A DNA stretch of 64,000 nt, from assembly GCF_004324755.1 (NCBI RefSeq), contig NZ_SDMQ01000009.1:62001-126000 (forward strand). The letters run 5' to 3'. This document shows positions 1-64,000 of the stretch, piece after piece; the stretch's first letter is position 1; each line of letters opens with the position of its first letter. The position numbers and the translations under genes were made by a program. This DNA comes from Propioniciclava sinopodophylli. GTDB taxonomy: Bacteria; Actinomycetota; Actinomycetes; Propionibacteriales; Propionibacteriaceae. The notes under the pieces are model-generated. The model saw only the letters and a program-made list of their open reading frames with translations, searched no databases and was not told where the DNA came from.

Positions 1-2108
1 CCCAACGCCGTGCGCCGGTCGGCCGCGGCGTACCCGTGCAGGTGCACGTGGACGCCCGCGTACTCCACCCGGGGACGCGTCGTGCGCAGCGCCGCCCGCC
101 ACGTCGCGAGCCGCTCGCCGAAGCGGGTCGGCGGCAGGGTCGCGGGGTCGGGCGCCAGCCGCGGCGCCACCCGGACGCCGTCGGTGCCGGCCAGCGCGGC
201 CAGCCGGTCGAGCTCGGCCACCGAGTCCACCGAGACGGTCACGCCGGCCTCGACGGCGAGGCGCAGGAGGGCGTCCGGCTTCACCGCGGCGCTCAGGATG
301 ACCCGCTCGCCCGGGACGCCGGCGTCCAGCACCTGGCGCAGCTCGCGCTCGCTGGCGACGTCGACCCCGTGGCCTGCCGCGGCGAGGGCGTCCACGAACG
401 CGAGGGCCTTGTTGGCCTTGCGGGCGAAGAACACCCGGACGTCCACGCCCGCAGCGCGGCCGGCGTCGACCAGCTCGGCGGCGTTGCGCAGGGCAGGCGT
501 CGGGTCGAGAACGTTGACCGGCGACCCGTGCTCGACCAGGAGGCGGTCGCAGGCGTCCGGGTCGGCGAGCAGCCCGGTGAGCCACGGCTCGAGGCGGGCG
601 GTGAGCGGGGGCGTCCCGTGCACGTCGGGCTCGTCGTCGGCCGGGCGGGCACGGGCGATGACCCGCTGCGCCCAGCGTTCCACCACGTCGTGCAGGGTGC
701 GCGAGAGAGTGTCGTTGCCGAGGGTGACGTCCTCGGTGTCGCGCCCGACCACGGCCAGGTGGGGCGCGCCCACGGCCGACCCGTCGCGGGCGATGCGGAC
801 GCCGCGCCCCGCCGTGCCGGTCTGCAGGACGCCGTCGGCGACCAGGTCGCCGACGAGGGTGCCCGGCACGACGCCCGGCGGCGCGATGACGGCGTCCACG
901 ACCACGTCGGCCTCGGCGAGTTCCGATCCCGCGCGCGGGGCGTCCACGACGCCGGCGTCCAGCAGCGCGAGCAGCTTGGCGGCGTTCACGGGCGGCGGGC
1001 CGAACGCGACGCGTTCGAGCGTGTGCGCGAGGTCGCCGAAGCCGGGCAGCGTGGCGCGCCCCTCGAAGGAGGCCCGCGCCACGATGGCGGGGTACAGCTT
1101 CCGCCACGCCTCGCCGACCGCCCACGCGGCCGACGGGGGCCGGACGCCGACCGCGACCTCCCACGACTCCCGCAGCTCGGCCACCGGGTCGCCCGTGGCG
1201 TCCGCGCCGCTGAGCACTCCGCGGATCGCCGCGTCCTCGAGTTCCCGTCCGGCCGCGCGCCCGAAGGCGGACGCGGTGTCGGCGAGGGCCTCGGTGAGGG
1301 CCGCGAGGTCGGACGCCGCCGCCACCTGGGCGGAGCCATCGGCAATCGCGTCCGCCAGGTCGACCGAGGCCAGGGCCCCGCCCGGCTCGGGCTTGACCGC
1401 CATGAAGCGCCCCGACCGGCTGGTGGGCCGGATCACGGTGGGTTCCTGACCGGACCGCACGTAGCGGACGCCGGCGCCGTCAGGTTCGAACCGCCCGTCG
1501 CGCCCCTCGGTGAGGGCGAGCGCGACGTCGATGAAGGTGAGGGCCGCCCCGCGGCAGGCCACGGTGGCGCCCGGGGGCACGGCCTCGGCCGAGAGCCCCT
1601 CCGGGGTGGTGGGGGTGAGTCGGCCCGGGCCGGACCAGTCGCTGGCGAGGGCACCGGGCCAGGCGGCTGCGTGGCCGGTGGCCAGCAGCACCTCGTCGTA
1701 GGGGGCGCCGTCCACGAGCCAGGCGCCGCCCTCGCGGTGCACATCGCCGGCGCGCCGGGGCACGTGCACCAGGCAGCCGCCCGCGGGCACGCGGGCCACG
1801 AGCCCCGCCCACGACTCGGCCAGGAAGGTACCCACGAGCGCCCGGGGCGGGAAGGCGTCCAGCGGCTCGGACTCGCCGCGGGCGCGGCGCCAGTCGTCCA
1901 GCGACCCGAGGGCTGAGCCGACGATCGCGGAGGTGACGTTCAGACGCCAGGACTGTGGCTGGTCGCGCCGGTAGCCGGACCCCTCGCCGAGGGGCCGGTC
2001 GTCCCACACGTCGACGTCGACCCGGGCGCCGGTGGCGGCCGCCAGATCCAGCAGCCGCTCGGCCGCCCACAGCCCCCGCGGGCCACCCCCGATGATCGCG
2101 ACCCTCAT
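1..2108 (-). CDS. FAD/NAD(P)-binding domain fused to a fold-type III PLP decarboxylase-like domain (3' end beyond left edge)
   Basis: About 702 codons read without a stop from ATG at 2108 to the left edge; the C-terminus lies outside the window. Residues 1 to about 480 look like a FAD/NAD(P)-binding protein of the NAD_binding_9 type: an N-terminal GGGPRG dinucleotide motif at residues 7-12 and the segment QSWRLNVTS. From about residue 520 the sequence changes to an alanine-racemase/ornithine-DAP-decarboxylase barrel. It has SPVNVLDP, then FFARKANKA with the presumed Schiff-base lysine at Lys564, then GHGVDVASERELRQVL and HVHLHGY. The start overlaps the stop of the SbnA-like gene by 4 bp, so the two are co-transcribed. 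The domain order recalls Y4yA/SbnH-like PLP enzymes of siderophore-type clusters; that comparison is from memory. Substrate unknown. The fusion itself is read directly from the sequence. Confidence 0.85.
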   Translation of the reverse strand, partial: MRVAIIGGGPRGLWAAERLLDLAAATGARVDVDVWDDRPLGEGSGYRRDQPQSWRLNVTSAIVGSALGSLDDWRRARGESEPLDAFPPRALVGTFLAESWAGLVARVPAGGCLVHVPRRAGDVHREGGAWLVDGAPYDEVLLATGHAAAWPGALASDWSGPGRLTPTTPEGLSAEAVPPGATVACRGAALTFIDVALALTEGRDGRFEPDGAGVRYVRSGQEPTVIRPTSRSGRFMAVKPEPGGALASVDLADAIADGSAQVAAASDLAALTEALADTASAFGRAAGRELEDAAIRGVLSGADATGDPVAELRESWEVAVGVRPPSAAWAVGEAWRKLYPAIVARASFEGRATLPGFGDLAHTLERVAFGPPPVNAAKLLALLDAGVVDAPRAGSELAEADVVVDAVIAPPGVVPGTLVGDLVADGVLQTGTAGRGVRIARDGSAVGAPHLAVVGRDTEDVTLGNDTLSRTLHDVVERWAQRVIARARPADDEPDVHGTPPLTARLEPWLTGLLADPDACDRLLVEHGSPVNVLDPTPALRNAAELVDAGRAAGVDVRVFFARKANKALAFVDALAAAGHGVDVASERELRQVLDAGVPGERVILSAAVKPDALLRLAVEAGVTVSVDSVAELDRLAALAGTDGVRVAPRLAPDPATLPPTRFGERLATWRAALRTTRPRVEYAGVHVHLHGYAAADRRTAL

Positions 2109-3121
2109 GGCGTCCCTTCCCCCAGATCGAGTGCGGCGTCGGCGTCCTCGCCGAGCGTTTCGCGCACCCAGTCGTCGTCGTAGACCGTGTCCAGGTAGGC
2201 CTGGCCGGTGTCGTGCAGCACCAGCACCACGTCCGAGCCCGGCGGCAGCGCGTCGGCGCGCTCCAGCAGGGCGGCCACCACCGCTCCGCCGGACGCCCCG
2301 GCGAGAATGCCCTCGCGGCGGGCCATCAGCCGGCAGCCGCGGATGGAGGCGGCGTCCCGCACGCGGGCGACCTCGGTGGGGGAGGCGCCCAGCGCCAGGT
2401 CGGGGACGATGCCCGCACCGAACCCCGTCAGCGTGCGCGGGCCGACCTCGCCGCCGAACAGGACCGAGCCGAGGGCGTCCACCGCGACGGTGTGGGTGGG
2501 GGCACCGAGCCGGTCGAGGTGGCGCAGGCAGCCGCCGATCGTCCCGGTGGTGCTGACCGCGACGAACAGCCAGTCGGGCGGCGCGCCGAGTTCCTCGACG
2601 ATCTCGGCCATCGTGCCGTGGTCGTGGGCGTCGAGGGCCGCCGGGTTGCCGTACTGGTCCAGCGAGATCGCGCCGGGCAGCTCGGCCAGCAGCTCGCCCA
2701 CGCGTGCGATGCGGGCAGGCAGCCACTCGCCGGTGTCGGCGTCCGGATCGGTGACGGGGTGGATGATGCCGCCCAGCGCCTTGATGGCAGCGACGGTGAG
2801 TCGGTTGGCTCGTGGGTCGGTGACGCAGTGGAAGGTCCAGCCGTGCCAGGCGGCGAGGCGGGCCAGCCCGATGCCGAGGTTGCCCGAGCTCGACTCCACC
2901 AGCGTGCCGTGCCCGGGGCGCAGGAGACCGCCGCGGAGCGCGGCGTCGACCAGGGCGGACGCCGTGCGGTCCTTGGCGCTGCCGCCCGGGTTGGCCCCCT
3001 CGAGCTTGGCCCACACCGACACGTTGGCGCGGCCGAGGAGCCGCTCGAGTCGCACCAGCGGGGTGTGGCCCACCGTTCCGAGCAGCCCGGAGATCCGCGC
3101 GCGCGGTGACCCAGGTGGCAT
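2105..3121 (-). CDS. SbnA-like PLP-dependent cysteine synthase homologue
   Basis: A 338-residue fold-type II PLP enzyme of the cysteine synthase/cystathionine beta-synthase family. The N-terminus has GNTPLV-like VGHTPLVRL. The PLP lysine lies in NPGGSAKDRTA, the phosphate/substrate loop is VESSSGNLGIGLA, and VSTTGTIGGC and the C-terminal GILAGASGGA are present. It resembles SbnA (N-(2-amino-2-carboxyethyl)-L-glutamate synthase in 2,3-diaminopropionate synthesis) more than housekeeping CysK, because of the VESSSGN loop and long central insert; this subfamily call is inference. ATG at 3121 is preferred over a TTG at 3148 because a GAGGAG sits between them, although the spacing is long (about 13 nt). 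It overlaps the next gene by 4 bp, which suggests supply of an amino-acid precursor to the fused FAD/PLP enzyme. Confidence 0.82.
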   Translation of the reverse strand: MPPGSPRARISGLLGTVGHTPLVRLERLLGRANVSVWAKLEGANPGGSAKDRTASALVDAALRGGLLRPGHGTLVESSSGNLGIGLARLAAWHGWTFHCVTDPRANRLTVAAIKALGGIIHPVTDPDADTGEWLPARIARVGELLAELPGAISLDQYGNPAALDAHDHGTMAEIVEELGAPPDWLFVAVSTTGTIGGCLRHLDRLGAPTHTVAVDALGSVLFGGEVGPRTLTGFGAGIVPDLALGASPTEVARVRDAASIRGCRLMARREGILAGASGGAVVAALLERADALPPGSDVVLVLHDTGQAYLDTVYDDDWVRETLGEDADAALDLGEGTP

Positions 3122-3164
3122 GAAGCCGACTTTACTCCTCGCTGACAAGGGGTGGAGCCGTTCG

Positions 3165-3346
3165 TCAGCTCTGCATGGAGGAGGCGTTCACCAGCGCGGC
3201 GACGGGCCGCTTGAGCAGGTGCGGCAGGAACGCCTGGTAGGTGTCCATCACACCCCAGAAGTTCACGTCCATCACGCGCTCGGCGTCGGCCACGTTCACC
3301 TCGTGCGTGCGCCGGTGACGACGAACGTCCTGTTGCTGGTGTCCAT
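3165..3346 (-). pseudogene. Short-chain dehydrogenase remnant
   Basis: Decayed SDR gene. ATG at 3346 opens a frame reading MDTSNRTFVVTGA, the first beta strand of a Rossmann SDR, and stops after 16 codons. A different frame then continues with RVMDVNFWGVMDT and LPHLLKRPVAALVNASS, the NxWG and serine-containing segments that normally lie about 100 residues further on, and ends at 3165. The Gly-rich loop through the middle of the fold is therefore deleted and the active-site Tyr/Lys half is missing. No function expected. Confidence 0.65.
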
Positions 3347-3418
3347 CACGCGCCCCCGATCTGTCCACTTCAGACCACTGCAATCGCGGCGGGGGCGCCC
3401 CGGTGGGGGAATGGTGGG

Positions 3419-5410
3419 TCAGCCCGGCCCCTGCATCTCGAACGGGTTCGGCAGCGGCTTGGTGGCGTCCGCGACGATCAGCCGGTCTCCCACCCCGACG
3501 CCGTCCAGCACCTCGGCGGCGGCGTCCCCGACGCTGCCGAGCTTGACCGGCGTCTCGACGACGTCGTTGCCGGCCAGCACCCGCACCGTGCCGTCGGTGC
3601 CGACCCGGGTCACCGCCGACAGCGGCACCACCACGACGTCGGTCGCGCTGCTGACCTCGATCTCGACGGTGGCCTTGGTGCCTGCCGCGAACTGCTCGGC
3701 GTTGGAGCCGCTGGCCACCAGCGTCACCGGGTAGGAGCCGCTGTCCCCGGGCACGAGCGCCTTGGTCAGCACCTCCGCGGACGCCTCGATGCCGCCCGAC
3801 CCGCGCAGGGTCGCCACCTGGCCGGGGCGGACCGACAGGAACGAGGAGGCCGGGATGCTCATGGTCACCCGCACCGCGCCGGTGGGGGAGACCACGACGG
3901 CGCTCTCCGACGCGGTGGTCGCCTCGCCGGCCTTGAACGGCAGCGCGGAGAGGACGCCGTCCATCGGCGCGGTCAGGGTGGCGGCGTCGAGGTCGTCCTC
4001 GGCGGACGCCAGGGCGCGGCGGGCCTTGGCGAGGGCCACCTCGGCCGACACGATGCCGGACCGGTTCGCGTCCATACCGGGCTGACCGCCGGGCATGTCC
4101 GGCATGTCGCCGGGGTCGGGCATCCCGGGCATCCCGCCTGGCGGCATGGTGGGCGGTTGCGCAGGCGGGGCCTGCAGCAGCGACTGCACGAATGCCATCA
4201 CGTCCTGCGCCCAGGCCTTCAGCTGCGCAACCGACTGCTCGAGGCCCGCCCTGCCCTGCCGCAGCAGGGACAGCCCCGCGTGGTTGGCCGCGGACAGCTC
4301 AGCCTGCACATCGGCCAGCGCCCTCTGGGCGTCGACCACGGCCCGGAGCGCGTCGGTACAGGCCTTCGGGTCGACCGGCTCGGGCTTCACCGTCGGCTCG
4401 GGATCCGCCGAGGGCTTGGGTTCGGGCGTGGCGGACGCCGTGGGCTCCGGCTCCGGGGTCGGGTCCGGTGTGGCGGACGCCGAGGGCTCCGGCTCGGGGG
4501 TCGGTTCCGGTGTGGCGGACGCCGAGGGCTCCGGGGTCGCGGAAGCGGTCGGCTCCGGCGTGGCCGGCGGCGTCGGGTCCGCCGAGGGCTCGGGTTCGGG
4601 GGTCGGGGTGGGCGTCGGGTCCGCCGAGGGCTTGGGCTCGGGCTTCGAGGGCGCCGGGCAGGCCTGCCCGATACGGGCCATGGCCGCATCGAGGGACGCT
4701 TGGAGCTCGGCCACCCGGGCGGCCGCGGCGTCCGCCTCGGCGAGGGCCGCGTCGATTGGCTCGAGATCGATCGCGACGGGCGGCATCGCGGGCAGTTCGG
4801 TCGCGAGGGAGGGCGCCGGGGGAGCCGTGTGCGTGGCGCCCTGGACGGCACCGCCGCCGGACGCGGCGCCCGCCGTCGCGGATGCACCAGAACCAGTCGC
4901 GCCCAGCGACGAGGCCGAGCCCATCCCGGATGCGGCCGACCCCGACCTCGCCTGCACCAACGCCAGGTTGGCGGCGTCCGCCTCGGCGCGGGCCTGCAGC
5001 ACCTTGGCCCGCAGGCCGGTGTCGTCGAGGACCGCCAGCACGTCGCCGCGCTTGACGGTGTCGCCGACGGCCGCGTGCACCTCGGTCACGGTGCCGGCGG
5101 CCGGGAAGCGCACCGCCATCTGGTCGACCTTCGTGACGTTGCCGCTGCCGGTGAGCCGCTGGGTGACGTCGCCCCGGCTGGCCTGGACGGTCGTGTAGCG
5201 ATTCGCACCGGCAGCCGGGTTCTGGGACATCGCGACGGCCCAGCCGCTCGCGCCGATGAGGGCGAGGACGAGGCCGGCGACGACGACGTTGCGGCGGCGG
5301 TGGTCGCGCTTCTGGCGCGCGCCCTCGGGGGCGCGCGGCGCCAGCCGGGCGGGCGGCAGCGGCGGCATCGCGGGCTGGGCGGGCGGGACGGGGGGAACGG
5401 GATCGGTCAT
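3419..5410 (-). CDS. HlyD/MacA-type membrane fusion protein with Pro/Glu/Ser/Thr insert
   Basis: A 663-residue adaptor for the adjacent MacB-type ABC permease. A proline-rich cytoplasmic N-terminus precedes one membrane segment around residues 43-62. The first biotinyl-lipoyl-like half follows (FPAAGTVTEVHAAVGDTVKRGD), then an alpha-hairpin region, the second lipoyl half (LTAPMDGVLSALPFKAGE), and a C-terminal beta barrel/RND-adaptor segment ending LIVADATKPLPNP. The family is usually 350-450 residues. The excess is a low-complexity block at about residues 255-345 made of PEPEPSAS/ATPEPTPE-like units, plus an Ala/Ser/Gly-rich stretch before it, both inside the hairpin. Last gene of the export operon, 13 bp after the permease. 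Substrate unknown. Confidence 0.85.
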   Translation of the reverse strand: MTDPVPPVPPAQPAMPPLPPARLAPRAPEGARQKRDHRRRNVVVAGLVLALIGASGWAVAMSQNPAAGANRYTTVQASRGDVTQRLTGSGNVTKVDQMAVRFPAAGTVTEVHAAVGDTVKRGDVLAVLDDTGLRAKVLQARAEADAANLALVQARSGSAASGMGSASSLGATGSGASATAGAASGGGAVQGATHTAPPAPSLATELPAMPPVAIDLEPIDAALAEADAAAARVAELQASLDAAMARIGQACPAPSKPEPKPSADPTPTPTPEPEPSADPTPPATPEPTASATPEPSASATPEPTPEPEPSASATPDPTPEPEPTASATPEPKPSADPEPTVKPEPVDPKACTDALRAVVDAQRALADVQAELSAANHAGLSLLRQGRAGLEQSVAQLKAWAQDVMAFVQSLLQAPPAQPPTMPPGGMPGMPDPGDMPDMPGGQPGMDANRSGIVSAEVALAKARRALASAEDDLDAATLTAPMDGVLSALPFKAGEATTASESAVVVSPTGAVRVTMSIPASSFLSVRPGQVATLRGSGGIEASAEVLTKALVPGDSGSYPVTLVASGSNAEQFAAGTKATVEIEVSSATDVVVVPLSAVTRVGTDGTVRVLAGNDVVETPVKLGSVGDAAAEVLDGVGVGDRLIVADATKPLPNPFEMQGPG
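4370..4650 (-). repeat. Coding low-complexity repeat, Pro-Glu-Pro/Ser-Ala-Ser units
   Basis: Irregular tandem repeats within the membrane fusion protein gene. Units encode variants of TPEPEPSASA and TPEPTASATPE about eight to ten times, and the DNA repeats are visible as recurring GGCTCCGG and GTGGCGGACGCC blocks on the plus strand. Such tracts can change length by slippage. No interspersed unique spacers, so this is not a CRISPR array. Confidence 0.8.
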
Positions 5411-5423
5411 GGCTGACTCCTCC

Positions 5424-6650
5424 TCACTCGCGCCGGAGCGCGTCGATGGGGGCGAGACGGGAGGCCCGGGAGGCGGGGTAGCTGCCCGCGACCAGGCCGA
5501 TGGCGGCTGAGACGCCGAGGGCGAGCAGGACGGTCGGCAGCGACACCGGCACCGGGAACTCCGCCAGCGTGGTCACGAGCCAGGCCACACCGGCGCTGAG
5601 CGCCAGCCCGAGCGCGCCGCCGACGAGGGCGAGCATCGCAGCCTCGGTGAGGAACTGGGCCAGGATCGTCCGGCGCCGGGCCCCCAGGGCCTTGCGCAGC
5701 CCGATCTCGCGGACGCGCTCCTGCACCGACACGAGCATGATGTTCATGACGCCGATGCCGCCGACGACCAGCGAGATGGCGGCGATGCCGCCCAGCAGCA
5801 GGGTGAGCACGTTGGTGACCTGCTCCATCGCCTGCACCAGCGACTGCTGCGACACGATCATGATGCCGGCCTCCTCGGAGGTCGCGGCGCCACGGCGTCC
5901 GGCCAGCAGAGCCGCGGCCTCCTGGTGGGCCTGGGTGAGCCGGTCGGCGGAGGTGGCCTGCAGGTAGATCGCGCCGATGGGCTCCTCGCCCCACGACAGG
6001 CGGTCGCGGTAGGTGGTCAGCGGGATCACGGCCAGGTCGTCGGTCGACATCATGCCGCCGGACTGCTCGAGCACCCCGATCACCAGCAGGCTGGTGCTGT
6101 TCGCGGTGACGGTCTGGCCGACAGCCGCGCCGGGGTCACCGAAGAGCTGGCTGGCGGAGTTGCTGCCCAGGACGACGACCGCCGCGCCGTCGTCGTACTG
6201 CTCGGGGGTGAAGAACTCGCCCACCGCCAGGGTCCGCGACTGGACGGCCAGCCACGCCGGCGTGGTCGCCTCCGCCTGCGTGCCGATCGAGGTGTCGCGG
6301 GCGGCCAGCTCGAAGCCGGACTGGATGGCTGGCGCCGCAGCCGCGATGTCGGGGGCGATGGTGGGGTCGGAGAGCGCCTCGGCGTCCTCCATCGACAGCG
6401 TCGGCATCGTGGACGGGTCCATCGGCTGGCCGCCGTCGTGGGAGAAGTACCCCGCCTGGACGGTCAGCAGGTTCGAGCCCAGGCTGCCGATCTCGGAGCT
6501 GATACTCGCGGTGGCGCCCTGGGCCATGCCCACGGACAGGGTGACCGCGGCGATGCCGATCGTGATGCCCAGCGTCGTCAGGATCGACCGGACGCGGTGC
6601 GCCACGATCGCGTCCAGCGCCAGCCGGAGGGTCTCCCACCACGTCATCAT
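5424..6650 (-). CDS. MacB/FtsX-type ABC transporter permease
   Basis: A 408-residue permease with MacB topology. One N-terminal membrane segment (SILTTLGITIGIAAVTL) is followed by a large extracytoplasmic MacB_PCD domain at about residues 45-270. Three C-terminal membrane helices belong to the FtsX domain, with the hallmarks VVGGIGVMNIMLVSVQERVREIGLRKALGA and GLVAGSYPASRASRLAP split across it. The ATG at 6650 overlaps the ATPase stop by 4 bp. With the ATPase and two adaptors it should form a mechanotransmission-type exporter for a peptide, lipid or drug; the sequence does not reveal the cargo. Confidence 0.92.
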   Translation of the reverse strand: MMTWWETLRLALDAIVAHRVRSILTTLGITIGIAAVTLSVGMAQGATASISSEIGSLGSNLLTVQAGYFSHDGGQPMDPSTMPTLSMEDAEALSDPTIAPDIAAAAPAIQSGFELAARDTSIGTQAEATTPAWLAVQSRTLAVGEFFTPEQYDDGAAVVVLGSNSASQLFGDPGAAVGQTVTANSTSLLVIGVLEQSGGMMSTDDLAVIPLTTYRDRLSWGEEPIGAIYLQATSADRLTQAHQEAAALLAGRRGAATSEEAGIMIVSQQSLVQAMEQVTNVLTLLLGGIAAISLVVGGIGVMNIMLVSVQERVREIGLRKALGARRRTILAQFLTEAAMLALVGGALGLALSAGVAWLVTTLAEFPVPVSLPTVLLALGVSAAIGLVAGSYPASRASRLAPIDALRRE

Positions 6651-7390
6651 GGCGTCGCCGCCTTCTCGTCGATGCCGGCGATGCCGCCGTCGAACACGTG
6701 CACGACGCGCTGGGCGCGGGCCGCCACCTCCGCCTCGTGGGTGATCAGGACGATGGTGCGCCCGGCGGCGTGCAGCTCGTCCAGCAGGCCGAGCACGTCG
6801 GCGGTCGAGATCGAGTCGAGGTTGCCGGTGGGCTCGTCGGCGAGGATGAGTGCCGGGTCGGTCACCAGCGCGCGGGCGATCGCGACGCGCTGCTGCTGGC
6901 CGCCGGACAGCTCGCCCGGCTTGTGGTGGGCCCGCTCGGCGAGGCCGACGCGGGCGAGGGCGTCCAGTGCCCGCTGCTTGCGCTCGGACGCCTTCACCCG
7001 GGCGTACCACAGGGGCAGCTCGACGTTGCGCCACGCCGACTGGGTCGGCAGCAGGTTGAACTGCTGGAAGACGAAGCCGATCCGCTGGTTGCGGATGTCG
7101 GCCAGGGCGTTGTCGGAGAGGTGGGCGACGTCCTCGCCGTCCAGCACGTACTGGCCGGCGGTCGGCACGTCGAGGCAGCCGATGACGTTCATCAGGGTCG
7201 ACTTGCCCGAGCCGGAGGGGCCCATGATCGCCACGTACTCGCCGGCGTGCACGTCGAGGTCGACGCCGCGCAGGGCGTGCACGTGGACGGTGCCGGTGGA
7301 GTAGGTCTTCCAGATGCCGCGCAGCTGCAGCACGGGCAGGGCCTCGGACGCCCCGGGCCCGGCAGCCAGGTCGGGGGTGGTCGCGGTCAT
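6647..7390 (-). CDS. MacB/LolD-type ABC transporter ATP-binding protein
   Basis: A 247-residue ABC ATPase with Walker A GPSGSGKST, Q-loop FVFQQFNLLP, signature LSGGQQQRVAIARAL, Walker B LILADEPTGNLD and H-loop LITHE, all typical of the MacB/LolD/FtsE class that powers FtsX-like permeases. ATG at 7390 overlaps the preceding adaptor stop by 4 bp, and its own stop overlaps the permease start. A much longer open frame extends upstream but is antisense to glpX and not coding. Confidence 0.94.
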   Translation of the reverse strand: MTATTPDLAAGPGASEALPVLQLRGIWKTYSTGTVHVHALRGVDLDVHAGEYVAIMGPSGSGKSTLMNVIGCLDVPTAGQYVLDGEDVAHLSDNALADIRNQRIGFVFQQFNLLPTQSAWRNVELPLWYARVKASERKQRALDALARVGLAERAHHKPGELSGGQQQRVAIARALVTDPALILADEPTGNLDSISTADVLGLLDELHAAGRTIVLITHEAEVAARAQRVVHVFDGGIAGIDEKAATP

Positions 7391-8592
7391 CGCTTCGGCT
7401 CCTCGGACGGCTGGGCGGCCACGACTCCCGGCCCGACCGCGCCACCGGGCCCGCCGGTCATCGGGAAGAAGACCACGACGTCGCCCTCGTTCAGGCCGGC
7501 GGTGACCTCGATCATGCCGTTGGACTCCGACCCGAGCGTGACGTCGGTGGGGGTCGGTTCGGTGCCCCGGCGCACCAGCACCATGCCCTTGGTCTCGGAG
7601 TCGCGCATCATCAACGCCTCGACGGGGATCGCGAGGGCCGGCTCGGCACCGGCGTCGGCGAGCACCTCGATGGTGGCCGGGGAGCCGGCGAACACGTCGG
7701 TCGGCTGGCCCTCGAGGGTGACGACGAGCGGGAAGGACGCCGCGCTCGGCTTGCCCTCCTCGGCGGTCGCCTCGGCGACGACGCCCAGGGCGGTCACGGT
7801 GCCGCGCAGCGGCTCCTTGGCCGAGGACGAGGTCACGACGGCCTCCATGCCCTTGGCCAGCCGCGTCCGTTCGGCCCCACCGACGGACGCCTTCACCTGG
7901 AACGCGCGGGAGATCACCACGACGTCGGCCGCGCCCGGGTCCTGGCCCGGCGACGCGCCCGGCTCGCCGGCGAGCTGGCCGCGCTGGACGTTCACGGCGG
8001 CCACGACGCCGTCGATGGTGGAGGTCAGCTTCGCCTTCTCGAGCGCCTGCTCGGCGTCCTTCAGGGCTTGAGCCTTGACGGCGTGGGCCGAGCGCATGGC
8101 GCTGATGGCGGCCGACTGGCCGGAGCGGCGGGCGTCCTGGTAGTCCTTCCACGCCGCGTCGGTCTCGGCGCGGGCGTCCGTCACGGCCGCACGCAGGTCG
8201 GTGTCGTCGATGGTCGCCAGCACGGTGCCGGGGGTGACGTTGTCGCCGACGTTGACGGCGACGAGGGTGACCTCGCCGGGGCTGGCGAACGACAGGTCGA
8301 GCCGCTGGGTCGGCTCGATGGTGCCGGGCAGCGTGACGCCCTGGGCGAGGGTGACCCGCTCGACGCGGTACTCGGCCTCGCCGGGCCCGCTGCCCGGGCC
8401 GCCGCCCATGAGCGCGTTCATCACCAAGGGCAGGATGAGCACCAGCGCCAGCAGGAGGATGACGGGGATCGCGGCGCCCAGCAGCATCCACTGCCAGGGC
8501 CTGATGGGCCGGCGCTGCTTCTTCGGCCGGGGCGGCACCGCCACGGGGTCGCTGGGCGGGGGGTCGTGCGGGGGTGGGACGGACGCGGTCAC
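7387..8592 (-). CDS. HlyD/MacA-type membrane fusion protein (first gene of export operon)
   Basis: A 401-residue adaptor with a proline-rich N-terminus, a membrane segment at about residues 35-58, split lipoyl halves (SPGEVTLVAVNVGDNVTPG and TIDGVVAAVNVQRGQLAG), a short alpha hairpin and a C-terminal barrel. It starts at GTG 8592 behind CAGGAG. It is the second membrane fusion protein of this four-gene operon and lacks the long repeat insert of the other. Most MacB systems have one adaptor, so the two may form a heteromeric assembly or serve different cargo states. Confidence 0.87.
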   Translation of the reverse strand: MTASVPPPHDPPPSDPVAVPPRPKKQRRPIRPWQWMLLGAAIPVILLLALVLILPLVMNALMGGGPGSGPGEAEYRVERVTLAQGVTLPGTIEPTQRLDLSFASPGEVTLVAVNVGDNVTPGTVLATIDDTDLRAAVTDARAETDAAWKDYQDARRSGQSAAISAMRSAHAVKAQALKDAEQALEKAKLTSTIDGVVAAVNVQRGQLAGEPGASPGQDPGAADVVVISRAFQVKASVGGAERTRLAKGMEAVVTSSSAKEPLRGTVTALGVVAEATAEEGKPSAASFPLVVTLEGQPTDVFAGSPATIEVLADAGAEPALAIPVEALMMRDSETKGMVLVRRGTEPTPTDVTLGSESNGMIEVTAGLNEGDVVVFFPMTGGPGGAVGPGVVAAQPSEEPKR

Positions 8593-8680
8593 GTGGCTCT
8601 CCTGGGGAATCTCCGGCTTGCACCCTACTCTGCCGGTCGGAGCCGCCCCATGCCTGTGACTCGGGTCGATCCCCGATCAT

Positions 8681-8707
8681 CCTCAGGTATGACCCTGAGC
8701 CCTGAGG
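8681..8707. promoter_or_regulatory. Inverted repeat in the exporter-glpX divergent gap
   Basis: CCTCAGG at 8681-8687 can pair with CCTGAGG at 8701-8707, and its inner CTCAGG can alternatively pair with CCTGAG at 8694-8699. The repeat lies in the 223-bp divergent gap between the exporter operon and glpX, where an operator would be expected. No regulator family recognised. Confidence 0.35.
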
Positions 8708-8815
8708 GCATCCGCGCGGGTCGCCCCCACGTGCGTGAACGGGCCCCGTGCGGGACGATGGGCCCGAACACGGCCCTCGACGCGGCCGACCACGACGGGG
8801 AGGTCTTGGGGAGAG

Positions 8816-9820
8816 ATGGAACGGATGGAACGGTTCATGCTGGCCGGGCACAACCTCGGCCTTGACCTGATGCGCGCGACCGAGGCGGCCGCGCTCGCGG
8901 CCGGCCGGTGGGCCGGACGCGGCGAGAAGGAACTGGGCGACAAGGCGGCCGTGGACGCCATGCGTGCGATCCTCAACCAGGTGCGGATGGACGGCACGAT
9001 CGTCATCGGCGAGGGCGAGAAGGACGAGGCCCCGATGCTCGCCAACGGCGAGAAGGTCGGCACCGGCGAGGGCGACAAGATCGACATCGCGGTGGACCCG
9101 GTGGACGGCACCCGACTGCTGGCCTGGGGCATGCGCAACTCGATCGCGGTGCTCGCCGCGGCCGAGGGCGGCACGATGTACGACCCGCACATGTGCTTCT
9201 ACATGGAAAAGCTCGTGGTCAGCCACAACGCCGCCGACGTCATCGACCTCGACGCCCCGATCGCCGACAACATCCGCAAGGCCGCCAAGGCTGAGGGCAA
9301 GGACGTCTCCGAGTTCGTGGTCGGCGTCCTGAATCGCGAGCGCCACAACGACTTGGTCAAGGAGATCCGCGCCGCCGGCGCCGCGACCCGCATGTTCACC
9401 GACGGCGACGTCGCCGCGGCCGTGGCCGCCGCGACCCCCGGCGTCAAGATCGACATGCTCGCCGGCATCGGCGGCAGCCCCGAGGGTGTCGTCACCGCGT
9501 GCGCGATGAAGTGTCTCGGCGGCCGCATCCTGGCCCGCCTGCACCCGACCACCGACGAGGAGCGCCGTCGCACGGCCGAGGCAGGCTTCGACGTGGACCG
9601 CGTGCTCGACACCAACGACCTGGTGGGCTCGGACAAGACGCTGTTCGTCGCGACGGGCATCACCGACGGCGACCTGGTCGACGGCGTCCGCTACCTGCCC
9701 GGCGGCGACGCTCGCACCCACTCGGTCGTCATGCGGTCCGAGTCCGGCACCGTCCGCTGGGTCGAGGCGCAGCACCACCTCGACAAGGTCAACGCCTGGC
9801 GTGAGTCGCACGGCAGCTGA
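8816..9820 (+). CDS. glpX: Class II fructose-1,6-bisphosphatase
   Basis: A 334-residue GlpX-type phosphatase, the usual gluconeogenic fructose-1,6-bisphosphatase of actinobacteria. Motifs: GEGEKDEAPML near the N-terminus, the metal-binding VDPVDGTRL of the inositol-monophosphatase-like fold, and GIGGSPEGVVTACAMKCLGG. The start at ATG 8816 or the second ATG at 8825 cannot be decided: GGGGAG lies 2 nt before the first and 11 nt before the second. It stands alone between divergent and unrelated operons. Presence with isocitrate lyase and malate synthase fits growth on acetate or other C2/C3 substrates. Confidence 0.95.
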   Translation: MERMERFMLAGHNLGLDLMRATEAAALAAGRWAGRGEKELGDKAAVDAMRAILNQVRMDGTIVIGEGEKDEAPMLANGEKVGTGEGDKIDIAVDPVDGTRLLAWGMRNSIAVLAAAEGGTMYDPHMCFYMEKLVVSHNAADVIDLDAPIADNIRKAAKAEGKDVSEFVVGVLNRERHNDLVKEIRAAGAATRMFTDGDVAAAVAAATPGVKIDMLAGIGGSPEGVVTACAMKCLGGRILARLHPTTDEERRRTAEAGFDVDRVLDTNDLVGSDKTLFVATGITDGDLVDGVRYLPGGDARTHSVVMRSESGTVRWVEAQHHLDKVNAWRESHGS

Positions 9821-9900
9821 TCCCACCCGTACCAGCCGCGAAGTGAAGGATCGAACGGGAATGTGAGGTTCGGGCGTAGATTTTCGCGTGGATTGCTCTG

Positions 9901-9906
9901 TATCGT
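9901..9906 (+). promoter_or_regulatory. Putative -10 element for leaderless lysine-catabolic operon
   Basis: TATCGT fits the TANNNT -10 pattern and lies 6 nt before the ATG at 9913, placing the expected transcription start on the start codon. No Shine-Dalgarno sequence precedes this ATG. No clear -35 element. Confidence 0.45.
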
Positions 9907-9912
9907 CACGGA

Positions 9913-11241
9913 ATGGTTGAAACACTCTCGCCCGCCACGATCGCGCCCGACCAAGTCTTCGCGAGCCTCGGTCGCCACATCCTCGTCGACGGCATGCCCC
10001 TGGTCCTGGACCTGCGGAACTCCCGGGGCACCACGTTGGTGGACGAGGCGACCGGGGACGAGTTCCTCGACATGTTCACCTTCTTCGCCTCCAACGCGCT
10101 CGGCATGAACCACCCCGGACTCACCGAGGACGACGAGTTCCGCGCCGAGCTGGTCGAGGCGGCGCTCAACAAGCCGTCCAACTCCGACATCTACACCGTC
10201 GCCATGGCGCGCTTCGTCGACACCTTCGCCCGCGTCATGGGCGACGACGCGATGCCCCACTACTTCTTCATCGAGGGCGGCAGCCTCGCCGTCGAGAACG
10301 CCCTCAAGACCGCGTTCGACTGGAAGTCGCGCCACAACGAGGCGCACGGCCGCAGCCCCGAGCTGGGCACGAAGATCATGCACCTCAAGGAGGCCTTCCA
10401 CGGCCGCTCGGGCTACACCTTGAGCCTCACCAACACCGACCCCAACAAGGTTGCCCGCTTCCCGAAGTTCGACTGGCCGCGCCTGTCCACCCCGTACTGG
10501 GCCGCCGAGCGCGACATGGACGCCGTCGAGGCGGCCACCCTCGCCGAGGCGGAGGCGGCCTTCGCCGCGAACCCGCACGACATCGCGGCGTTCATCATGG
10601 AGCCGATCCAGGGCGAGGGCGGCGACCACCGCTTCCGGCAGGGCTTCCTGGAGCAGATGAAGACCCTGTGCCACGAGCACGACGCCCTGTTCATCTTCGA
10701 CGAGGTGCAGACCGGCGGCGGCATGACCGGGACGCCGTGGGCCTGGCAGCACTACGGCGTGGCCCCCGACGTGATGAGCTTCGGCAAGAAGCTCCAGGTC
10801 TGCGGCATCACCGCCGGCGGACGCCTCGGCGAGGTCGAGCAGAACGTGTTCAAGGTGTCCAGCCGCATCAACTCCACGTGGGGCGGCAACCTGGCCGACA
10901 TGGTCCGCTCGCGCCGCATCCTCGAGGTCATCGAGTCCGACAACCTCATGGAGCGCGCCCGCACCGAGGGCGCCCACCTCCTGGAGCGTCTCGAGGACGT
11001 CCAGTCCCGCCACGGCATCGTCACCAACGCCCGCGGCCTCGGCCTCATGTGCGCCATCTCCCTGCCGGACACCGCGACCCGCAACGAGGCCATCCGCCGC
11101 CTGCAGGACGACGAGAAGGTGCTCATGCTGGGCTGCGGCCAGCGCTCGCTGCGCGTCCGCCCGCCCCTGACCGTCGAGCGCGCCGCGATCGACAAGGCCG
11201 TGGACGCCATCGACCGCGTGCTCACCGCGATGGAGGGCTGA
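9913..11241 (+). CDS. lat: L-lysine 6-aminotransferase
   Basis: A 442-residue class III PLP aminotransferase that moves the epsilon-amino group of L-lysine to 2-oxoglutarate, giving 2-aminoadipate 6-semialdehyde. LAT-specific features are the segment EAFHGRSGYTLSLTNTDPNKVARFPKFDWPR, read here in parts, and IFDEVQTGGGMTGT before the PLP lysine Lys292 in SFGKKLQV. Length matches the family (about 440-450). It is first of three tightly packed genes (1-bp gap, then 4-bp overlap) that encode consecutive lysine-degradation steps. In beta-lactam producers lat supplies aminoadipate for antibiotics; here the neighbours indicate catabolism. Confidence 0.93.
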   Translation: MVETLSPATIAPDQVFASLGRHILVDGMPLVLDLRNSRGTTLVDEATGDEFLDMFTFFASNALGMNHPGLTEDDEFRAELVEAALNKPSNSDIYTVAMARFVDTFARVMGDDAMPHYFFIEGGSLAVENALKTAFDWKSRHNEAHGRSPELGTKIMHLKEAFHGRSGYTLSLTNTDPNKVARFPKFDWPRLSTPYWAAERDMDAVEAATLAEAEAAFAANPHDIAAFIMEPIQGEGGDHRFRQGFLEQMKTLCHEHDALFIFDEVQTGGGMTGTPWAWQHYGVAPDVMSFGKKLQVCGITAGGRLGEVEQNVFKVSSRINSTWGGNLADMVRSRRILEVIESDNLMERARTEGAHLLERLEDVQSRHGIVTNARGLGLMCAISLPDTATRNEAIRRLQDDEKVLMLGCGQRSLRVRPPLTVERAAIDKAVDAIDRVLTAMEG

Positions 11242-11242
11242 C

Positions 11243-12544
11243 ATGCAGGACACCCACGCCCTGCGCGCGGCGTTCGCGCGCTCGTTGTCGGCGATGTACG
11301 GCAGCGAGGTGCCGGCCTACAACACGCTCGTGGACGTCTCCACGGCCGTGAACGCCGACCACCTGGCCGCCCACCCCGACACGGCCGAACGCCTCGGCCG
11401 CATCGACCGCGTGACGGCCGAGCGGCACGGCGCCATCCGCGTCGGCACCGCCCGCGAGCTCGCCCGCGTCGCGCAGGTCTTCGCCGCGCTCGGCATGGAG
11501 CCCGTCGGCTTCTACGACCTGCGGGGGGACGCCGCCACGTCGCTCCCGATCGTGTCGACGGCCTTCCGACCGACGACCAAGGAGGCGCTGGCGATCAACC
11601 CGTTCCGGGTGTTCTGCTCGGTGCTGGTCACCGACGACCGCCGCTACTTCGACGAGGCCCTGCAGGCCGAGCTGGACGCCTTCCTCGCCGACCGCGAGCT
11701 GTTCGGCGACGACGTCGTGGCCCTGGCCGAGAAGGCCGAGCGCGAGGGTGGGCTGGAGGACGCCGAAGCCACGGAGTTTCTCGCCCTCGCCACCGCCTGC
11801 TTCGAGCTCTCCGACGAGCCCGTCGACCGGGCGTGGTACGAGCGCCTCTCCACGATCTCCGGCGTCGCGGCCGACATCGGCGGCGTCCGGGCCACGCACA
11901 TCAACCACCTGACCCCGCGCGTGCTCGACATCGACGACCTCTACCGCCGGATGACGGATCGGGGCATCGCCATGATCGACGAGATCCAGGGCCCGCCAGC
12001 GTGGGAGGGCCCGGACGTCCTGCTCCGCCAGACGTCGTTCAAGGCGCTGGCCGAGCGTCGCCGGTTCCGCGAGGTGGACGGCTCGGTCGTCGACGGCACC
12101 CTGTCGGTGCGCTTCGGCGAGGTGGAGCAGCGTGGCATCGCGCTGACCCCGAAGGGACGCGACCTGTACGACCGCCTCATCGTCGAGATCGACGAGCGCT
12201 CGGCCGGGATGACGGCCGACGAGCGCAACCAGGTCAAGCTCGACGTCTGGCGCGCGAACTGGCCCGTCGACGAGGATGGCCTGGCCGAGGCCGGCCTGGC
12301 GTTCTTCGAGTGGGTCGACGGCGTCCGGACGCCCATCGTCTACGAGGACTTCCTGCCGCGCTCGGCGGCGGGCATCTTCGCCTCGAACCTCGCTCATGCG
12401 GGCAGCCGCGATGTCACGCTGGAGGGGTCGCACCGCGACGAGGCGTGGCTGGCCGAGGCGATGGGCCGCACGGTCCACGACCCGATGGAGTTGTACGCGG
12501 CACAGGAGAAGGCGTCGCGCGACGCCATGGAGGAGACCCGATGA
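11243..12544 (+). CDS. hglS: DUF1338 / HglS-type 2-oxoadipate dioxygenase/decarboxylase
   Basis: A 433-residue member of the VOC-superfamily DUF1338 group. The characterised Pseudomonas putida member (HglS) converts 2-oxoadipate to D-2-hydroxyglutarate with Fe(II) and O2. The expected metal ligands can be proposed: His62 in ERHGAIRVG, His222 in INHLTPRVLDID, and a glutamate in FGEVEQRG (Glu293 or Glu295). Arg66 matches the substrate-binding arginine. The C-terminal YEDFLPRSAAGIFASNL is also characteristic. It sits between lat and the aldehyde dehydrogenase, so it should act two steps after the dehydrogenase. The intermediate 2-aminoadipate aminotransferase is not in this cluster. Confidence 0.88.
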   Translation: MQDTHALRAAFARSLSAMYGSEVPAYNTLVDVSTAVNADHLAAHPDTAERLGRIDRVTAERHGAIRVGTARELARVAQVFAALGMEPVGFYDLRGDAATSLPIVSTAFRPTTKEALAINPFRVFCSVLVTDDRRYFDEALQAELDAFLADRELFGDDVVALAEKAEREGGLEDAEATEFLALATACFELSDEPVDRAWYERLSTISGVAADIGGVRATHINHLTPRVLDIDDLYRRMTDRGIAMIDEIQGPPAWEGPDVLLRQTSFKALAERRRFREVDGSVVDGTLSVRFGEVEQRGIALTPKGRDLYDRLIVEIDERSAGMTADERNQVKLDVWRANWPVDEDGLAEAGLAFFEWVDGVRTPIVYEDFLPRSAAGIFASNLAHAGSRDVTLEGSHRDEAWLAEAMGRTVHDPMELYAAQEKASRDAMEETR

Positions 12545-14061
12545 AGACCACCGCCGAATTCCGCGCGCGCGCCGAGGCCGCCCTCGCCGCACTCGGCGTC
12601 GACCATGACGCCTGGTGCGTCGACGATGGCGCCGTCCGCGCCCGCTCGCCGCTGACCGGCGAGGAGCTGTGCGGCGTCCGCACGCACACCGCGGCCGAGG
12701 TGGCGGACGCCGTGGCGGCGGCGTCCGAGGCCTTCCTCACCTGGCGGGAGGTGCCCGCCCCCGTGCGCGGCGCGCTGGTGAAGCGCCTCGGCGAGCTGAT
12801 CGGCGAGCACAAGGAGGACCTCGCCGCCCTCGTCACCATCGAGGCCGGCAAGATCCACACCGAGGCCTTGGGCGAGGTCCAGGAGATGATCGACATCTGC
12901 GACTTCGCCGTCGGCCTCTCCCGCCAGCTGTACGGGCGGACCATGCCCAGCGAGCGCGTCGGGCACCGCCTGCAGGAGACCTGGCAGCCGCTCGGCGTCG
13001 TCGGGGTCATCTCGGCGTTCAACTTCCCGGTCGCCGTCTGGTCGTGGAACACCGCGATCGCGCTGGTGTGCGGCGACCCCGTGGTGTGGAAGCCGTCCGA
13101 GCTCACCCCGCTGTGCGCGCTGGGCTGCGACGCCCTGCTGCGCCGAGCGATGGCAGAGGTCGGCGCCCCCGAGGGCCTGCACGCGGTCGTCATCGGCGAC
13201 CGGGCCATCGGAGAGGCGCTCGTCGACGACCCGCGCGTGGCGCTGGTGTCGGCGACCGGTTCCACCCGGATGGGCCGCGAGGTCGGGCCGCGCGTGGCTG
13301 CCCGCTTCGGCCGCTCGCTGCTCGAGCTCGGCGGCAACAACGCCGTGATCGTCACCCCGAGCGCGAACCTCGACCAGGCCGTCAGCTCGATCGTGTTCGG
13401 CGCGGCCGGCACGGCGGGGCAGCGGTGCACCTCGACCCGGCGACTGCTGGTGCACGAGTCCGTCGCCGACGAGGTCGTCGGGCGCGTCGCCCGGGCCTTC
13501 GAGTCGCTGCAGGCCGGTGACCCGTTCGCCGACGGCGTCCTGCTCGGCCCGCTGGTGAACGAGGCTGCGTTCGACGCGATGCAGGCCTCGCTGGAGAAGG
13601 CGCGGGCCCAAGGCGGCGAGGTCGTCTCCGGCGGCGAGCGAGCCGACGTGGATGCCGACGGCTTCTGGGTGCGCCCCGCCCTGGTGCGGATGCCCGCCCA
13701 GGAGGGCGTGGTGCTCACCGAGACCTTCGCGCCGATCCTGTACGTGCTCACCTGGTCGGACTTCGACGAGGCGATCGCCCTGCACAACGCGGTCCCGCAG
13801 GGCCTGTCCAGCGGTCTGTTCAGCAACGACGTGCTGGAGGCCGAGCGCTACCTCGGGGCGTCCGGCGCCGACACCGGCATCGCCAACGTCAACGCCGGCA
13901 CCTCCGGTGCCGAGATCGGCGGGGCGTTCGGCGGCGAGAAGGAGACCGGCGGCGGCCGCGAGTCCGGCTCGGACGCCTGGCGCGCCTACATGCGGCGGGC
14001 GACCAACACGATCAACTACTCGGGGTCGGTCCAACTCGCCCAGGGCGTGGACTTCGGCTGA
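12541..14061 (+). CDS. amaB: ALDH7-type 2-aminoadipate-6-semialdehyde dehydrogenase
   Basis: A 506-residue NAD(P)-dependent aldehyde dehydrogenase of the ALDH7/antiquitin class. It has WQPLGVVGVISAFNFPVAVW, cofactor-binding VWKPSELTPL, the general base Glu262 in LLELGGNNA, the nucleophile Cys296 in AGQRCTSTRR, and the class-typical AFGGEKETGGGRESGSDAW. It should oxidise 2-aminoadipate semialdehyde formed by Lat to 2-aminoadipate. The ATG overlaps the hglS stop by 4 bp. The gene symbol is by analogy with Pseudomonas. Confidence 0.92.
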   Translation: MKTTAEFRARAEAALAALGVDHDAWCVDDGAVRARSPLTGEELCGVRTHTAAEVADAVAAASEAFLTWREVPAPVRGALVKRLGELIGEHKEDLAALVTIEAGKIHTEALGEVQEMIDICDFAVGLSRQLYGRTMPSERVGHRLQETWQPLGVVGVISAFNFPVAVWSWNTAIALVCGDPVVWKPSELTPLCALGCDALLRRAMAEVGAPEGLHAVVIGDRAIGEALVDDPRVALVSATGSTRMGREVGPRVAARFGRSLLELGGNNAVIVTPSANLDQAVSSIVFGAAGTAGQRCTSTRRLLVHESVADEVVGRVARAFESLQAGDPFADGVLLGPLVNEAAFDAMQASLEKARAQGGEVVSGGERADVDADGFWVRPALVRMPAQEGVVLTETFAPILYVLTWSDFDEAIALHNAVPQGLSSGLFSNDVLEAERYLGASGADTGIANVNAGTSGAEIGGAFGGEKETGGGRESGSDAWRAYMRRATNTINYSGSVQLAQGVDFG

Positions 14062-14090
14062 CCGGGGCTGTGTGACATCGGACGTCCGGC

Positions 14091-14096
14091 TAGGCT
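14091..14096 (+). promoter_or_regulatory. Putative -10 element for leaderless GH25 gene
   Basis: TAGGCT lies exactly 6 nt before ATG 14103, with no Shine-Dalgarno sequence between. The spacing puts transcription initiation on the start codon. Confidence 0.5.
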
Positions 14097-14102
14097 GGCC
14101 GG

Positions 14103-15008
14103 ATGGGGGAGTGGGGACGCCTGCGCGGCCGTTGGGCCGTCCTGGCCGTGGCTGCGGCCATGGCCGGCTGCGTCGCCCCCTCCGCCTTCCAGAAGGGATC
14201 GGCCCCCGCGCCCTCCGACGTGGCGCCCATGGCGTCCGCCGCCGTCGAGTCGACGGCGGTCGAGGTGGCGGGTGCGCCCAGCCCGGCCGCGACCCCGACC
14301 CCCGCCGCGCCCGCGCCGCAGGGCGCGACGCTGCCCACGCCGTCCGCCTCGCCGGTCGAGCTGGCCGAGTGGCGCGACGGGGAGGGTCTGCCCGGGTTCG
14401 ACGTGTCCCGCTACCAGCAGACCGTCGACTGGGCCGGACTGGCCTCCGCCGGCCACGCCTTCGTCTACGTGAAGGCCACCGAGGGCACCGCCCACCGCAG
14501 CCCCACCCACGACGAGCAGAGCAAGGCGGCCCGCGACGCCGGGCTCATCCAGGGCGCCTACCACTACGCGCGCCCCAACCAGTCCTCGGGCACGCTGCAG
14601 GCACGCTTCTTCAACAGCAGCGGCGGGTCGTGGACGGCCGACGGCCACACGCTGCCGGGCGCCCTCGACCTCGAGTTCGCCGAGGACGGACCCGAGTGTC
14701 ACGGCCTCAGCCAGGCCGAGATGCGCACCTGGGTGCGCGAGTTCTCCGACGAGTACCGTCGGTTGTCCGGGCGCATCCCGGTGATCTACACCAAGACCGA
14801 GGTGTGGGACCAGTGCACTGGCGGCGACACCTCCTTCGCGGACCACCCGCTCTGGCTGTACGACCACGCGGACGCCCCGGGCCGGCTCCCAGCGGGTTGG
14901 GACAGGCCCACGCTGTGGCAGCGCGCGATCGTGAACGACCTCGACCGGAGCGTCTTCTTCGGCTCACGCGACCAGCTCGTGGCGTGGGCGTCCGCGCCGC
15001 TGCGCTAG
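14103..15008 (+). CDS. Secreted GH25 muramidase (lysozyme), probable lipoprotein
   Basis: A 301-residue protein. The signal sequence ends in the lipobox-like AMAGC (Cys at residue 22), followed by an Ala/Pro/Thr-rich linker to about residue 95. The GH25 N-acetylmuramidase domain begins at GFDVSRYQQTVDW. The catalytic acidic residues of the family are present: Asp in GFDVS and the DxE pair in GALDLEF. It also has AFVYVKATEGT, GAYHYARP and IPVIYTKTEVW. It should cleave the MurNAc-GlcNAc bond of peptidoglycan outside the membrane. It lies downstream of the lysine genes but has its own -10-like element. The FMN riboswitch begins 20 bp after its stop. Confidence 0.9.
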   Translation: MGEWGRLRGRWAVLAVAAAMAGCVAPSAFQKGSAPAPSDVAPMASAAVESTAVEVAGAPSPAATPTPAAPAPQGATLPTPSASPVELAEWRDGEGLPGFDVSRYQQTVDWAGLASAGHAFVYVKATEGTAHRSPTHDEQSKAARDAGLIQGAYHYARPNQSSGTLQARFFNSSGGSWTADGHTLPGALDLEFAEDGPECHGLSQAEMRTWVREFSDEYRRLSGRIPVIYTKTEVWDQCTGGDTSFADHPLWLYDHADAPGRLPAGWDRPTLWQRAIVNDLDRSVFFGSRDQLVAWASAPLR

Positions 15009-15027
15009 GATTCGCACAGAACACACA

Positions 15028-15153
15028 CGTGCTCCGGGGTCGGTGAAACTCCGAACCGGCGGTTACAGTCCGCGACCCAGCGGCCCTCGGGCCCCTGGCT
15101 GACCCGGTGGAAGTCCGGGACCGACGGTCAAAGTCCGGATGGGAGGAAGCACG
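15028..15153 (+). promoter_or_regulatory. FMN riboswitch (RFN element)
   Basis: Classic RFN consensus. Closing stem P1 is CGTGCT (15028-15033) with AGCACG (15148-15153). Conserved blocks in order: GGGGTCGGTGAAACTCCG, AACCGGCGGTTACAGTCCGC, GACCC, then CTGACCCGGTGGAAGTCCGG, GACCGACGGTCAAAGTCC and GGATGGGAGGAAGCACG. The variable P4-like helix CCCTCGGGCCC sits between the halves. It binds flavin mononucleotide and lies 96 nt before the permease ATG. The downstream helix (15193-15249) indicates control of translation initiation. Confidence 0.97.
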
Positions 15154-15192
15154 GGCGGTCTTCGGCGTACGCGCGCATCCCGTCGCGCGGCA

Positions 15193-15249
15193 GGGAGGTC
15201 GCCGCCGTCCTCCCGACCCATGCCCCGGCGCCCAGGCGAGGGGAGGACG
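15193..15249 (+). promoter_or_regulatory. Expression platform: Shine-Dalgarno sequestering helix and competing hairpin
   Basis: CGTCCTCCC at 15206-15214 is perfectly complementary over 9 bp to GGGAGGACG at 15241-15249, which is the ribosome-binding site directly before ATG 15250. A competing hairpin pairs GGGAGG (15193-15198) with the same CCTCCC. The aptamer's own 3' strand also contains GGGAGG (15141-15146). This arrangement predicts that FMN-bound aptamer favours the sequestered, untranslated state. Confidence 0.75.
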
Positions 15250-16044
15250 ATGACCAGCAGCGAACCGCGCGAGCGCCGCGTGCGGCCCACCGGGCTGCTC
15301 GCCGCCGCGCCGTGGCTGTTCGCCGTCCTCCTGCTGGCCGGCTGGGCGTTCACCGTGCTGCTGGCTGCACCGCCGCCGTACATGCTGCCCTCCCCGCTGG
15401 CCGTGCTCGACCGGCTGGTCACGGCGTTTTTCAGCCCCCGCTTCTGGTCGGCCGTGCAGGAGACCTTCACCGAGGCGGTCGGCGGCAGCGCCCTCGGCGC
15501 CGCCGTGGCGCTGCCCCTGTCGATCGGCATCCACCGCAGCCGGCTGCTGAACGCCGCAGTGGCCCCCTTCCTCGGGGCGACCCAGGCGATCCCCGCCATC
15601 GCCGTGGCGCCCCTGCTGGCGATCTGGGTCGGCTACGGGCTGGGCCCCATCGTCCTGCTTTGCGCGCTGATGGTGTTCTTTCCGATCCTGATCTCCTCAG
15701 TCGTCGGCCTGCGCCACATCGATCACCATGTCGTGGACGCCGCCCGGATGGACGGCGCCGACAGCTTCGCCCTGCTGCGGCACATCGAGCTGCCGCTGGC
15801 GCTGCCGAACATCCTGGCCGGGCTCCGCAACGGCTTCGCCCTGTCCGTCACCGGCGCCGTCGTCGGCGAGATGGTCATGGGCGGCTCGGGGCTCGGCCAG
15901 CTGCTCACCGCCCAGCGCGACTCGGTCGACACCGCCGGCATGTTCGCCACGATCCTCGTCCTGTGCGCCATGGCGTCCGGGCTCTACGGACTCATCCACC
16001 TCGTCGAGCGGCGCTCACACACCGTTGCGTCGCTGCTCCCCTGA
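15250..16044 (+). CDS. ribX: Riboflavin ABC transporter permease RibX-like
   Basis: A 264-residue binding-protein-dependent permease with about six membrane segments and the EAA-type loop DAARMDGADSFALLRHIELPLALPN before the last helices (read in parts). It resembles the ThiX/SsuC/RibX group. Placement behind an FMN riboswitch and before an NMT1-like binding protein makes riboflavin (or a precursor) the likely substrate, as described for RibXY. ATG 15250 is chosen because GGGAGGACG lies directly upstream; an earlier in-frame ATG at 15139 falls inside the aptamer. No ATPase gene is adjacent, so an ATPase must be shared from elsewhere. Confidence 0.85.
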   Translation: MTSSEPRERRVRPTGLLAAAPWLFAVLLLAGWAFTVLLAAPPPYMLPSPLAVLDRLVTAFFSPRFWSAVQETFTEAVGGSALGAAVALPLSIGIHRSRLLNAAVAPFLGATQAIPAIAVAPLLAIWVGYGLGPIVLLCALMVFFPILISSVVGLRHIDHHVVDAARMDGADSFALLRHIELPLALPNILAGLRNGFALSVTGAVVGEMVMGGSGLGQLLTAQRDSVDTAGMFATILVLCAMASGLYGLIHLVERRSHTVASLLP

Positions 16045-16066
16045 TCCCCGCGAAAGGAACCACACC

Positions 16067-17086
16067 ATGGCACGCCTGACCCGCGTCGCGCTGGCTCTGC
16101 TGGCCGCGCTCGCCCTCGTGCTGACCGGCTGCGCCCGGACGCCCACGCCCACGCCCACCGCCCCGTCGGCCCCCTCCGGCCCGGCGAAGGTCACCATCGG
16201 GCTGACCTACATCCCCGACATCCAGTTCGCGCCCTTCTACGTTGCGGCCGAGGACGGCATCTTCACCGAGAACGGGCTGGACGCCACCCTGCGCCACCAC
16301 GGCGCCCAGGAAGGGCTGTTCACCGCGCTCGTGGCCGGCCAGGAGCAGTACGTGATCGCGGGCGGCGACGAGCTCGTCCAGGCGCGCGCCGAGGGCATGG
16401 ACCTGGTGGCGATCGGCCAGTACTACCACGCCTATCCGGTCGTCCTGATCGTCCCGGATGCCTCGGCCGTGCAGTCGGCGGCCGACCTGGCCGGGCTGCG
16501 CGTCGGCATCCCCGGCCGCTTCGGCGAGAGCTGGTTCGGCCTCAAGGCCGCGCTCCACGAGGCGGGGCTCACCGAGTCCGACGTCGAGGTCGTCGAGATC
16601 GGCTACACCGCCCAGGCCGCGCTGACCACGTCCCAGGTGGACGCCGTCGTCGGCTTTGCCAACAACGACCTGGTGCAGTTCGGCCTGGCCGGCATCCCGA
16701 CGCGTGCCGTGCCGCTGGCCGCCGGTGACGTGCCGCTGGTTTCCATCGTGCTGGCCACCACGAAGGCCAACCTGGATGCCAACCCCGAGACCGCCCGCAA
16801 GGTCGCCCGCTCGATGGTCGCCGGCATCGAGAAGGTCGTCGCCGAGCCGGCGAGCGCCATCGAGGCGGGCCGCGACCACATCCCGACCCTCGACGAGGCC
16901 GGGGCGGCGGCGTCCGCGAAGGCCACCCTGGAGGCCACCTTGCCGCTGTGGCGGGCGTCCGGCCGGCCCACCGGAGAGATGGACGAGCAGGCTTGGGCGG
17001 ACATGGTCGCGTTCATGCGCTCGGCCGGGCTGATCACCGCCGACGTCGCCGCCGGCGATGCGATGACCAACGACGCCGTGGGGTGA
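16067..17086 (+). CDS. ribY: NMT1/THI5-like substrate-binding lipoprotein RibY-like
   Basis: A 339-residue periplasmic-binding-type protein with a signal peptide ending in the lipobox LTGC (Cys22), a Pro/Thr linker, and an NMT1/THI5-like domain: LTYIPDIQFAPFYVAAEDG, GLDATLRHHGAQEG, AGGDELVQARAEG, LRVGIPGRFGESW. This matches RibY, the flavin-binding partner of RibX, rather than thiamine-pyrimidine or sulfonate binders only by context. It starts at ATG 16067 behind GAAAGGAA, 22 bp after ribX, under the same FMN riboswitch. Confidence 0.86.
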   Translation: MARLTRVALALLAALALVLTGCARTPTPTPTAPSAPSGPAKVTIGLTYIPDIQFAPFYVAAEDGIFTENGLDATLRHHGAQEGLFTALVAGQEQYVIAGGDELVQARAEGMDLVAIGQYYHAYPVVLIVPDASAVQSAADLAGLRVGIPGRFGESWFGLKAALHEAGLTESDVEVVEIGYTAQAALTTSQVDAVVGFANNDLVQFGLAGIPTRAVPLAAGDVPLVSIVLATTKANLDANPETARKVARSMVAGIEKVVAEPASAIEAGRDHIPTLDEAGAAASAKATLEATLPLWRASGRPTGEMDEQAWADMVAFMRSAGLITADVAAGDAMTNDAVG

Positions 17087-17089
17087 GGG

Positions 17090-17548
17090 ATGCGTGACGT
17101 GAGCGAAGGCGTCCCCGCCGTGCCCGGCTGGGACGACTACTTCCTGGGGATAGCCGAAGCGGTCGCGCGCCGGGCCAAGTGCACGCGGCGCAGGGTCGGT
17201 GCGGTGCTCGTCCACGAGAGGCGCATCATCGCGACCGGCTACAACGGGGCAGCACCCGGGCGTCCGGACTGCCTGGAGGGCGCCTGCCCCCGCGGACGCC
17301 TCGGCTACCACGAGGTGCCGGGGCTGGGCGACTACGACCGGCCCGGGACGCCGGGATTCTGCATCGCCATCCACGCCGAGGTGAACGCCCTGCTCTTCGC
17401 CACCCGCGACACCAAGGGCGCGACGGCCTACATCACAGACCCGCCCTGCCCGGGGTGCCGCAAGGCGCTCGCGGCGGCCGGCATCGTCCGGGCCGTGTGG
17501 CCCGAGGGCAGCCACGACGTCGACGGGCTCGTCGACTGGGAGGCCTGA
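17090..17548 (+). CDS. dCMP/cytidine deaminase-family protein
   Basis: A 152-residue zinc-dependent deaminase resembling ComEB/dCMP deaminase: WDDYFLGIAEAVARRAKC, GAVLVHERRIIATGYNGA, zinc-site HAEVNALLFA (His, catalytic Glu) and PPCPGCRKALAAAGI (two Cys). It would normally convert dCMP to dUMP for thymidylate synthesis. The ATG lies 3 bp after the ribY stop, so it is translated from the FMN-riboswitch transcript. No flavin-specific feature is visible; a role on a pyrimidine intermediate of riboflavin metabolism is possible but unsupported. Its 3' end sits in a hairpin facing the next gene. Confidence 0.88.
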   Translation: MRDVSEGVPAVPGWDDYFLGIAEAVARRAKCTRRRVGAVLVHERRIIATGYNGAAPGRPDCLEGACPRGRLGYHEVPGLGDYDRPGTPGFCIAIHAEVNALLFATRDTKGATAYITDPPCPGCRKALAAAGIVRAVWPEGSHDVDGLVDWEA

Positions 17549-17561
17549 GCGCCTACAGGCC
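17542..17561. terminator. Candidate bidirectional hairpin between convergent genes
   Basis: GGCCTG (17542-17547) and CAGGCC (17556-17561) form a 6-bp stem with an 8-nt loop spanning the convergent stop codons of the deaminase and the PLDc_N gene. No T-tract follows, so this is only a candidate. Confidence 0.35.
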
Positions 17562-17792
17562 GCGCAGGAAGTCGGGGTCGTCGTCGGGCGCGATCGGAGG
17601 GTGACGCGTCGGCGTGGGTGGGCGCCCGATGGCGAACCACCCCACAGGGCCGAGCACCGGCAGCGCGACGATCGCGACGAACCACAGCCAGCGCGGCATC
17701 GCACGGACGCGGGACGGGTGCGCCTGGGCGGCCTCGACCAGCGCGTACACCGTGACGGCGATAATGGCGATGATCAGCAGGACGCGAGGCAT
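17553..17792 (-). CDS. Small PLDc_N-domain membrane protein
   Basis: A 79-residue protein from ATG 17792 with two membrane segments (VLLIIAIIAVTVYALVEA and WLWFVAIVALPVLGPVGWFAIGRP) separated by a short basic loop, matching the phospholipase D N-terminal-like (PLDc_N) small membrane family. A TTG at 17801 gives three more residues. ATG 17792 is preferred because TAGATT on this strand lies 7 nt upstream, consistent with a leaderless start. Function unknown. The acidic/Pro-rich tail is cytoplasmic by the positive-inside rule. Confidence 0.8.
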   Translation of the reverse strand: MPRVLLIIAIIAVTVYALVEAAQAHPSRVRAMPRWLWFVAIVALPVLGPVGWFAIGRPPTPTRHPPIAPDDDPDFLRGL

Positions 17793-17799
17793 ACGCTCC

Positions 17800-17805
17800 A
17801 ATCTA
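17800..17805 (-). promoter_or_regulatory. Putative -10 element for PLDc_N gene
   Basis: TAGATT on the minus strand, 7 nt before ATG 17792, fits a leaderless start. Confidence 0.4.
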
Positions 17806-17890
17806 CCCGTCGGCCCGCGTGCGAGGATGGTCGGGGCCGAGCGGCGGCCGCGACGGTGGCCGGGCTGACCGGCGGGAGGAGGCAGTGGGC

Positions 17891-18775
17891 GTGGCGACAG
17901 TGGCCGAGTGGGTCGAGGGGGCGCGCGTCCGCACCCTCCCGGCGGCGGTGGCGCCCGTCCTCGTCGGCACGGCGGTGTCCCTGCACGTGGGCCGGCCGGA
18001 CGCCGTGCGTGCGGTCCTCGCCGCGGTGGTCGCCCTGGCGCTCCAGCTCGCGGTCAACTTCGCCAACGACTACTCCGACGGCATCCGCGGCACCGACGAC
18101 GACCGGGTCGGGCCCATGCGCCTCGTGGGCTCGGGCGCCGCCACACCCGCCCAGGTCAAGGGAGCCGCGTTCGCCTGCTTCGCGCTCGCCGCGCTGGCCG
18201 GGCTGGCGCTGGTCGTGCTGACCGGCCAGTGGTGGCTCATCGCGGTCGGCGTCGCCTGCATCCTCGCCGGCTGGTACTACACCGGCGGCGACCGCCCCTA
18301 CGGGTACGTCGGGCTGGGGGAGCTGTTCGTCTTCGTGTTCTTCGGGCTGGTCGCCACGGTGGGCACCACCTACGTCCAGACCCTCGACGTCGCGTGGCCC
18401 GCCGTCGCCGGTGGCGTGGCGACCGGCGCGCTGGCGTCCGCCATCCTCGTGGCCAACAACCTGCGCGACCGGGCCGGCGACGCCACTTCCGGCAAACGCA
18501 CGCTCGCCGTCCGGCTCGGTGACCGCGGGACGCGCCTGTTCTACCTCGCCCTCGTCGTCCTCGCCGCCCTGGCCGTCGTGGCGCTGGCCGCCGCCACCAC
18601 GTGGTGGGCGCTGCTGGGCCTGCTGGGCTTTGCCGCCCTGGTCGGCCCCGTCGGCCGCGTGCTCGGCGGCGCCACCGGACCGGCGCTGATCCGGGTGCTG
18701 AAGCTGACCGGCATCGCCGAGGTCCTCGTGGCCCTCGGCGTCCTGGCCGGCGTGGTCGTGGGGGCGCTGACCTGA
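17891..18775 (+). CDS. menA: 1,4-dihydroxy-2-naphthoate polyprenyltransferase
   Basis: A 294-residue UbiA-family integral membrane prenyltransferase that attaches the polyprenyl chain to DHNA, giving demethylmenaquinone. Features: N-terminal WVEGARVRTLPAAVAPVLVG, first aspartate motif NFANDYSDGIRGTDDD, second motif NNLRDRAGDATSGKRTLAVRLG, and about eight hydrophobic helices. GTG 17891 is preferred because AGGAGG ends 8 nt upstream; GTG 17885 is too close. Other menaquinone genes lie nearby (menG at 21 kb, a MenJ-type reductase at 24 kb, a chain-length synthase at 41 kb). Confidence 0.93.
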   Translation: MATVAEWVEGARVRTLPAAVAPVLVGTAVSLHVGRPDAVRAVLAAVVALALQLAVNFANDYSDGIRGTDDDRVGPMRLVGSGAATPAQVKGAAFACFALAALAGLALVVLTGQWWLIAVGVACILAGWYYTGGDRPYGYVGLGELFVFVFFGLVATVGTTYVQTLDVAWPAVAGGVATGALASAILVANNLRDRAGDATSGKRTLAVRLGDRGTRLFYLALVVLAALAVVALAAATTWWALLGLLGFAALVGPVGRVLGGATGPALIRVLKLTGIAEVLVALGVLAGVVVGALT

Positions 18776-19239
18776 TGGACCCGGTCTCCGCCCGCTCCTT
18801 CTCCGGGCCCATGACGGTGGTGACCTGGCTGGTCGCCGTCGGCTGGTTCGTGCTCGGCCTGCTGTCGCTCCTCGGTCTGCCGTTCCCGGCCGGCATCGTG
18901 CTCGGCGTCCTGGGCATCGCGGGCGGCCTCGTCACGGCGTGGCTGGCGCTGTCGCTGCGCATCGCCCACGACGAGCGTGGCATCGAGCTGCCCAAGGTCG
19001 GCCACGTTCCGTGGGAGCGGGTGCACGCCGTCGAGATCCAGCCCGGCCTCGTGTCGGTGCCCTACGTCGTCATCCGGCACGGGAGGGCGCTCACCGACGT
19101 GCCGCTGGACGGGCTGGCGTGGTTCGGCGGGCCGGACGGGTACGCCCGCGGGCTGGCCGAGCAGGTCGCCCGGGCCGCCGACGTCGAGACCGTCACTGTC
19201 CGCGGCCAGCGCGGGGGACGTGGGCGCCGGGTCGCGTAG
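18775..19239 (+). CDS. PH-like (bPH) domain membrane protein
   Basis: A 154-residue protein with two N-terminal membrane segments (about residues 12-65) followed by a small domain reading LRIAHDERGIELPKVGHVPWERV and VVIRHGRAL, typical of actinobacterial bacterial-PH-domain proteins. The start codon shares its A with the menA stop (ATGA), so it is co-translated with menA. Role unknown; membrane association and coupling to menA are the only clues. Confidence 0.75.
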   Translation: MDPVSARSFSGPMTVVTWLVAVGWFVLGLLSLLGLPFPAGIVLGVLGIAGGLVTAWLALSLRIAHDERGIELPKVGHVPWERVHAVEIQPGLVSVPYVVIRHGRALTDVPLDGLAWFGGPDGYARGLAEQVARAADVETVTVRGQRGGRGRRVA

Positions 19240-20931
19240 TCAACCCTGGTCGCGCAGCCACCGGCGCAGGTGCCAGGTGGCGCGTACGTCGTCCTCGTTG
19301 TACTCCAGCACCCGCCCGCGGGCCCGCTCGCGGACGCCCTCGTCCGGGTCACCCACCGCGTCCGCGAACCAGGTCTGGGAGTTGAGACCGCCCGGGTCCT
19401 CGTCGCGCCACGCAAAGCCGGTGACGGCGGCGGTGACGACCTTGAGTCCCAGCCCGTTGGCCCCGAAGAAGTTCTCCCGCACGACCCCGAACAGGTCGAC
19501 GAAGTGGTCGGACGCCCACTCCTGCGCCCAGCCGCCCACAGCGCCGAGCCGGGGCGCCAGCTTGTGCAGCCGGATCACCTCGTAGTCGGAGTAGTGGTAG
19601 ACGGCCGCGTCGCGCCCGGCCACCACCTGCTGCAGCCAGCCCAGCGCGCGGGCGGCGAGGTCGGCCTCGGCAGCGTCGTCCAGGTCGGTGAACGCGGCGA
19701 ACTGGCGGCCGTAGGGCTCCCCGCGGGCGGGGTCGTCCACCCAGAAGCCCCACAGGTAGACGCGGTCGTCGGCCGACGTCTCGATGTCGACGTCGATCTC
19801 GAGGTCGTGCCGGGGCAGGTCCAGCGGACCCTGGGTCTGCCGCTCCAGCTCGACGCCGGAGTGCATCAGCTGGGCGCGCCGGTGGGCGCGGCGCAGCCGC
19901 TGCTCGCCGCCGATGCGGTGGCTGGCCCGTGGCAGGTAGGCCGCCAGCAGCTCGTCGAGGTCGGCTCGCGCGAGCTCGGCCACCGTGCTGATGCCGAGGT
20001 GCCGCAGCGTCCGCACCTCGTGGACGTCCAGGGGGGTTTTGGTGATGCGCAGGCTCAGGTCGTCGGCGTCCAGCTGCGCCTGGCAGTGCTCCTGCCACAC
20101 GCACCCCCGGCACTCGCTGGACATGATCGGTGTCAGCAGCGTGTCCTGGCCCGCGGAGGCCAGCGCCGCCTCGGCGAGCTCGATGCGGTAGCGGTGCTCG
20201 GCGTCGTAGCGGGCCAGCGTGGAGAGGGGGTCGGCGTCCCCGGGGCGCTCCAGGGTGCGGGGGTTGGGGGCGACGACCTCCTCGGACAGGTCGAGCCAGG
20301 TGATCACCTGCTCCACCTTGGCCGGCCGCGCCTCGGGGTCGAGGTTGAGCTGGTCGACCCCGACCAGCCCCGCCCACGGCTCCTGCGCCGCGTAGCCGGT
20401 GGCCTCCAGCAGCCGCCAGTAGTGCGCGACCTGGAGGGCGGCGTTCAGTCGGGTCCCCCAGCGGAAGCGGCGGCCAGGCAGGCCCACCACGCTCGCGGGG
20501 GCGTCCAGGCGGGAGACGAGCAGCGGCGGCGCGTCGGGGCTCGCCGACTCCAGCACGCGGTGGAACTTCACGTGGACGGGGTGGTAGCCGCCCTCCGGCG
20601 AGCGCACCAGCAGGCTCGGACGCCCCGTGCGGTGGTTCTCCTCGTCCAGCGGCAGCAGGCCGCCGATCACGACGTCGGCGCCGGACGCCAGCGCCGCGAG
20701 GCAGGCCTGCTCGGCGCTGGCGCGCGGGGCGTGCCGGAGCGGGCGGAGGTCCTCGATGCGGCCCGGTCCGGCGAGGAGCGCGCCGAACACGGCCGCCTCG
20801 ATTGCGGCGGAGTCGCGGAAGAAGGGCGGGTCGGGGCGCTCCAGGCTGGGAGTGACCAGGTGGGGGGTGAAGGAGTTGACCGTCTTCAGCGGGCAACTCC
20901 GGGCCGCGTAGGCGTCGAGGACGAAGGTCAT
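19240..20931 (-). CDS. TM0106-family RecB-like putative nuclease
   Basis: A 563-residue protein. The N-terminal half is RecB-like (residues to about 330): LDAYAARSCPLKTVNSF at the start, a cysteine cluster (SSECRGCVWQEHCQA) resembling the iron-sulfur-type cysteines of AddB/Cas4 nucleases. The C-terminal half is RNase-H/DnaQ-like: DIDVDIETSADDRVYLWGFWV, where the D-x-E pair would bind metal, and YNEDDVRATWHLRRWL at the end. This matches the TM0106 family, whose cellular role is not established. ATG 20931 lies 10 bp after menG, so the two are probably one operon. Confidence 0.82.
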   Translation of the reverse strand: MTFVLDAYAARSCPLKTVNSFTPHLVTPSLERPDPPFFRDSAAIEAAVFGALLAGPGRIEDLRPLRHAPRASAEQACLAALASGADVVIGGLLPLDEENHRTGRPSLLVRSPEGGYHPVHVKFHRVLESASPDAPPLLVSRLDAPASVVGLPGRRFRWGTRLNAALQVAHYWRLLEATGYAAQEPWAGLVGVDQLNLDPEARPAKVEQVITWLDLSEEVVAPNPRTLERPGDADPLSTLARYDAEHRYRIELAEAALASAGQDTLLTPIMSSECRGCVWQEHCQAQLDADDLSLRITKTPLDVHEVRTLRHLGISTVAELARADLDELLAAYLPRASHRIGGEQRLRRAHRRAQLMHSGVELERQTQGPLDLPRHDLEIDVDIETSADDRVYLWGFWVDDPARGEPYGRQFAAFTDLDDAAEADLAARALGWLQQVVAGRDAAVYHYSDYEVIRLHKLAPRLGAVGGWAQEWASDHFVDLFGVVRENFFGANGLGLKVVTAAVTGFAWRDEDPGGLNSQTWFADAVGDPDEGVRERARGRVLEYNEDDVRATWHLRRWLRDQG

Positions 20932-20941
20932 GGCGCTGCCG

Positions 20942-21643
20942 CTACGCCACCGCCCGGTGCAGGGCCACGATGCCGCCCGAGAGGTTCTTCCACTCGACAT
21001 CGCGCCAGCCCGCCTCGCGGATGAGGCCAGCCAGCGTCTCCTGGTCTGGCCACGCGTTGATCGACTCGGCCAGGTAGCTGTAGGCCGGGTTGTTGGTGGA
21101 CAGCACGCGGGCGAGCGCCGGTAGCACGCGCGGGATGTACTCGCGGTAGAGGGTGCGGAACGGCCCCCACGTCGGCGTGGAGAACTCGGCCACCACGAGG
21201 GTGCCGCCGGGCGCGGTCACGCGGTGCATCTCGACCAGGGCGGCCAGGGTGTCCTCGATGTTGCGCAGACCGTAGCTGATGGTGACCGCGTCGAAGGTGG
21301 CGTCGGCGAACGGCAGTTCGAGCGCGTCGGCGTTGACGAAGCCGAGGTCGGGCTGGCGCTTCTTGCCCTCGGTCACCATGCCCAGGCTGAGGTCGGCGGG
21401 CACGACGAGGGCGCCCGCGTCGGCGAAGGTGCGCGAGGAGGTGCCGGTACCGGCTGCGAGGTCGAGAATGCGCTGGCCGGGGCGCGGGTCGACGGCCCGC
21501 AGCGTCTCGGCTCGCCACGCGCGCACCAGCCCGCCGGTCATCGCGTCGTTCATCAGGTCATAGCGCCCGGCCACGCCGTCGAACATGGCGGCCACGTCGG
21601 CGCGGCGCTTGGCGAGGGAGGCGCGGGCATCGAACTTCTGCAC
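20942..21643 (-). CDS. menG: Demethylmenaquinone methyltransferase
   Basis: A 233-residue class I SAM methyltransferase of the UbiE/MenG family that methylates demethylmenaquinone. N-terminal [22 protein letters not shown]-binding [28 protein letters not shown], and [15 protein letters not shown] are diagnostic. It is 233 residues, the normal length. The start lies 14-26 bp from the divergently read ABC ATPase gene, so its promoter must overlap that gene's 5' end. Confidence 0.95.
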
Positions 21644-21669
21644 CTGATGATCCTGCCATGCTTGGGGAC

Positions 21670-22356
21670 ATGGCGTCCCGTGCTCCCGTCCTCACCGCGA
21701 CCGACCTCACCAAGTCGTACGGCCCTTCCCGCATCGTCGAGGGGTTCTCGCTGACGGTGTCACCCGGCGAGGCCGTGGCGCTCACCGGACGCAACGGCGC
21801 GGGCAAGTCGACGATCCTCCGCATGCTCGTGGGTGCGGTGCGCCCCGACGAAGGCCGCGTCGAGTTCGAGGGCCTGCGGATGAGCGAGACGAACCCCGAG
21901 ATCCGCAAGGGGATGGCCTCTGTCATCGACGACCTCGACTTCTTCCCCGACCTGTCCGTGGTGGAGCACCTCGACCTGCTCGCACGCGCCCACGGCGTCC
22001 CCGACCCGGAGGCGATCGTCGACGAGGTGCTCGCCGAGGTCCAGCTCGTGCCGCAGTCGGGCCAACTGCCCGGCACCCTGTCCTCGGGCCAGCGGCGCCG
22101 CCTCGCGCTGGGCACGGCGTTCGTCCGCCCTCGCCGCCTGCTGGTGCTGGACGAGCCCGAGCAGCGCCTCGACGTCGAGGGCGTCGCCTGGCTCGCTGCC
22201 CGCCTGAAGGCCGAGCGTGCCCGCGGGCTGGCGATCGTGCTCGCCTCCCACGAGCCCTATCTGGTCAAGGAGGTCGCCACGCGGATCGTGGCGGTCCACC
22301 CGCCCGCCGGCGCCGAGGCGGTCGCCGACGCGGTCGCCGACGGGGGAGCGGCCTGA
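21670..22356 (+). CDS. ABC transporter ATP-binding protein
   Basis: A 228-residue ATPase from ATG 21670 (an in-frame ATG at 21658 is also possible). Walker [10 protein letters not shown], signature [12 protein letters not shown], Walker [13 protein letters not shown] and switch histidine ASHEP are present. The Walker B continuation EPEQRLD differs from the usual EPTxGLD. The stop shares an A with the start of the large membrane protein that follows, so the two form one transporter. CcmA/multidrug-like ATPase; cargo unknown. Confidence 0.9.
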
Positions 22357-24059
22357 TGGCGCGCGCCCGACGCAAGCGCGGTAACCAGCACGCGGAACCG
22401 AAGCAGATTTCCCCGGAGCAGTTCGTCGTCGAGGTCCCGGACGACCCCTACGCCGAGTACGAGGGCCGGGAGTGGGACTTCGCCTGGCTCCCCGAGGACG
22501 AGACCGAGGTGGTCGACGAGGGCGCGCTGCACGCGCTGGTGAAGTCGTGGCGGCACGGCCGCGCCACCCGCAGCATCGGCGACGTGCTGTCGGACGCCTA
22601 CATCGCGCTGTTCAGCGTGCTGATGATCGGCGCGATGATCGTGAACGTCATCATCGGCAGCCAGGCCAGCTCCGCGGCGTGCGACACCGCGGCCTGCCTC
22701 AACGGTCGGCTGCTGGTGCCCTGGGGCATGTTCTTCGCCCTCGGGGCCCTGACCCTCTCCTTCGCGCGGCTGTTCGGGCCCGTGCTGGCCTCGGCGGCCG
22801 AGGGGTTCTGGCTGATGGAGGCGCCGATCGGGCGCGGCCGGATCCTGCGCGGGCGCCTGTGGGCGATCATCGTGGGCGCCGCCGTGGTATCGGCCGCCGT
22901 CTCCGCCGCGGTGGCGGCGGTCGCCGGCGAGCCCTTCGGGGTCGTGGGTGCGTGGGCCGCGGCGTCCGGCCTGGTGGCGTCCGGGCTGGTGGCCTGGGCC
23001 GCCTGGGAGCAGAGCTACGGGCGCGTCCGGCCCCTGCGTGCGGTGCAGGCACTGTTCACCACCCTGGCCGCCGTCGTCCTCACCACGATGGTCGCGGTGG
23101 CCGCCGGGTGGCTGCACGTGGAGCCCCCGGCCTGGCTGGGGCAGGTGCCCTGGTTCTTCGCGGCCGTCGGGGGAGCGGCGTCCGTCGCCTTCGGCGCGTG
23201 GGCACACCGCCGCTTGGAACACTTCGCCCGCGGGCGCCTCACCAGCGGCGGTTCGCTGGTCTCCGGGCTGCAGGGGGCCATGTTCGGCCTCGACCTGGGC
23301 CTGGCCCGCGACATCCTCGTCGACCGCGAGGCGATCGAGCGCGGGCACGTCCGGCCCACCGCCGGGCGCTGGACGGGTGCCGGCGCGCTGGTGTGGCGCG
23401 ACCTGCAGCGGCTCGCCCGGTTCCCCCGTCCCCTGCTCGGGCTGGCGGGGGCGATCCTCGTGCCCTACGCGAGCGACGCGATCGGGCTGTCGCTGCTGAC
23501 CCCGCTCCTGTCCGCCGTCGCGCTCATGTTCGCGCTCGTCCCCACGCTGGGGGCGCTCCGCGTGCTGTCCCGCTCGACCGGCCTGGCCCGGATGATGCCC
23601 TTCTCGACCGCCGAGTTGCGCACCGCCAGCTTCGTGGTGCCCGCCCTGCTGGCGCTGGTGTGGGGGAGCGCAACGCTGCCGGCGTTCCTCGGGGTGACCG
23701 GTGGCGTCCCCCGCGACCCAGCCGTCGCGCCCGTGGTCGCCGTGGCGTGCGCGCTCGGCGGCCTGCTGGCCGCCGTCCGGTGGCAGACCGCCAAGCCGGT
23801 GAACTTCGCGGTGCCGATGATGGCCACCACCGCCGGCGCCGTGCCGCCCACGCTGGTCTTCAACCTCGTCCGCGGCTTCGACGTGGCCGCCCTGGTCACC
23901 GCACCGATCCTGCTGAACGTCTCCCCGCTGTGGTCGCTGGGCATCGCGGGGGTGCTGCTGATGATCCTGCGCGTGGGGTTCAACATGGAGGAGATGCAGG
24001 AGCAGGCCAAGGAGCAGCAGAAGCTGCTGGACGCCGAGCGCGCCCGCTCCGGCCGCTGA
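22356..24059 (+). CDS. Large polytopic membrane protein, putative ABC permease partner
   Basis: A 567-residue protein with a hydrophilic, charged N-terminus of about 85 residues (DDPYAEYEGREWDFAWLPED), then roughly ten to twelve hydrophobic segments, and a charged C-terminal helix (MEEMQEQAKEQQKLLDAE). No standard permease motif such as an EAA loop or FtsX signature is visible. Translational coupling to the ABC ATPase makes it the probable membrane component. It resembles the uncharacterised DUF6297-type proteins of actinobacteria, a name given from memory with low certainty. Confidence 0.72.
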   Translation: MARARRKRGNQHAEPKQISPEQFVVEVPDDPYAEYEGREWDFAWLPEDETEVVDEGALHALVKSWRHGRATRSIGDVLSDAYIALFSVLMIGAMIVNVIIGSQASSAACDTAACLNGRLLVPWGMFFALGALTLSFARLFGPVLASAAEGFWLMEAPIGRGRILRGRLWAIIVGAAVVSAAVSAAVAAVAGEPFGVVGAWAAASGLVASGLVAWAAWEQSYGRVRPLRAVQALFTTLAAVVLTTMVAVAAGWLHVEPPAWLGQVPWFFAAVGGAASVAFGAWAHRRLEHFARGRLTSGGSLVSGLQGAMFGLDLGLARDILVDREAIERGHVRPTAGRWTGAGALVWRDLQRLARFPRPLLGLAGAILVPYASDAIGLSLLTPLLSAVALMFALVPTLGALRVLSRSTGLARMMPFSTAELRTASFVVPALLALVWGSATLPAFLGVTGGVPRDPAVAPVVAVACALGGLLAAVRWQTAKPVNFAVPMMATTAGAVPPTLVFNLVRGFDVAALVTAPILLNVSPLWSLGIAGVLLMILRVGFNMEEMQEQAKEQQKLLDAERARSGR

Positions 24060-24202
24060 GACGCCGCGACCGGGGTCACTCTGCCGCCGGCGCAGCACCC
24101 AATTACGCTATGCAGGCGTTGCCGAATCCCAGCGCCCAAAAGGCGTGTGGCAAGGGAGTTCACGTGCGTGGGACCAAAATGGCGCTTGTCGGGATGGTTC
24201 CC

Positions 24203-24208
24203 TAGACT
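24203..24208 (+). promoter_or_regulatory. Candidate -10 for the reductase-nuo-prenyl synthase operon
   Basis: TAGACT in the 195-bp gap before the geranylgeranyl-type reductase fits TANNNT and would give a leader of about 40 nt containing GAGGGGTG before ATG 24255. No good -35 at 17 nt. The rest of the gap (24060-24202) shows nothing recognisable beyond a locally lower G+C content. Confidence 0.3.
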
Positions 24209-24254
24209 GACCCGGTGATGGGCGCCGCCTGGTGCCGGTGAGGGGTGTGATTCG

Positions 24255-25541
24255 ATGGCCGAGGAGCGCGCGGCGCAGCCGGTGGTCGAATCGGACGTCA
24301 TCGTCGTCGGCGCGGGCCCGGGCGGTTCGACCACCGCCAAGTGGCTGGCTGACAAGGGCCTGACGGTCACCCTGCTCGAGAAGTCCACGTTCCCCCGCGA
24401 CAAGGTGTGCGGTGACGGCCTCACCCCGCGCGCCACCAAGCAGCTGATCCGCCTCGGCGTCGACGTCAGCGAGGAGGCGGGCTGGATCCACAACCGCGGC
24501 CTGCGCACCTACGGTGGCCGCAAGGAGCCCTTCGAGTTCCTCTGGCCCGAGCTCGCCCAGTTCCCCAACTACGGCCTCACCCGCCCGCGCTCCGAGTTCG
24601 ACCACATGCTCGCCCAGCTGGCCCAGGCGGCGGGCGCCGAGTTGGTGCAGGGCGCGAACGTGTCCGAGCCGATCATCGACGCCTCGACCGACCGCATCGT
24701 CGGCGTCCGCACCAAGGACGGGGGCGAGTACCGCGCCCCGATCACCGTTGCCGCCGACGGCAACTCCAGCCGCCTCGCTCTCGCGATGGGCCTGGAGAAG
24801 AACCGGAAGCGGCCCATGGGCGTCGCCGCCCGCGCGTACTTCAACAGCCCCGCCCGCACCCACGACCCGCTCATGGAGAGCTGGCTGGAGCTGTGGGACG
24901 GGAAGCCGGGGGAGTCCAACCTCCTGCCCGGCTACGGCTGGATCTTCGCGATGGGCGACGGCACGGTCAACGTCGGCCTCGGAACCGTCAGCAGCTCCGC
25001 GTCGTCGCAGAAGATGAACTTCCGCGACCTGATGTGGAAGTGGCTGGCGAACACGCCCGCCGAATGGGGCCTGACCCGCGAGAACATGGTCGGCACCATC
25101 GGCTCGGCCGCCCTGCCCATGAGCTTCAACCGCAAGCCCGCCTATCACCGGGGCCTGGTGCTGGTCGGGGACGCCGCCGGCATGGTCAGCCCCTTCAACG
25201 GCGAGGGCATCCCGTACGCGATGGAGGCCGCCGACATGGCCGCCGACGCGATCGCGGACGCCCGGGCCCGCGGCTTCGGCACGCCGGCGGCCGAGAAGGC
25301 GCTCGCCGGGTACCGCACGCGGCTGGAGGCGGAGTGGGGCGGCTACTTCCGCCTCGGCCAGGTCTTCGTGTCCCTCATCGAGCGTCCCGAGGTGATGCGC
25401 CTGTGCACGCGCTACGGTTTGCCGAGACCCACCCTGATGAAGTTCACGATGAAGCTCCTCGCCCACCTGTACGACACCACGGACGGTGATTGGATGGACA
25501 GGACCATCACGTCGTTGACGAAGGTGGTGCCGTCCGCATGA
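24255..25541 (+). CDS. menJ: Geranylgeranyl reductase-family flavoprotein, probable menaquinone reductase MenJ
   Basis: A 428-residue FAD-dependent oxidoreductase. N-terminal GAGPGGSTTAKWLADKG binds the ADP moiety of FAD, KVCGDGLTPRATKQL is the GGR-family CxxG signature with its active-site-type cysteine, and VLVGDAAGMVSPFNGEGI binds the flavin. In mycobacteria the homologous MenJ reduces one isoprene double bond of menaquinone. Other family members reduce geranylgeranyl chains of lipids, so the exact substrate is inference. It lies 25 bp before nuoA and co-directional with the whole nuo operon, which supports a quinone role. Confidence 0.88.
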   Translation: MAEERAAQPVVESDVIVVGAGPGGSTTAKWLADKGLTVTLLEKSTFPRDKVCGDGLTPRATKQLIRLGVDVSEEAGWIHNRGLRTYGGRKEPFEFLWPELAQFPNYGLTRPRSEFDHMLAQLAQAAGAELVQGANVSEPIIDASTDRIVGVRTKDGGEYRAPITVAADGNSSRLALAMGLEKNRKRPMGVAARAYFNSPARTHDPLMESWLELWDGKPGESNLLPGYGWIFAMGDGTVNVGLGTVSSSASSQKMNFRDLMWKWLANTPAEWGLTRENMVGTIGSAALPMSFNRKPAYHRGLVLVGDAAGMVSPFNGEGIPYAMEAADMAADAIADARARGFGTPAAEKALAGYRTRLEAEWGGYFRLGQVFVSLIERPEVMRLCTRYGLPRPTLMKFTMKLLAHLYDTTDGDWMDRTITSLTKVVPSA

Positions 25542-25566
25542 CGCTCCACCAGAAGGGAAGGGTGCG

Positions 25567-25926
25567 ATGAGCCCCTACGTTCCGATCCTCGGGGTGCTGT
25601 TCTTCTCAGCCATCCTGTTGGCGGTCATGATCGTGGCCTCACTGGTCATCGGCCCGAAGAAGTACAACCGGGTGAAGTACATGCCCTACGAGTGCGGCAT
25701 CGACCCGACCCCCAAGGCCACCGGCGGCGGGCGGTTCCCGGTGAAGTACTACATCACCGCGATGATGTTCCTCGTCTTCGACATCGAGATCGCTTTCCTC
25801 TACCCCTGGGTGGTGGCGTTCGACCAACTGAGCATGTTCGCCGTGCTCTCCATGATCGTGTTCCTCCTGCTGCTGTGCATCGCGTACTTCTACGAGTACA
25901 AGCGCGGCGGCATGGAGTGGGACTGA
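25567..25926 (+). CDS. nuoA: NADH-quinone oxidoreductase subunit A
   Basis: A 119-residue membrane subunit of complex I with three transmembrane helices. The conserved loop KYMPYECGIDP carries the cysteine-containing stretch near the quinone channel. RFPVKYYITAMMFLVFDIEIAFLYPW follows in the second helix (read in parts). Normal length. Preceded by GGGAAGGG 6 nt before the ATG. First nuo gene, after the GGR-type reductase. Confidence 0.97.
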   Translation: MSPYVPILGVLFFSAILLAVMIVASLVIGPKKYNRVKYMPYECGIDPTPKATGGGRFPVKYYITAMMFLVFDIEIAFLYPWVVAFDQLSMFAVLSMIVFLLLLCIAYFYEYKRGGMEWD

Positions 25927-25949
25927 GCCGGTAGGAAAGGGAATCTGAA

Positions 25950-26507
25950 ATGGGTATCGAAGACGCACTCCCCGAGTCGGGAATCCTGACCACCACGATC
26001 GAGGGCATCGCCGGTTGGATGCGCCGCGCCTCGATCATGCCGGCCACCTTCGGCCTGGCCTGCTGCGCCATCGAGATGATGGCGTTCGGCTGCGCCCGCT
26101 ACGACGCCGACCGCTGGGGCCAGGTCGCCTTCCGCGCCTCGCCCCGCCACGCCGACCTGCTGATCATCTCCGGCCGCGTGAGCCAGAAGATGGCCCCGGT
26201 CATGCGCCAGGTCTACGACCAGATGCCCGGCCCGAAGTGGGTCATGGCGATGGGCGTGTGCGCCAGCTCGGGCGGCATGTTCAACAACTACGCCATCGTC
26301 CAGGGTGGTGACCACATCGTCCCCGTCGACGTGTACGTGCCCGGCTGCCCGCCGCGCCCGGACATGTTCATCGACGGCATGTTCAAGCTGCGCGAGATCG
26401 TGCTCCGTGACCCGATGGGCGCCCACCGCGCCAAGGTCCTGGAGGACCTGGAGGAGCTCCAGCTCGCCGCGACCCCCACGCTCGAGATGAAGGGCCTCAT
26501 GCGATGA
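25950..26507 (+). CDS. nuoB: NADH-quinone oxidoreductase subunit B
   Basis: A 185-residue peripheral subunit carrying terminal 4Fe-4S cluster N2. The tandem cysteines lie in [12 protein letters not shown], with further ligands in [10 protein letters not shown] and [10 protein letters not shown]2 passes electrons to quinone at the NuoB/NuoD interface. Slightly long N-terminus. Its stop overlaps nuoC. Confidence 0.98.
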
Positions 26508-27244
26508 GCGACGAGAAGCTCCCCGGCGAGGAGAAGACGATCGACGGCGACGTCGTCCCCAACACCGCCTCCGCCCCCGCGGCGGGCCTGGAGCGCGAGG
26601 ACGTCGAGCCAAGCCCGCCGGTGACCCGCTCGGGCATGTGGTCCGAGGGATCGCCCGACACCTCCGGCTACGGCGGCATCGTGCGCGAGTACCTGCCCGT
26701 GCAGTCGTCCGCGCGCCCGCTGGACGACGCGAACGAGCGCGTCCTGGCCCGCCTGGAGAGCCTGGTCGACGGCGCGATCGCCCGCGTCCTGTACGACCGC
26801 AACGAGCTGACGATCTTCGTGCCGCGCGAGAAGCTGGCCGAGGTCGTCCGCGCGCTGCGCGACGACGCGCACCTGCGCTTCGAGGGCTGCATGAGCGTCT
26901 CCGGCGTGCACTACCCGACGGACGCCGGCGCCGAGCTGCACGTCGTCTACCACCTGCTCTCCTACACGCACAACCGCCGCGTGCGCCTCGAGGTGACCGC
27001 GCCGGACGCCGACCCGCACATCCCCAGCGTCGTCCCGACCTACCCGGCCGCGGACTGGCACGAGCGCGAGACGTGGGACATGTTCGGCGTCATCTTCGAC
27101 GGGCACCCGGCCCTCACCCGCATCCTCATGCCGGATGACTGGGTCGGCCACCCGCAGCGGAAGGACTACCCCCTCGGCGGCATCCCCGTCGAGTACAAGG
27201 GCGCCGTTGTGCCGCCCCCGGACCAGCGGAGGGAATACCGGTGA
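26504..27244 (+). CDS. nuoC: NADH-quinone oxidoreductase subunit C
   Basis: A 246-residue 30-kDa subunit. An acidic, low-complexity N-terminal extension of about 55 residues ([16 protein letters not shown]) precedes the conserved core. The signature [16 protein letters not shown] and RKDYPLGG near the C-terminus are diagnostic. It contacts NuoD in the peripheral arm. Overlaps nuoB by 4 bp and nuoD by 4 bp. Confidence 0.97.
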
Positions 27245-28581
27245 GCCAGGACCACGACTACTACGCCCAGGGGTCCGAGCCGACCACGGGCACGGTCTAC
27301 ATGCCCATGGGCGGCGACTGGGTCGACATCGAGCAGGAGCAGGCCGAGCGCGGTGACGAGACCCTCGTCATCAACATGGGCCCGCAGCACCCGGCGACCC
27401 ATGGCGTCCTCCGCCTGATCCTGGAGACCGAGGGCGAGACGGTGAAGAGCGTTCGCCCGGGCATCGGCTTCCTGCACACGGGCATCGAGAAGAACATGGA
27501 GTTTCGCAACTGGGCCCAGGGTTCGACGTTCGTGACCCGCATGGACTACGTCGCGCCGCTCTTCAACGAGGTGGCCTACTGTCTCTCGGTCGAGCGCCTG
27601 CTGGGCATCGAGGACCAGATCCCCGAGCGCGCCACGCAGATCCGCGTGCTCATGATGGAGCTCAACCGCATCAGCAACCACCTCGTCGCCATCGGCACCA
27701 CCGGCAACGAGCTGGGTGCCACGTCGGTGATGATGGCGGGCTTCCGCGAGCGCGAGATGATCCTCGACTTCTTCGAGGCCGTCAGCGGCCTCCGCATGAA
27801 CCACGCCTACGTCCGCCCCGGCGGCGTGGCCGTCGACCTCCCGGAGAACGGCATCAGCCAGCTGCGCGACCTCATCGCGTGGCTCGAGAAGCACCTGCCG
27901 GAGCTGGCGCTGCTCATCAAGGAGAACCCGATCTTCAAGGGCCGCACCGTCAACGTGGGCGTCCAGGACCTGTCGGCCTGCATGGCGATGGGTGTCACCG
28001 GGCCGATCCTGCGCTCGGCCGGCTACGCCTGGGACCTGCGCAAGACGCAGCCCTACTGCGGTTATGACACCTACGACTTCGACGTCCCGGTCGAGAACAC
28101 AGCCGACTGCTACGGCCGCTACCTCGTGCGCTACAACGAGATGTGGGAGTCGCTGAAGATCGTCAAGCAGGTCGCCGACCGCCTCGAGCAGTCCATCGGC
28201 CAGCCCGTCATGTACACCGACGCCAAGATCAGCTCCCCGGCAGACCTCCGGGTGGGCCCCGATGGCCAGGGCAACAGCCACGAGCACATCAAGCACATCA
28301 TGGGCGAGTCCATGGAGGCGCTGATCCACCACTTCAAGGTCGTCACCGAGGGCTTCCGCGTGCCGGTCGGCCAGGCGTACGTGCCCATCGAGAGCCCCAA
28401 GGGCGAGCTCGGCTGCCACGTCGTCTCCGACGGCGGCACCCGGCCCTACCGTGCCCACATGCGTGACCCAGGCTTCAACCACCTGCAGTCCGTGCCGTTG
28501 CAGTGCGAGGGCGGCATGATCTCCGACGTGATCATGGCGCTGGCTTCGATCGACCCCGTCATGGGAGGTGTTGACCGGTGA
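27241..28581 (+). CDS. nuoD: NADH-quinone oxidoreductase subunit D
   Basis: A 446-residue 49-kDa subunit from GTG 27241. Near the N-terminus is [14 protein letters not shown] with the conserved histidines of the quinone cavity. [27 protein letters not shown] and the C-terminal DPVMGGVDR match the family. Together with NuoB it forms the quinone-reducing site; menaquinone is the expected acceptor given the men genes nearby. Confidence 0.98.
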
Positions 28582-29318
28582 GCGGTCACGAGTTCCAGAG
28601 CTGGTTCCCCGACTCAGGGTCGGTCGACATGGCCGACCAGTCGAGCAACATCGACGAGCAGACCATCGCCGAGCTGCGCGAGCTCGCGGGCCGCTACCCG
28701 CAGGCCCGCTCGGCGCTGCTGCCGATGCTGCACCTCGTGCAGTCGGTGGACGGACGCGTGTCCCCGCGCGGTATCGAGGCGTGCGCGGACGTCCTGGGCA
28801 TCACCACCGCCCAGGTCACCGGCGTCGCGACCTTCTACACGATGTACAAGCGGCGTCCGGCCGGCCGGCACCACGTCGGTGTCTGCACCACGGCCCTGTG
28901 CGCGGTCATGGGCGGTGACGCCCTGATCGAGCACGTCTCCGACAAGCTCGGCATCGCCGAGGGCGAGACGACCGCGGACGGCACGTTCAGCCTGGAGCGC
29001 ATCGAGTGCAACGCGGCCTGCGACTTCGCGCCGGTCATGATGGTCAACTGGGAGTTCATGGACAACATGAGCCCCGAGAAGGCCGACCAGCTGCTCGACG
29101 ACCTGGCCGCCGGCAAGCCGGTCTCCTCGACCCGCGGCGCCACGCTGACCAGCTGGAAGGAGGCCGAGCGCGTCCTCGCCGGCTTCCCCGACGGTCGCGC
29201 CGACGAGGGCCCCGCTGCTGCGGGTGCCTCGCTCGTGGGACTGAACATCGCGCGCGAGCGCGGCTGGGCGGCCCCCGACTCCGCCCCTGCCCCGGCGACA
29301 CAGGAGGAGCAGAAGTGA
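28578..29318 (+). CDS. nuoE: NADH-quinone oxidoreductase subunit E
   Basis: A 246-residue 24-kDa thioredoxin-fold subunit from GTG 28578. The 2Fe-2S cluster N1a ligands are expected in [14 protein letters not shown] and [14 protein letters not shown]. The core matches the usual 160-170 residues. The C-terminal part after [14 protein letters not shown] is an actinobacterial-style extension, Ala/Pro-rich at the end. Four-bp overlap with both neighbours. Confidence 0.96.
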
Positions 29319-30634
29319 CCGACATGCTCACCCCGGTGCTCTCGGCCAACTGGGCCGACGACCGCCCCTGGAAGCTGACCAACTACGAGCGCCTCGGCGG
29401 CTACCAGGGCCTGCGCAAGGCCCTGACCATGGAACCGGACGCGATCATCGGGGAGGTCAAGGACTCCGGCCTTCGCGGACGCGGCGGCGCCGGCTTCCCG
29501 ACCGGCATGAAGTGGAGCTTCGTCCCGCAGGACAACCCCAACCCCAAGTACCTCGTCGTCAACGCCGACGAGTCGGAGCCGGGCACCTGCAAGGACATCC
29601 CGCTCATGATGGCCAACCCCCACGTCCTGGTGGAGGGCGTGGCGATCAGCTCGTTCGCCATCCGCTCGAACTTCGCGTTCATCTACGTGCGCGGCGAGGT
29701 CCTGCACGTCATCCGCCGCCTCCAGCAGGCCGTGCGCGAGGCGTACTCGGCCGGTTACCTGGGCAAGAACATCCTCGGCACCGGCTACGACCTGGAGGTC
29801 GTCGTCCACGCCGGCGCCGGCGCCTACATCTGTGGCGAGGAGACCGCGCTGCTCGACTCGCTCGAGGGGCGCCGTGGCCAGCCCCGCCTGCGCCCGCCGT
29901 TCCCGGCCGTCGCGGGCCTGTACGCCAGCCCAACCGTCGTCAACAACGTCGAGTCGATCGCGTCGGTCCCCGGGATCATCGCCAAGGGCGCCAGCTGGTT
30001 CGCCTCGATGGGCACCGAGAAGAGCAAGGGCCACGGCATCTTCTCCCTCTCGGGCCACGTCGCGAACCCGGGCCAGTTCGAGGCCCCGATGGGCATCACG
30101 CTGCGCCAACTGATCGAGCTGGCCGGCGGTATGCGCGACGGCCACGAGCTCAAGTTCTTCACCCCGGGCGGCTCATCGACGCAGATCCTCACCAAGGACT
30201 CCCTCGACATGCCGCTCGACTTCGACTCGGTCGCCGCCGCGGGCTCGCTGCTGGGCACCCGCGCGCTGCAGATCTTCGACGAGACGACCTCGGTGGTCCG
30301 CACGACGCTGCGCTGGGTCGAGTTCTACAAGCACGAGTCGTGTGGCAAGTGCACCCCCTGCCGCGAGGGCAACTGGTGGCTGGTGCAGATGCTGCGCAAG
30401 TTCGAGGCGGGACAGGCCCAGGAGGGCGACATCGAGAAGATGCTCGACGTCGCCGACAACATCGGCGGACGGTCTTTCTGCGCGCTGGCCGACGGCGCGG
30501 TCGCCTGCGTCACCTCGGCGGTCAAGGAGTTCCGTTCCGAGTTCGAGGCCGGCTACCACACGCCGGCGTGGGAGCTGTTCCCCTACGGAAAGAGCGCCCT
30601 GTTCGGGGCCAAGCAGGCAGGAGGCCACGCATGA
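29315..30634 (+). CDS. nuoF: NADH-quinone oxidoreductase subunit F
   Basis: A 439-residue 51-kDa NADH-oxidising subunit from GTG 29315. NADH/FMN-binding GRGGAGFPTGMKW, FMN-site GAGAYICGEETALLDSLEG, and the 4Fe-4S (N3) ligands in ESCGKCTPCREG plus a later cysteine in GRSFCALADG are present. The start uses the GTGA overlap with nuoE; longer upstream open frame is nuoE sequence in another phase. Confidence 0.98.
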   Translation: MTDMLTPVLSANWADDRPWKLTNYERLGGYQGLRKALTMEPDAIIGEVKDSGLRGRGGAGFPTGMKWSFVPQDNPNPKYLVVNADESEPGTCKDIPLMMANPHVLVEGVAISSFAIRSNFAFIYVRGEVLHVIRRLQQAVREAYSAGYLGKNILGTGYDLEVVVHAGAGAYICGEETALLDSLEGRRGQPRLRPPFPAVAGLYASPTVVNNVESIASVPGIIAKGASWFASMGTEKSKGHGIFSLSGHVANPGQFEAPMGITLRQLIELAGGMRDGHELKFFTPGGSSTQILTKDSLDMPLDFDSVAAAGSLLGTRALQIFDETTSVVRTTLRWVEFYKHESCGKCTPCREGNWWLVQMLRKFEAGQAQEGDIEKMLDVADNIGGRSFCALADGAVACVTSAVKEFRSEFEAGYHTPAWELFPYGKSALFGAKQAGGHA

Positions 30635-33027
30635 GCGTCGACGCCAAGGCCGGCGCCGTCGAGAAGTCGGACCTGATCTCGGTCTTCATCGACGGCACCG
30701 AGGTGCAGGTGCCCAAGGGCACCCTGGCCATCCGCGCTGCCGAGATGATCGGCATCAACATCCCGCGGTTCTGCGACCACCCGCTGCTCGACCCGGTCGG
30801 CGCCTGCCGCCAGTGCATGGTCGAGGTGCCGGACATGGGCAACGGGCGCGGCATGCCCAAGCCCCAGGCGTCCTGCACCCTCGAGGTGGCGCCGAACATG
30901 CAGATCACCACGCAGGTCAGTTCGCCCGTCGCCGACAAGGCGCAGAAGGGCATGCTCGAGTTCCTGCTCATCAACCACCCTCTCGACTGCCCGATCTGCG
31001 ACAAGGGGGGCGAGTGCCCCCTGCAGAACCAGGCGATGAGCCACGGCTACGCGGAGTCCCGCTACGACGGCGTGAAGCGCACCTTCCCCAAGCCGGTGTC
31101 GGTGTCGGCCCAGATCCTGCTCGACCGTGAGCGCTGTGTGCTGTGTGCGCGCTGCACCCGCTTCTCCGAGCAGATCTCCGGTGACCCGTTCATCGCCCTG
31201 GTCGAGCGCGGTGCGCTGCAGCAGGTCGGCATCTACGCCGACGACCCGTACGACAGCTACTTCTCCGGCAACGTCGTCCAGATCTGCCCGGTGGGCGCGC
31301 TGACCAGCGCCGACTACCGCTTCCAGGCCCGTCCGTTCGACCTCGTGTCGACGCCGGTCACCTGTGAGATCTGCGCCGCCGGCTGCCAGCTGCGCTCCGA
31401 CCACCGCCACTTCCAGGTCAAGCGTCGCCTCGCCGGCAACGCCCCCGAGGTGAACGAGGAGTGGAACTGCGACCGCGGTCGCTTCGCCTTCCGCTCCGGC
31501 CGCCAGGCCGACCGGGTCACGACCCCGCTGGTCCGCGACGGCGACGTCCTGCGCCCCGCGTCCTGGCCCGAGGCCATCGACGCCGCGGTGGCGGGCCTCA
31601 AGGCCGCCGGCAGCAGCGTCGGCGTCCTGACCGGTGGACGCCTCACGCTCGAGAACGCCTACGGTTACGCCAAGTTCGCCCGCGCCGTGCTCGGGACGAA
31701 CAACGTGGACTTCCGGGCCCGCGAGCACTCCGTGGAGGAGGGCCAGTTCCTCGCCCACGCCGTGGCCGGCAAGCACCTCGGCGACGGCGTGACCTACGAC
31801 GACCTGCAGAATGCCTCCCAGGTCATCTGCGTCTCCTTCGAGCCCGAGGAGGAGAGCCCGATCGTCTTCCTGCGGCTCCGCAAGGCCGTCCGCAAGAACA
31901 AGACCAAGGTCGTCACGGTGGCCCCGTACCTGTCCAACGGTGCCGCCAAGTTGGGTGCCCACCTCGTCGGAACCGTGCCCGGCACGGAGGCCGAGGTCGT
32001 CGCCAGGCTCGAGGCCGACGCCGACACGATCATCCTCGTCGGTGAGCGTGCCGCCGGCGCGCTGGGCACCCTGACCTCGGCCGCCAACCTCGCCGCCCGC
32101 ACCGGTGCCCGCCTCGCGTGGGTCCCGCGCCGCGCCGGAGACCGCGGCGCCGTCGAGGCCGGCTGCCTGCCGAACCTGCTGCCCGGCGGCCGTCCCGTGT
32201 CGGACGCCACCGCGCGCGTCGACATGCAGGCCGCCTGGGGCGTCGCCAAGCTGCCCGCGCAGCCGGGGCTCGACACCGGTGCGATGCTGCACGCGGCGAC
32301 CACCGGTGACCTGGCCGCCCTCGTGGTGGCCGGCGTCCAGCCGACCGACCTGCCCGATGCGGTGCTCGCCCGCGAGGCGTTCGAGAAGGTGGGCTTCCTG
32401 CTCAGCCTCGAGACCCGCATCAGCGAGGTGACCGAGCGCGCCGACGTGGTGCTCCCGGTCGACCTGATCGAGGACCAGGCCGGCACCTTCCTCAACTGGG
32501 AGCACCGCGAGGGGCGCGTGAACCGCGTCAACAGGCAGACCCCCAGCCCGATGACCGACCTCCGCGTGCTCGCGATGCTGGCGGACGCCCTGGGTTCCGA
32601 CCTGGGCATCCGCACGGCCAAGAGCGCCAAGGCCGAGCTCGACGGGGTCGGCGTCTGGGAGGGTGGCCGATCCGGCGCGCCGAGCGAGGACATCCCGATG
32701 GCCCCGCGCGGCGAGGGCCTGCTGCTCGCCTCCTGGCGTCAGCTGATCGACGGCTCCGCAGGCAACGACGGCGCCCCGGCCCTGCTGGCCACCGCGAAGC
32801 CGGTCGTCGCCCGGGTGAGCCCGGCCACGGCGTCCGGCCTCGGCCTGACCGAGGGCGACACCGTGACCGTCGCGAGCGCCGGCGGTTCGGCCGAGCTCAC
32901 GCTGTTCGTCGAGGATTCCATGGTCGACGGGGTCGTCTGGGTCCCCGGCAACCGGGGTGGTGAGGGGCTCGGCGAGCTCCGCGTCACCGCGGGCGAGTAT
33001 GTCACTGTCACCGGAGGTGCGGCATGA
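30631..33027 (+). CDS. nuoG: NADH-quinone oxidoreductase subunit G
   Basis: A 798-residue 75-kDa subunit. The N-terminal 2Fe-2S ferredoxin-like domain has CDHPLLDPVGACRQCMVEV (read in parts). Next are HPLDCPICDKGGECPLQ and RCVLCARCTRFSEQI with ligands for further clusters, then a molybdopterin-oxidoreductase-like domain beginning at TCEICAAGCQLRSDHR that binds no molybdenum in complex I. A C-terminal MopB-binding-like beta barrel runs SGLGLTEGDTVTVAS. ATG 30631 overlaps the nuoF stop. Confidence 0.97.
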   Translation: MSVDAKAGAVEKSDLISVFIDGTEVQVPKGTLAIRAAEMIGINIPRFCDHPLLDPVGACRQCMVEVPDMGNGRGMPKPQASCTLEVAPNMQITTQVSSPVADKAQKGMLEFLLINHPLDCPICDKGGECPLQNQAMSHGYAESRYDGVKRTFPKPVSVSAQILLDRERCVLCARCTRFSEQISGDPFIALVERGALQQVGIYADDPYDSYFSGNVVQICPVGALTSADYRFQARPFDLVSTPVTCEICAAGCQLRSDHRHFQVKRRLAGNAPEVNEEWNCDRGRFAFRSGRQADRVTTPLVRDGDVLRPASWPEAIDAAVAGLKAAGSSVGVLTGGRLTLENAYGYAKFARAVLGTNNVDFRAREHSVEEGQFLAHAVAGKHLGDGVTYDDLQNASQVICVSFEPEEESPIVFLRLRKAVRKNKTKVVTVAPYLSNGAAKLGAHLVGTVPGTEAEVVARLEADADTIILVGERAAGALGTLTSAANLAARTGARLAWVPRRAGDRGAVEAGCLPNLLPGGRPVSDATARVDMQAAWGVAKLPAQPGLDTGAMLHAATTGDLAALVVAGVQPTDLPDAVLAREAFEKVGFLLSLETRISEVTERADVVLPVDLIEDQAGTFLNWEHREGRVNRVNRQTPSPMTDLRVLAMLADALGSDLGIRTAKSAKAELDGVGVWEGGRSGAPSEDIPMAPRGEGLLLASWRQLIDGSAGNDGAPALLATAKPVVARVSPATASGLGLTEGDTVTVASAGGSAELTLFVEDSMVDGVVWVPGNRGGEGLGELRVTAGEYVTVTGGAA

Positions 33028-34355
33028 CCCCTGAACCCTTCGTCATGAACGATCCGTGGTGGATCGTTGCGATCAAGGCCATCGGCATCGTGCTGTTGGT
33101 GCTGACCTGGCAGATCATCAACGTGTGGTTCGAGCGCCGCGTGCTGGGCAAGATGCAGCAGCGCAAGGGCCCGATCATGAACGGCCCGTTCGGCCTGGGC
33201 CAGACCCTCGGTGACGGCCTGAAGTTCCTCCTCAAGGAGGACTTCGCCCCCGGCATGGTGGACAAGGTGCTCTACACCCTGGCCCCGCTCATCGCCGGCG
33301 TCTCGGCCTTCACCGCCTGGTCGGTGATCCCGCTGGGTGGCCAGGTGAACATGTTCGGGGTGGAGACCCGCCTGCAGGTCGCCGACCTGCCGGTCTCGGC
33401 GCTCGTGCTGCTCGCCGCGGCCTCCACCGCCGTCTACGGCTTCGTGCTGGCCGGCTACTCGTCGCAGTCGCCCTACTCGCTGCTCGGCTCGATGCGCTCC
33501 AGCGCGCAGATGATCAGCTACGAGATCTCGATGGGCCTGTCCTACGTGGCGGTCTTCCTCTACGCCGGCTCCATGTCGACCGGCCAGATCGTCGAGGCCC
33601 AAGGCCTGCCGCTGTTCGGCGCCAACCCACTCGGCCTGCAGCAGTGGTACTGGCTGCTCCTGCTGCCGTCCTTCGTGATCTACGTGATCTCGATGCTGGG
33701 CGAGTCCAACCGCGTGCCGTTCGACCTGCCCGAGTGCGAGTCCGAGCTGGTCTCGGGCCACATCACGGAGTACACCGGCTTCCGCTACGCGATCTTCTAC
33801 CTCACCGAGTACATCAACATGACGACGCTGTCGGCGATCGTCACGACGCTGTTCCTCGGTGGCTACAAGGCCATCTGGCCGCTGGGCTTCATCTTCCCCG
33901 ACACCGGGTACTGGGGCCTGCTCTGGTTCGTCATCAAGGTCCAGCTGTTCATCTTCTTCTTCGTCTGGGTGCGCGCCTCGCTGCCGCGCTTCCGGTACGA
34001 CCAGTTCATGGGCCTGGGCTGGAAGTGGCTCATCCCGATCTCGCTCGGCTGGGTCATGGTCATCGCCCTCCTGCGCGCCCTGACCAACCACGGCCTGCTG
34101 CAGGGCCCGCTCCTGTGGATCCTCATCGGCGTGGTCGTCCTCGGCCTGATCGCGGTGACCTTCCTCGGCGGCGAGGAGGTGAAGGACGAACCGGTCGTCG
34201 ACGACGGGCCGTTCGACGCCTTCGCCGGCGGTTACCCCGTCCCGCCGATGCCCGGGCAGACCCTGCCGGAGCTCGCCGACGTGGTCGCCGGCTCCAGCAT
34301 CGACACCGACCATGCCGCAGCCGCGGCGTCCGACGACCACAGGAAGGACGCGTAA
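33024..34355 (+). CDS. nuoH: NADH-quinone oxidoreductase subunit H
   Basis: A 443-residue membrane subunit with about eight helices that joins the peripheral and membrane arms and forms part of the quinone chamber. Signatures: [14 protein letters not shown], the acidic loop [20 protein letters not shown] (split across TM5-6), and [24 protein letters not shown]. The C-terminus after [10 protein letters not shown] carries one more hydrophobic segment and an acidic tail of about 60 residues typical of actinobacteria. Confidence 0.97.
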
Positions 34356-34357
34356 CC

Positions 34358-34918
34358 ATGGGACTCTTGGATCCCTGGGCCGGCTTCGGCGTCACCTTCC
34401 GGACGATGTTCCGGAGGACCTTCACGCAGGGCTACCCCGAGAAGGGGCAGGAGAAGATCACGGCTCCGCGCTTCCACGGCCGCCACCAGCTGAACCGCTG
34501 GCCGGACGGGCTGGAGAAGTGCGTGGGCTGTGAGTTGTGCGCCTGGGCGTGCCCGGCCGACGCGATCTACGTGGAGGGCGCCTCCAACACGGAGGAGGCC
34601 CGCTACTCGCCGGGCGAGCGGTACGGCTCGGTGTACCAGATCAACTACCTGCGGTGCATCCTCTGCGGCATGTGCATCGAGGCGTGCCCCACGCGCGCCC
34701 TGACCATGACCAACGACTTCAAGCTCGCCGACACGTCCCGCGAGAAGATGATCTACACCAAGGACCGCCTGCTGGCCCCGCTGCTGCCGGGCATGGAGGA
34801 GCCGCCCCACCCGCGGCGCCTGGGCAACGACGAGAAGGACTACTTCCTCGGCCTGCCGCCCACCGGCGTCCCGGACACCCGCACCGGTCCCGCCGAGACC
34901 GAGGAGGTCGCCTCGTGA
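34358..34918 (+). CDS. nuoI: NADH-quinone oxidoreductase subunit I
   Basis: A 186-residue ferredoxin-like subunit with two 4Fe-4S clusters, N6a and N6b, bound by [12 protein letters not shown] and [12 protein letters not shown]. The N-terminal amphipathic helix contacts the membrane. ATG 34358 lies 2 bp after the nuoH stop, behind AGGAAGGA. Ends in a GTGA overlap with nuoJ. Confidence 0.98.
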
Positions 34919-35727
34919 ACACCCTGCTCCTTCCCCTCGTCACCGGGGCGGAGGTGACGTTCTGGGTGGTGGCCCCGCTCACCATCCTGGGTGCCCTCGG
35001 TCTCGTGCTGAGCAAGCGGGCCGTGTACGCCGCGCTGTCGGTGGCGGTCACGATGGTCGGCCTCGCAGCCCTCTACGCCTCGCTCGATGCGCCCTTCCTG
35101 GCGATGGTGCAGATCATCGTCTACACCGGCGCGGTGCTGATGATGTTCCTGTTCGTCCTCATGATGGTCGGCATCATCACCCCCGACTCCACGGTGGAGA
35201 GCCTCAAGGGCCAGCGCGTGATGGCGATCCTCGGTGGCATCGGCATCCTGGCCTTCCTCTTCTTCGCGATCGGCGGCTCGCTCTACAACGAGCCTGCGAC
35301 GGTCACCGCGGCGAACGAGCAGTTCGGCGGCAACGTCGAGGGCCTGGCGAACCTGATGTTCGGCCGCTACGTCTTCGTGTTCGAGCTGTCCGCGGCCCTG
35401 CTGATCGTCGCCGCCGTCGGCGCGATGCTGCTGGCGCACAACGAGCGCGTCCGCGAGCGCAAGGGCCAGCCCGAGCTCGCGGCCGACCGCATGTACGCCT
35501 ACAAGACCAAGGGCGAGCACCCCGGTTCCCTGCCGAACTCCGGCGTGTACGCGGGCAGCAACGCCATCGGCGTCGGTGCCCTGCTGCCGGACGGCACGGT
35601 GTCGGAGAAGTCGATCAGCCAGACGCTCGCCCTGCGCGGCGCCACGATCGACCCCGCCCCGCTGACGCAGGTCACCGGCAGCACCTTCGCGGCCATCGAG
35701 GCCGTGCGCGACGAGGACGAGGACTGA
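34915..35727 (+). CDS. nuoJ: NADH-quinone oxidoreductase subunit J
   Basis: A 270-residue membrane subunit from GTG 34915. Five hydrophobic helices include the conserved [21 protein letters not shown] segment (read in parts) whose pi-bulge is part of complex I gating. After about residue 185 a hydrophilic C-terminal extension of some 85 residues follows ([14 protein letters not shown]), longer than in proteobacteria and common in actinobacteria. Confidence 0.96.
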
Positions 35728-35735
35728 TCACCGTG

Positions 35736-36035
35736 ATGAACCCGGAGAACTACCTCATCCTGGCCGCCATCCTGTTCGTCATCGGCGCCCTCGGCGTGAT
35801 GCTGCGCCGCAACGCGCTCATCGCGTTCCTCTGCGTGGAGCTGATGCTGAACGCCTGCAACCTGGCGTTCGTGGCGGGCTCCCACATCACCGGAACCCTC
35901 GACGGGCAGACCACGGCGTTCTTCGTCATGGTGGTCGCCGCCGCCGAGGTCGTGGTGGGCCTGGCCATCATCGTCTCGATCTACAAGACGCGCCGCTCGA
36001 CCTCGGTCGACGACGCCAACCTGCTGAAGCTCTGA
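35736..36035 (+). CDS. nuoK: NADH-quinone oxidoreductase subunit K
   Basis: A 99-residue membrane subunit with three helices: [25 protein letters not shown] at the start, the conserved glutamates in [13 protein letters not shown] and [12 protein letters not shown] that belong to the proton-conducting axis. GTG 35733 immediately upstream could also be used; ATG 35736 gives the family-typical MNPxNYL start. Confidence 0.96.
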
Positions 36036-36045
36036 GGTGGGCGAC

Positions 36046-37956
36046 GTGATCCTTCTCGAAACCATCGCCGAACCGGTCGCCGCGACCGGGATGTTCACGT
36101 GGGCGTGGACGATGATCGCCGTCCCGGCGGTCGTGGCGGGCCTGCTCCTGGTGGCCGGCAAGCTGTCGGACGCCTGGGGCCACCTGCTGGCCACCGCCGC
36201 GGTCTTCTGGTCGTTCGCGATCGCCGTCTGCCTCTTCGCCGAGCAACTCCTGGCCCCGGCCACCGAGCGCGCCGTGTCGGCGAACCTCTACACCTGGTTC
36301 ACCGTGGGGCAGTGGGACTTCCAGGTCGGCCTGCTGGTTGACCAGCTGTCGATCCTCTTCGCGATGCTGATCACCGGCGTGGGTGGCCTCATCCACGTCT
36401 ACTCGATCGGCTACATGAGCCACGACCCGCGCCGCCGCCGCTTCTTCGCGTACCTGAACCTGTTCATCGCCGCGATGCTGCTGCTGGTGCTGGCCGACAA
36501 CTACCTCGTGCTGTTCGTCGGCTGGGAGGGCGTGGGCCTCGCCTCGTACCTGTTGATCTCCTTCTGGCAACACCGCCCCGCCGCGGCCGCCGCCGGCACC
36601 AAGGCGTTCGTCATGAACCGCGTCGGTGACCTCGGCATGCTGATGGCGATCTCGACCATGCTGGCCATGTTCGGCAGCTCCAAGTTCACCGAGGTGAACG
36701 CGGGCGCCGCCGGCACCGAGCCGATGTGGGCGACCCTGATCGGCCTGTTCCTCCTGCTCGGCGCGTGCGGCAAGTCCGCGCAGGTCCCGCTGCAGGCCTG
36801 GCTGCTGGACGCCATGGAGGGCCCGACCCCGGTGTCGGCGCTCATCCACGCCGCGACCATGGTCACCGCGGGCGTCTACCTGGTCGTGCGCAGCCACGCC
36901 CTGTTCGAGGCCGCCCCGATAGCCCAGCTCGCCGTGGTGATCGTCGCCACCGTGACGCTGCTCGCCGGCGCCTGGATCGGCACGAGCCAGGACGACATCA
37001 AGAAGGTCCTCGCGGGCTCGACGATGTCGCAGATCGGCTACATGATGCTCGCCGCGGGCATCGGCCCGGCCGGCTACGCGTTCGCGATCTTCCACCTCAT
37101 CACGCACGGCTTCTTCAAGGCCAACATGTTCCTCGGCGCCGGTTCGGTCATGCACGGCATGAACGACGACGTGAACATGCGCCACTACGGCGGCCTGAGC
37201 AAGGCCATGAAGGTGACGTTCCTGACGTTCGCAATGGGCTACCTCGCGATCATCGGCTTCCCGTTCTTCTCGGGCTACTTCTCCAAGGACCACATCATCG
37301 AGGCCGCCTTCGCCGACAACACGTTCATCGGCATCTGCGCGCTCATCGGTGCCGGCATCACCGCGTTCTACATGACGCGCCTGATGCTCATGACGTTCTT
37401 CGGCGAGGAGCGCTGGCTGCCGGGCGTCCACCCGCACGAGTCCCCGAAGGTGATGACGATCCCGCTCATCGTCCTCGCCGTGTTCTCGGTCGGCATCGGC
37501 GCCGTGATGAACTTCTGGATCCAGACGTGGCTCGAGCCGGCCCTGGGCATCCACGCGCACGAGCTCAGCCTGGTCCCGACCCCGGTCGGCTGGATGACGA
37601 TGGCCGTCGTGGCCCTCGGCGTCGTGGCCGCGTGGCTCGTGTTCGGTCGCTCGTCCATCCCGGTCGTGGCCCCGGCCACCAACAACCCGGTCACGCTGGC
37701 GGGCCGCAACGTCCTGTTCGGCGACCAGGTCAACGACTTCCTGTTCGTGACCCCGGCCGTTGCGCTGGCGAGCGCCGTCGACACCACCGACGCCAAGGGC
37801 ATCGACACGGCCGTCGACGGATTGGGCCGGGCCTTCCTGGGCCTGTCCACCCAGCTGCGCCGCCTGCAAACCGGGTACGCCCGCAGCTACGCCCTCACCA
37901 TGGTGGTCGGCGTGCTGCTCGTGGGTGCCGTTCTGATCCTCAACCTGGTGGGTTGA
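36046..37956 (+). CDS. nuoL: NADH-quinone oxidoreductase subunit L
   Basis: A 636-residue antiporter-like subunit of about sixteen helices and a long lateral helix at the C-terminus. It has FVGWEGVGLASYLLISFW with the essential glutamate, KSAQVPLQAWLLDAMEGPTPVSALIHAATMVTAGVYL (split), and the proton-path lysine/histidine residues typical of the family. GTG 36046 is preferred over GTG 36037 because GAGGTG ends 6 nt before it; the nuoK stop is at 36035. Confidence 0.96.
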   Translation: MILLETIAEPVAATGMFTWAWTMIAVPAVVAGLLLVAGKLSDAWGHLLATAAVFWSFAIAVCLFAEQLLAPATERAVSANLYTWFTVGQWDFQVGLLVDQLSILFAMLITGVGGLIHVYSIGYMSHDPRRRRFFAYLNLFIAAMLLLVLADNYLVLFVGWEGVGLASYLLISFWQHRPAAAAAGTKAFVMNRVGDLGMLMAISTMLAMFGSSKFTEVNAGAAGTEPMWATLIGLFLLLGACGKSAQVPLQAWLLDAMEGPTPVSALIHAATMVTAGVYLVVRSHALFEAAPIAQLAVVIVATVTLLAGAWIGTSQDDIKKVLAGSTMSQIGYMMLAAGIGPAGYAFAIFHLITHGFFKANMFLGAGSVMHGMNDDVNMRHYGGLSKAMKVTFLTFAMGYLAIIGFPFFSGYFSKDHIIEAAFADNTFIGICALIGAGITAFYMTRLMLMTFFGEERWLPGVHPHESPKVMTIPLIVLAVFSVGIGAVMNFWIQTWLEPALGIHAHELSLVPTPVGWMTMAVVALGVVAAWLVFGRSSIPVVAPATNNPVTLAGRNVLFGDQVNDFLFVTPAVALASAVDTTDAKGIDTAVDGLGRAFLGLSTQLRRLQTGYARSYALTMVVGVLLVGAVLILNLVG

Positions 37957-37969
37957 GGGAGGAGTTGAC

Positions 37970-39478
37970 ATGACATTCCCCTGGTTGACCTTCCTCGGCC
38001 TCCTGCCGTTGGTCGGCGGCTTGCTGCTCCTGTTGCCGATGGGCAAGGGTGCGGCGCGCACGCTCGGCCTCGTGTTCTCGATCGCGACGCTGGCCGTCGC
38101 CGCGGGCGTCACCGTCCTGCACGTCACCGGCGCGGACCTCGCCGTGCAAGTGCCGTGGATCCGGGCCTTCGGTGCCTGGTGGGCGCTCGACGTCGACGGC
38201 ATGGGCCTTGCCATGGTCCTCATGACCGCGATCCTGACCCCGCTCGTCCTGCTGGCCGAGTGGGAGCCCCCCGCCAACCGCTGGGGCGCGCAGGCGTTCT
38301 TCGCGCTCGTGCTGATCCTCGAGGGCCTGTCGCTGTTCGTCTTCATGGCGAACGACGTCCTGCTGTTCTACCTCTTCTTCGAGGCGACGCTGATCCCGAC
38401 GTACTTCCTGATCGTCGGCTTCGGCGGCGCGCGTCGCGGGTACGCAGCGGTCAAGTTCCTGCTGTTCAGCCTCGCGGGCGGCCTCATCATGCTGGCCTCG
38501 GTCGTCGGCGTGTACGTCGTCGGTGCCTCGCAGGGGGCGCCTTCCTACCTCCTGCAGGACCTCGCCTCGGTGCGCTTCGACGGCGACCTCGGCCGCTGGT
38601 TGATGCTCGGCTTCCTGATCGCCTTCATCGTGAAGGCGCCCATGGTGCCGTTGCACACCTGGCTGCCGGACGCCGCCGAGAACTCGACCCCCGGCACCGC
38701 GACCCTCCTCGTCGGCGTGCTGGACAAGATCGGCACCTTCGGCATGATCAAGTTCTGCCTCGGCCTGTTTCCCGAGGCGTCCCTGTGGATCACGCCGTTC
38801 ATGGTGTGGTTCGCCGTCGTCTCGATCATCTGGGGTGCGCTGGGTGCCATCGGCAGCCGCAACCTGATGCGCCTGGTCTCCTACACCTCGGTGAGCCACT
38901 TCGGCTTCATGGTGCTGGGCATCTACGCGTTCACCACCACATCGATGACCGGGTCGATCTTCTACATGCTGAACCACGGCTTCTCGACCGCCGCCATGTT
39001 CCTCGTCGTCGGCTACCTCGCCAAGCGCACCGGCAGCTACGACATCGAGGCCTACGGGGGCGTCCAGAAGGTGGCCCCGGTCGCCGCGGGCGTCCTGCTG
39101 GTCTCCGGCCTGGCGACCCTGTCGCTGCCGGGCCTGGCGCCGTTCGTCAGCGAGTTCATGGTCATCGCGGGCACGTGGAGCCGCTACCCGATCGTGACCG
39201 CGGTCTCGCTGCTCGGCGTGGTGCTGGCCGCCGTCTACATCCTGCGGATGTACCAGCGGACGATGACCGGCCCGGTCACCGACCACACCGCGGCCCACTT
39301 CACGGGTCGCGACCTCACCGGCCTGGAGAAGGCGATCATGGTGCCGATCATCGGGGTCCTGCTGTTCCTCGGTTTCGTCCCGCAGCCCGCAGTCCAGCTT
39401 GTTGAGCCCACCGCACAGGCGACCCTGGCCTACGTCGGCACCACCGACCCGGCCCCGGTCGTGAAGGGAGCCAAGTGA
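37970..39478 (+). CDS. nuoM: NADH-quinone oxidoreductase subunit M
   Basis: A 502-residue antiporter-like proton-pumping subunit with about fourteen helices. EWEPPANRWGAQAFFALVLILEG, LLFYLFFEATLIPTYFLI with the conserved glutamate, KAPMVPLHTWLPDAAENSTP and LVSYTSVSHFGFMVLG are diagnostic. The ATG lies behind GGGAGGAG, 13 bp after nuoL. Its stop overlaps nuoN by 4 bp. Confidence 0.97.
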   Translation: MTFPWLTFLGLLPLVGGLLLLLPMGKGAARTLGLVFSIATLAVAAGVTVLHVTGADLAVQVPWIRAFGAWWALDVDGMGLAMVLMTAILTPLVLLAEWEPPANRWGAQAFFALVLILEGLSLFVFMANDVLLFYLFFEATLIPTYFLIVGFGGARRGYAAVKFLLFSLAGGLIMLASVVGVYVVGASQGAPSYLLQDLASVRFDGDLGRWLMLGFLIAFIVKAPMVPLHTWLPDAAENSTPGTATLLVGVLDKIGTFGMIKFCLGLFPEASLWITPFMVWFAVVSIIWGALGAIGSRNLMRLVSYTSVSHFGFMVLGIYAFTTTSMTGSIFYMLNHGFSTAAMFLVVGYLAKRTGSYDIEAYGGVQKVAPVAAGVLLVSGLATLSLPGLAPFVSEFMVIAGTWSRYPIVTAVSLLGVVLAAVYILRMYQRTMTGPVTDHTAAHFTGRDLTGLEKAIMVPIIGVLLFLGFVPQPAVQLVEPTAQATLAYVGTTDPAPVVKGAK

Positions 39479-41064
39479 TGTCGTCCATCCTCCTGCCGGC
39501 CCTGGAGATGGCGGCGCCCACGCTCGAATGGCGCGCCCTGGCCCCGGTCCTGCTCGTGTTCGCGGCTGCCTGCCTGGGCATCCTGCTGGACGCGGTGTTG
39601 CCCCGGGCCTACCGCTTCCTTGCACAGATGACGCTGGTCTTCGCGAGCGTCGCGCTGTCCTTCGGCTTCCTGGTGATGAACTGGCGCGCCATGCGCCAGG
39701 GCCGCCTCGCCATGGGGTCGATCATGCTGGACGGGCCCACGTACTTCATGTGGGCCTCCCTGCTGGTGTTCGGCACGCTCGCCTTCATGATCTTCTCCGA
39801 GCGCCAGCTCAACGGGGGAGCGAGCGCCTTCGCCGCGTCCGCCGCCTCCGTGCCGGGCTCGCTCGAGGAGGCTGACGCGTCGGCCGCCCGACGCGAGCAC
39901 ACCGAGGTCTTCCCCCTCGGCCTGTTCGCCCTCGGCGGCATGATGGTCTTCCTGGCCAGCGCCGACCTGATCGTGATGTTCGTGGCCCTCGAGGTCTTCT
40001 CGCTGCCGCTGTACCTGCTCTCGGGCATGGCGCGCCGCCGCCGCCTGCTGAGCCAGGAGGCCGCGTTGAAGTACTTCCTGCTCGGCGCGTTCAGCTCCGG
40101 CTTCTTCCTCTTCGGCGTCGCCATGCTGTACGTGTTCAGCGGCTCGTTCGACCTGCATGCGATCCACGAGGCCGTCGCCGGCAACGCGTTCAGCAGCAGC
40201 AACGGCCTGCTCTACGTCGGCCTGGGCTTCCTCGCGATCGGCCTGCTGTTCAAGGTCGGCGTCGTGCCGTTCCACAGCTGGACGCCGGACGTCTACATGG
40301 GCGCCCCGACCCCGGTCACCGCGTTCATGGCCATCTGCACCAAGCTGGCAGCCGTCGGCGCCCTGCTGCGCGTGTTCTACGTCGCTCTCGACGGCGAGCG
40401 CTGGAACTGGCAGCCCCTGTTCGCGGTGCTGGCCGTCATCACGATGGTCGTCGGCATCATCGGAGCCCTCACCCAGACCGACGTCAAGCGCCTGCTGGCC
40501 TACTCGTCGATCGCCCACGCGGGCTTCCTGATGACCGCCGTCGTCGGCGCCACCCAGGTCGTCCCCGCCGGGCAGGGCACCTCGGCGTCCGCCATCATGT
40601 TCTACCTCGCCGCCTACGGCTTCGCGACCATCGGGGCCTTCGGCCTCGTCACGCTGGTGCGCAACGCTGCCGGTGAGGACAACACGATCGCGAGCTGGGC
40701 GGGCCTGGCGCGCAAGAGCCCGTGGGTGGCCGGCCTGATGTCGCTGTTCATGCTGAGCTTCGCCGGCATCCCGCTGACCGCCGGGTTCATCGGCAAGTGG
40801 GCCGTGTTCACCGCCGCGTGGCGAGGCGGCTACGGCTGGCTCGTCGTGGTGGCCGTGCTGGCCAGCCTCGTGGCGGTCTACCTCTACCTGCGCCTCATCG
40901 TGGTCATGTTCGCCGGGGAGCCCGCCAAGGGCACCTACGTCGGCAACGCCAGCGGATGGACGTGGATCCCGGTCGTCATCGGCGCCGTGGCCACCCTGTG
41001 GCTCGGCATCATCCCCGACCAGGTGATGCAGTTGGCGACGTTCGCGGGTGGCTTCCTTCGGTGA
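39475..41064 (+). CDS. nuoN: NADH-quinone oxidoreductase subunit N
   Basis: A 529-residue antiporter-like subunit. FVALEVFSLPLYLLSG, FKVGVVPFHSWTPDVYMGAPTPVTAFMA and LAYSSIAHAGFLMTAV match NuoN. A hydrophilic loop at about residues 112-145 (Ala/Ser-rich, then Glu-rich, EEADASAARREHTE) lies between early helices, longer than in enterobacterial NuoN and common in actinobacteria. It completes the 14-subunit operon in canonical A-N order. The stop overlaps the following prenyl synthase. Confidence 0.97.
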   Translation: MMSSILLPALEMAAPTLEWRALAPVLLVFAAACLGILLDAVLPRAYRFLAQMTLVFASVALSFGFLVMNWRAMRQGRLAMGSIMLDGPTYFMWASLLVFGTLAFMIFSERQLNGGASAFAASAASVPGSLEEADASAARREHTEVFPLGLFALGGMMVFLASADLIVMFVALEVFSLPLYLLSGMARRRRLLSQEAALKYFLLGAFSSGFFLFGVAMLYVFSGSFDLHAIHEAVAGNAFSSSNGLLYVGLGFLAIGLLFKVGVVPFHSWTPDVYMGAPTPVTAFMAICTKLAAVGALLRVFYVALDGERWNWQPLFAVLAVITMVVGIIGALTQTDVKRLLAYSSIAHAGFLMTAVVGATQVVPAGQGTSASAIMFYLAAYGFATIGAFGLVTLVRNAAGEDNTIASWAGLARKSPWVAGLMSLFMLSFAGIPLTAGFIGKWAVFTAAWRGGYGWLVVVAVLASLVAVYLYLRLIVVMFAGEPAKGTYVGNASGWTWIPVVIGAVATLWLGIIPDQVMQLATFAGGFLR

Positions 41065-42047
41065 CCTCCCTCGCTCAGCCCGCCGCTGACCCGGCTTTCG
41101 AGGCGCTCGTTCGCGAGCGTCTCGATGCCGTCGAGGCGCGACTCAAGACCACCGCGGCCGCCCAGACCGCCTTCACCACCGACGCCGCGCAGCACCTCCT
41201 GTCGGCCGGCGGCAAGCGGTTCCGGCCGCTGCTCGTCGTGCTGGCGTCCCAGCTCTACCCGGGGGCCGACCCGTCCCTGGTCGACCGTGCCGCCGTCGTC
41301 ATGGAGCTCACCCACGTGGCGAGCCTCTACCACGACGACGTCATGGACGAGGCCGAGGTGCGCCGCGGCGTCCCCTCGGCCAACAGCCGCTGGGACAACA
41401 CGGTCGCCATCATGGTCGGCGACTTCCTGTTCGCCCGGGCGTCCTCCACGGTGGCCACCATGGGCACCGACTACGTCCTCCTGCAGGCCGAGACGTTCGC
41501 GCGTCTCGTGCAGGGCCAGATCGCCGAGACCCGCGGCCCGGACGCCGAGGCTGACCCGCTCGACCACTACCTCGACGTGGTGGGCGACAAGACCGGGTCG
41601 CTGATCGCCGCCTCGACGGTGTTCGGCGGCATGGTCTGCGGGGCGCCCCAGGAGGTGCTCGACTCGCTCGCCCAGTACGGCGAGGAGATCGGGGTGGTGT
41701 TCCAGCTGTCCGACGACCTGATCGACATCGCCTCCGACACCTCGGGCAAGACCCCCGGCACGGACCTGCGCGAGGGCGTGGCGACGCTGCCCGTCCTCAT
41801 GCTGCGCGCCAGCGCCGGCCCCGAGGACACGCGCCTGCTCGACCTCACCTCCCGACCGCTGACGGACGAGGCCGAGGTCGCCGAGGCGCTGGCCAGGCTG
41901 CGCGCCCACCCGGTGCTGGAGCAGGCCCGCGCCGAGGTCGTCCGCCGGGCCGAGGTGGCCCGCAGCTACCTCTCCCGCCTGCCCGAGGGCCCGGCCCGCG
42001 ACGCGCTGTCGGCCCTCTGCGACCAGGTGGTCTCCCGCTCCAGCTAG
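41061..42047 (+). CDS. grcC: Polyprenyl diphosphate synthase (menaquinone side chain)
   Basis: A 328-residue trans-isoprenyl diphosphate synthase. The first aspartate-rich motif is YHDDVMDEAEVRRG, the second is FQLSDDLIDIASD, and GGKRFRPLLVVL near the N-terminus binds IPP. It resembles the heptaprenyl/octaprenyl synthases (HepT/GrcC/IspB) that make the menaquinone tail. It is translated from GTG 41061 by a 4-bp overlap with nuoN, so it belongs to the nuo transcript. Chain length cannot be read with certainty. Confidence 0.92.
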   Translation: MTSLAQPAADPAFEALVRERLDAVEARLKTTAAAQTAFTTDAAQHLLSAGGKRFRPLLVVLASQLYPGADPSLVDRAAVVMELTHVASLYHDDVMDEAEVRRGVPSANSRWDNTVAIMVGDFLFARASSTVATMGTDYVLLQAETFARLVQGQIAETRGPDAEADPLDHYLDVVGDKTGSLIAASTVFGGMVCGAPQEVLDSLAQYGEEIGVVFQLSDDLIDIASDTSGKTPGTDLREGVATLPVLMLRASAGPEDTRLLDLTSRPLTDEAEVAEALARLRAHPVLEQARAEVVRRAEVARSYLSRLPEGPARDALSALCDQVVSRSS

Positions 42048-42061
42048 GGGAGGGGTCGCGC

Positions 42062-42067
42062 TACCGT
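42062..42067 (+). promoter_or_regulatory. Putative -10 element for leaderless amidase gene
   Basis: TACCGT lies 6 nt before ATG 42074, in the 26-bp gap after the prenyl synthase; no Shine-Dalgarno close to the ATG. Confidence 0.4.
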
Positions 42068-42073
42068 GACCCC

Positions 42074-43480
42074 ATGAGCATCGACCCGCTGGCGTCCGCC
42101 CTCGAGATCGCGCGACGCGTGCGCGCGGGGGAGTGGTCCGCCGTCGAGGTGGCCCGCGCGTCCCTCGAAGCGGCCGCCCGGGTGGATCCCGTCCTCGGCG
42201 CCTTCGCAGCCCTCACTCCCGAGCGGGCGCTCGCGCAGGCGTCCGCCGTGGACGCCGCGGTGGCGCGCGGGGAGGACCCGGGCCCGCTCGCCGGCGTCCC
42301 CCTGCCGATCAAGGAGCTCACCGAGGTCGAAGGCCTGCCCTTCGAGGCCGGCAGCGCGGCGCTCGTCGGCAACGTCGGGGTCCGGACCGCGGCCGTCGCC
42401 CAGCGCCTGTTCGACGCCGGCAGCGTCACCATCGGCATGACGTCCGCGCCCGAGTTCGGCTTCCCCGCCTACACCGAGCCGGCGGGGCGCCTGCCCGCCG
42501 TCACCCCCTGGGACACCCGCCGCGGCGCGGGCGGCTCCTCGGGCGGCGCGGCCGCGGCCGTGGCGTCCGGGGTGGTGGCGATCGCCCACGCCTCCGACGG
42601 CGGCGGGTCGATCCGCATCCCCGCCTCGGCGTGCGGGGTGGTGGGGCACAAGGCCTCGCGCGGACTGGTGTCGGTGCTGCCCACGGGCGTCCCCGGGCCG
42701 GGCCTGGTCAGCGAGGGGGTCATTACCCGCACCGTCGCCGACACCGCGCTCGGGCTGGACGTGCTGGCGCCGGGGAACGGGTTCGGTGACGCGCTGGCGT
42801 CCGGGCCGGGACGCCTGCGCATCGGCGTGTCCACGACGCCGGTCATCTCCGACACCGCCGCGGTCCACCCTGCCTGCACGGACGCCGTGGCCACGGTCGC
42901 CGGCTGGCTCGCCGAGCTGGGGCACGAGATGGTCGAGGCGCCGCGCGCTTTCGCTGCCGAGCGATGGGCGGCGTTCGACGCCGTCTGGACGACCGGGGCG
43001 GCGTCCATCCCGCTGCCGCCCGAAGTGGAGGACGAGCTCACCCCCATGACGTCCTGGCTGCGCGTGCGGGGACGCCAGGTGAGCGGGGTGGCGTACGCGC
43101 GGGCGCTGGCGGCGATTCAGTTGCTGGAATGGGAGGTCGCCCAGGCGTGGGCCGGCCTCGACGCCGTGCTGACGCCGACACTGGCCTCACCACCGGCCTT
43201 CGTCGGGGCGATCCGCAACGACTCCGACCCGGCGGCCGACTTCGCCGCCCAGATCGACCACACGCCTTGGACGTCAGTGGCGAACCTCACCGGACGCCCG
43301 TCGATCAGCCTCCCGCTCGTGCGGGCCGGGCTCGAAGGTGTGGAACTGCCCATCGGCGTCATGCTGACCGGACGCCTCGGCCACGACGCGGTGCTGCTGC
43401 AGGTGGCCGGACAAGTCGAAGCCGCCCACCCGTGGCCGTTGGTGGCCCCGGGTGGACGGCTCGATGCTCAGGCGACGTAG
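42074..43480 (+). CDS. Amidase signature-family hydrolase
   Basis: A 468-residue amidase with the Ser-cisSer-Lys triad: Lys in PLPIKELTEVEG, cis-Ser and nucleophile context in GGSSGGAAAAVASG followed by DGGGSIRIPAS. The C-terminus has VLTPTLASPP and LTGRPSISLPL. Family members hydrolyse amides ranging from simple aliphatic amides to acyl-amino acid derivatives and 6-aminohexanoate oligomers; nothing here fixes the substrate. It ends in a 13-bp convergent overlap with aceB. Very rich in the GGCGTCC/GGACGCC heptamer. Confidence 0.88.
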   Translation: MSIDPLASALEIARRVRAGEWSAVEVARASLEAAARVDPVLGAFAALTPERALAQASAVDAAVARGEDPGPLAGVPLPIKELTEVEGLPFEAGSAALVGNVGVRTAAVAQRLFDAGSVTIGMTSAPEFGFPAYTEPAGRLPAVTPWDTRRGAGGSSGGAAAAVASGVVAIAHASDGGGSIRIPASACGVVGHKASRGLVSVLPTGVPGPGLVSEGVITRTVADTALGLDVLAPGNGFGDALASGPGRLRIGVSTTPVISDTAAVHPACTDAVATVAGWLAELGHEMVEAPRAFAAERWAAFDAVWTTGAASIPLPPEVEDELTPMTSWLRVRGRQVSGVAYARALAAIQLLEWEVAQAWAGLDAVLTPTLASPPAFVGAIRNDSDPAADFAAQIDHTPWTSVANLTGRPSISLPLVRAGLEGVELPIGVMLTGRLGHDAVLLQVAGQVEAAHPWPLVAPGGRLDAQAT

Positions 43481-45066
43481 CGCTCGTACGCCGGCAGGGT
43501 GAGGAAGTCCGGGTACTCGTCGGCGAGCGCGACCTGCTGGAACAGCTCGCGTGCGTCGTCGTACCGGTCGCCGTCGAAGCGCTCCAGGGAACCGAAGACC
43601 TCGTCGAACACTTCGCCCAGCCACTCCGTGGTGACCTCGTTGCCCTCGACCGTCGTGACGCAGGCGTTGCGCCACTGCCAGATCTGCGAGCGCGAGATCT
43701 CCGCCGTCGCGGCGTCCTCCATCAGGTCGTGGATGGCCACCGCGCCGTTGCCCCGCAACCAGGCCTCGATGTAGCGGATGCCCACGTCGATGTTGGTGCG
43801 GACGCCGGCATCCGTGACGGTCGAACCCGGGATCTCCAGCGAGATCAGGGCCTTGTCGTCGGGCACGACGTCCTCGCGGAGGCGGTCGATCTGGTTCGGC
43901 CGGTCGCCCAGCGCCGCGTCGAACACCTCACGGCAGAGCGGGACGAGGTCCGGGTGCGCCACCCAGGATCCGTCGAAGCCGTCGCCGGCCTCGCGCGTCT
44001 TGTCCTCGCGCACCTTGGCCAGCGCGTTCTCCGTGACCTCCGGCTTGCGCCGGTTCGGGATGAACGCCGCCATGCCGCCCATCGCGCTGACTCCACGGCG
44101 GTGGCAGGCGCGGACGAGCTGCAGGGCGTAGGACCGCATGAACGGCACCGCCATCGTGACCTGCGCCCGGTCGGGGAGGACGAACTCCGGCCCCCGGTCG
44201 CGGTAGTTCTTGATGATGCTGAACAGGTAGTCCCAGCGGCCGGCGTTGAGGCCGGAGCTGTGCGTGCGCAGCTCGTAGAGGATCTCCTCCATCTCGAACG
44301 CGGCCGTGATGGTCTCGATGAGCACCGTCGCGCGGATGGTGCCGCGCGGGATGCCCAGGAGGTCCTGGGCGCGGACGAAGATGTCGTTCCAGAGACGTGC
44401 CTCCAGGTGGCTCTCGGTCTTCGGCAGGTAGAAGTACGGCCCCACGCCGCGACGCAGCAGGGCGCGAGCGTTGTGGAAGAAGTACAACCCGAAGTCGACG
44501 ACGCCGGCCACCATCGGCTTGCCGTCCACGAAGAGGTGCTTCTCGTCGTAGTGCCAGCCGCGGGGGCGGACGATGATCGTCGGGGTCTTCTCCGCCGTGA
44601 CCTTGTACTCCTTGCCCTCGGGGGAGGTGAAGGAGATCGTGCCGCGGATCGCCTCGTACAGGTTGAGCTGGCCCCCGATCACGTTCTCCCAGGCCGGCTG
44701 GTTGGCGTCCTCGAGGTCGGCGAGCCAGGTCGCGGCGCCGGAGTTGAGCGCGTTGATGGTCATCTTGCGCTCGGTCGGGCCGGTGATCTCGACCCGACGG
44801 TCCTCCAGGCCCGGCGCGAGGGGTGCACCGCGCCAGGTGTCGTCGGCCCGGATGTGGGCCGTCTCCGGCAGGAAGGTCGGGTCCTCACCGCGGGAGATCG
44901 CTGCGCGGCGCTCCCGGCGGGCGGCCAGCAGCTCGTCGCGACGCTCGGTTGCGAGGTCGTTGAGCGTGACGATGAAGTCGATGGCCTTGGGGGTGAGGAT
45001 CAGGTCCTCGCCCGGGGCCGTGCTGGGCGCTTGCTGTGAGAAACGGGGGTTGGTGGTGTCCGTCAT
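43468..45066 (-). CDS. aceB: Malate synthase A
   Basis: A 532-residue malate synthase condensing glyoxylate with acetyl-CoA. The N-terminal LTPKAIDFIVTLNDLATERR, DLEDANQPAWENVIGGQLNLYEA, RPRGWHYDEKHL (arginine of the active site) and GTIRATVLIETITAAFEMEEIL (read in parts) are diagnostic of the AceB class rather than GlcB. RBS GGAGGA is 5 nt before the ATG at 45066. It lies 28 bp after aceA in the same direction, forming the glyoxylate-shunt operon. Confidence 0.97.
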   Translation of the reverse strand: MTDTTNPRFSQQAPSTAPGEDLILTPKAIDFIVTLNDLATERRDELLAARRERRAAISRGEDPTFLPETAHIRADDTWRGAPLAPGLEDRRVEITGPTERKMTINALNSGAATWLADLEDANQPAWENVIGGQLNLYEAIRGTISFTSPEGKEYKVTAEKTPTIIVRPRGWHYDEKHLFVDGKPMVAGVVDFGLYFFHNARALLRRGVGPYFYLPKTESHLEARLWNDIFVRAQDLLGIPRGTIRATVLIETITAAFEMEEILYELRTHSSGLNAGRWDYLFSIIKNYRDRGPEFVLPDRAQVTMAVPFMRSYALQLVRACHRRGVSAMGGMAAFIPNRRKPEVTENALAKVREDKTREAGDGFDGSWVAHPDLVPLCREVFDAALGDRPNQIDRLREDVVPDDKALISLEIPGSTVTDAGVRTNIDVGIRYIEAWLRGNGAVAIHDLMEDAATAEISRSQIWQWRNACVTTVEGNEVTTEWLGEVFDEVFGSLERFDGDRYDDARELFQQVALADEYPDFLTLPAYERYVA

Positions 45067-45094
45067 GGAATCCTCCAGTTGGTGGGAGCGTCTG

Positions 45095-46375
45095 TCAGTG
45101 GAACTGCGCGGACTCGGTCGAGCCGGCGAGCGCAGTGGTGGAGCTCTCCGGGTTGACGATCGTGGCGACCGCGTCGAAGTAGCCGGTGCCGACCTCGCGC
45201 TGGTGCTTGGTGGCGGTGTAGCCGCGGGACTCCGAGGCGAACTCCTCCTCCTGCAGCTTCACGTAGGCGGTCATGCCCTCGCGGGCGTAGCCGTGAGCCA
45301 GGTCGAACATCGAGTAGTTGAGCGCGTGGAAGCCGGCCAGCGTGATGAACTGGAAGGCGTAGCCCATGGCGCCCAGCTCGCGCTGGAACTTGGCGATCGT
45401 CGCGTCGTCGAGGTGCTTCTTCCAGTTGAACGACGGCGAGCAGTTGTAGGCGAGCAGCTGGTCGGGGTGCTCGGCCTTGACGGCCTCGGCGAACTGGCGG
45501 GCGTACTCGAGGTCGGGCGTGCCCGTCTCCATCCAGATCATGTCGGCGTACTCGGCGTAGGCCTTCGCGCGGGCGATCGACGGCTCGATGCCGTTCTTCA
45601 CCTTGTAGAAGCCCTCGGAGGTGCGCTCGCCGGTGAGGAACTCGCGATCGCGCTCGTCCACGTCGGACGTGATGAGGGTCGCGGCCTCGGCGTCCGTGCG
45701 GGCGATGATGACCGACGGGACGCCGGACACGTCGGCCGCGAGGCGGGCGGCGTTCAGGGTGCGCTCATGCTGCTTGGTGGGGATGAGCACCTTGCCGCCG
45801 AGGTGGCCGCACTTCTTCTCCGAGGCGAGCTGGTCCTCCCAGTGCACGCCCGCGGCGCCTGCGGCGATCATGCCCTTCATGAGCTCGTAGGCGTTGAGCG
45901 GGCCGCCGAAGCCGGCCTCGGCGTCCGCCACGATCGGGACGAGCCAGTTGTCGACCGTCGAGATGCCTTCAAGGTGCTCGATCTGGTCGGCTCGCATGAG
46001 CGCGTTGTTGATGCGGCGCACCACGGCGGGCACCGAGTTGGCCGGGTAGAGGCTCTGGTCGGGGTAGGTCTGGCCCGACAGGTTGGCGTCACCGGCGACC
46101 TGCCAGCCGGACAGGTAGATGGCGCGCAGCCCGGCTTTGACCTGCTGGACGGCCATGTTGCCGGTGAGGGCGCCCAGGGCGTTGATGTAGTGGCCGTCGC
46201 CCTGGGTGATCTCGCCCCACAGGATTTCCGCACCGCGCTTGGCGAGGGTGAACTCCTCCTGAACCTTGCCGCGCAGGCTCATCACGTCGGCGGGCGTGTA
46301 GTCGCGACGGACGGTCGCCCAGCGGGGGTTGTCCTGCCAGTCCTGCGCGAGTGTCTCGGCGGTGATCTCAGCCAT
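45095..46375 (-). CDS. aceA: Isocitrate lyase
   Basis: A 426-residue isocitrate lyase, splitting isocitrate into glyoxylate and succinate. The catalytic loop [14 protein letters not shown] with the active-site cysteine, [21 protein letters not shown] (read in parts), and [13 protein letters not shown] are present. ATG 46375 is chosen because GGAGGAAC precedes it by 3 nt; an upstream in-frame ATG at 46393 lacks a site. First gene of aceA-aceB. Shares its upstream region with the divergent RamB-type regulator. Confidence 0.98.
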
Positions 46376-46436
46376 GTCGTTCCTCCATTGCAACGAGTCT
46401 CGGGTACGGGATGTCCGTGCCTCGATGCGTTCATCC

Positions 46437-46450
46437 TCTCGACGTCGAGA
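46437..46450. promoter_or_regulatory. Perfect 14-bp palindrome in the aceA-regulator gap
   Basis: TCTCGACGTCGAGA is a perfect 14-bp palindrome, 62 bp upstream of the aceA ATG. It lies where transcription from the minus-strand TTGACA at 46474-46479 would start. Candidate operator for the neighbouring regulator; the binding protein is inference. Confidence 0.55.
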
Positions 46451-46473
46451 TACACCCGAGAAGGGGTTCGTCG

Positions 46474-46479
46474 TGTCAA
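46474..46479 (-). promoter_or_regulatory. Candidate -35 element of aceA
   Basis: A perfect TTGACA on the minus strand, in the gap between aceA and the regulator. The matching -10 is unclear: TGTATC lies 19 nt downstream and TATCTC 21 nt. On the plus strand the overlapping GTGTCA may serve the regulator, so the two promoters would be back-to-back. Confidence 0.4.
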
Positions 46480-46487
46480 TTTCTGAA

Positions 46488-46509
46488 GAACTTCACTAGA
46501 GTGAATTTC
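46488..46509. promoter_or_regulatory. Near-perfect palindrome abutting the regulator start codon
   Basis: TTCACT (46492-46497) and AGTGAA (46500-46505) are exact inverted repeats separated by AG. Outer GAA (46488-46490) and TTC (46507-46509) extend the dyad to 22 bp with one mismatched pair. It spans the probable -10 TAGAGT (46497-46502) and touches GTG 46510, a typical position for an autorepression operator. Confidence 0.6.
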
Positions 46510-47991
46510 GTGACCTCGTCCTCTTGGCAGCGTCGTCAGGCCCTCCCGGAGCCCGAACGGGGCGAAGACGCCTTCACCCTCGGGCGGCGCCTCAACGCCC
46601 TGCGCAAGGCCCGCCACCTCACGCTCGCCGCGGTGGCGGACGCCGTCGGCGTGGCCCCCTCGCAGCTGTCCCTGATCGAGAACGGCAAGCGCGAGGCCAA
46701 GCTGGCGACGGTGCAGGCGCTGGCCCGCCACTACGGCGTCTCCCTTGAGGAGCTGCTCGCCGGGCCCACCAGCCGGCGCACCCAGCTCGAGATCGAGCTG
46801 GAGGCGTACATGCGCTCGCCGCTGGCCACCTCGCGTGGGCTGCCGCCCATCCGGGTGGGCCCGCGGACCCCGACCGAGGTGCTCGAGTCGATGGTGGCGC
46901 TGCATCGCGAGGTGCTGCGCCTGTCGGAGCAGCACGTAGCCACGCCGGAGGAGGCGCGGAGGGCCAACACGGTGCTGCGTGGCCAGATGCGCGACCGGGG
47001 CAACTACTACGGCGAACTGGAGGCCAAGGCGTCCGAGCTGCTGGCCGGGATCCGGCACGACGGCGGCCCGGCCGGCACCAAGGAGGTCAACGCGCTGGTC
47101 CGCCACCTTGGCTTCACCATCCGCCACGTCGACGACCTGCCGCACTCGACCCGTTCGGTCATCGACCTGCGCAACCGCCGGATCTACCTTGCGCGCCAGG
47201 CGTCCACCGTCGGCCACGACCAGCGCTCGGTCCTGCTGCAGGCGCTCGGCCACCATGTGCTGGGGCACACGCCGCCCGCCGACTACGCCGAGTTCCTCGC
47301 CCAGCGCGTCGAGACCAACTACCTGGCCGGCGCTATCACGCTGCCTGAGTCCGGCGTGGTCGACCTGCTGCGGGCCGGTGCCGCCGAGCGCGACCTTGCT
47401 GTGGACACGATCAAGGAGGCCTACCACGTCTCGTGGGAGACGGCGGCCCACCGGGTCACCAACCTGGCCACGAAGCACCTGGGCATCCCGGTGCACTTCG
47501 CGAAGGTGCACGACACCGGCACCGTCTACAAGGCCTACGAGAACGACGGAACGCTGTTCCCCATGGACCCCACCGGCGCCATCGAGGGCCAGCCCGTGTG
47601 CCGCCAGTGGGCGTCGCGGCAGGTGTTCGAGCGGGGCGTCCCCGACGAGCCGTTCCACCAGTACACCGACACCCCGGCCGGCACCTACTGGGACACCGTC
47701 CGCGTCGAGCGCGCCCCCGGTGGCCGCTACTCGCTGTCGCTGGGCACCGACTTCGTCAACGCGAAGTGGTTCCGGGGCCGCGACACCCGGGTCCGGGCGA
47801 AGTCCACCTGCCCTGACGAGGCCTGCTGCCGGCGTCCGCCCGCCGACCTGCTGGCCGCGTGGGGCGGGCACGTCTGGCCCAGCGCCCGCGCGCGCACCCA
47901 CATGATGGCGGCCCTGCCCCCCGGTGCGTTCCCGGGCGTCGATGAGACGGAGGTCTACACGTTCCTGCAGGCGCACGAGGCCGAGGCGTGA
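46510..47991 (+). CDS. ramB: RamB/ScfR-type transcriptional regulator (XRE HTH with short-chain fatty acyl-regulator domain)
   Basis: A 493-residue regulator. An XRE helix-turn-helix lies at about residues 20-80 ([46 protein letters not shown]; read in parts). An IrrE/ImmA-like middle domain has a degenerate zinc site in [16 protein letters not shown]-terminal ScfR domain carries cysteines ([13 protein letters not shown]). RamB in corynebacteria and mycobacteria controls acetate metabolism, including the isocitrate lyase and malate synthase genes. Divergent position next to aceA supports the same role. GTG 46510 is favoured: a -10-like TAGAGT lies 7 nt upstream, giving a leaderless mRNA. Confidence 0.9.
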
Positions 47992-48051
47992 GAGGTCCCG
48001 TGATGTGCCGCCCGGGTCCGGACGCCACGGCTGCTGCGCCGCGACGACGGA

Positions 48052-48057
48052 TACGCT
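48052..48057 (+). promoter_or_regulatory. Putative -10 element for leaderless thrC
   Basis: TACGCT lies 7 nt before GTG 48065; no Shine-Dalgarno sequence in between. Confidence 0.45.
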
Positions 48058-48064
48058 GGCCCGC

Positions 48065-49498
48065 GTGAAGTACGTCTCCACCCGTGACGCCGGCCGGACG
48101 GCGCTGCCGTTCTGCGACATCCTCCTTGAGGGGCTCGCGCCCGACGGAGGGCTGTACCTGCCCGAGTCCTACCCGCAGGTGGACGCCGCGACGCTGGCGT
48201 CCTGGCGGGAGCTGTTGGGCGCCGAAGGGTACCCCGCCCTGGCCGCGGCCGTGCTGGGGCTGTACATCGACGACATCGGTGCCGATGACCTCCGCGGCAT
48301 CTGCGAGCGCGCCTACACGGCCGAGAAGTTCTCCTCGGACGGCATCGTCGGGCTCACCGACCTGGGCGACGGCGTCCTGCTCGGACACCTGAGCAACGGC
48401 CCGACCGCCGCGTTCAAGGACATGGCGATGCAGCTGCTCGGGGAGCTGTTCGAGTACGAGCTGGAGCGCCGCGACCAGACGCTCACCATCCTCGGGGCCA
48501 CCTCGGGAGACACGGGTTCGGCGGCCGAGTACGCGATGCTCGGCAAGGACCGCGTCCGCGTGTTCATGCTGACCCCGGCCGGGCGGATGAGCCCGTTCCA
48601 GCAGGCGCAGATGTTCAGCATCGACGACCCGGCCATCGTGAACATCGCCCTCGACGGCGTGTTCGACGACTGCCAGGACCTCGTCAAGGAGGTCAACGCC
48701 GACCTGGCCTTCAAGGCCGAGCACGCGATAGGCGCGGTCAACTCGATCAACTGGGCCCGGCTCGTCGCGCAGGTCGTGTACTACGTGGCGCTGTACCTGC
48801 ACGCGACCACGGCGGACGACCAGCGGGTCACCTTCGCGGTCCCGTCCGGCAACTTCGGGAACATCTGCGCCGGCCACATCGCCCGCGAGATGGGGATCCC
48901 GATCGACACGCTCGTGCTGGCCACCAACGAGAACGATGTGCTGGCGGAGTTCTTCGACACCGGTGTCTACCGCGTGCGGGGGACCGCTGAGACGCACGAG
49001 ACGTCCTCGCCGAGCATGGACATCTCCAAGGCGTCCAACTTCGAGCGGTTCATCTTCGACCTGCTGGGCCGGGACGCCGACCAGACCCGTCGCCTGTTCG
49101 GGGAGGAGGTGCCGACCACCGGGTCGTTCGTCCTGACCGACACGCCGGAGTTCGCCGGCCTCCGGGAGCGGTTCGGGTTCGTGGCCGGGTCGAGCACGCA
49201 CGCCGACCGGGTCGCGACGATCGCCGCCGAGGCCGGACGCCATGGCTACGTGGTCGACCCGCACACCGCGGACGGGCTGAAGGTGGCTCGTGAGCTGTTG
49301 GAGCGGGAGTCGCTGACCCAGCCGGTCATCGTGCTCGAGACGGCGCTGCCGGTGAAGTTCTCCGCGACGATCGTCGAGGCGCTCGGCCACGACGTACCGC
49401 GTCCGGACCGGTTCGCCGGCATCGAGGATCTCCCGCGCCGCGTGCTGGCGCTGCCCAACGACGCGGATGCCCTGAAGCGCCTGATCGCCACGCACTGA
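48065..49498 (+). CDS. thrC: Threonine synthase
   Basis: A 477-residue PLP enzyme that converts O-phospho-L-homoserine to threonine. It belongs to the longer class (yeast/proteobacterial type) with N-terminal YVSTRDAGRTALPFCDILLEGLAPDGGLYLPE (read in parts). The PLP lysine is Lys118 in AAFKDMAMQ, the phosphate-binding loop is GATSGDTGSAAEYA, and VPSGNFGNICAGHIA follows. Start at GTG 48065 fits a leaderless transcript. No hom or thrB gene is adjacent in this window. Confidence 0.95.
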   Translation: MKYVSTRDAGRTALPFCDILLEGLAPDGGLYLPESYPQVDAATLASWRELLGAEGYPALAAAVLGLYIDDIGADDLRGICERAYTAEKFSSDGIVGLTDLGDGVLLGHLSNGPTAAFKDMAMQLLGELFEYELERRDQTLTILGATSGDTGSAAEYAMLGKDRVRVFMLTPAGRMSPFQQAQMFSIDDPAIVNIALDGVFDDCQDLVKEVNADLAFKAEHAIGAVNSINWARLVAQVVYYVALYLHATTADDQRVTFAVPSGNFGNICAGHIAREMGIPIDTLVLATNENDVLAEFFDTGVYRVRGTAETHETSSPSMDISKASNFERFIFDLLGRDADQTRRLFGEEVPTTGSFVLTDTPEFAGLRERFGFVAGSSTHADRVATIAAEAGRHGYVVDPHTADGLKVARELLERESLTQPVIVLETALPVKFSATIVEALGHDVPRPDRFAGIEDLPRRVLALPNDADALKRLIATH

Positions 49499-49533
49499 CG
49501 CGCCGCCTCGTTCGCCGCGCGGCTCCCGTGGGT

Positions 49534-49599
49534 GTGCTGCATCTTGTGTGGACGAAGTTGGTCATCACCGGGGTATTGCGTTGACACAAAATGCAGCAC
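49534..49599. repeat. 66-bp element with 16-bp terminal inverted repeats
   Basis: Left arm GTGCTGCATCTTGTGT (49534-49549) and right arm ACACAAAATGCAGCAC (49584-49599) are inverted repeats with one mismatch, separated by 34 bp. Local G+C is clearly lower than around it. It ends 1 bp before the ATG of the GNAT gene and begins 35 bp after thrC. It could be a paired operator, a long RNA hairpin or a very small mobile-element remnant. No target-site duplication is visible. Confidence 0.7.
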
Positions 49600-49600
49600 G

Positions 49601-50554
49601 ATGGAGCCCGTGATCCCCGACACCCTCACCTGGACCCACCTCACCCCTGACACGGTGCAGCAGTGGGCAGCGCTGACGAACCTGCTCGCCGAGGTCGACG
49701 GAACCGAGGAGTTCTACTCCGTGGAGGAACTCGACGAGCACGGCTTCGACCCCGAGCGTGACTCCTGGGCCGTCTGGGACGGACCGACGATGGTGGCCTT
49801 CGGGCAGCTCCGGGTCGGTCTCACGCTGGACCACGAGGGCCGAGTGCGCTGCAACTTGGACGGGGGCGTCCACCCGGAGCACCGCGGACGCGGCATCGGA
49901 CGCGCGCTCATGGACCGCATGGAGGCGCGCGCGACGGAACTGGCCGGCGAGCGGCACCCAGGGCAGCCGGCGATCTGGCGCGGCCCCGGCGGACTCGAGG
50001 GGGCGTTGGCCCGCGCCCTGTTCCTGCACCGGGGCTATGAGGTGGTGCGGTACTTCAACCTGCTGGGTCGCCCCCTGTCGGGCGACATCCCGCGGGTGGA
50101 CTCCGACGCCCCGCTGCTGTCGCCCGGGCCCGAGCACGAGGAGGCGACCCGCCTCGCGCACAACGCGGCGTTCGCCGACCACTGGGGATCGGCGCCCGCC
50201 AGCCCCGAGCGGTGGCGCGACACGTGGACGGCGCGTTCGAACCGGATGGACGTCTCGACGGTGGCCGTCGACCCGGCCGATCCGACCCGCGTCCTCGCGT
50301 ACGTGCTGGCCGCGCAGTGGGTCCCCCGCGAGCTCTACGTGAACCTCGTCGGCACCGTGCCGGACGCCCGGGGTCGGGGCCTGGCTGCTGCCGCGCTGGC
50401 ACGCACGATGGCGCTGGCCGCCGAGACCGGCGAGTACGACGTCATCGAACTCGACGTCGACTCCGACAGCCCCACCGGCGCGACGCGCCTCTACGACCGG
50501 CTCGGCTTCGCGCACAAGAAGACTTGGGCGACGATGCAGCGCGCCGCGCGCTGA
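49601..50554 (+). CDS. Tandem GNAT-domain N-acetyltransferase
   Basis: A 317-residue protein with two GNAT folds. The first, about residues 1-165, has the acetyl-CoA loop HPEHRGRGIGRALMDRME. The second, about 170-317, has GTVPDARGRGLAAAALARTMALA and ends YDRLGFAHKKTWATM. The tandem layout is shared with mycothiol synthase MshD and its many relatives in actinobacteria, but the substrate is not evident. ATG 49601 directly follows the right arm of the inverted repeat; GTG 49610 is an alternative start. Confidence 0.85.
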   Translation: MEPVIPDTLTWTHLTPDTVQQWAALTNLLAEVDGTEEFYSVEELDEHGFDPERDSWAVWDGPTMVAFGQLRVGLTLDHEGRVRCNLDGGVHPEHRGRGIGRALMDRMEARATELAGERHPGQPAIWRGPGGLEGALARALFLHRGYEVVRYFNLLGRPLSGDIPRVDSDAPLLSPGPEHEEATRLAHNAAFADHWGSAPASPERWRDTWTARSNRMDVSTVAVDPADPTRVLAYVLAAQWVPRELYVNLVGTVPDARGRGLAAAALARTMALAAETGEYDVIELDVDSDSPTGATRLYDRLGFAHKKTWATMQRAAR

Positions 50555-50557
50555 GGG

Positions 50558-51043
50558 TTACGCCCCGGCGATGGCCCTCTCGATGGTGGCCACGTCGATC
50601 TTTTGCATCGGCATCATCGCCGCGAGGGCGCGTTCGGCCACGCCCGGCTCGTCCGACATCATCGCCTCCGACAGCACCCGCGGGGTGATCTGCCAAGAGA
50701 GGCCCCAGCGGTCCTTGCACCAGCCGCACTGGCTCTCCTGGCCGCCGTTCCCGACGATGGCGTCCCAGTAGCGGTCGGTCTCGGCCTGGTCCTCGGTCAG
50801 GATCTGGAACGAGAACGCCTCGCTGTGCCGGAACTGTGGACCGCCGTTGAGCCCGATGCACGGGATCCCGCACACCGTGAACTCGACCGTCAGCACGTCG
50901 CCCTGCTTGCCGTCGGGGAAGTCGGTGGGGGCGGTGCGCACGGCGTCCACCCGGCTGTCGGGGAACACCGAGGCGTAGAACCGTGCCGCGTCCTCGGCGT
51001 CCTTGTCGTACCACAGGCAGATCGTGTTCTTGGCCAGTGCCAT
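50558..51043 (-). CDS. VOC-family protein (PhnB-like)
   Basis: A 161-residue single-module glyoxalase-fold protein similar to PhnB/3-dmu-9_3-mt proteins: TICLWYDKDAEDAARFYASVFPDS at the start, VEFTVCGIPCIGLNGGP, and QCGWCKDRWGLSWQITPRVL (read in parts). Start ATG 51043 is behind GGAG at 7-8 nt. Convergent with the GNAT gene (3-bp gap). Biochemical role unknown for most members. Confidence 0.87.
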   Translation of the reverse strand: MALAKNTICLWYDKDAEDAARFYASVFPDSRVDAVRTAPTDFPDGKQGDVLTVEFTVCGIPCIGLNGGPQFRHSEAFSFQILTEDQAETDRYWDAIVGNGGQESQCGWCKDRWGLSWQITPRVLSEAMMSDEPGVAERALAAMMPMQKIDVATIERAIAGA

Positions 51044-51139
51044 CGCCGTCTCCTTCGTTCGACCCGTCCACGCCAATCCCGACGATTCCTCCAGAACAAG
51101 CATGGTCGCGGCCCATCCTGCGTGGTAGGTATGGGGTGC

Positions 51140-53110
51140 ATGAGCACGCCCATCGAGGACTACGCCCTGCTCGCCGACCTGATGACGGGGCCGCTGGTCT
51201 CGCGCGACGGGTCGATCGACTGGCTCTGCTTCCCGCGGTTCGACTCCGGCGCGATCTTCACCGCGATCCTCGGCACCCCGGACGATGGACGCTGGAAGCT
51301 CTCCATCGCCGGCGGACAGGTCCTCGAACGCCGCTACCTCGACCACTCGTTCGTCCTGGAGACGCTGTGGCGCTCCGACACCGGGCTGGCGCGGGTCGTC
51401 GACTTCCTGCCGCCCAGCAGTGACCACGCCGACATCGTCCGGCACGTGGAGTGCCTCGAGGGCAGCGTCGTCGTCGAGCACGACCTCATCATCCGCTTCG
51501 AGTACGGCGCCCGGACGCCGTGGGTCCGGCAGGTCGACTCGTTCGGTGGGAAGGCCCTCTACGCGGTGGCGGGACCCAACGCCGTCCAGCTGACGGGCCC
51601 CGCGCTGTCCCCGGCGGCCGAGGCGGACTCCCACGCCGGGCACCACAGCGGTGCCCCGGCCGACCACCTGGTGGGTCGCTTCCCCCTCCAGGAGGGGGAC
51701 AAGGCCGACTGGGTGATGACCTGGTCGCACTCGTACCACAAGGCCCCGGAGCCGGTGGATCCCGCCCGGGCGCTCACCGACGCGCTCCAGTTCTGGGGCG
51801 ACTGGTCGTCCAACCTGGAACCCGAGGCGTCCGGCTGCCCGCCGCAGTACCGCCACCTGGTCATGCGGTCGCTGCTGGTCCTGCGGGCCCTGACGCACAC
51901 CGAGACGGGCGGCATCGTGGCCGCACCCACGGCGTCCCTGCCGGAGGAGTTCGGGGGGTCTCGCAACTGGGACTACCGCTTCACCTGGTTGCGCGATGCG
52001 GCGTTCACGATCGAGGCGATGATCGCCCACGACTTCCTCGACGGCGCGCGGCTGTGGCGGTCGTGGTTGTTGCGCGCCATCGCCGGCGAACCGGAGGAGA
52101 TCCGGATCATGTACGGCCTGGGCGGGGAGAAGCAGTTGCCCGAGATGGAACTGGACCACCTGGCCGGGTACGAGGGCTCGCGCCCGGTCCGGATCGGGAA
52201 CGGGGCGGCCGACCAGTACCAGGCCGACGTCGCGGGCGAGGTGATGATCGCGCTGGCCAAGCTGCGCGACGCGGGTCAGGCCGAGACCCACTACAGCTGG
52301 GGGATGCAGCGCAACCTCATCCAGTACTGCATCAAGAACTTCGACCGCCCCGACCACGGCATCTGGGAGATGCGCGGCGACCTCCACTTCTTCACCCACG
52401 GGCGGGCGATGATGTGGGCGGCGTTCGACCTGGGCATCAAGGCGGTCCGGGAGCACAGCCTCGAAGGGGACGTCGACACATGGTGCGCGTACCGCGACCG
52501 GCTGGAGAAGGAGATCTGGGAACGCGGCTTCGACGCCGAGCGCAACACCTTCACCCAGACCTACGACGGCACCGAGGTGGACGCCTCCCTGCTGCAGCTC
52601 ACGCACGCTGGCTTCATCGCGCCCGACCACCCCGCCATGCTGGGCACCGTCGCCGCCATCGAGCGGGACCTCCAGGACCCGTCCGGCCTCATCCGCCGCT
52701 ACCGGACCGAGACCGGCACCGACGGCCTCGCCGGCCACGAGTACCCGTTCCTGATCTGCTCGTTCTGGCTGGTGGAGCAGTACGCGCTGTCCGGACGCCG
52801 CGAGGACGCCGAACGCCTCATGGACACCCTCGTCGGCTGCGCCAACGACCTGGGGCTGCTCGCTGAGGAGTACGACCCGCAGTCGCGGCGCCTGGCGGGG
52901 AACTTCCCGCAGGCCTTCAGCCACCTCGGCCTCATCCGCGCCGCGGACGCGCTGTCGGGGCAGAGCCAGGACGAGTCCGTGGGCAGCTCGGGTCCGAAAC
53001 CCCGGGCCGGCCGCTCCGACGCGGGGCCCCAGGCCGGCAGTGAGCCGGCCACCCAGGCCAGGGCGGAGGAGCCGACGCGTCAGACCGGTCCGGACGAGCC
53101 GGCCGGGTAG
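51140..53110 (+). CDS. GH15-family glycoside hydrolase (trehalase/glucoamylase-like)
   Basis: A 656-residue (alpha/alpha)6-barrel enzyme of GH15. An N-terminal domain opens with PIEDYALLADLMTGPLVSRDGSIDWLCFPRFDSGA (read in parts). The catalytic barrel starts at GGSRNWDYRFTWLRDAAFT. Expected catalytic glutamates lie in HGIWEMRG (acid) and LLAEEYDPQ (base). Closest described relatives include the mycobacterial GH15 trehalase, so alpha,alpha-trehalose is a reasonable but unproven substrate. ATG 51131 is an alternative start. The Ala/Pro-rich tail overlaps the converging hypothetical gene by 31 bp. Confidence 0.88.
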   Translation: MSTPIEDYALLADLMTGPLVSRDGSIDWLCFPRFDSGAIFTAILGTPDDGRWKLSIAGGQVLERRYLDHSFVLETLWRSDTGLARVVDFLPPSSDHADIVRHVECLEGSVVVEHDLIIRFEYGARTPWVRQVDSFGGKALYAVAGPNAVQLTGPALSPAAEADSHAGHHSGAPADHLVGRFPLQEGDKADWVMTWSHSYHKAPEPVDPARALTDALQFWGDWSSNLEPEASGCPPQYRHLVMRSLLVLRALTHTETGGIVAAPTASLPEEFGGSRNWDYRFTWLRDAAFTIEAMIAHDFLDGARLWRSWLLRAIAGEPEEIRIMYGLGGEKQLPEMELDHLAGYEGSRPVRIGNGAADQYQADVAGEVMIALAKLRDAGQAETHYSWGMQRNLIQYCIKNFDRPDHGIWEMRGDLHFFTHGRAMMWAAFDLGIKAVREHSLEGDVDTWCAYRDRLEKEIWERGFDAERNTFTQTYDGTEVDASLLQLTHAGFIAPDHPAMLGTVAAIERDLQDPSGLIRRYRTETGTDGLAGHEYPFLICSFWLVEQYALSGRREDAERLMDTLVGCANDLGLLAEEYDPQSRRLAGNFPQAFSHLGLIRAADALSGQSQDESVGSSGPKPRAGRSDAGPQAGSEPATQARAEEPTRQTGPDEPAG

Positions 53111-53637
53111 TCCAGCAGCGGCTGGTCGGCCCAGGCGGCGAGGACCTCCTCGGTGATCCGCCAGCCCTCCTCGACGCCGTCCCCGCGGACGGTGAAGGTG
53201 GGGTCCCCCTCGAGGATCCAGCGGATGACCGACCCGTACGCCGTGAGGGCGGGATCCGGCATGGACGAACTGACCGTCACGCGTGAGCGTCCGCGGCTGT
53301 CGAACGGGCCGCCGACGTTGAGGCCGAACTGCAGGTGCTCGTCCTCGAAACCCATGCACACCGTGTTCGGTGGCAGGTCGCGCGACAGGCCCGCGTAGGT
53401 GTGCGGTGGCTGCCTGAAGGTGACGAGGATCTCCTGGCGCGGGTCGCCGATGCCCCCAAGTGGGAGCGGCACGACCTCGCCGACGACGAGTGGTGGAACG
53501 CGCGAGAGCCCCTCCTCTACGGACCCGAGCGCGTGCATGATCTCCGCGACGTCTTCCGGGCGCTCCTCGACCAGCGACCGGAGCAAGCTGCACAACTCCG
53601 GCTCTCGCGTCCGGATGGACCCCTGGCTTTGACGCAT
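53080..53637 (-). CDS. Hypothetical protein
   Basis: A 185-residue protein without a recognised family. It begins with an acidic helical segment (EPELCSLLRSLVEERPEDVAEIMHAL). The middle is beta-rich (EVVPLPLGGIGDPRQEILVTF, DLPPNTVCMGFEDEHLQFGLN; read in parts), and the end is acidic with Trp (EEVLAAWADQPLLDYPAG). No signal peptide or membrane helix. No clear ribosome-binding site. It converges on, and overlaps by 31 bp, the GH15 gene. Confidence 0.6.
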   Translation of the reverse strand: MRQSQGSIRTREPELCSLLRSLVEERPEDVAEIMHALGSVEEGLSRVPPLVVGEVVPLPLGGIGDPRQEILVTFRQPPHTYAGLSRDLPPNTVCMGFEDEHLQFGLNVGGPFDSRGRSRVTVSSSMPDPALTAYGSVIRWILEGDPTFTVRGDGVEEGWRITEEVLAAWADQPLLDYPAGSSGPV

Positions 53638-53744
53638 TCACGTCGAGGTGTTGAGTGCCGCTACGACGCAATCTACGCGTCGCCCGAATTCGGCGTCGTG
53701 GACGTTCAACATCTCTGGGGGGAAGCCATCGAAGCGGGCAGCGA

Positions 53745-55424
53745 TCACGCGATCGTGGTGGCTGACCTCGCCGTTCCAAGCCGCTGACAAACGTCATCCC
53801 CGCCCATGTGCCGAATCACGTCCGGATCACCCACCACGATCAGTCGATCGGTGGCGCGAGACAAGCCCACGTACAGCCGCTCGGCGGCGCGGTCACGGCG
53901 TCCGGACTCGTTCACGCACAGCACTACCGCACGGCGCTCCATGCCCTTGAAGCCCAGGACGTGCCCGTAGAAGATGTCGTCGGATTCCCAGAACTGCTTC
54001 CAGTAGTCCTTCTGGCCGAGAGTCTCCTGCCGCTCGGTCTGCACGGGGTGGCGCTGGCCGAGGGTGATCAGGGCGATGTCGGCGGCGGACCATCCCTCGT
54101 CGAACAGCACCTCCACCTGGTCGTCGGCCACGCCGAGTGCATCCTCGGAGGAACAGGCCACGAAGGTGACCTCCGGCCCGTCCTCGCCGCGGATCTCCAT
54201 GCCGGTCGGCGCGAGCGGGACGAAGGTCTCGGCGATCTGGCGAGTGTTGCGCAGGTTGTGGTCCAGCACGAGCGGGACGAGCTGCACCGGCGGACGCCCG
54301 AACCGGGCGAACACGCGCTGGCGCTCGTCTGAGTAGGCATACAGGCCGCTGCTCTCCTCGTCGCGGAGCGCGCCGAGCAGGGGGAGCCACCAGTCGTCGG
54401 CGAAGTCCTGCGCCTCGTCGACGATGATCGCGTCGAACTTCTGCTCCGGCGTCAGCTGGGTGGCCTTCTCCGCCATCTGGCGGGGGAGTTCGACCTCCCA
54501 GAAGTCGGAGTCGTCGCGTCCGCCGAAGTCGGTGATGCCCCAGCGCCGGCCGAGGTCCTCGAACGTGCCGACGAACCGCGGACGCTTGCCGCGCGAGCCC
54601 ACCATCAGCGACCGCTCGAGGTAGGTGGCCAGCCCGTAGGAGTAGCAGACCACGGCCACGTTCTTGCGTTCGCCGAGCAGGCGTCCGGACGCCAGGTCGC
54701 AGGCCTGCTGCATCGCCAGGACCGTCTTGCCGCTGCCTGCCGCGCCGCGGATCTCGAGGCGGTTGAGGAGCCGCGTGACCTTGAGCAGTTGCGCTTGTTC
54801 GGCGGTGAGGCGTTGGACGCGTTCCTCGCGGTCCTCGGCGAGCGCGATGGTGTCGCGTGCGGGCAGGAAGCGTCCGTGCAGGATGTCGAGGATCACGTTC
54901 ACGTCTTCCAGCGTGGGCGGACGGGCGTCCTTCTGGTACCGCCACGTGGTGTCCCAGAGGCGGGCACCGACCTCGTCCAGGTCGTTACGCCCGCTGACCT
55001 GCCAACGGGGGAGGTCCGGCATGGCGAACTTGTCGTCAAGATCGGTGTGGGCCAGTACGACGTGGTGGCTCCACCGGACGCGCGTCCGGCTGCCCCAACG
55101 CGGGTCGGCCTCGACGTACTTGCGGAGCGCGTACTGGGCGTCCCGGGCCTGGTCGACGGGGTAGATCCGCTCCCGGTCCTCTCGCTGGATGTACCACGCG
55201 CCGTCCTCCACCCACACGTGGCTGCCCTTGACCTCGACGGCCACGATCCCGGAGCCGGGCATGAGGACGAGCAGGTCCACCTCGTGGTCCTTGTGCTCAT
55301 CGGCGATGTGCAGGTTGGGCACGACCGTGCACTCGGGTCCGAGCTGTCGTGTCACCTTCTGCCAGACGTCTCGTTCGGACGCCGTGGTGAAGATCGGTGC
55401 TTCGGGCGGGGTGAAGCCCGTCAT
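53745..55424 (-). CDS. NERD nuclease-domain / UvrD-like helicase fusion
   Basis: A 559-residue protein. The N-terminal NERD domain (residues about 1-130) has a PD-(D/E)xK-like core: HEVDLLVLMPGSGIVAVEVKG. An SF1 helicase domain follows, with Walker A RGAAGSGKTVLA at about residue 228, Walker B IIVDEAQDFAD, motif III-like YSDERQRVF, and motif VI ERLYVGLSRATDRLIVVGD. Length is that of a compact SF1 helicase without the large 2B insertions. ATG 55424 is behind AGGAG. Such NERD-helicases occur in defence and DNA-repair contexts; the divergent sigma-like gene and the McrBC locus favour defence. Heptamer content resembles the host genes, unlike the McrBC part. Confidence 0.83.
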   Translation of the reverse strand: MTGFTPPEAPIFTTASERDVWQKVTRQLGPECTVVPNLHIADEHKDHEVDLLVLMPGSGIVAVEVKGSHVWVEDGAWYIQREDRERIYPVDQARDAQYALRKYVEADPRWGSRTRVRWSHHVVLAHTDLDDKFAMPDLPRWQVSGRNDLDEVGARLWDTTWRYQKDARPPTLEDVNVILDILHGRFLPARDTIALAEDREERVQRLTAEQAQLLKVTRLLNRLEIRGAAGSGKTVLAMQQACDLASGRLLGERKNVAVVCYSYGLATYLERSLMVGSRGKRPRFVGTFEDLGRRWGITDFGGRDDSDFWEVELPRQMAEKATQLTPEQKFDAIIVDEAQDFADDWWLPLLGALRDEESSGLYAYSDERQRVFARFGRPPVQLVPLVLDHNLRNTRQIAETFVPLAPTGMEIRGEDGPEVTFVACSSEDALGVADDQVEVLFDEGWSAADIALITLGQRHPVQTERQETLGQKDYWKQFWESDDIFYGHVLGFKGMERRAVVLCVNESGRRDRAAERLYVGLSRATDRLIVVGDPDVIRHMGGDDVCQRLGTARSATTIA

Positions 55425-55661
55425 GGTTTGGCTCCTGTCTTCAGCGACTGGGGTTCAGGAATGCTATCCCGTAGTACTTCGCCGGGCCTGATCACCTGAT
55501 TGCACTACAGTCGCGAGCGTGACTGGCCGGCCGCGAACCGAAGCACGATGAGTCCGTCCGGACCACAGTGACCGTAGTGTGCGCAGTGCGAGCCGCATCG
55601 GGGAGAAAGTGTCAGGGGCGCCGGTTAGCGTGGCGGGCAGGAACACGAAGGAGTGAGTGAA

Positions 55662-57890
55662 GTGGACGAAGAGGGGCACCGCGTTGTGGTGTGGTCGCAG
55701 GTCTTTCCCTGGGCCGCAGTGGCTGACGAGGAGCGCAGCGACTGGTGGGACGAGCCTGTTGGCGACGGGAGCGATGCGGACCGCGAGGCACGTCTCAGCG
55801 TGATCGCCCAGCTGGCCCATTCCCTCACCCGGGTGCGCTTGGCTGCCCTGTTCCCTGGTCTGGATCCCCAGGCAAACCTCCTCTGGATGGGCCTCCCGAT
55901 ACGCGCGCGCAATGTCTTCAACCGTGAGCGCATGCACACGTGGCGGGACTTGGGCGACAAGACCCTTGACGACGTCCTGGATTGGCGCAACATGGGCGTG
56001 GGCACGGTCGACGCGTTGCTCGAGTTCTTGGCGGCTGAATCGCTCGCGGCGGCCTTGCGGGAGCCGGGCCTGGGCTTCGAGGACGCGAACGAATGGGACG
56101 CCAGCGACCCCGAGGTGGTGGGAGGCACTGCGATTCAGGTCCCGACTAAGGTCTCCGCCCCGTGGTCAGAGGCGGTCCACCGCGCGGTCGAACCGCTCGC
56201 GCGGTGGAATGCCCTCGTCGGCCACCCGAACGCCCCGCTCCTGCGCGTGTCGGCTCCTGTCGGTGGCCCGGATGTGGTGGCCGGAGTCGCGGGACGCGGC
56301 TTGCTCACCGCGGCTCAGCTCCTGGGCGATGACGCCGTCGACATCGCCGACCTGCTGGAGGATCAGCTCGGCCTGTTGGAGCCGCGGGAAATGGTCATCC
56401 TCAAGGAGCGGATGTTGGCGGACGATCCCGTCACCCTCGACCAGTTGGGCCAACGCTTCGACGTCACCCGCGAGCGGATCCGGCAGATCGAGACCCGGCT
56501 GCGCTCAAAGCTGCTGGACTTCGTTCAGCAGGACCAGGCACTCCGCACCCTCTTCGCAGTCTTGGACTCCCTCGTCGGCGAGGTGACGGCCCTGGAGGAC
56601 GTCCTCCAAGTGATGCCGGCGCTGGGCCGGACTCTAGCCACGGTCAACCAGCCCGTGTGGCGGCTTCTCGACCGGTTGGGCGATTCGTTCGAGGTCCGTG
56701 GCGGTTGGTGTGTGCGACGCACGTACGAGGAGGCGGTTGGCCGGACGAAGGTCCGGCTGGAGGAGGCGGCCGACGGCAACGGTCTCGTCCCGCTCACAGG
56801 CCTTCGGTTCGTCCAGACGATCGACCCGGCTCGTCAGGCACGCCTTGATGAGGAGTGGATCGCCGCGTGTGGCTATCCCATCGCGGCGGGCCATGTGCTG
56901 GTCCGCGCCCGCAGCCTGGGGGACTGGGGCGTCGCCGTCCTGGCCCTGGAGGGTGAGCCTCTGGAGGCGGAGGCGATCCTGGCCCGCATCGGAGTGGAGC
57001 GCAGCTTGGGCTCGCTGCGCAATGCTCTGGCACTCGAGCCACGCGTGATCCGCGTCGACCGTGACGTCTTCGCCCTCGCCGACTGGGGGCTTGAGGAGTA
57101 CGGCGGCATCCGCCAGATGATCAAGGACCAGGTCGATGCCGGTGGCGGACATGTCCTCTTGACCGACCTGCTCGAGCATGCGGAGCGCTATGCGGTGGCG
57201 CGCTCAAGCGTCATTGCGTACGCCAGCGCCCACCCCTTCGTGTGCACCAGCGGGGTCGTCCAGTACATGCCGCGCGCTGCGGCGGGCAACGGACGTGAGC
57301 CAGCCCGGACGAAGCGGCTCTTCCGCGGGGACGCGGAGTGGCGTCTCCGCATCACCGTGACCAACGATCACCTGCGGGGTAGTGGATTCCCGATCCCCAG
57401 TGCCGCGGCCTCGCTGGTGGGGTTGCAGCCGGGGCAAACGCAGCTCCTGTCGGCCACGTTCGGCGAGCAGGCGGTTCGGTGGACGGGGCTGCAGCCCTCC
57501 CTGGGATCAATCCGAGCGCGGCTGCTCGAGATGGGCGTCGGTTTGGGGGAGGACGTGTTCCTCGTCCTCCAGGACGACAGGGTCTTCGACATCCGACGCG
57601 CAGAGCGACCCACCGGGCGCCCACTTCTCGACGCGGCACGACTGACCGGCTCCCGCCTGCAACGGGATTCCTCTGACCATGAGATCACGTTCCACCTTGC
57701 CCAAGCGGTGCAGGCGGAAGGCGCGCTCGGCATGGAGGCCCTTCGGGGGGTCTACTTCCAGCGGGGGGACGAGGACGTCGCAGCCCTGCTTCTCGATGCG
57801 CAGGAGCACCAGGAGCGGGACACGTGCGAGCCGACGGACGGCTCCCAGAAGGAACTGTCGCTGGCGGTGACGGCTCTCAACGGCGAGTGA
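55662..57890 (+). CDS. Large protein with RNA polymerase alpha-CTD-like and sigma region-4-like HTH segments
   Basis: A 742-residue protein. Residues about 77-122 (GLPIRARNVFNRERMHTWRDL, then WRNMGVGTVDALLEFL) have the helix-hairpin-helix pattern of the RNA polymerase alpha C-terminal domain. Residues about 240-285 read LEPREMVILKERMLADD, then TLDQLGQRFDVTRERIRQIE, the sigma-70 region-4 helix-turn-helix. A long C-terminal part (about 290-742) has repeated winged-helix-like segments (LEAEAILARIGVERSLGSLRNAL) and no catalytic motif I recognise. GTG 55662 is chosen because AAGGAG lies 8 nt upstream. It diverges from the NERD helicase and converges on mcrC. Probably a DNA-binding regulator or sensor; function unknown. 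Confidence 0.8.
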   Translation: MDEEGHRVVVWSQVFPWAAVADEERSDWWDEPVGDGSDADREARLSVIAQLAHSLTRVRLAALFPGLDPQANLLWMGLPIRARNVFNRERMHTWRDLGDKTLDDVLDWRNMGVGTVDALLEFLAAESLAAALREPGLGFEDANEWDASDPEVVGGTAIQVPTKVSAPWSEAVHRAVEPLARWNALVGHPNAPLLRVSAPVGGPDVVAGVAGRGLLTAAQLLGDDAVDIADLLEDQLGLLEPREMVILKERMLADDPVTLDQLGQRFDVTRERIRQIETRLRSKLLDFVQQDQALRTLFAVLDSLVGEVTALEDVLQVMPALGRTLATVNQPVWRLLDRLGDSFEVRGGWCVRRTYEEAVGRTKVRLEEAADGNGLVPLTGLRFVQTIDPARQARLDEEWIAACGYPIAAGHVLVRARSLGDWGVAVLALEGEPLEAEAILARIGVERSLGSLRNALALEPRVIRVDRDVFALADWGLEEYGGIRQMIKDQVDAGGGHVLLTDLLEHAERYAVARSSVIAYASAHPFVCTSGVVQYMPRAAAGNGREPARTKRLFRGDAEWRLRITVTNDHLRGSGFPIPSAAASLVGLQPGQTQLLSATFGEQAVRWTGLQPSLGSIRARLLEMGVGLGEDVFLVLQDDRVFDIRRAERPTGRPLLDAARLTGSRLQRDSSDHEITFHLAQAVQAEGALGMEALRGVYFQRGDEDVAALLLDAQEHQERDTCEPTDGSQKELSLAVTALNGE

Positions 57891-57908
57891 GCCATCATCC
57901 GGGCGTCT

Positions 57909-59113
57909 TCAGCCATCCTGAAGTTGCAGCGCGACGTGGTCCAGCGCCTCCGAGATTCTCCCCGGCGACCCCGACAGCGGCACTCGGATGGTGTCCAGTC
58001 TGGTTGCGACGTTGCGGACCTGAACACGACGGGCGGGCAGCTCAGTTCCCTCTCCCGCATCGCAGTAGACCAAGACGCCGCGCGGGAGGCCCAGGGCGGT
58101 GCAGTAGGCCAGCAGTTGGTAGTAGTCGGCGCTGCGGCCGCGTCCGTCCGTGGTGAGCTTGTACTTGCTGTCGGCGACCAGCTTGGCCTTGCCGGAGGCG
58201 TCCCGGAACAGCAGGTCGGGCTCCCCGGGGAGCTGGCCCTGAGCTCCCAGCGGGACCACCTGTTGCCGGGTCACGGTCCAGGTGCCGCGGAGACGGTGGC
58301 GAAGACTGGCGAACACGAAGTCCTCGAAGACCGCGTTCATGTCCACCAGGAAGGCCGACACCCGTGCGGTGCCGATCCCCTGAGCATGGCCGGCGCCGCC
58401 GAGGATGAGTCTTGCCAAGCCGACAGCCGGTTCATAGTGCTCGTTGAGGCGAGTGATGAGTGGGCCCGGATGGGCCAGGTCGTCCCACGCAGCGGGCCCA
58501 CGCCCGGGAGGAGCTTCAGCAGGCGGCGGAGGGTGAAGGTCGGCTGTGCGGGCACCACGGGGTTGCGGAGCAGGGCCAGGGCGGCAGCTGAGACGATCCG
58601 GTTGACGCGGGTGTCGATCGACCACTCGTCATAGCGGCAGCTGATGGGGGTGGGAAGTGCCACGGCGTTCGCCTGGGCCGGCCAGTCGATCCGGCCCCGC
58701 AGCGCGACCAGCCGGTCGGACTCCTCGTCGTAGGCATGGTCGACCCCCAGGACGAGCGCCCGTTCCAGCATCCGCGCGTACCAGGCGGCGACCGCCGCCG
58801 TCAGGCTCTGGGACGCGTGCGTGGCCAGCTGATGGTCGAACGCGATCCTGTGGGTGCTCCAGGTGAGCAGGTGCACCACGTTGTCCACCGGGACCTTGGG
58901 GACGACATGGACCACCAGCCCTGGAATGGTGACCGAGCCCACATGCGACGTCGCCCGCACCGAGTACCCGGCGGCGCTCGGGCTCACCGTGAGGCGAGAA
59001 CCGGCCGCGACTTGGAGCATCCGGGCTTGCCGGTCACTGATCGGGAGCTCGGCTTGCTTGTGTTCGAGGATCTCGACGGTGACGGTGTCCGAGTCGGGTC
59101 GACGTCCGGTCAT
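57909..59113 (-). pseudogene. mcrC: McrC 5-methylcytosine restriction subunit, frameshifted
   Basis: The N-terminal part (from ATG 59113) reads in one frame: VTVEILEHKQAELPISDRQARML, then VVPKVPVDNVVHLLTW and RGRIDWPAQ. Near 58484 the McrC sequence passes to the next frame: DDLAHPGPLITRLNEHYEPA, NAVFEDFVFASLRHRL, and the PD-(D/E)xK nuclease core GEPDLLFRD with LVADSKYK. Adding one G to a GGG run (58484-58486 on plus) restores LRGDDLAHP and makes the span exactly 402 codons, the normal McrC length. So this is a one-base deletion or a sequencing error. ATG overlaps the mcrB stop by 4 bp. If the lesion is real, the nuclease is lost. Confidence 0.85.
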
Positions 59114-61572
59114 CGGGCCGCCGCTGGGTCGGAGGCTTGGGTCCCGTCCTCCTCCTGGGCGTGGGCAGGGTGCAGACGCAGTTCGGTGGCGTAACGGTCC
59201 CGGACCTCGGGCCACCTCCAGCGGACCAGCTCCTCCGTCCTGCCCCACAGCAGCTCTTCGAGGGTGGGGTAGATGTTGTACTCCCAGATGCGCTGGAGTG
59301 CCTGCTCGGAGAGGTCCTCCTTCATGAAATGACTCGGGCCTATGACGAGGTGGTCGCCCACTTCGACCCGAAGTTCATCGTTGATCGCGTCGAGCATGTC
59401 CGCGACGGCCGTGCTGCGGCTGTGGTCGGTGAGCCAGCGGCGAAGTAGGCCCTTCATGGCGCCCAGGTGCGGGAAGAACGGGATGAAGTGAAAACGCCGG
59501 CGCAGGGCGGCGTCCACCAAGGCCACCGACCGGTCAGCGGTGTTCATCGTGGCGATGAAGAACAAGTTCGGGGGAAGGATGAACTTCTCCTGCGGGCGAT
59601 ACAAGGTGGCGACAGACACGTCGCGGTACTCCAGGAGGAACAACAGCTCACCGAACACCTTGGGCAGGTTGGCCCGGTTGAGCTCGTCGATGACCATGAC
59701 GTGGGGCCGGTCGGGGTCATCGATTGCGGCCTTGGCAAGGAGTGACAGCGGTCCCCGTCGCAACTCGTAGGCGACTGTGCCGCCGTCAAGGGTGGGGCGC
59801 AGACCCTCGAAGAAGTCCTCGTAGGTCGTTGCCGGGTGGAACTGCACCACGGTCGTCCGTGCAGGGTCCTCCTCGACCAGGGCAGCCGCCAGCCGCTTGG
59901 CCAGGTAAGTCTTGCCGGTTCCCGGGGGGCAGTAGAGGACCACTTGGCCCTTGTCCTCCAGGAGGGTGACGATCTCGTCGAGGACCGTTCGATCCACGTG
60001 GAGGTCCTCGGCGGCCTCGGCGATGAAGTCGCGGGTCAGGACAGGCTCGGGGTCGTCCTCCGCTTCGGTCGGCTCGGGCTCGTCGTCAGGGTCAACCAGA
60101 ACGCCGTCCTGGAACGCCAGGAACAGTTGCCACTCCTTCTCGGTCCACGCCTCGGGGCGCTTGTCCAGGGACGTGAGGGTCCACAGGGCGCCCTGCGCGT
60201 CCAGCCGGTCACGCAGGGGTTGCTCCCAACCTGCCGAGTCGCGGACGAGTTCGTCGAAGAACGCGTAGGCGCGCGTGACGAAGCCGCCCGGCGTGGCGCT
60301 CTGGGGCTCGTTGCCCCAGCCCGCGAGTCGCCAAGCCTTCCGGGTCTTCTCGACCTTCACGGGCGGGTGGACTTCGGGATCGTCGGCCATCAACAGCACT
60401 GACGCCAGCTTCACGGCGGGCCCCATCGTGGTGAGCCCCGCGGGACGGATCAAGGAGGCGAATTGGTCGACGCGCTCACTCTCTGAACGGGAGTCATTCC
60501 CCCACAGGGACTCCACCGCTCGGCGGGCATCCTCGGGGTTCGCCTTCGCCCACGCATCGAAGGTGGCGCGGGACCGCCACCCCATCAGGTTGTTGTTGGG
60601 GTCGAACAACCCCTTCCTCAGGGACTCGTACCACTCGACCACCCCGACCGGGTCGTTGTGCCGCCTGGCCTTGAGTTGGCGCGAGAAGTCCAGCTTGTAG
60701 TTCCGCTCCTCGGCGTCGAGGTCCATGGTCGTCCAGATGCGCTGGACCCACCGCACCACGCTCGTCCACGCCCTGTCCTTGTTCCACAGGTGCGGCAGGG
60801 GGTCGGTTTCGGCCGCGTAGTAGTCGAAGCATGGGCCGTAGGTTGAACTCAGCGCCTGCCTGATCTGCAGGAGGGCGCGGTCCATGTCTGTTTCGTCGCG
60901 TACGTGCCCGTTGAACCGGCTGAGGATCAGCTGCTTGTGCCGAGGCGAAACCGTGTGTTCGAAGGTGTCCGGGAACAGGAGATGGAGGAGCCCGAGCTTG
61001 GCCGCGTCGGCGGAGGAGTCGGGGGTGGCCACCACGACATCGCGGAACTGGAAGGGGTCGCGCAACAGCTCGGCGTAGCGGTCCGGGCTCTGGGACTTGA
61101 GCGCCATCGCGACGTGGACCAGGCAGGTGAGCTGGACGTCCCGTCGCGTGTTCGCCCACTGGCCGGGATGGGCGATACCGGGGCTCAGGGAGGCGTCGAC
61201 CTCGGCGGGGATGGTCGGGCGATCAGGGTGCCAGGAGAGGATCGCATTGAGGTCGGCTCGCTTCTTCGGGGCAGAGATCGCGCCTTCCCAGACCCACCAG
61301 AAGAAGAGAAGGTGGAGCTCTGCCATCAACTGGATCGCGGCGGGGGAGGCGTCGCTCAACTGCTCGTGGAGCTTGGCGAGGAACTTCTTGTCCCCGGTCT
61401 CGTCGGGCCTCTCGACGAACTTCACCTGGAGCTCGTCGAAGTTCTGCACCGTCCAGATCCGAGATCCTGGAGTGAGGATTGAGTCACCGTTGGGCAGGAC
61501 ATCAGTGGCCCAGCGCCAGGCGAGCCGGTAGATGCGGTCCATGGCCTCCTGCTCACCCTCGGTGCTTCTCAT
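59110..61572 (-). CDS. mcrB: McrB-type AAA+ GTPase of a type IV restriction system
   Basis: An 820-residue protein. The C-terminal AAA+ domain has Walker A YCPPGTGKTYLAKRLA at about residue 545, Walker B VMVIDELNRANLPKVFGELL, and the McrB-specific MNTADRSVALVDAALRRRF (sensor 1 and arginine finger). An N-terminal region of roughly 480 residues, containing LGLLHLLFPDTFEHTVSPRHKQL and an acidic linker, would be the DNA-recognition part. It is much longer than the about 160-residue E. coli domain and not one I can name. ATG 61572 overlaps the stop of the upstream gene. McrB translocates DNA and activates McrC. Confidence 0.92.
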   Translation of the reverse strand: MRSTEGEQEAMDRIYRLAWRWATDVLPNGDSILTPGSRIWTVQNFDELQVKFVERPDETGDKKFLAKLHEQLSDASPAAIQLMAELHLLFFWWVWEGAISAPKKRADLNAILSWHPDRPTIPAEVDASLSPGIAHPGQWANTRRDVQLTCLVHVAMALKSQSPDRYAELLRDPFQFRDVVVATPDSSADAAKLGLLHLLFPDTFEHTVSPRHKQLILSRFNGHVRDETDMDRALLQIRQALSSTYGPCFDYYAAETDPLPHLWNKDRAWTSVVRWVQRIWTTMDLDAEERNYKLDFSRQLKARRHNDPVGVVEWYESLRKGLFDPNNNLMGWRSRATFDAWAKANPEDARRAVESLWGNDSRSESERVDQFASLIRPAGLTTMGPAVKLASVLLMADDPEVHPPVKVEKTRKAWRLAGWGNEPQSATPGGFVTRAYAFFDELVRDSAGWEQPLRDRLDAQGALWTLTSLDKRPEAWTEKEWQLFLAFQDGVLVDPDDEPEPTEAEDDPEPVLTRDFIAEAAEDLHVDRTVLDEIVTLLEDKGQVVLYCPPGTGKTYLAKRLAAALVEEDPARTTVVQFHPATTYEDFFEGLRPTLDGGTVAYELRRGPLSLLAKAAIDDPDRPHVMVIDELNRANLPKVFGELLFLLEYRDVSVATLYRPQEKFILPPNLFFIATMNTADRSVALVDAALRRRFHFIPFFPHLGAMKGLLRRWLTDHSRSTAVADMLDAINDELRVEVGDHLVIGPSHFMKEDLSEQALQRIWEYNIYPTLEELLWGRTEELVRWRWPEVRDRYATELRLHPAHAQEEDGTQASDPAAAR

Positions 61573-62303
61573 GGTGTCGATTCCCTTCCCGCTGGAGACG
61601 CATCCTCGTCGGGATCATCCAGTGCGTGCAACAGCTCCAACAGATCCTTCAGATCGTCCCATCGCCTCTCCCGTACCGCATGCGCTTCGGTCACGAGGTC
61701 AATGCAGTGCGATGTCGAGTAGTACGTGGGCCCCTTGCGCATGAGCCGCAGGTTCAGGGTCATCATCGCTTCCTGCACCACTTGCTCGGTGAGGATCGCC
61801 AGCGCCAGGGGCAACGGTGCGACAAGTTGGAACCGGTCGCCGCCCCCTGGCTTCCAGTAGTGATCTGTCACCATGAAGGCGCCTCCGAAGGTGTCCCGCC
61901 AGCCGGGCCCCCACTCTCGCTCGAGCGGGCTCTTGGCGAGATGGAAGTAAGCGATCAGCAGGCCGCCGTCGTCTCTCAAGGTCAGTACTTCCTGCATGTT
62001 GATGTTGACGCGTGAGCACACCCCCGGCTGAGGGAGGCAAGACATCGACCAGAAGGTGAGTTCCGTTCGGTTGGGGAAGGGGATCGCCATGGTCAGATAC
62101 AGGCCGAGGATCCACAGGGCGTCCTCTGCGTTTGGCTGCTTCATGAACGTGGTGAAGCGGCGCCTGAACCGGCGACGGAGATCCTCGTCCACTGGGCGCG
62201 GGTCAGGATCGGATCCAACCTCTTCCCACACCGTCAGCCAGTGCTCCTGCTCCTCCGGGGTGACCAACTTGTCGAACTGGCGCTCGCCATGGACGACGCT
62301 CAT
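61569..62303 (-). CDS. Uncharacterised McrBC-operon protein
   Basis: A 244-residue protein encoded directly before mcrB with a 4-bp stop-start overlap. N-terminus is charged (LVTPEEQEHWLTVWEEVG, DEDLRRRFRRRFTTFM). A beta-rich centre (RVNINMQEVLTLRDDGGLLIAYFHLAK, GDRFQLVAPLPLALAI; read in parts) is followed by helices and an acidic tail. No nuclease or NTPase motif and no known family recognised. Start ATG 62303 has only a weak ribosome-binding site. Translational coupling suggests a component of this McrBC variant. Confidence 0.7.
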   Translation of the reverse strand: MSVVHGERQFDKLVTPEEQEHWLTVWEEVGSDPDPRPVDEDLRRRFRRRFTTFMKQPNAEDALWILGLYLTMAIPFPNRTELTFWSMSCLPQPGVCSRVNINMQEVLTLRDDGGLLIAYFHLAKSPLEREWGPGWRDTFGGAFMVTDHYWKPGGGDRFQLVAPLPLALAILTEQVVQEAMMTLNLRLMRKGPTYYSTSHCIDLVTEAHAVRERRWDDLKDLLELLHALDDPDEDASPAGRESTP

Positions 62304-62345
62304 CTCGGCCAAATTTCTGAGGCGCAGCCCCTTTGACTCAAGAGT

Positions 62346-62927
62346 ATGGATGCAGTGGCGCTCCTCGTCCGCGATGCTCTGGGTTCCTTCGACGGGTACG
62401 ACCTGCGCTTCTTCGATGACCCGGCGGACATGCGCGCTGAGCTGTTGCGTTTGGACGCCGAGGTCGGGCTCGCTCGGCTGGTCGCCGGTTTCGCGTGGCC
62501 TTGGGTGAGCAAGTCCGACAAGGGCGCGTTCGACATCACCGTCGACAGGTTGGCGCTGCGCTGGAACGCCACCGACAAGGACTGGATCAACGCGCCCGGG
62601 TCCGTGCTCGAGGTCGGCTCCATCCACACCGTGCAGGGCTATGACCTCAACTACGCGGGCGTCATCATCGGGCCGGACCTCCGCTACGACGAGGCGTCCG
62701 CACGCATCGTGGTCGACCGTGCGAACTACCACGACAAGAAGGGCAAGGAGAACAACCCCAAGCTGGGGCGCCAGGTCACCGACGACGACCTGTTGACGTA
62801 CATCACGAACATCTATGCCGTCCTGCTCACGCGCGGCATGCGGGGCACCTTCGTGTACGTCTGCGATCCCGCTCTGCGGGAGCATCTCCGTCCGTTCTTC
62901 AGCGCGAACTCGGGCAAGGCTGGATAG
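62346..62927 (+). pseudogene. C-terminal remnant of a DUF2075-type DNA/RNA helicase
   Basis: A 193-codon open frame matching only the end of DUF2075 helicases: VLEVGSIHTVQGYDLNYAGVI, GPDLRYDEASARIVVDRANYHD, and LLTYITNIYAVLLTRGMRGTFVYVC (late SF1 motifs). The Walker A and Walker B part is absent. It begins just beside the start of the McrBC operon on the other strand, so the N-terminal two-thirds was probably lost when that locus was inserted. A short functional derivative cannot be excluded. Confidence 0.72.
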
Positions 62928-63002
62928 GCCGGCGGCGGCCGCACCGAGTTCCCTGGGCGCACAATGGGCATCTGGGGTCCCGCCTGCCACCGGCAGGCGA
63001 CC

Positions 63003-63416
63003 CTACGACGGATGGGACGTCCCGTCCGCGGCCTGCAGCAACTGAGCGAGAACGTCGTCGACCTGCTTGGAGATCCCCTTGAGCTGCCGTGACCGCTCGC
63101 GTCCGGTGTAGGCACCCATGACCAAGGAGCGCTTCTTCTCCAACCCGCTCAGCTGCGCACGCAGGGAGTCGCGCTGGGCGTACCCGACATCACCCGGCTC
63201 CAACATGTCAACGTGGGCACGAACGGCGGCGATCTTGGCAGCGAGCCGCGCGTCGGCCGTCCGCGGCTTTGTGGCGGCCGCGAGTCGCTCCAGCAACTGC
63301 TTCGCCTGCTCGGCGCGTGCCGGATCCTGCAGAAGCTCCATCACCTTCGGCGTGATGATCGTGGCGAGGGTGGCCAGCAGGGCCTTGCCCTTCGACACAT
63401 CCGGCAGCTTCACCAT
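63003..63416 (-). CDS. Small helical hypothetical protein
   Basis: A 137-residue protein with a strong ribosome-binding site (AAGGAGGTC, 6-9 nt before the ATG). N-terminal segment ALLATLATIITPKVMELL is moderately hydrophobic. The remainder is charged and helical (AEQAKQLLERLAAATK, DSLRAQLSGLEKKRSLVMGAY), suggesting coiled coil, ending in QVDDVLAQLLQAADG. No family recognised. Lies between the DUF2075 remnant and the Fic gene. Confidence 0.7.
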   Translation of the reverse strand: MVKLPDVSKGKALLATLATIITPKVMELLQDPARAEQAKQLLERLAAATKPRTADARLAAKIAAVRAHVDMLEPGDVGYAQRDSLRAQLSGLEKKRSLVMGAYTGRERSRQLKGISKQVDDVLAQLLQAADGTSHPS

Positions 63417-63462
63417 GCGGGACCTCCTTGGCTGGGTCGGGCGTCAGCGCGATGCTACGCGG

Positions 63463-64000
63463 TCACCAAGCCTGACGGCGGCCCATGAGCACGGCGAGGC
63501 GGTCGTAGCACGAGGTGATCTCCTCGGCCACCCAGACCTGGTTGCGGCGTCCGACGGATGCCTTGACCAGAATGCCCGCATCCACGAGCGCGGCGATGGC
63601 ATTGCGTGTCGCCGCCGCGGACACGCCGTTGCGCGTGGCGGCAAGTTCGGCCGTGACCGCGGGATGGCCGACGAGTTGGTCGGCGATGCGCCACGCGACC
63701 GAGTCGCGCCGTGCAGCGAGCCGCTCTTCCCATGTCCCCCTGATGTCTCGGAGCTCGGCAAGAAGTTCACGACCGACGGCAGCGGCGTCGAGCGCAGCTC
63801 GCGCGAACTCGCCCACGATCGGTAAGGGGTCACCGCTTCGGTACGCGGTGAGCGCGCGTACGTAGCCGGCCGTGTCTGCGAGTAGTCCTGCGGAGATCGG
63901 CACGGTCACGTGGCTGGTGAGGCGTCGCTGGCGCAGGTAGCTGTGCACGATCGCTCGACCCACCCGCCCGTTCCCGTCGACGAAGGGGTGGATCGTTTCG
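63463..64000 (-). CDS. Fic-family protein, 5' end beyond right edge
   Basis: Reading leftward from the right edge the frame opens ETIHPFVDGNGRVGRAIVHSYL, containing the Fic catalytic motif HPFxDGNGRxGR. A helical C-terminal region follows, then a winged-helix-like segment (VSAAATRNAIAALVDAGILVKASVGRRNQVWVAEE, read in parts). This layout matches Fic/DOC proteins with a C-terminal DNA-binding domain that AMPylate targets or repress their own gene. The N-terminus, including any inhibitory (S/T)xxxE(G/N) helix, is outside the window. About 178 codons are visible. Confidence 0.88.
   Translation of the reverse strand, partial: ETIHPFVDGNGRVGRAIVHSYLRQRRLTSHVTVPISAGLLADTAGYVRALTAYRSGDPLPIVGEFARAALDAAAVGRELLAELRDIRGTWEERLAARRDSVAWRIADQLVGHPAVTAELAATRNGVSAAATRNAIAALVDAGILVKASVGRRNQVWVAEEITSCYDRLAVLMGRRQAW

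Follow-up and report, generated by a model that had tools for sequence, protein, structure and literature searches.

What a protein assembled from parts resembling those of RNA polymerase might do among restriction genes is the question raised by a stretch of 64,000 nucleotides from Propioniciclava sinopodophylli (the window). An earlier note had singled out a gene in it whose product was said to combine two RNA-polymerase-derived DNA-binding modules with a 450-residue uncharacterised remainder, and to be encoded between a NERD helicase and McrBC. The target choice of large helicase-nuclease defence systems is often unexplained, and the family to which this protein belongs provides a concrete candidate gene.

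The locus and the gene

The position claimed for the gene (55662..57890, +) was borne out. On one side lies the gene for a NERD-UvrD helicase (53745..55424, -; profile matches), a candidate partner, and on the other mcrC (57909..59248, -; Pfam) and a mcrB-like gene (59110..61572, -) identified by profile matches (AAA_5, with a PRK11331 match below the cut-off). As the gene is divergent from that of the helicase and convergent with mcrC, the gap to which is 18 bp, it shares an operon with neither neighbour. mcrC is split over two frames (58337-59248 and 57909-58625), profile positions 1-188 being found in one and 177-317 in the other, so that McrBC may be broken or there may be a sequence error at this point. 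An open frame at 61569-62990 (-), with no notable match in Pfam, NCBIfam or PADLOC, overlaps the start of mcrB by 4 nt and is possibly a third gene of the mcrBC operon. The surroundings also include an SLFN-g3 helicase gene (62346-62927, +), apparently truncated since only the C-terminal half is present (profile 189-354 of 354), and, bordering the defence genes on the left, a C-terminal fragment of glucose-6-phosphate dehydrogenase (53080-53637, -; profile 158-281 of 296). A match to JetA of the Wadjet system (DUF3375, E 1.9e-127) begins 0.8 kb to the right of the window (G000:C43:126827-128215; L216 827-2215) and the genes after it resemble JetB, JetC and JetD by eye. With McrBC, the truncated SLFN-type helicase and the JetA match beyond the window edge, the locus qualifies as a defence island. 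Plasmids yielded no close DNA relative of the segment 53000-62000. None of 12 other genomes of the window's genus carried a homologue at E<=1e-15, so the gene is accessory in that genus.

The open frame runs from 55653 or 55662 to 57890 (+). GTG at 55662 is the better start, because a ribosome-binding-like AAGGAG (55648..55653, +) stands 8 nt ahead of it, and gives a protein of 742 residues.

Architecture of the protein

From N- to C-terminus the protein consists of an alpha-CTD-like module, sigma region 4, three tandem winged helices, a conserved C-terminal domain and a helical tail. Three alignments were used: A1, with 21 family members including the window protein, A2, with six members, and A5, with 17 sequences over aa 395-720. 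An AlphaFold model of the full-length protein from six sequences had a mean pLDDT of 52.3, and use was made of its sigma region 4 and winged helices only; Foldseek searches with the full-length model gave zero matches at E<=0.001.

The alpha-CTD-like module (aa 76-123; 55887..56030, +) matches RNA_pol_A_CTD of Pfam at E 2e-4 with 21.3 bits, below the cut-off of 23.8, and the best match in the 21-member family has E 8e-7. Sigma-70 region 4 (aa 237-284; 56370..56513, +), with its recognition helix VTRERIRQIE at aa 268-277, matches Sigma70_r4 above the cut-off (E 5e-9) and was also found by NCBIfam and PDB sequence searches. Among the members of A1, 19/21 match Sigma70_r4, 8/21 HARE-HTH (PF05066) and 7/21 RNA_pol_A_CTD at E<=0.1; the recurrence of the first and last of these indicates that both matches are more than chance, and the two modules claimed in the earlier note can be accepted. 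Ten-residue blocks of the model reach a pLDDT of 63-89 for aa 231-290, and weak Foldseek matches to sigma region 4 include the -35-bound structure from T. aquaticus (TM-score 0.73 by target length). The structural support that had been looked for was thus obtained, with moderate confidence, for sigma region 4 and the winged helices, whereas the alpha-CTD-like N-terminal part was not confidently modelled and is backed by profile only.

R270, E271, R274 and Q275, which we take to be the counterparts of R584, E585, R588 and Q589 of E. coli sigma-70, and R81, N84 and G112, presumably equivalent to R265, N268 and G296 of E. coli alpha (both pairings made by eye), are putative DNA-contact residues. 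All seven are invariant in the six-member A2, as is G114. A wider count was made over 54 family rows (57 less 3 duplicates), with fragments and gaps included: the four sigma residues were retained in 35, 39, 35 and 36 rows respectively, and the three alpha residues in 24, 16 and 24. In the MZA-linked and NERD-linked branches described below, and in several other rows, the sigma recognition helix is degenerate, and a single promoter-like target is therefore impossible for the whole family.

The protein is neither a sigma factor nor an alpha subunit. In a sigma-70 factor region 2 is responsible for core binding and -10 recognition, and region 4 was the sole sigma match in the window protein in the Pfam, NCBIfam and PDB sequence searches, on which grounds a sigma-factor identity was rejected. 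The alpha subunit of RNA polymerase has N-terminal assembly domains in addition to its CTD; in the window protein the CTD was the sole alpha match, just below the Pfam cut-off.

Three winged helices can be assigned within the remainder, with moderate confidence, from model pLDDT blocks of 55-85 for aa 361-540. Winged helix 1 (aa ~355-415; 56724..56906, +) is placed by model secondary structure and weak matches to tandem winged-helix folds. Winged helix 2 (aa ~416-478; 56907..57095, +), also seen in the model, is putatively of the HARE-HTH or RNA-polymerase delta-like kind; no PF05066 or HARE match was found in the window protein alone at E<=1 in Pfam, although 8/21 members have one, and the best solved-structure match of the A5 profile is the delta subunit 8x6g_E over ~aa 416-478, at only E 0.018. 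Winged helix 3 (aa ~477-535; 57090..57266, +) is seen in the model and by Foldseek, with an MCM_WH match in 1/21 members. The winged helices of SelB and STK19 are weak Foldseek matches to the model.

The description of some 450 residues as uncharacterised no longer applies to these winged helices but continues to hold for the conserved C-terminal domain (aa ~545-665; 57294..57656, +), which was delimited by alignments, carries RGSG...G...W...GSIR motifs and has no convincing Pfam, PDB or fold match. Its G573 is kept in 52/54 and its W607 in 50/54 of the wider family rows, which makes it the family core. Scattered Pfam matches at E>=0.02 were all that 19 scanned members yielded, and the best PDB match in a profile search had E 1.1. 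A two-sequence AlphaFold model of the domain had a mean pLDDT of 48 and a best Foldseek match of E 0.96. A B3-like DNA-binding barrel, suspected from the motif pattern, was not upheld, B3 domains appearing only at E 3-7 in Foldseek. The helical tail that follows (57675..57887, +; alignments and model) has a conserved RGD motif (R701).

Distribution of homologues

At the level of the class, 48/394 genomes match at E<=1e-8, the home genome included, with some matches covering the C-terminal part only. The taxonomic family of genome G188 contained 69/301 matching genomes at E<=1e-20, and a sample of the phylum contained 6/396 at the same threshold (profile A2, home genome included). Seventeen plasmid records match at E<=1e-5, two of them over >=80% of the query, and 16/17 are from actinobacterial genera; from the named plasmid and contig relatives we infer that the genomes of the chromosomal homologues are actinobacterial. 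There was no homologue at E<=1e-5 in 50,697 phage records. Three scans of viral contigs with C-terminal queries (short exact peptide patterns) found no homologue, and the first scan of viral contigs had given, among the matches listed, matches to sigma region 4 only. The 80 loci kept among the matches listed from a scan of genome contigs were mostly ordinary sigma factors, together with one near-full relative without the alpha-CTD part (L037) and four partial relatives from Patescibacteria. No description of the family as a defence component was recognised in the open-licence literature, most subscription papers being outside its scope; an earlier mention in a 2012 HARE-HTH paper is possible.

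Homologues linked to Pbe

The nine closest chromosomal homologues (G188, G134, G204, G566, G449, G418, G429, G460 and G1048) match at E <1e-110, and 7/9 are encoded directly upstream of pbeA and pbeC. The remaining two adjoin a GmrSD/Orf5-type gene (G204) and nothing recognisable (G418). The homologue of G1048, found after the Pbe pattern was noted, also precedes pbeA, and the same gene order is found for a homologue on an Arthrobacter plasmid (E 2e-118) and for one in G594 that is truncated by the end of its contig (E 1.2e-77). PbeA at E<=1e-60 is present in 6/301 genomes of the family of G188, and a homologue lies directly upstream in 6/6. At L197 and L268 the homologue gene and pbeA overlap by 4 nt. 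PADLOC identified PbeA (2.5e-257) and PbeC (6e-270) at L197, with DndA (SspA slightly better), DndB and DndC nearby; a 157-aa PbeD-sized gene after pbeC at this locus matched no PADLOC model. At the same locus (7087-10980) the homologue frame extends N-terminally by ~490 residues with repeated Cys/His segments and a weak zf-His_Me_endon match (E 1e-4, below the cut-off).

The 742-aa protein is distinct from PbeB, whose small gene lies between those of PbeA and PbeC: a PbeB-sized frame is conserved there in 6/6 loci read, so that the homologue is additional to PbeB. It would appear to be a further gene of the Pbe system, with a predicted role in Pbe immunity. The close homologues are encoded with PbeA and PbeC and the window protein is not. 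In the home genome PbeA found one 52-residue match (E 8.5e-4), there being no full PbeA, and a search without positive control gave no match to DndC; the copy in the window must therefore have other partners or act alone. That the NERD-UvrD helicase is its most likely partner, with McrBC less likely, is a guess.

Other contexts and fusions

In a second branch the homologue lies just before mzaB. Thirteen genomes were chosen by their split match pattern from the 69/301 matching genomes, and in 13/13 a relative of MzaB (E<=1e-10; identical in two genomes) was found, at a distance from the homologue match of <=0.2 kb in 12 genomes and of 0.7 kb in G397. At L232 MzaB and MzaC were identified by PADLOC. 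A Neorhizobium plasmid gene before mzaB shares only region 4 with the family profile and consists, by eye, of ankyrin repeats plus sigma regions 2-4. Two observations concern MZA-type operons: the first gene of a plasmid operon at L258 (3356-5239) has, by eye, ankyrin repeats and sigma regions 2-4, with a cytosine methylase and a Vsr gene adjoining, and a UG5 reverse transcriptase-nitrilase (PADLOC E 3e-296) adjoins the operon at L233 (16877-19879, -).

A NERD helicase ~50% identical to that of the window is encoded directly downstream of the homologue in two genomes (G557 and G566). A wide pairing of this kind was expected and was not found: within the genus concerned it occurs in 2/17 genomes, the helicase being present in 6/17 and, in the other four, 57-60 kb off or on a different contig. 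A UvrD helicase lies between or beside tandem copies of the homologue at five loci. Other neighbours are REase-ARP (L210), ZacC with a cytosine methylase (L222), an MmeI-type IIG enzyme (L206), an SLFN helicase with GIY-YIG (L230) and, on Microbacterium plasmids, UvrD/PDDEXK and DUF4011 genes. Fusion of the homologue to an RNase_T (DnaQ-type) and a BRCT domain occurs in L037 (Candidatus Corynebacterium avicola) and in L230. Two small plasmids of Microbacterium chocolatum (L033 and L034) carry near-identical gene blocks, the homologue on L034 being broken over frames. By eye, the homologue at L223 (2448-11304, -) is directly upstream of recC-like and recB-like genes and a group of homologues at L200 stands beside a nuo-like gene.

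Neighbourhood tally and tree

A tally was made of 39 neighbourhoods, taken from best or chosen hits rather than at random and including two from one genome (G566). In 24/39 a recognisable defence or helicase-nuclease gene adjoins the homologue or lies <=~3.5 kb from it (L223, recBC-like, by eye), and in 15/39 it does not (L200, L201, L205, L208, L209, L211, L212, L214, L219, L224, L227, L228, L229, L231 and L235, the last a 3.6-kb contig). The earlier note had counted homologues mostly outside defence islands as evidence against a defence role; 8/9 of the closest chromosomal homologues lie beside a defence system, and in the wider family such a neighbour was not recognised in 15/39. The reading given in the note is partly supported, and the sensing, control or action on invader transcription that it suggested are possible roles.

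Probes taken from these 39 loci matched 0/20 control regions, a figure that reflects the rarity of the probe genes and not an unbiased enrichment since the probes came from the same neighbourhoods, and flanking and control genes were for that reason compared by PADLOC at E<=1e-15. The 78 genes flanking or between homologues at 38/39 loci (the homologue of L213 was missed by the gene caller) gave matches to 37 families, which overlap; among the matches listed were PbeA with 7 members, C3a187 (NERD+UvrD) with 5, MzaB with 3 and Orf5 with 1. Of 79 control genes chosen, 2 were dropped for their great length, and the remaining 77 matched three families with one member each. A caveat that applies to the count of 78 is that the simple gene caller misplaced genes around L202, so that some may be artefacts.

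A quick tree was built from 50 of the 57 rows; one row from a short contig, 3 fragments and 3 duplicates were excluded. In it L199, the Pbe clade and the window protein form a group (SH-aLRT 80, an open fork), and the nearest relatives of the window protein by path are Pbe members; L219, without Pbe genes nearby, falls inside that clade. Linkage to Pbe is seen at two separate places (L207 and the main clade), and the remaining contexts occur on additional branches. This pattern suggests repeated recruitment; the node to which the window protein belongs is weakly supported.

Possible roles

Genes for relatives of the protein adjoin those for helicases, ATPases or nucleases in a number of different systems. 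We put at about even the chance that the family is a target-recognition or loading subunit that would direct helicase-nuclease defence machines to their targets. The alpha-CTD and sigma region 4 would together hold on to promoter-like DNA (a -35 with its UP element), extra affinity or a reading of the modification state might come from the winged helices, and the C-terminal domain would dock on a motor. This motor would be PbeA with PbeC/PbeD in Pbe operons and, in the window, most probably the divergent NERD-UvrD helicase and less probably McrBC; the outcome would be a helicase-nuclease loaded onto foreign or unmodified DNA. Such a role is supported by the domains, the place before pbeA and mzaB, the exonuclease fusions, the PADLOC tally, the contact residues that are kept and the NERD helicase downstream in 2 genomes. 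It is weakened by the lack of a shared operon in the window and of a full PbeA and a DndC match at home, by the 15/39 neighbourhoods without a recognisable partner, L219 of the Pbe clade among them, by a NERD pairing of 2/17 and by the degraded recognition helices. A bolder and rather unlikely extension is a promoter-reading immunity, in which a head modelled on RNA polymerase (with alpha-CTD, sigma region 4 and delta-like parts) would know an invader by its promoters and plug into interchangeable Pbe, MZA, NERD-helicase and possibly McrBC machines, which would block or destroy the transcribed invader.

The main rival, possible if somewhat doubtful, is a transcriptional regulator of the defence locus, BrxR-like in function, that would bind its own operon's promoter and control expression, for instance by acting at UP and -35 elements as an RNA-polymerase decoy. 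RptR is reportedly a precedent beside BrxR. Promoter-reading modules with conserved putative contact residues are what such a regulator would need, the homologue is the first gene before pbeA and before mzaB, and the Neorhizobium plasmid gene before mzaB resembles a true sigma factor (regions 2 and 3 by eye). BrxR itself, in the part of PMC9122601 that deals with it, sets the precedent of a regulator family found beside diverse defence systems. A regulator accounts less readily for the nuclease fusions at L037 and L230, for a C-terminal domain that is long and conserved yet has no match of known regulatory function, and for a gene that adjoins very different systems; in addition no motif common to nine upstream regions was found beyond what shuffled sequence gave, in a weak test with approximate starts.

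The recognition helix bears in two directions on a direct attack on the transcription of the invader, in which the protein would occupy strong foreign promoters or capture RNA polymerase and the helicase encoded next to it would strip or cut the DNA concerned: the residues of this helix are retained in close relatives, but the MZA and NERD branches have lost it. An alpha-CTD, sigma region 4 and a delta-like winged helix combined in one chain would suit this mechanism, yet the contact with RNA polymerase is purely predicted, and we consider it improbable. Least probable of the rivals is a housekeeping factor, for DNA repair or associated with RNA polymerase, that drifted next to defence genes. 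It draws on the conserved chromosomal contexts of some genera (tandem copies accompanied by a UvrD helicase, recC/recB-like genes at L223, nuo-like at L200) and on the stand-alone sigma-R4/HARE proteins of Patescibacteria, against which stand the lack of the gene in the 12 other genomes of the window's genus and the close linkage with Pbe and MZA genes, which recurs.

If the family is a recognition subunit, it would be a case of RNA-polymerase modules put to new use as an interchangeable targeting head in immune systems that are otherwise unrelated. A DNA-binding-type protein stands beside every PbeA of one family sample (6/6) and also at the position of MzaA in another system.

Comparison with known systems

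There is a likeness to PbeABCD, the phosphorothioate-linked exclusion system (CxC ABC-ATPase/DndE), in that the closest homologues lie directly upstream of pbeA, at several loci with Dnd genes. As described in the relevant part of PMC6459918, Pbe consists of four genes, PbeB having only 66 aa; relative to that system the homologue would be a fifth component, and the window genome is without a full PbeA. The accounts of the mode of action of Pbe in the passages concerned of PMC6459918 and PMC10853773 are in dispute.

Members of the family also precede MzaB-MzaC, as MzaA does, and share sigma region 4 with MzaA. The window protein scored 43 bits against a cut-off of 800 for MzaA (NF041931), with a match limited to region 4, and was rejected as MzaA on this basis. 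To RNA polymerase delta and HARE-HTH proteins the likeness is the tentative one of winged helix 2, from PF05066 in 8/21 members and the weak match to delta 8x6g_E; the delta subunit has an acidic tail. Passages of PMC10853773 and PMC11037411 propose HARE-HTH, without proof, as a reader of modified DNA.

PglW of BREX type 2 has an alpha-CTD-like domain followed by three winged helices in the passage of PMC12839542 devoted to it, an arrangement that the window protein resembles. That passage gives PglW a kinase and an inactive STAND ATPase and names no sigma region 4, and no kinase or ATPase match was found in the window protein in Pfam. BrxR (WYL) regulators resemble the family as DNA-binding proteins found beside many different defence systems (PMC9122601, in the part that treats them), whereas their domain content is unrelated, no WYL domain match being found in the window protein in Pfam.

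The sigma-R4/HARE proteins of Patescibacteria (L038, L039, L040 and L114) have the same order of sigma region 4, spacer, HARE and next winged helix, but comprise only ~340-375 aa and have neither the alpha-CTD-like part nor the C-terminal domain. The gene at L040 (9884-10915) has neighbours that look, by eye, like ordinary housekeeping genes. These proteins are possibly a simple form of the same core.
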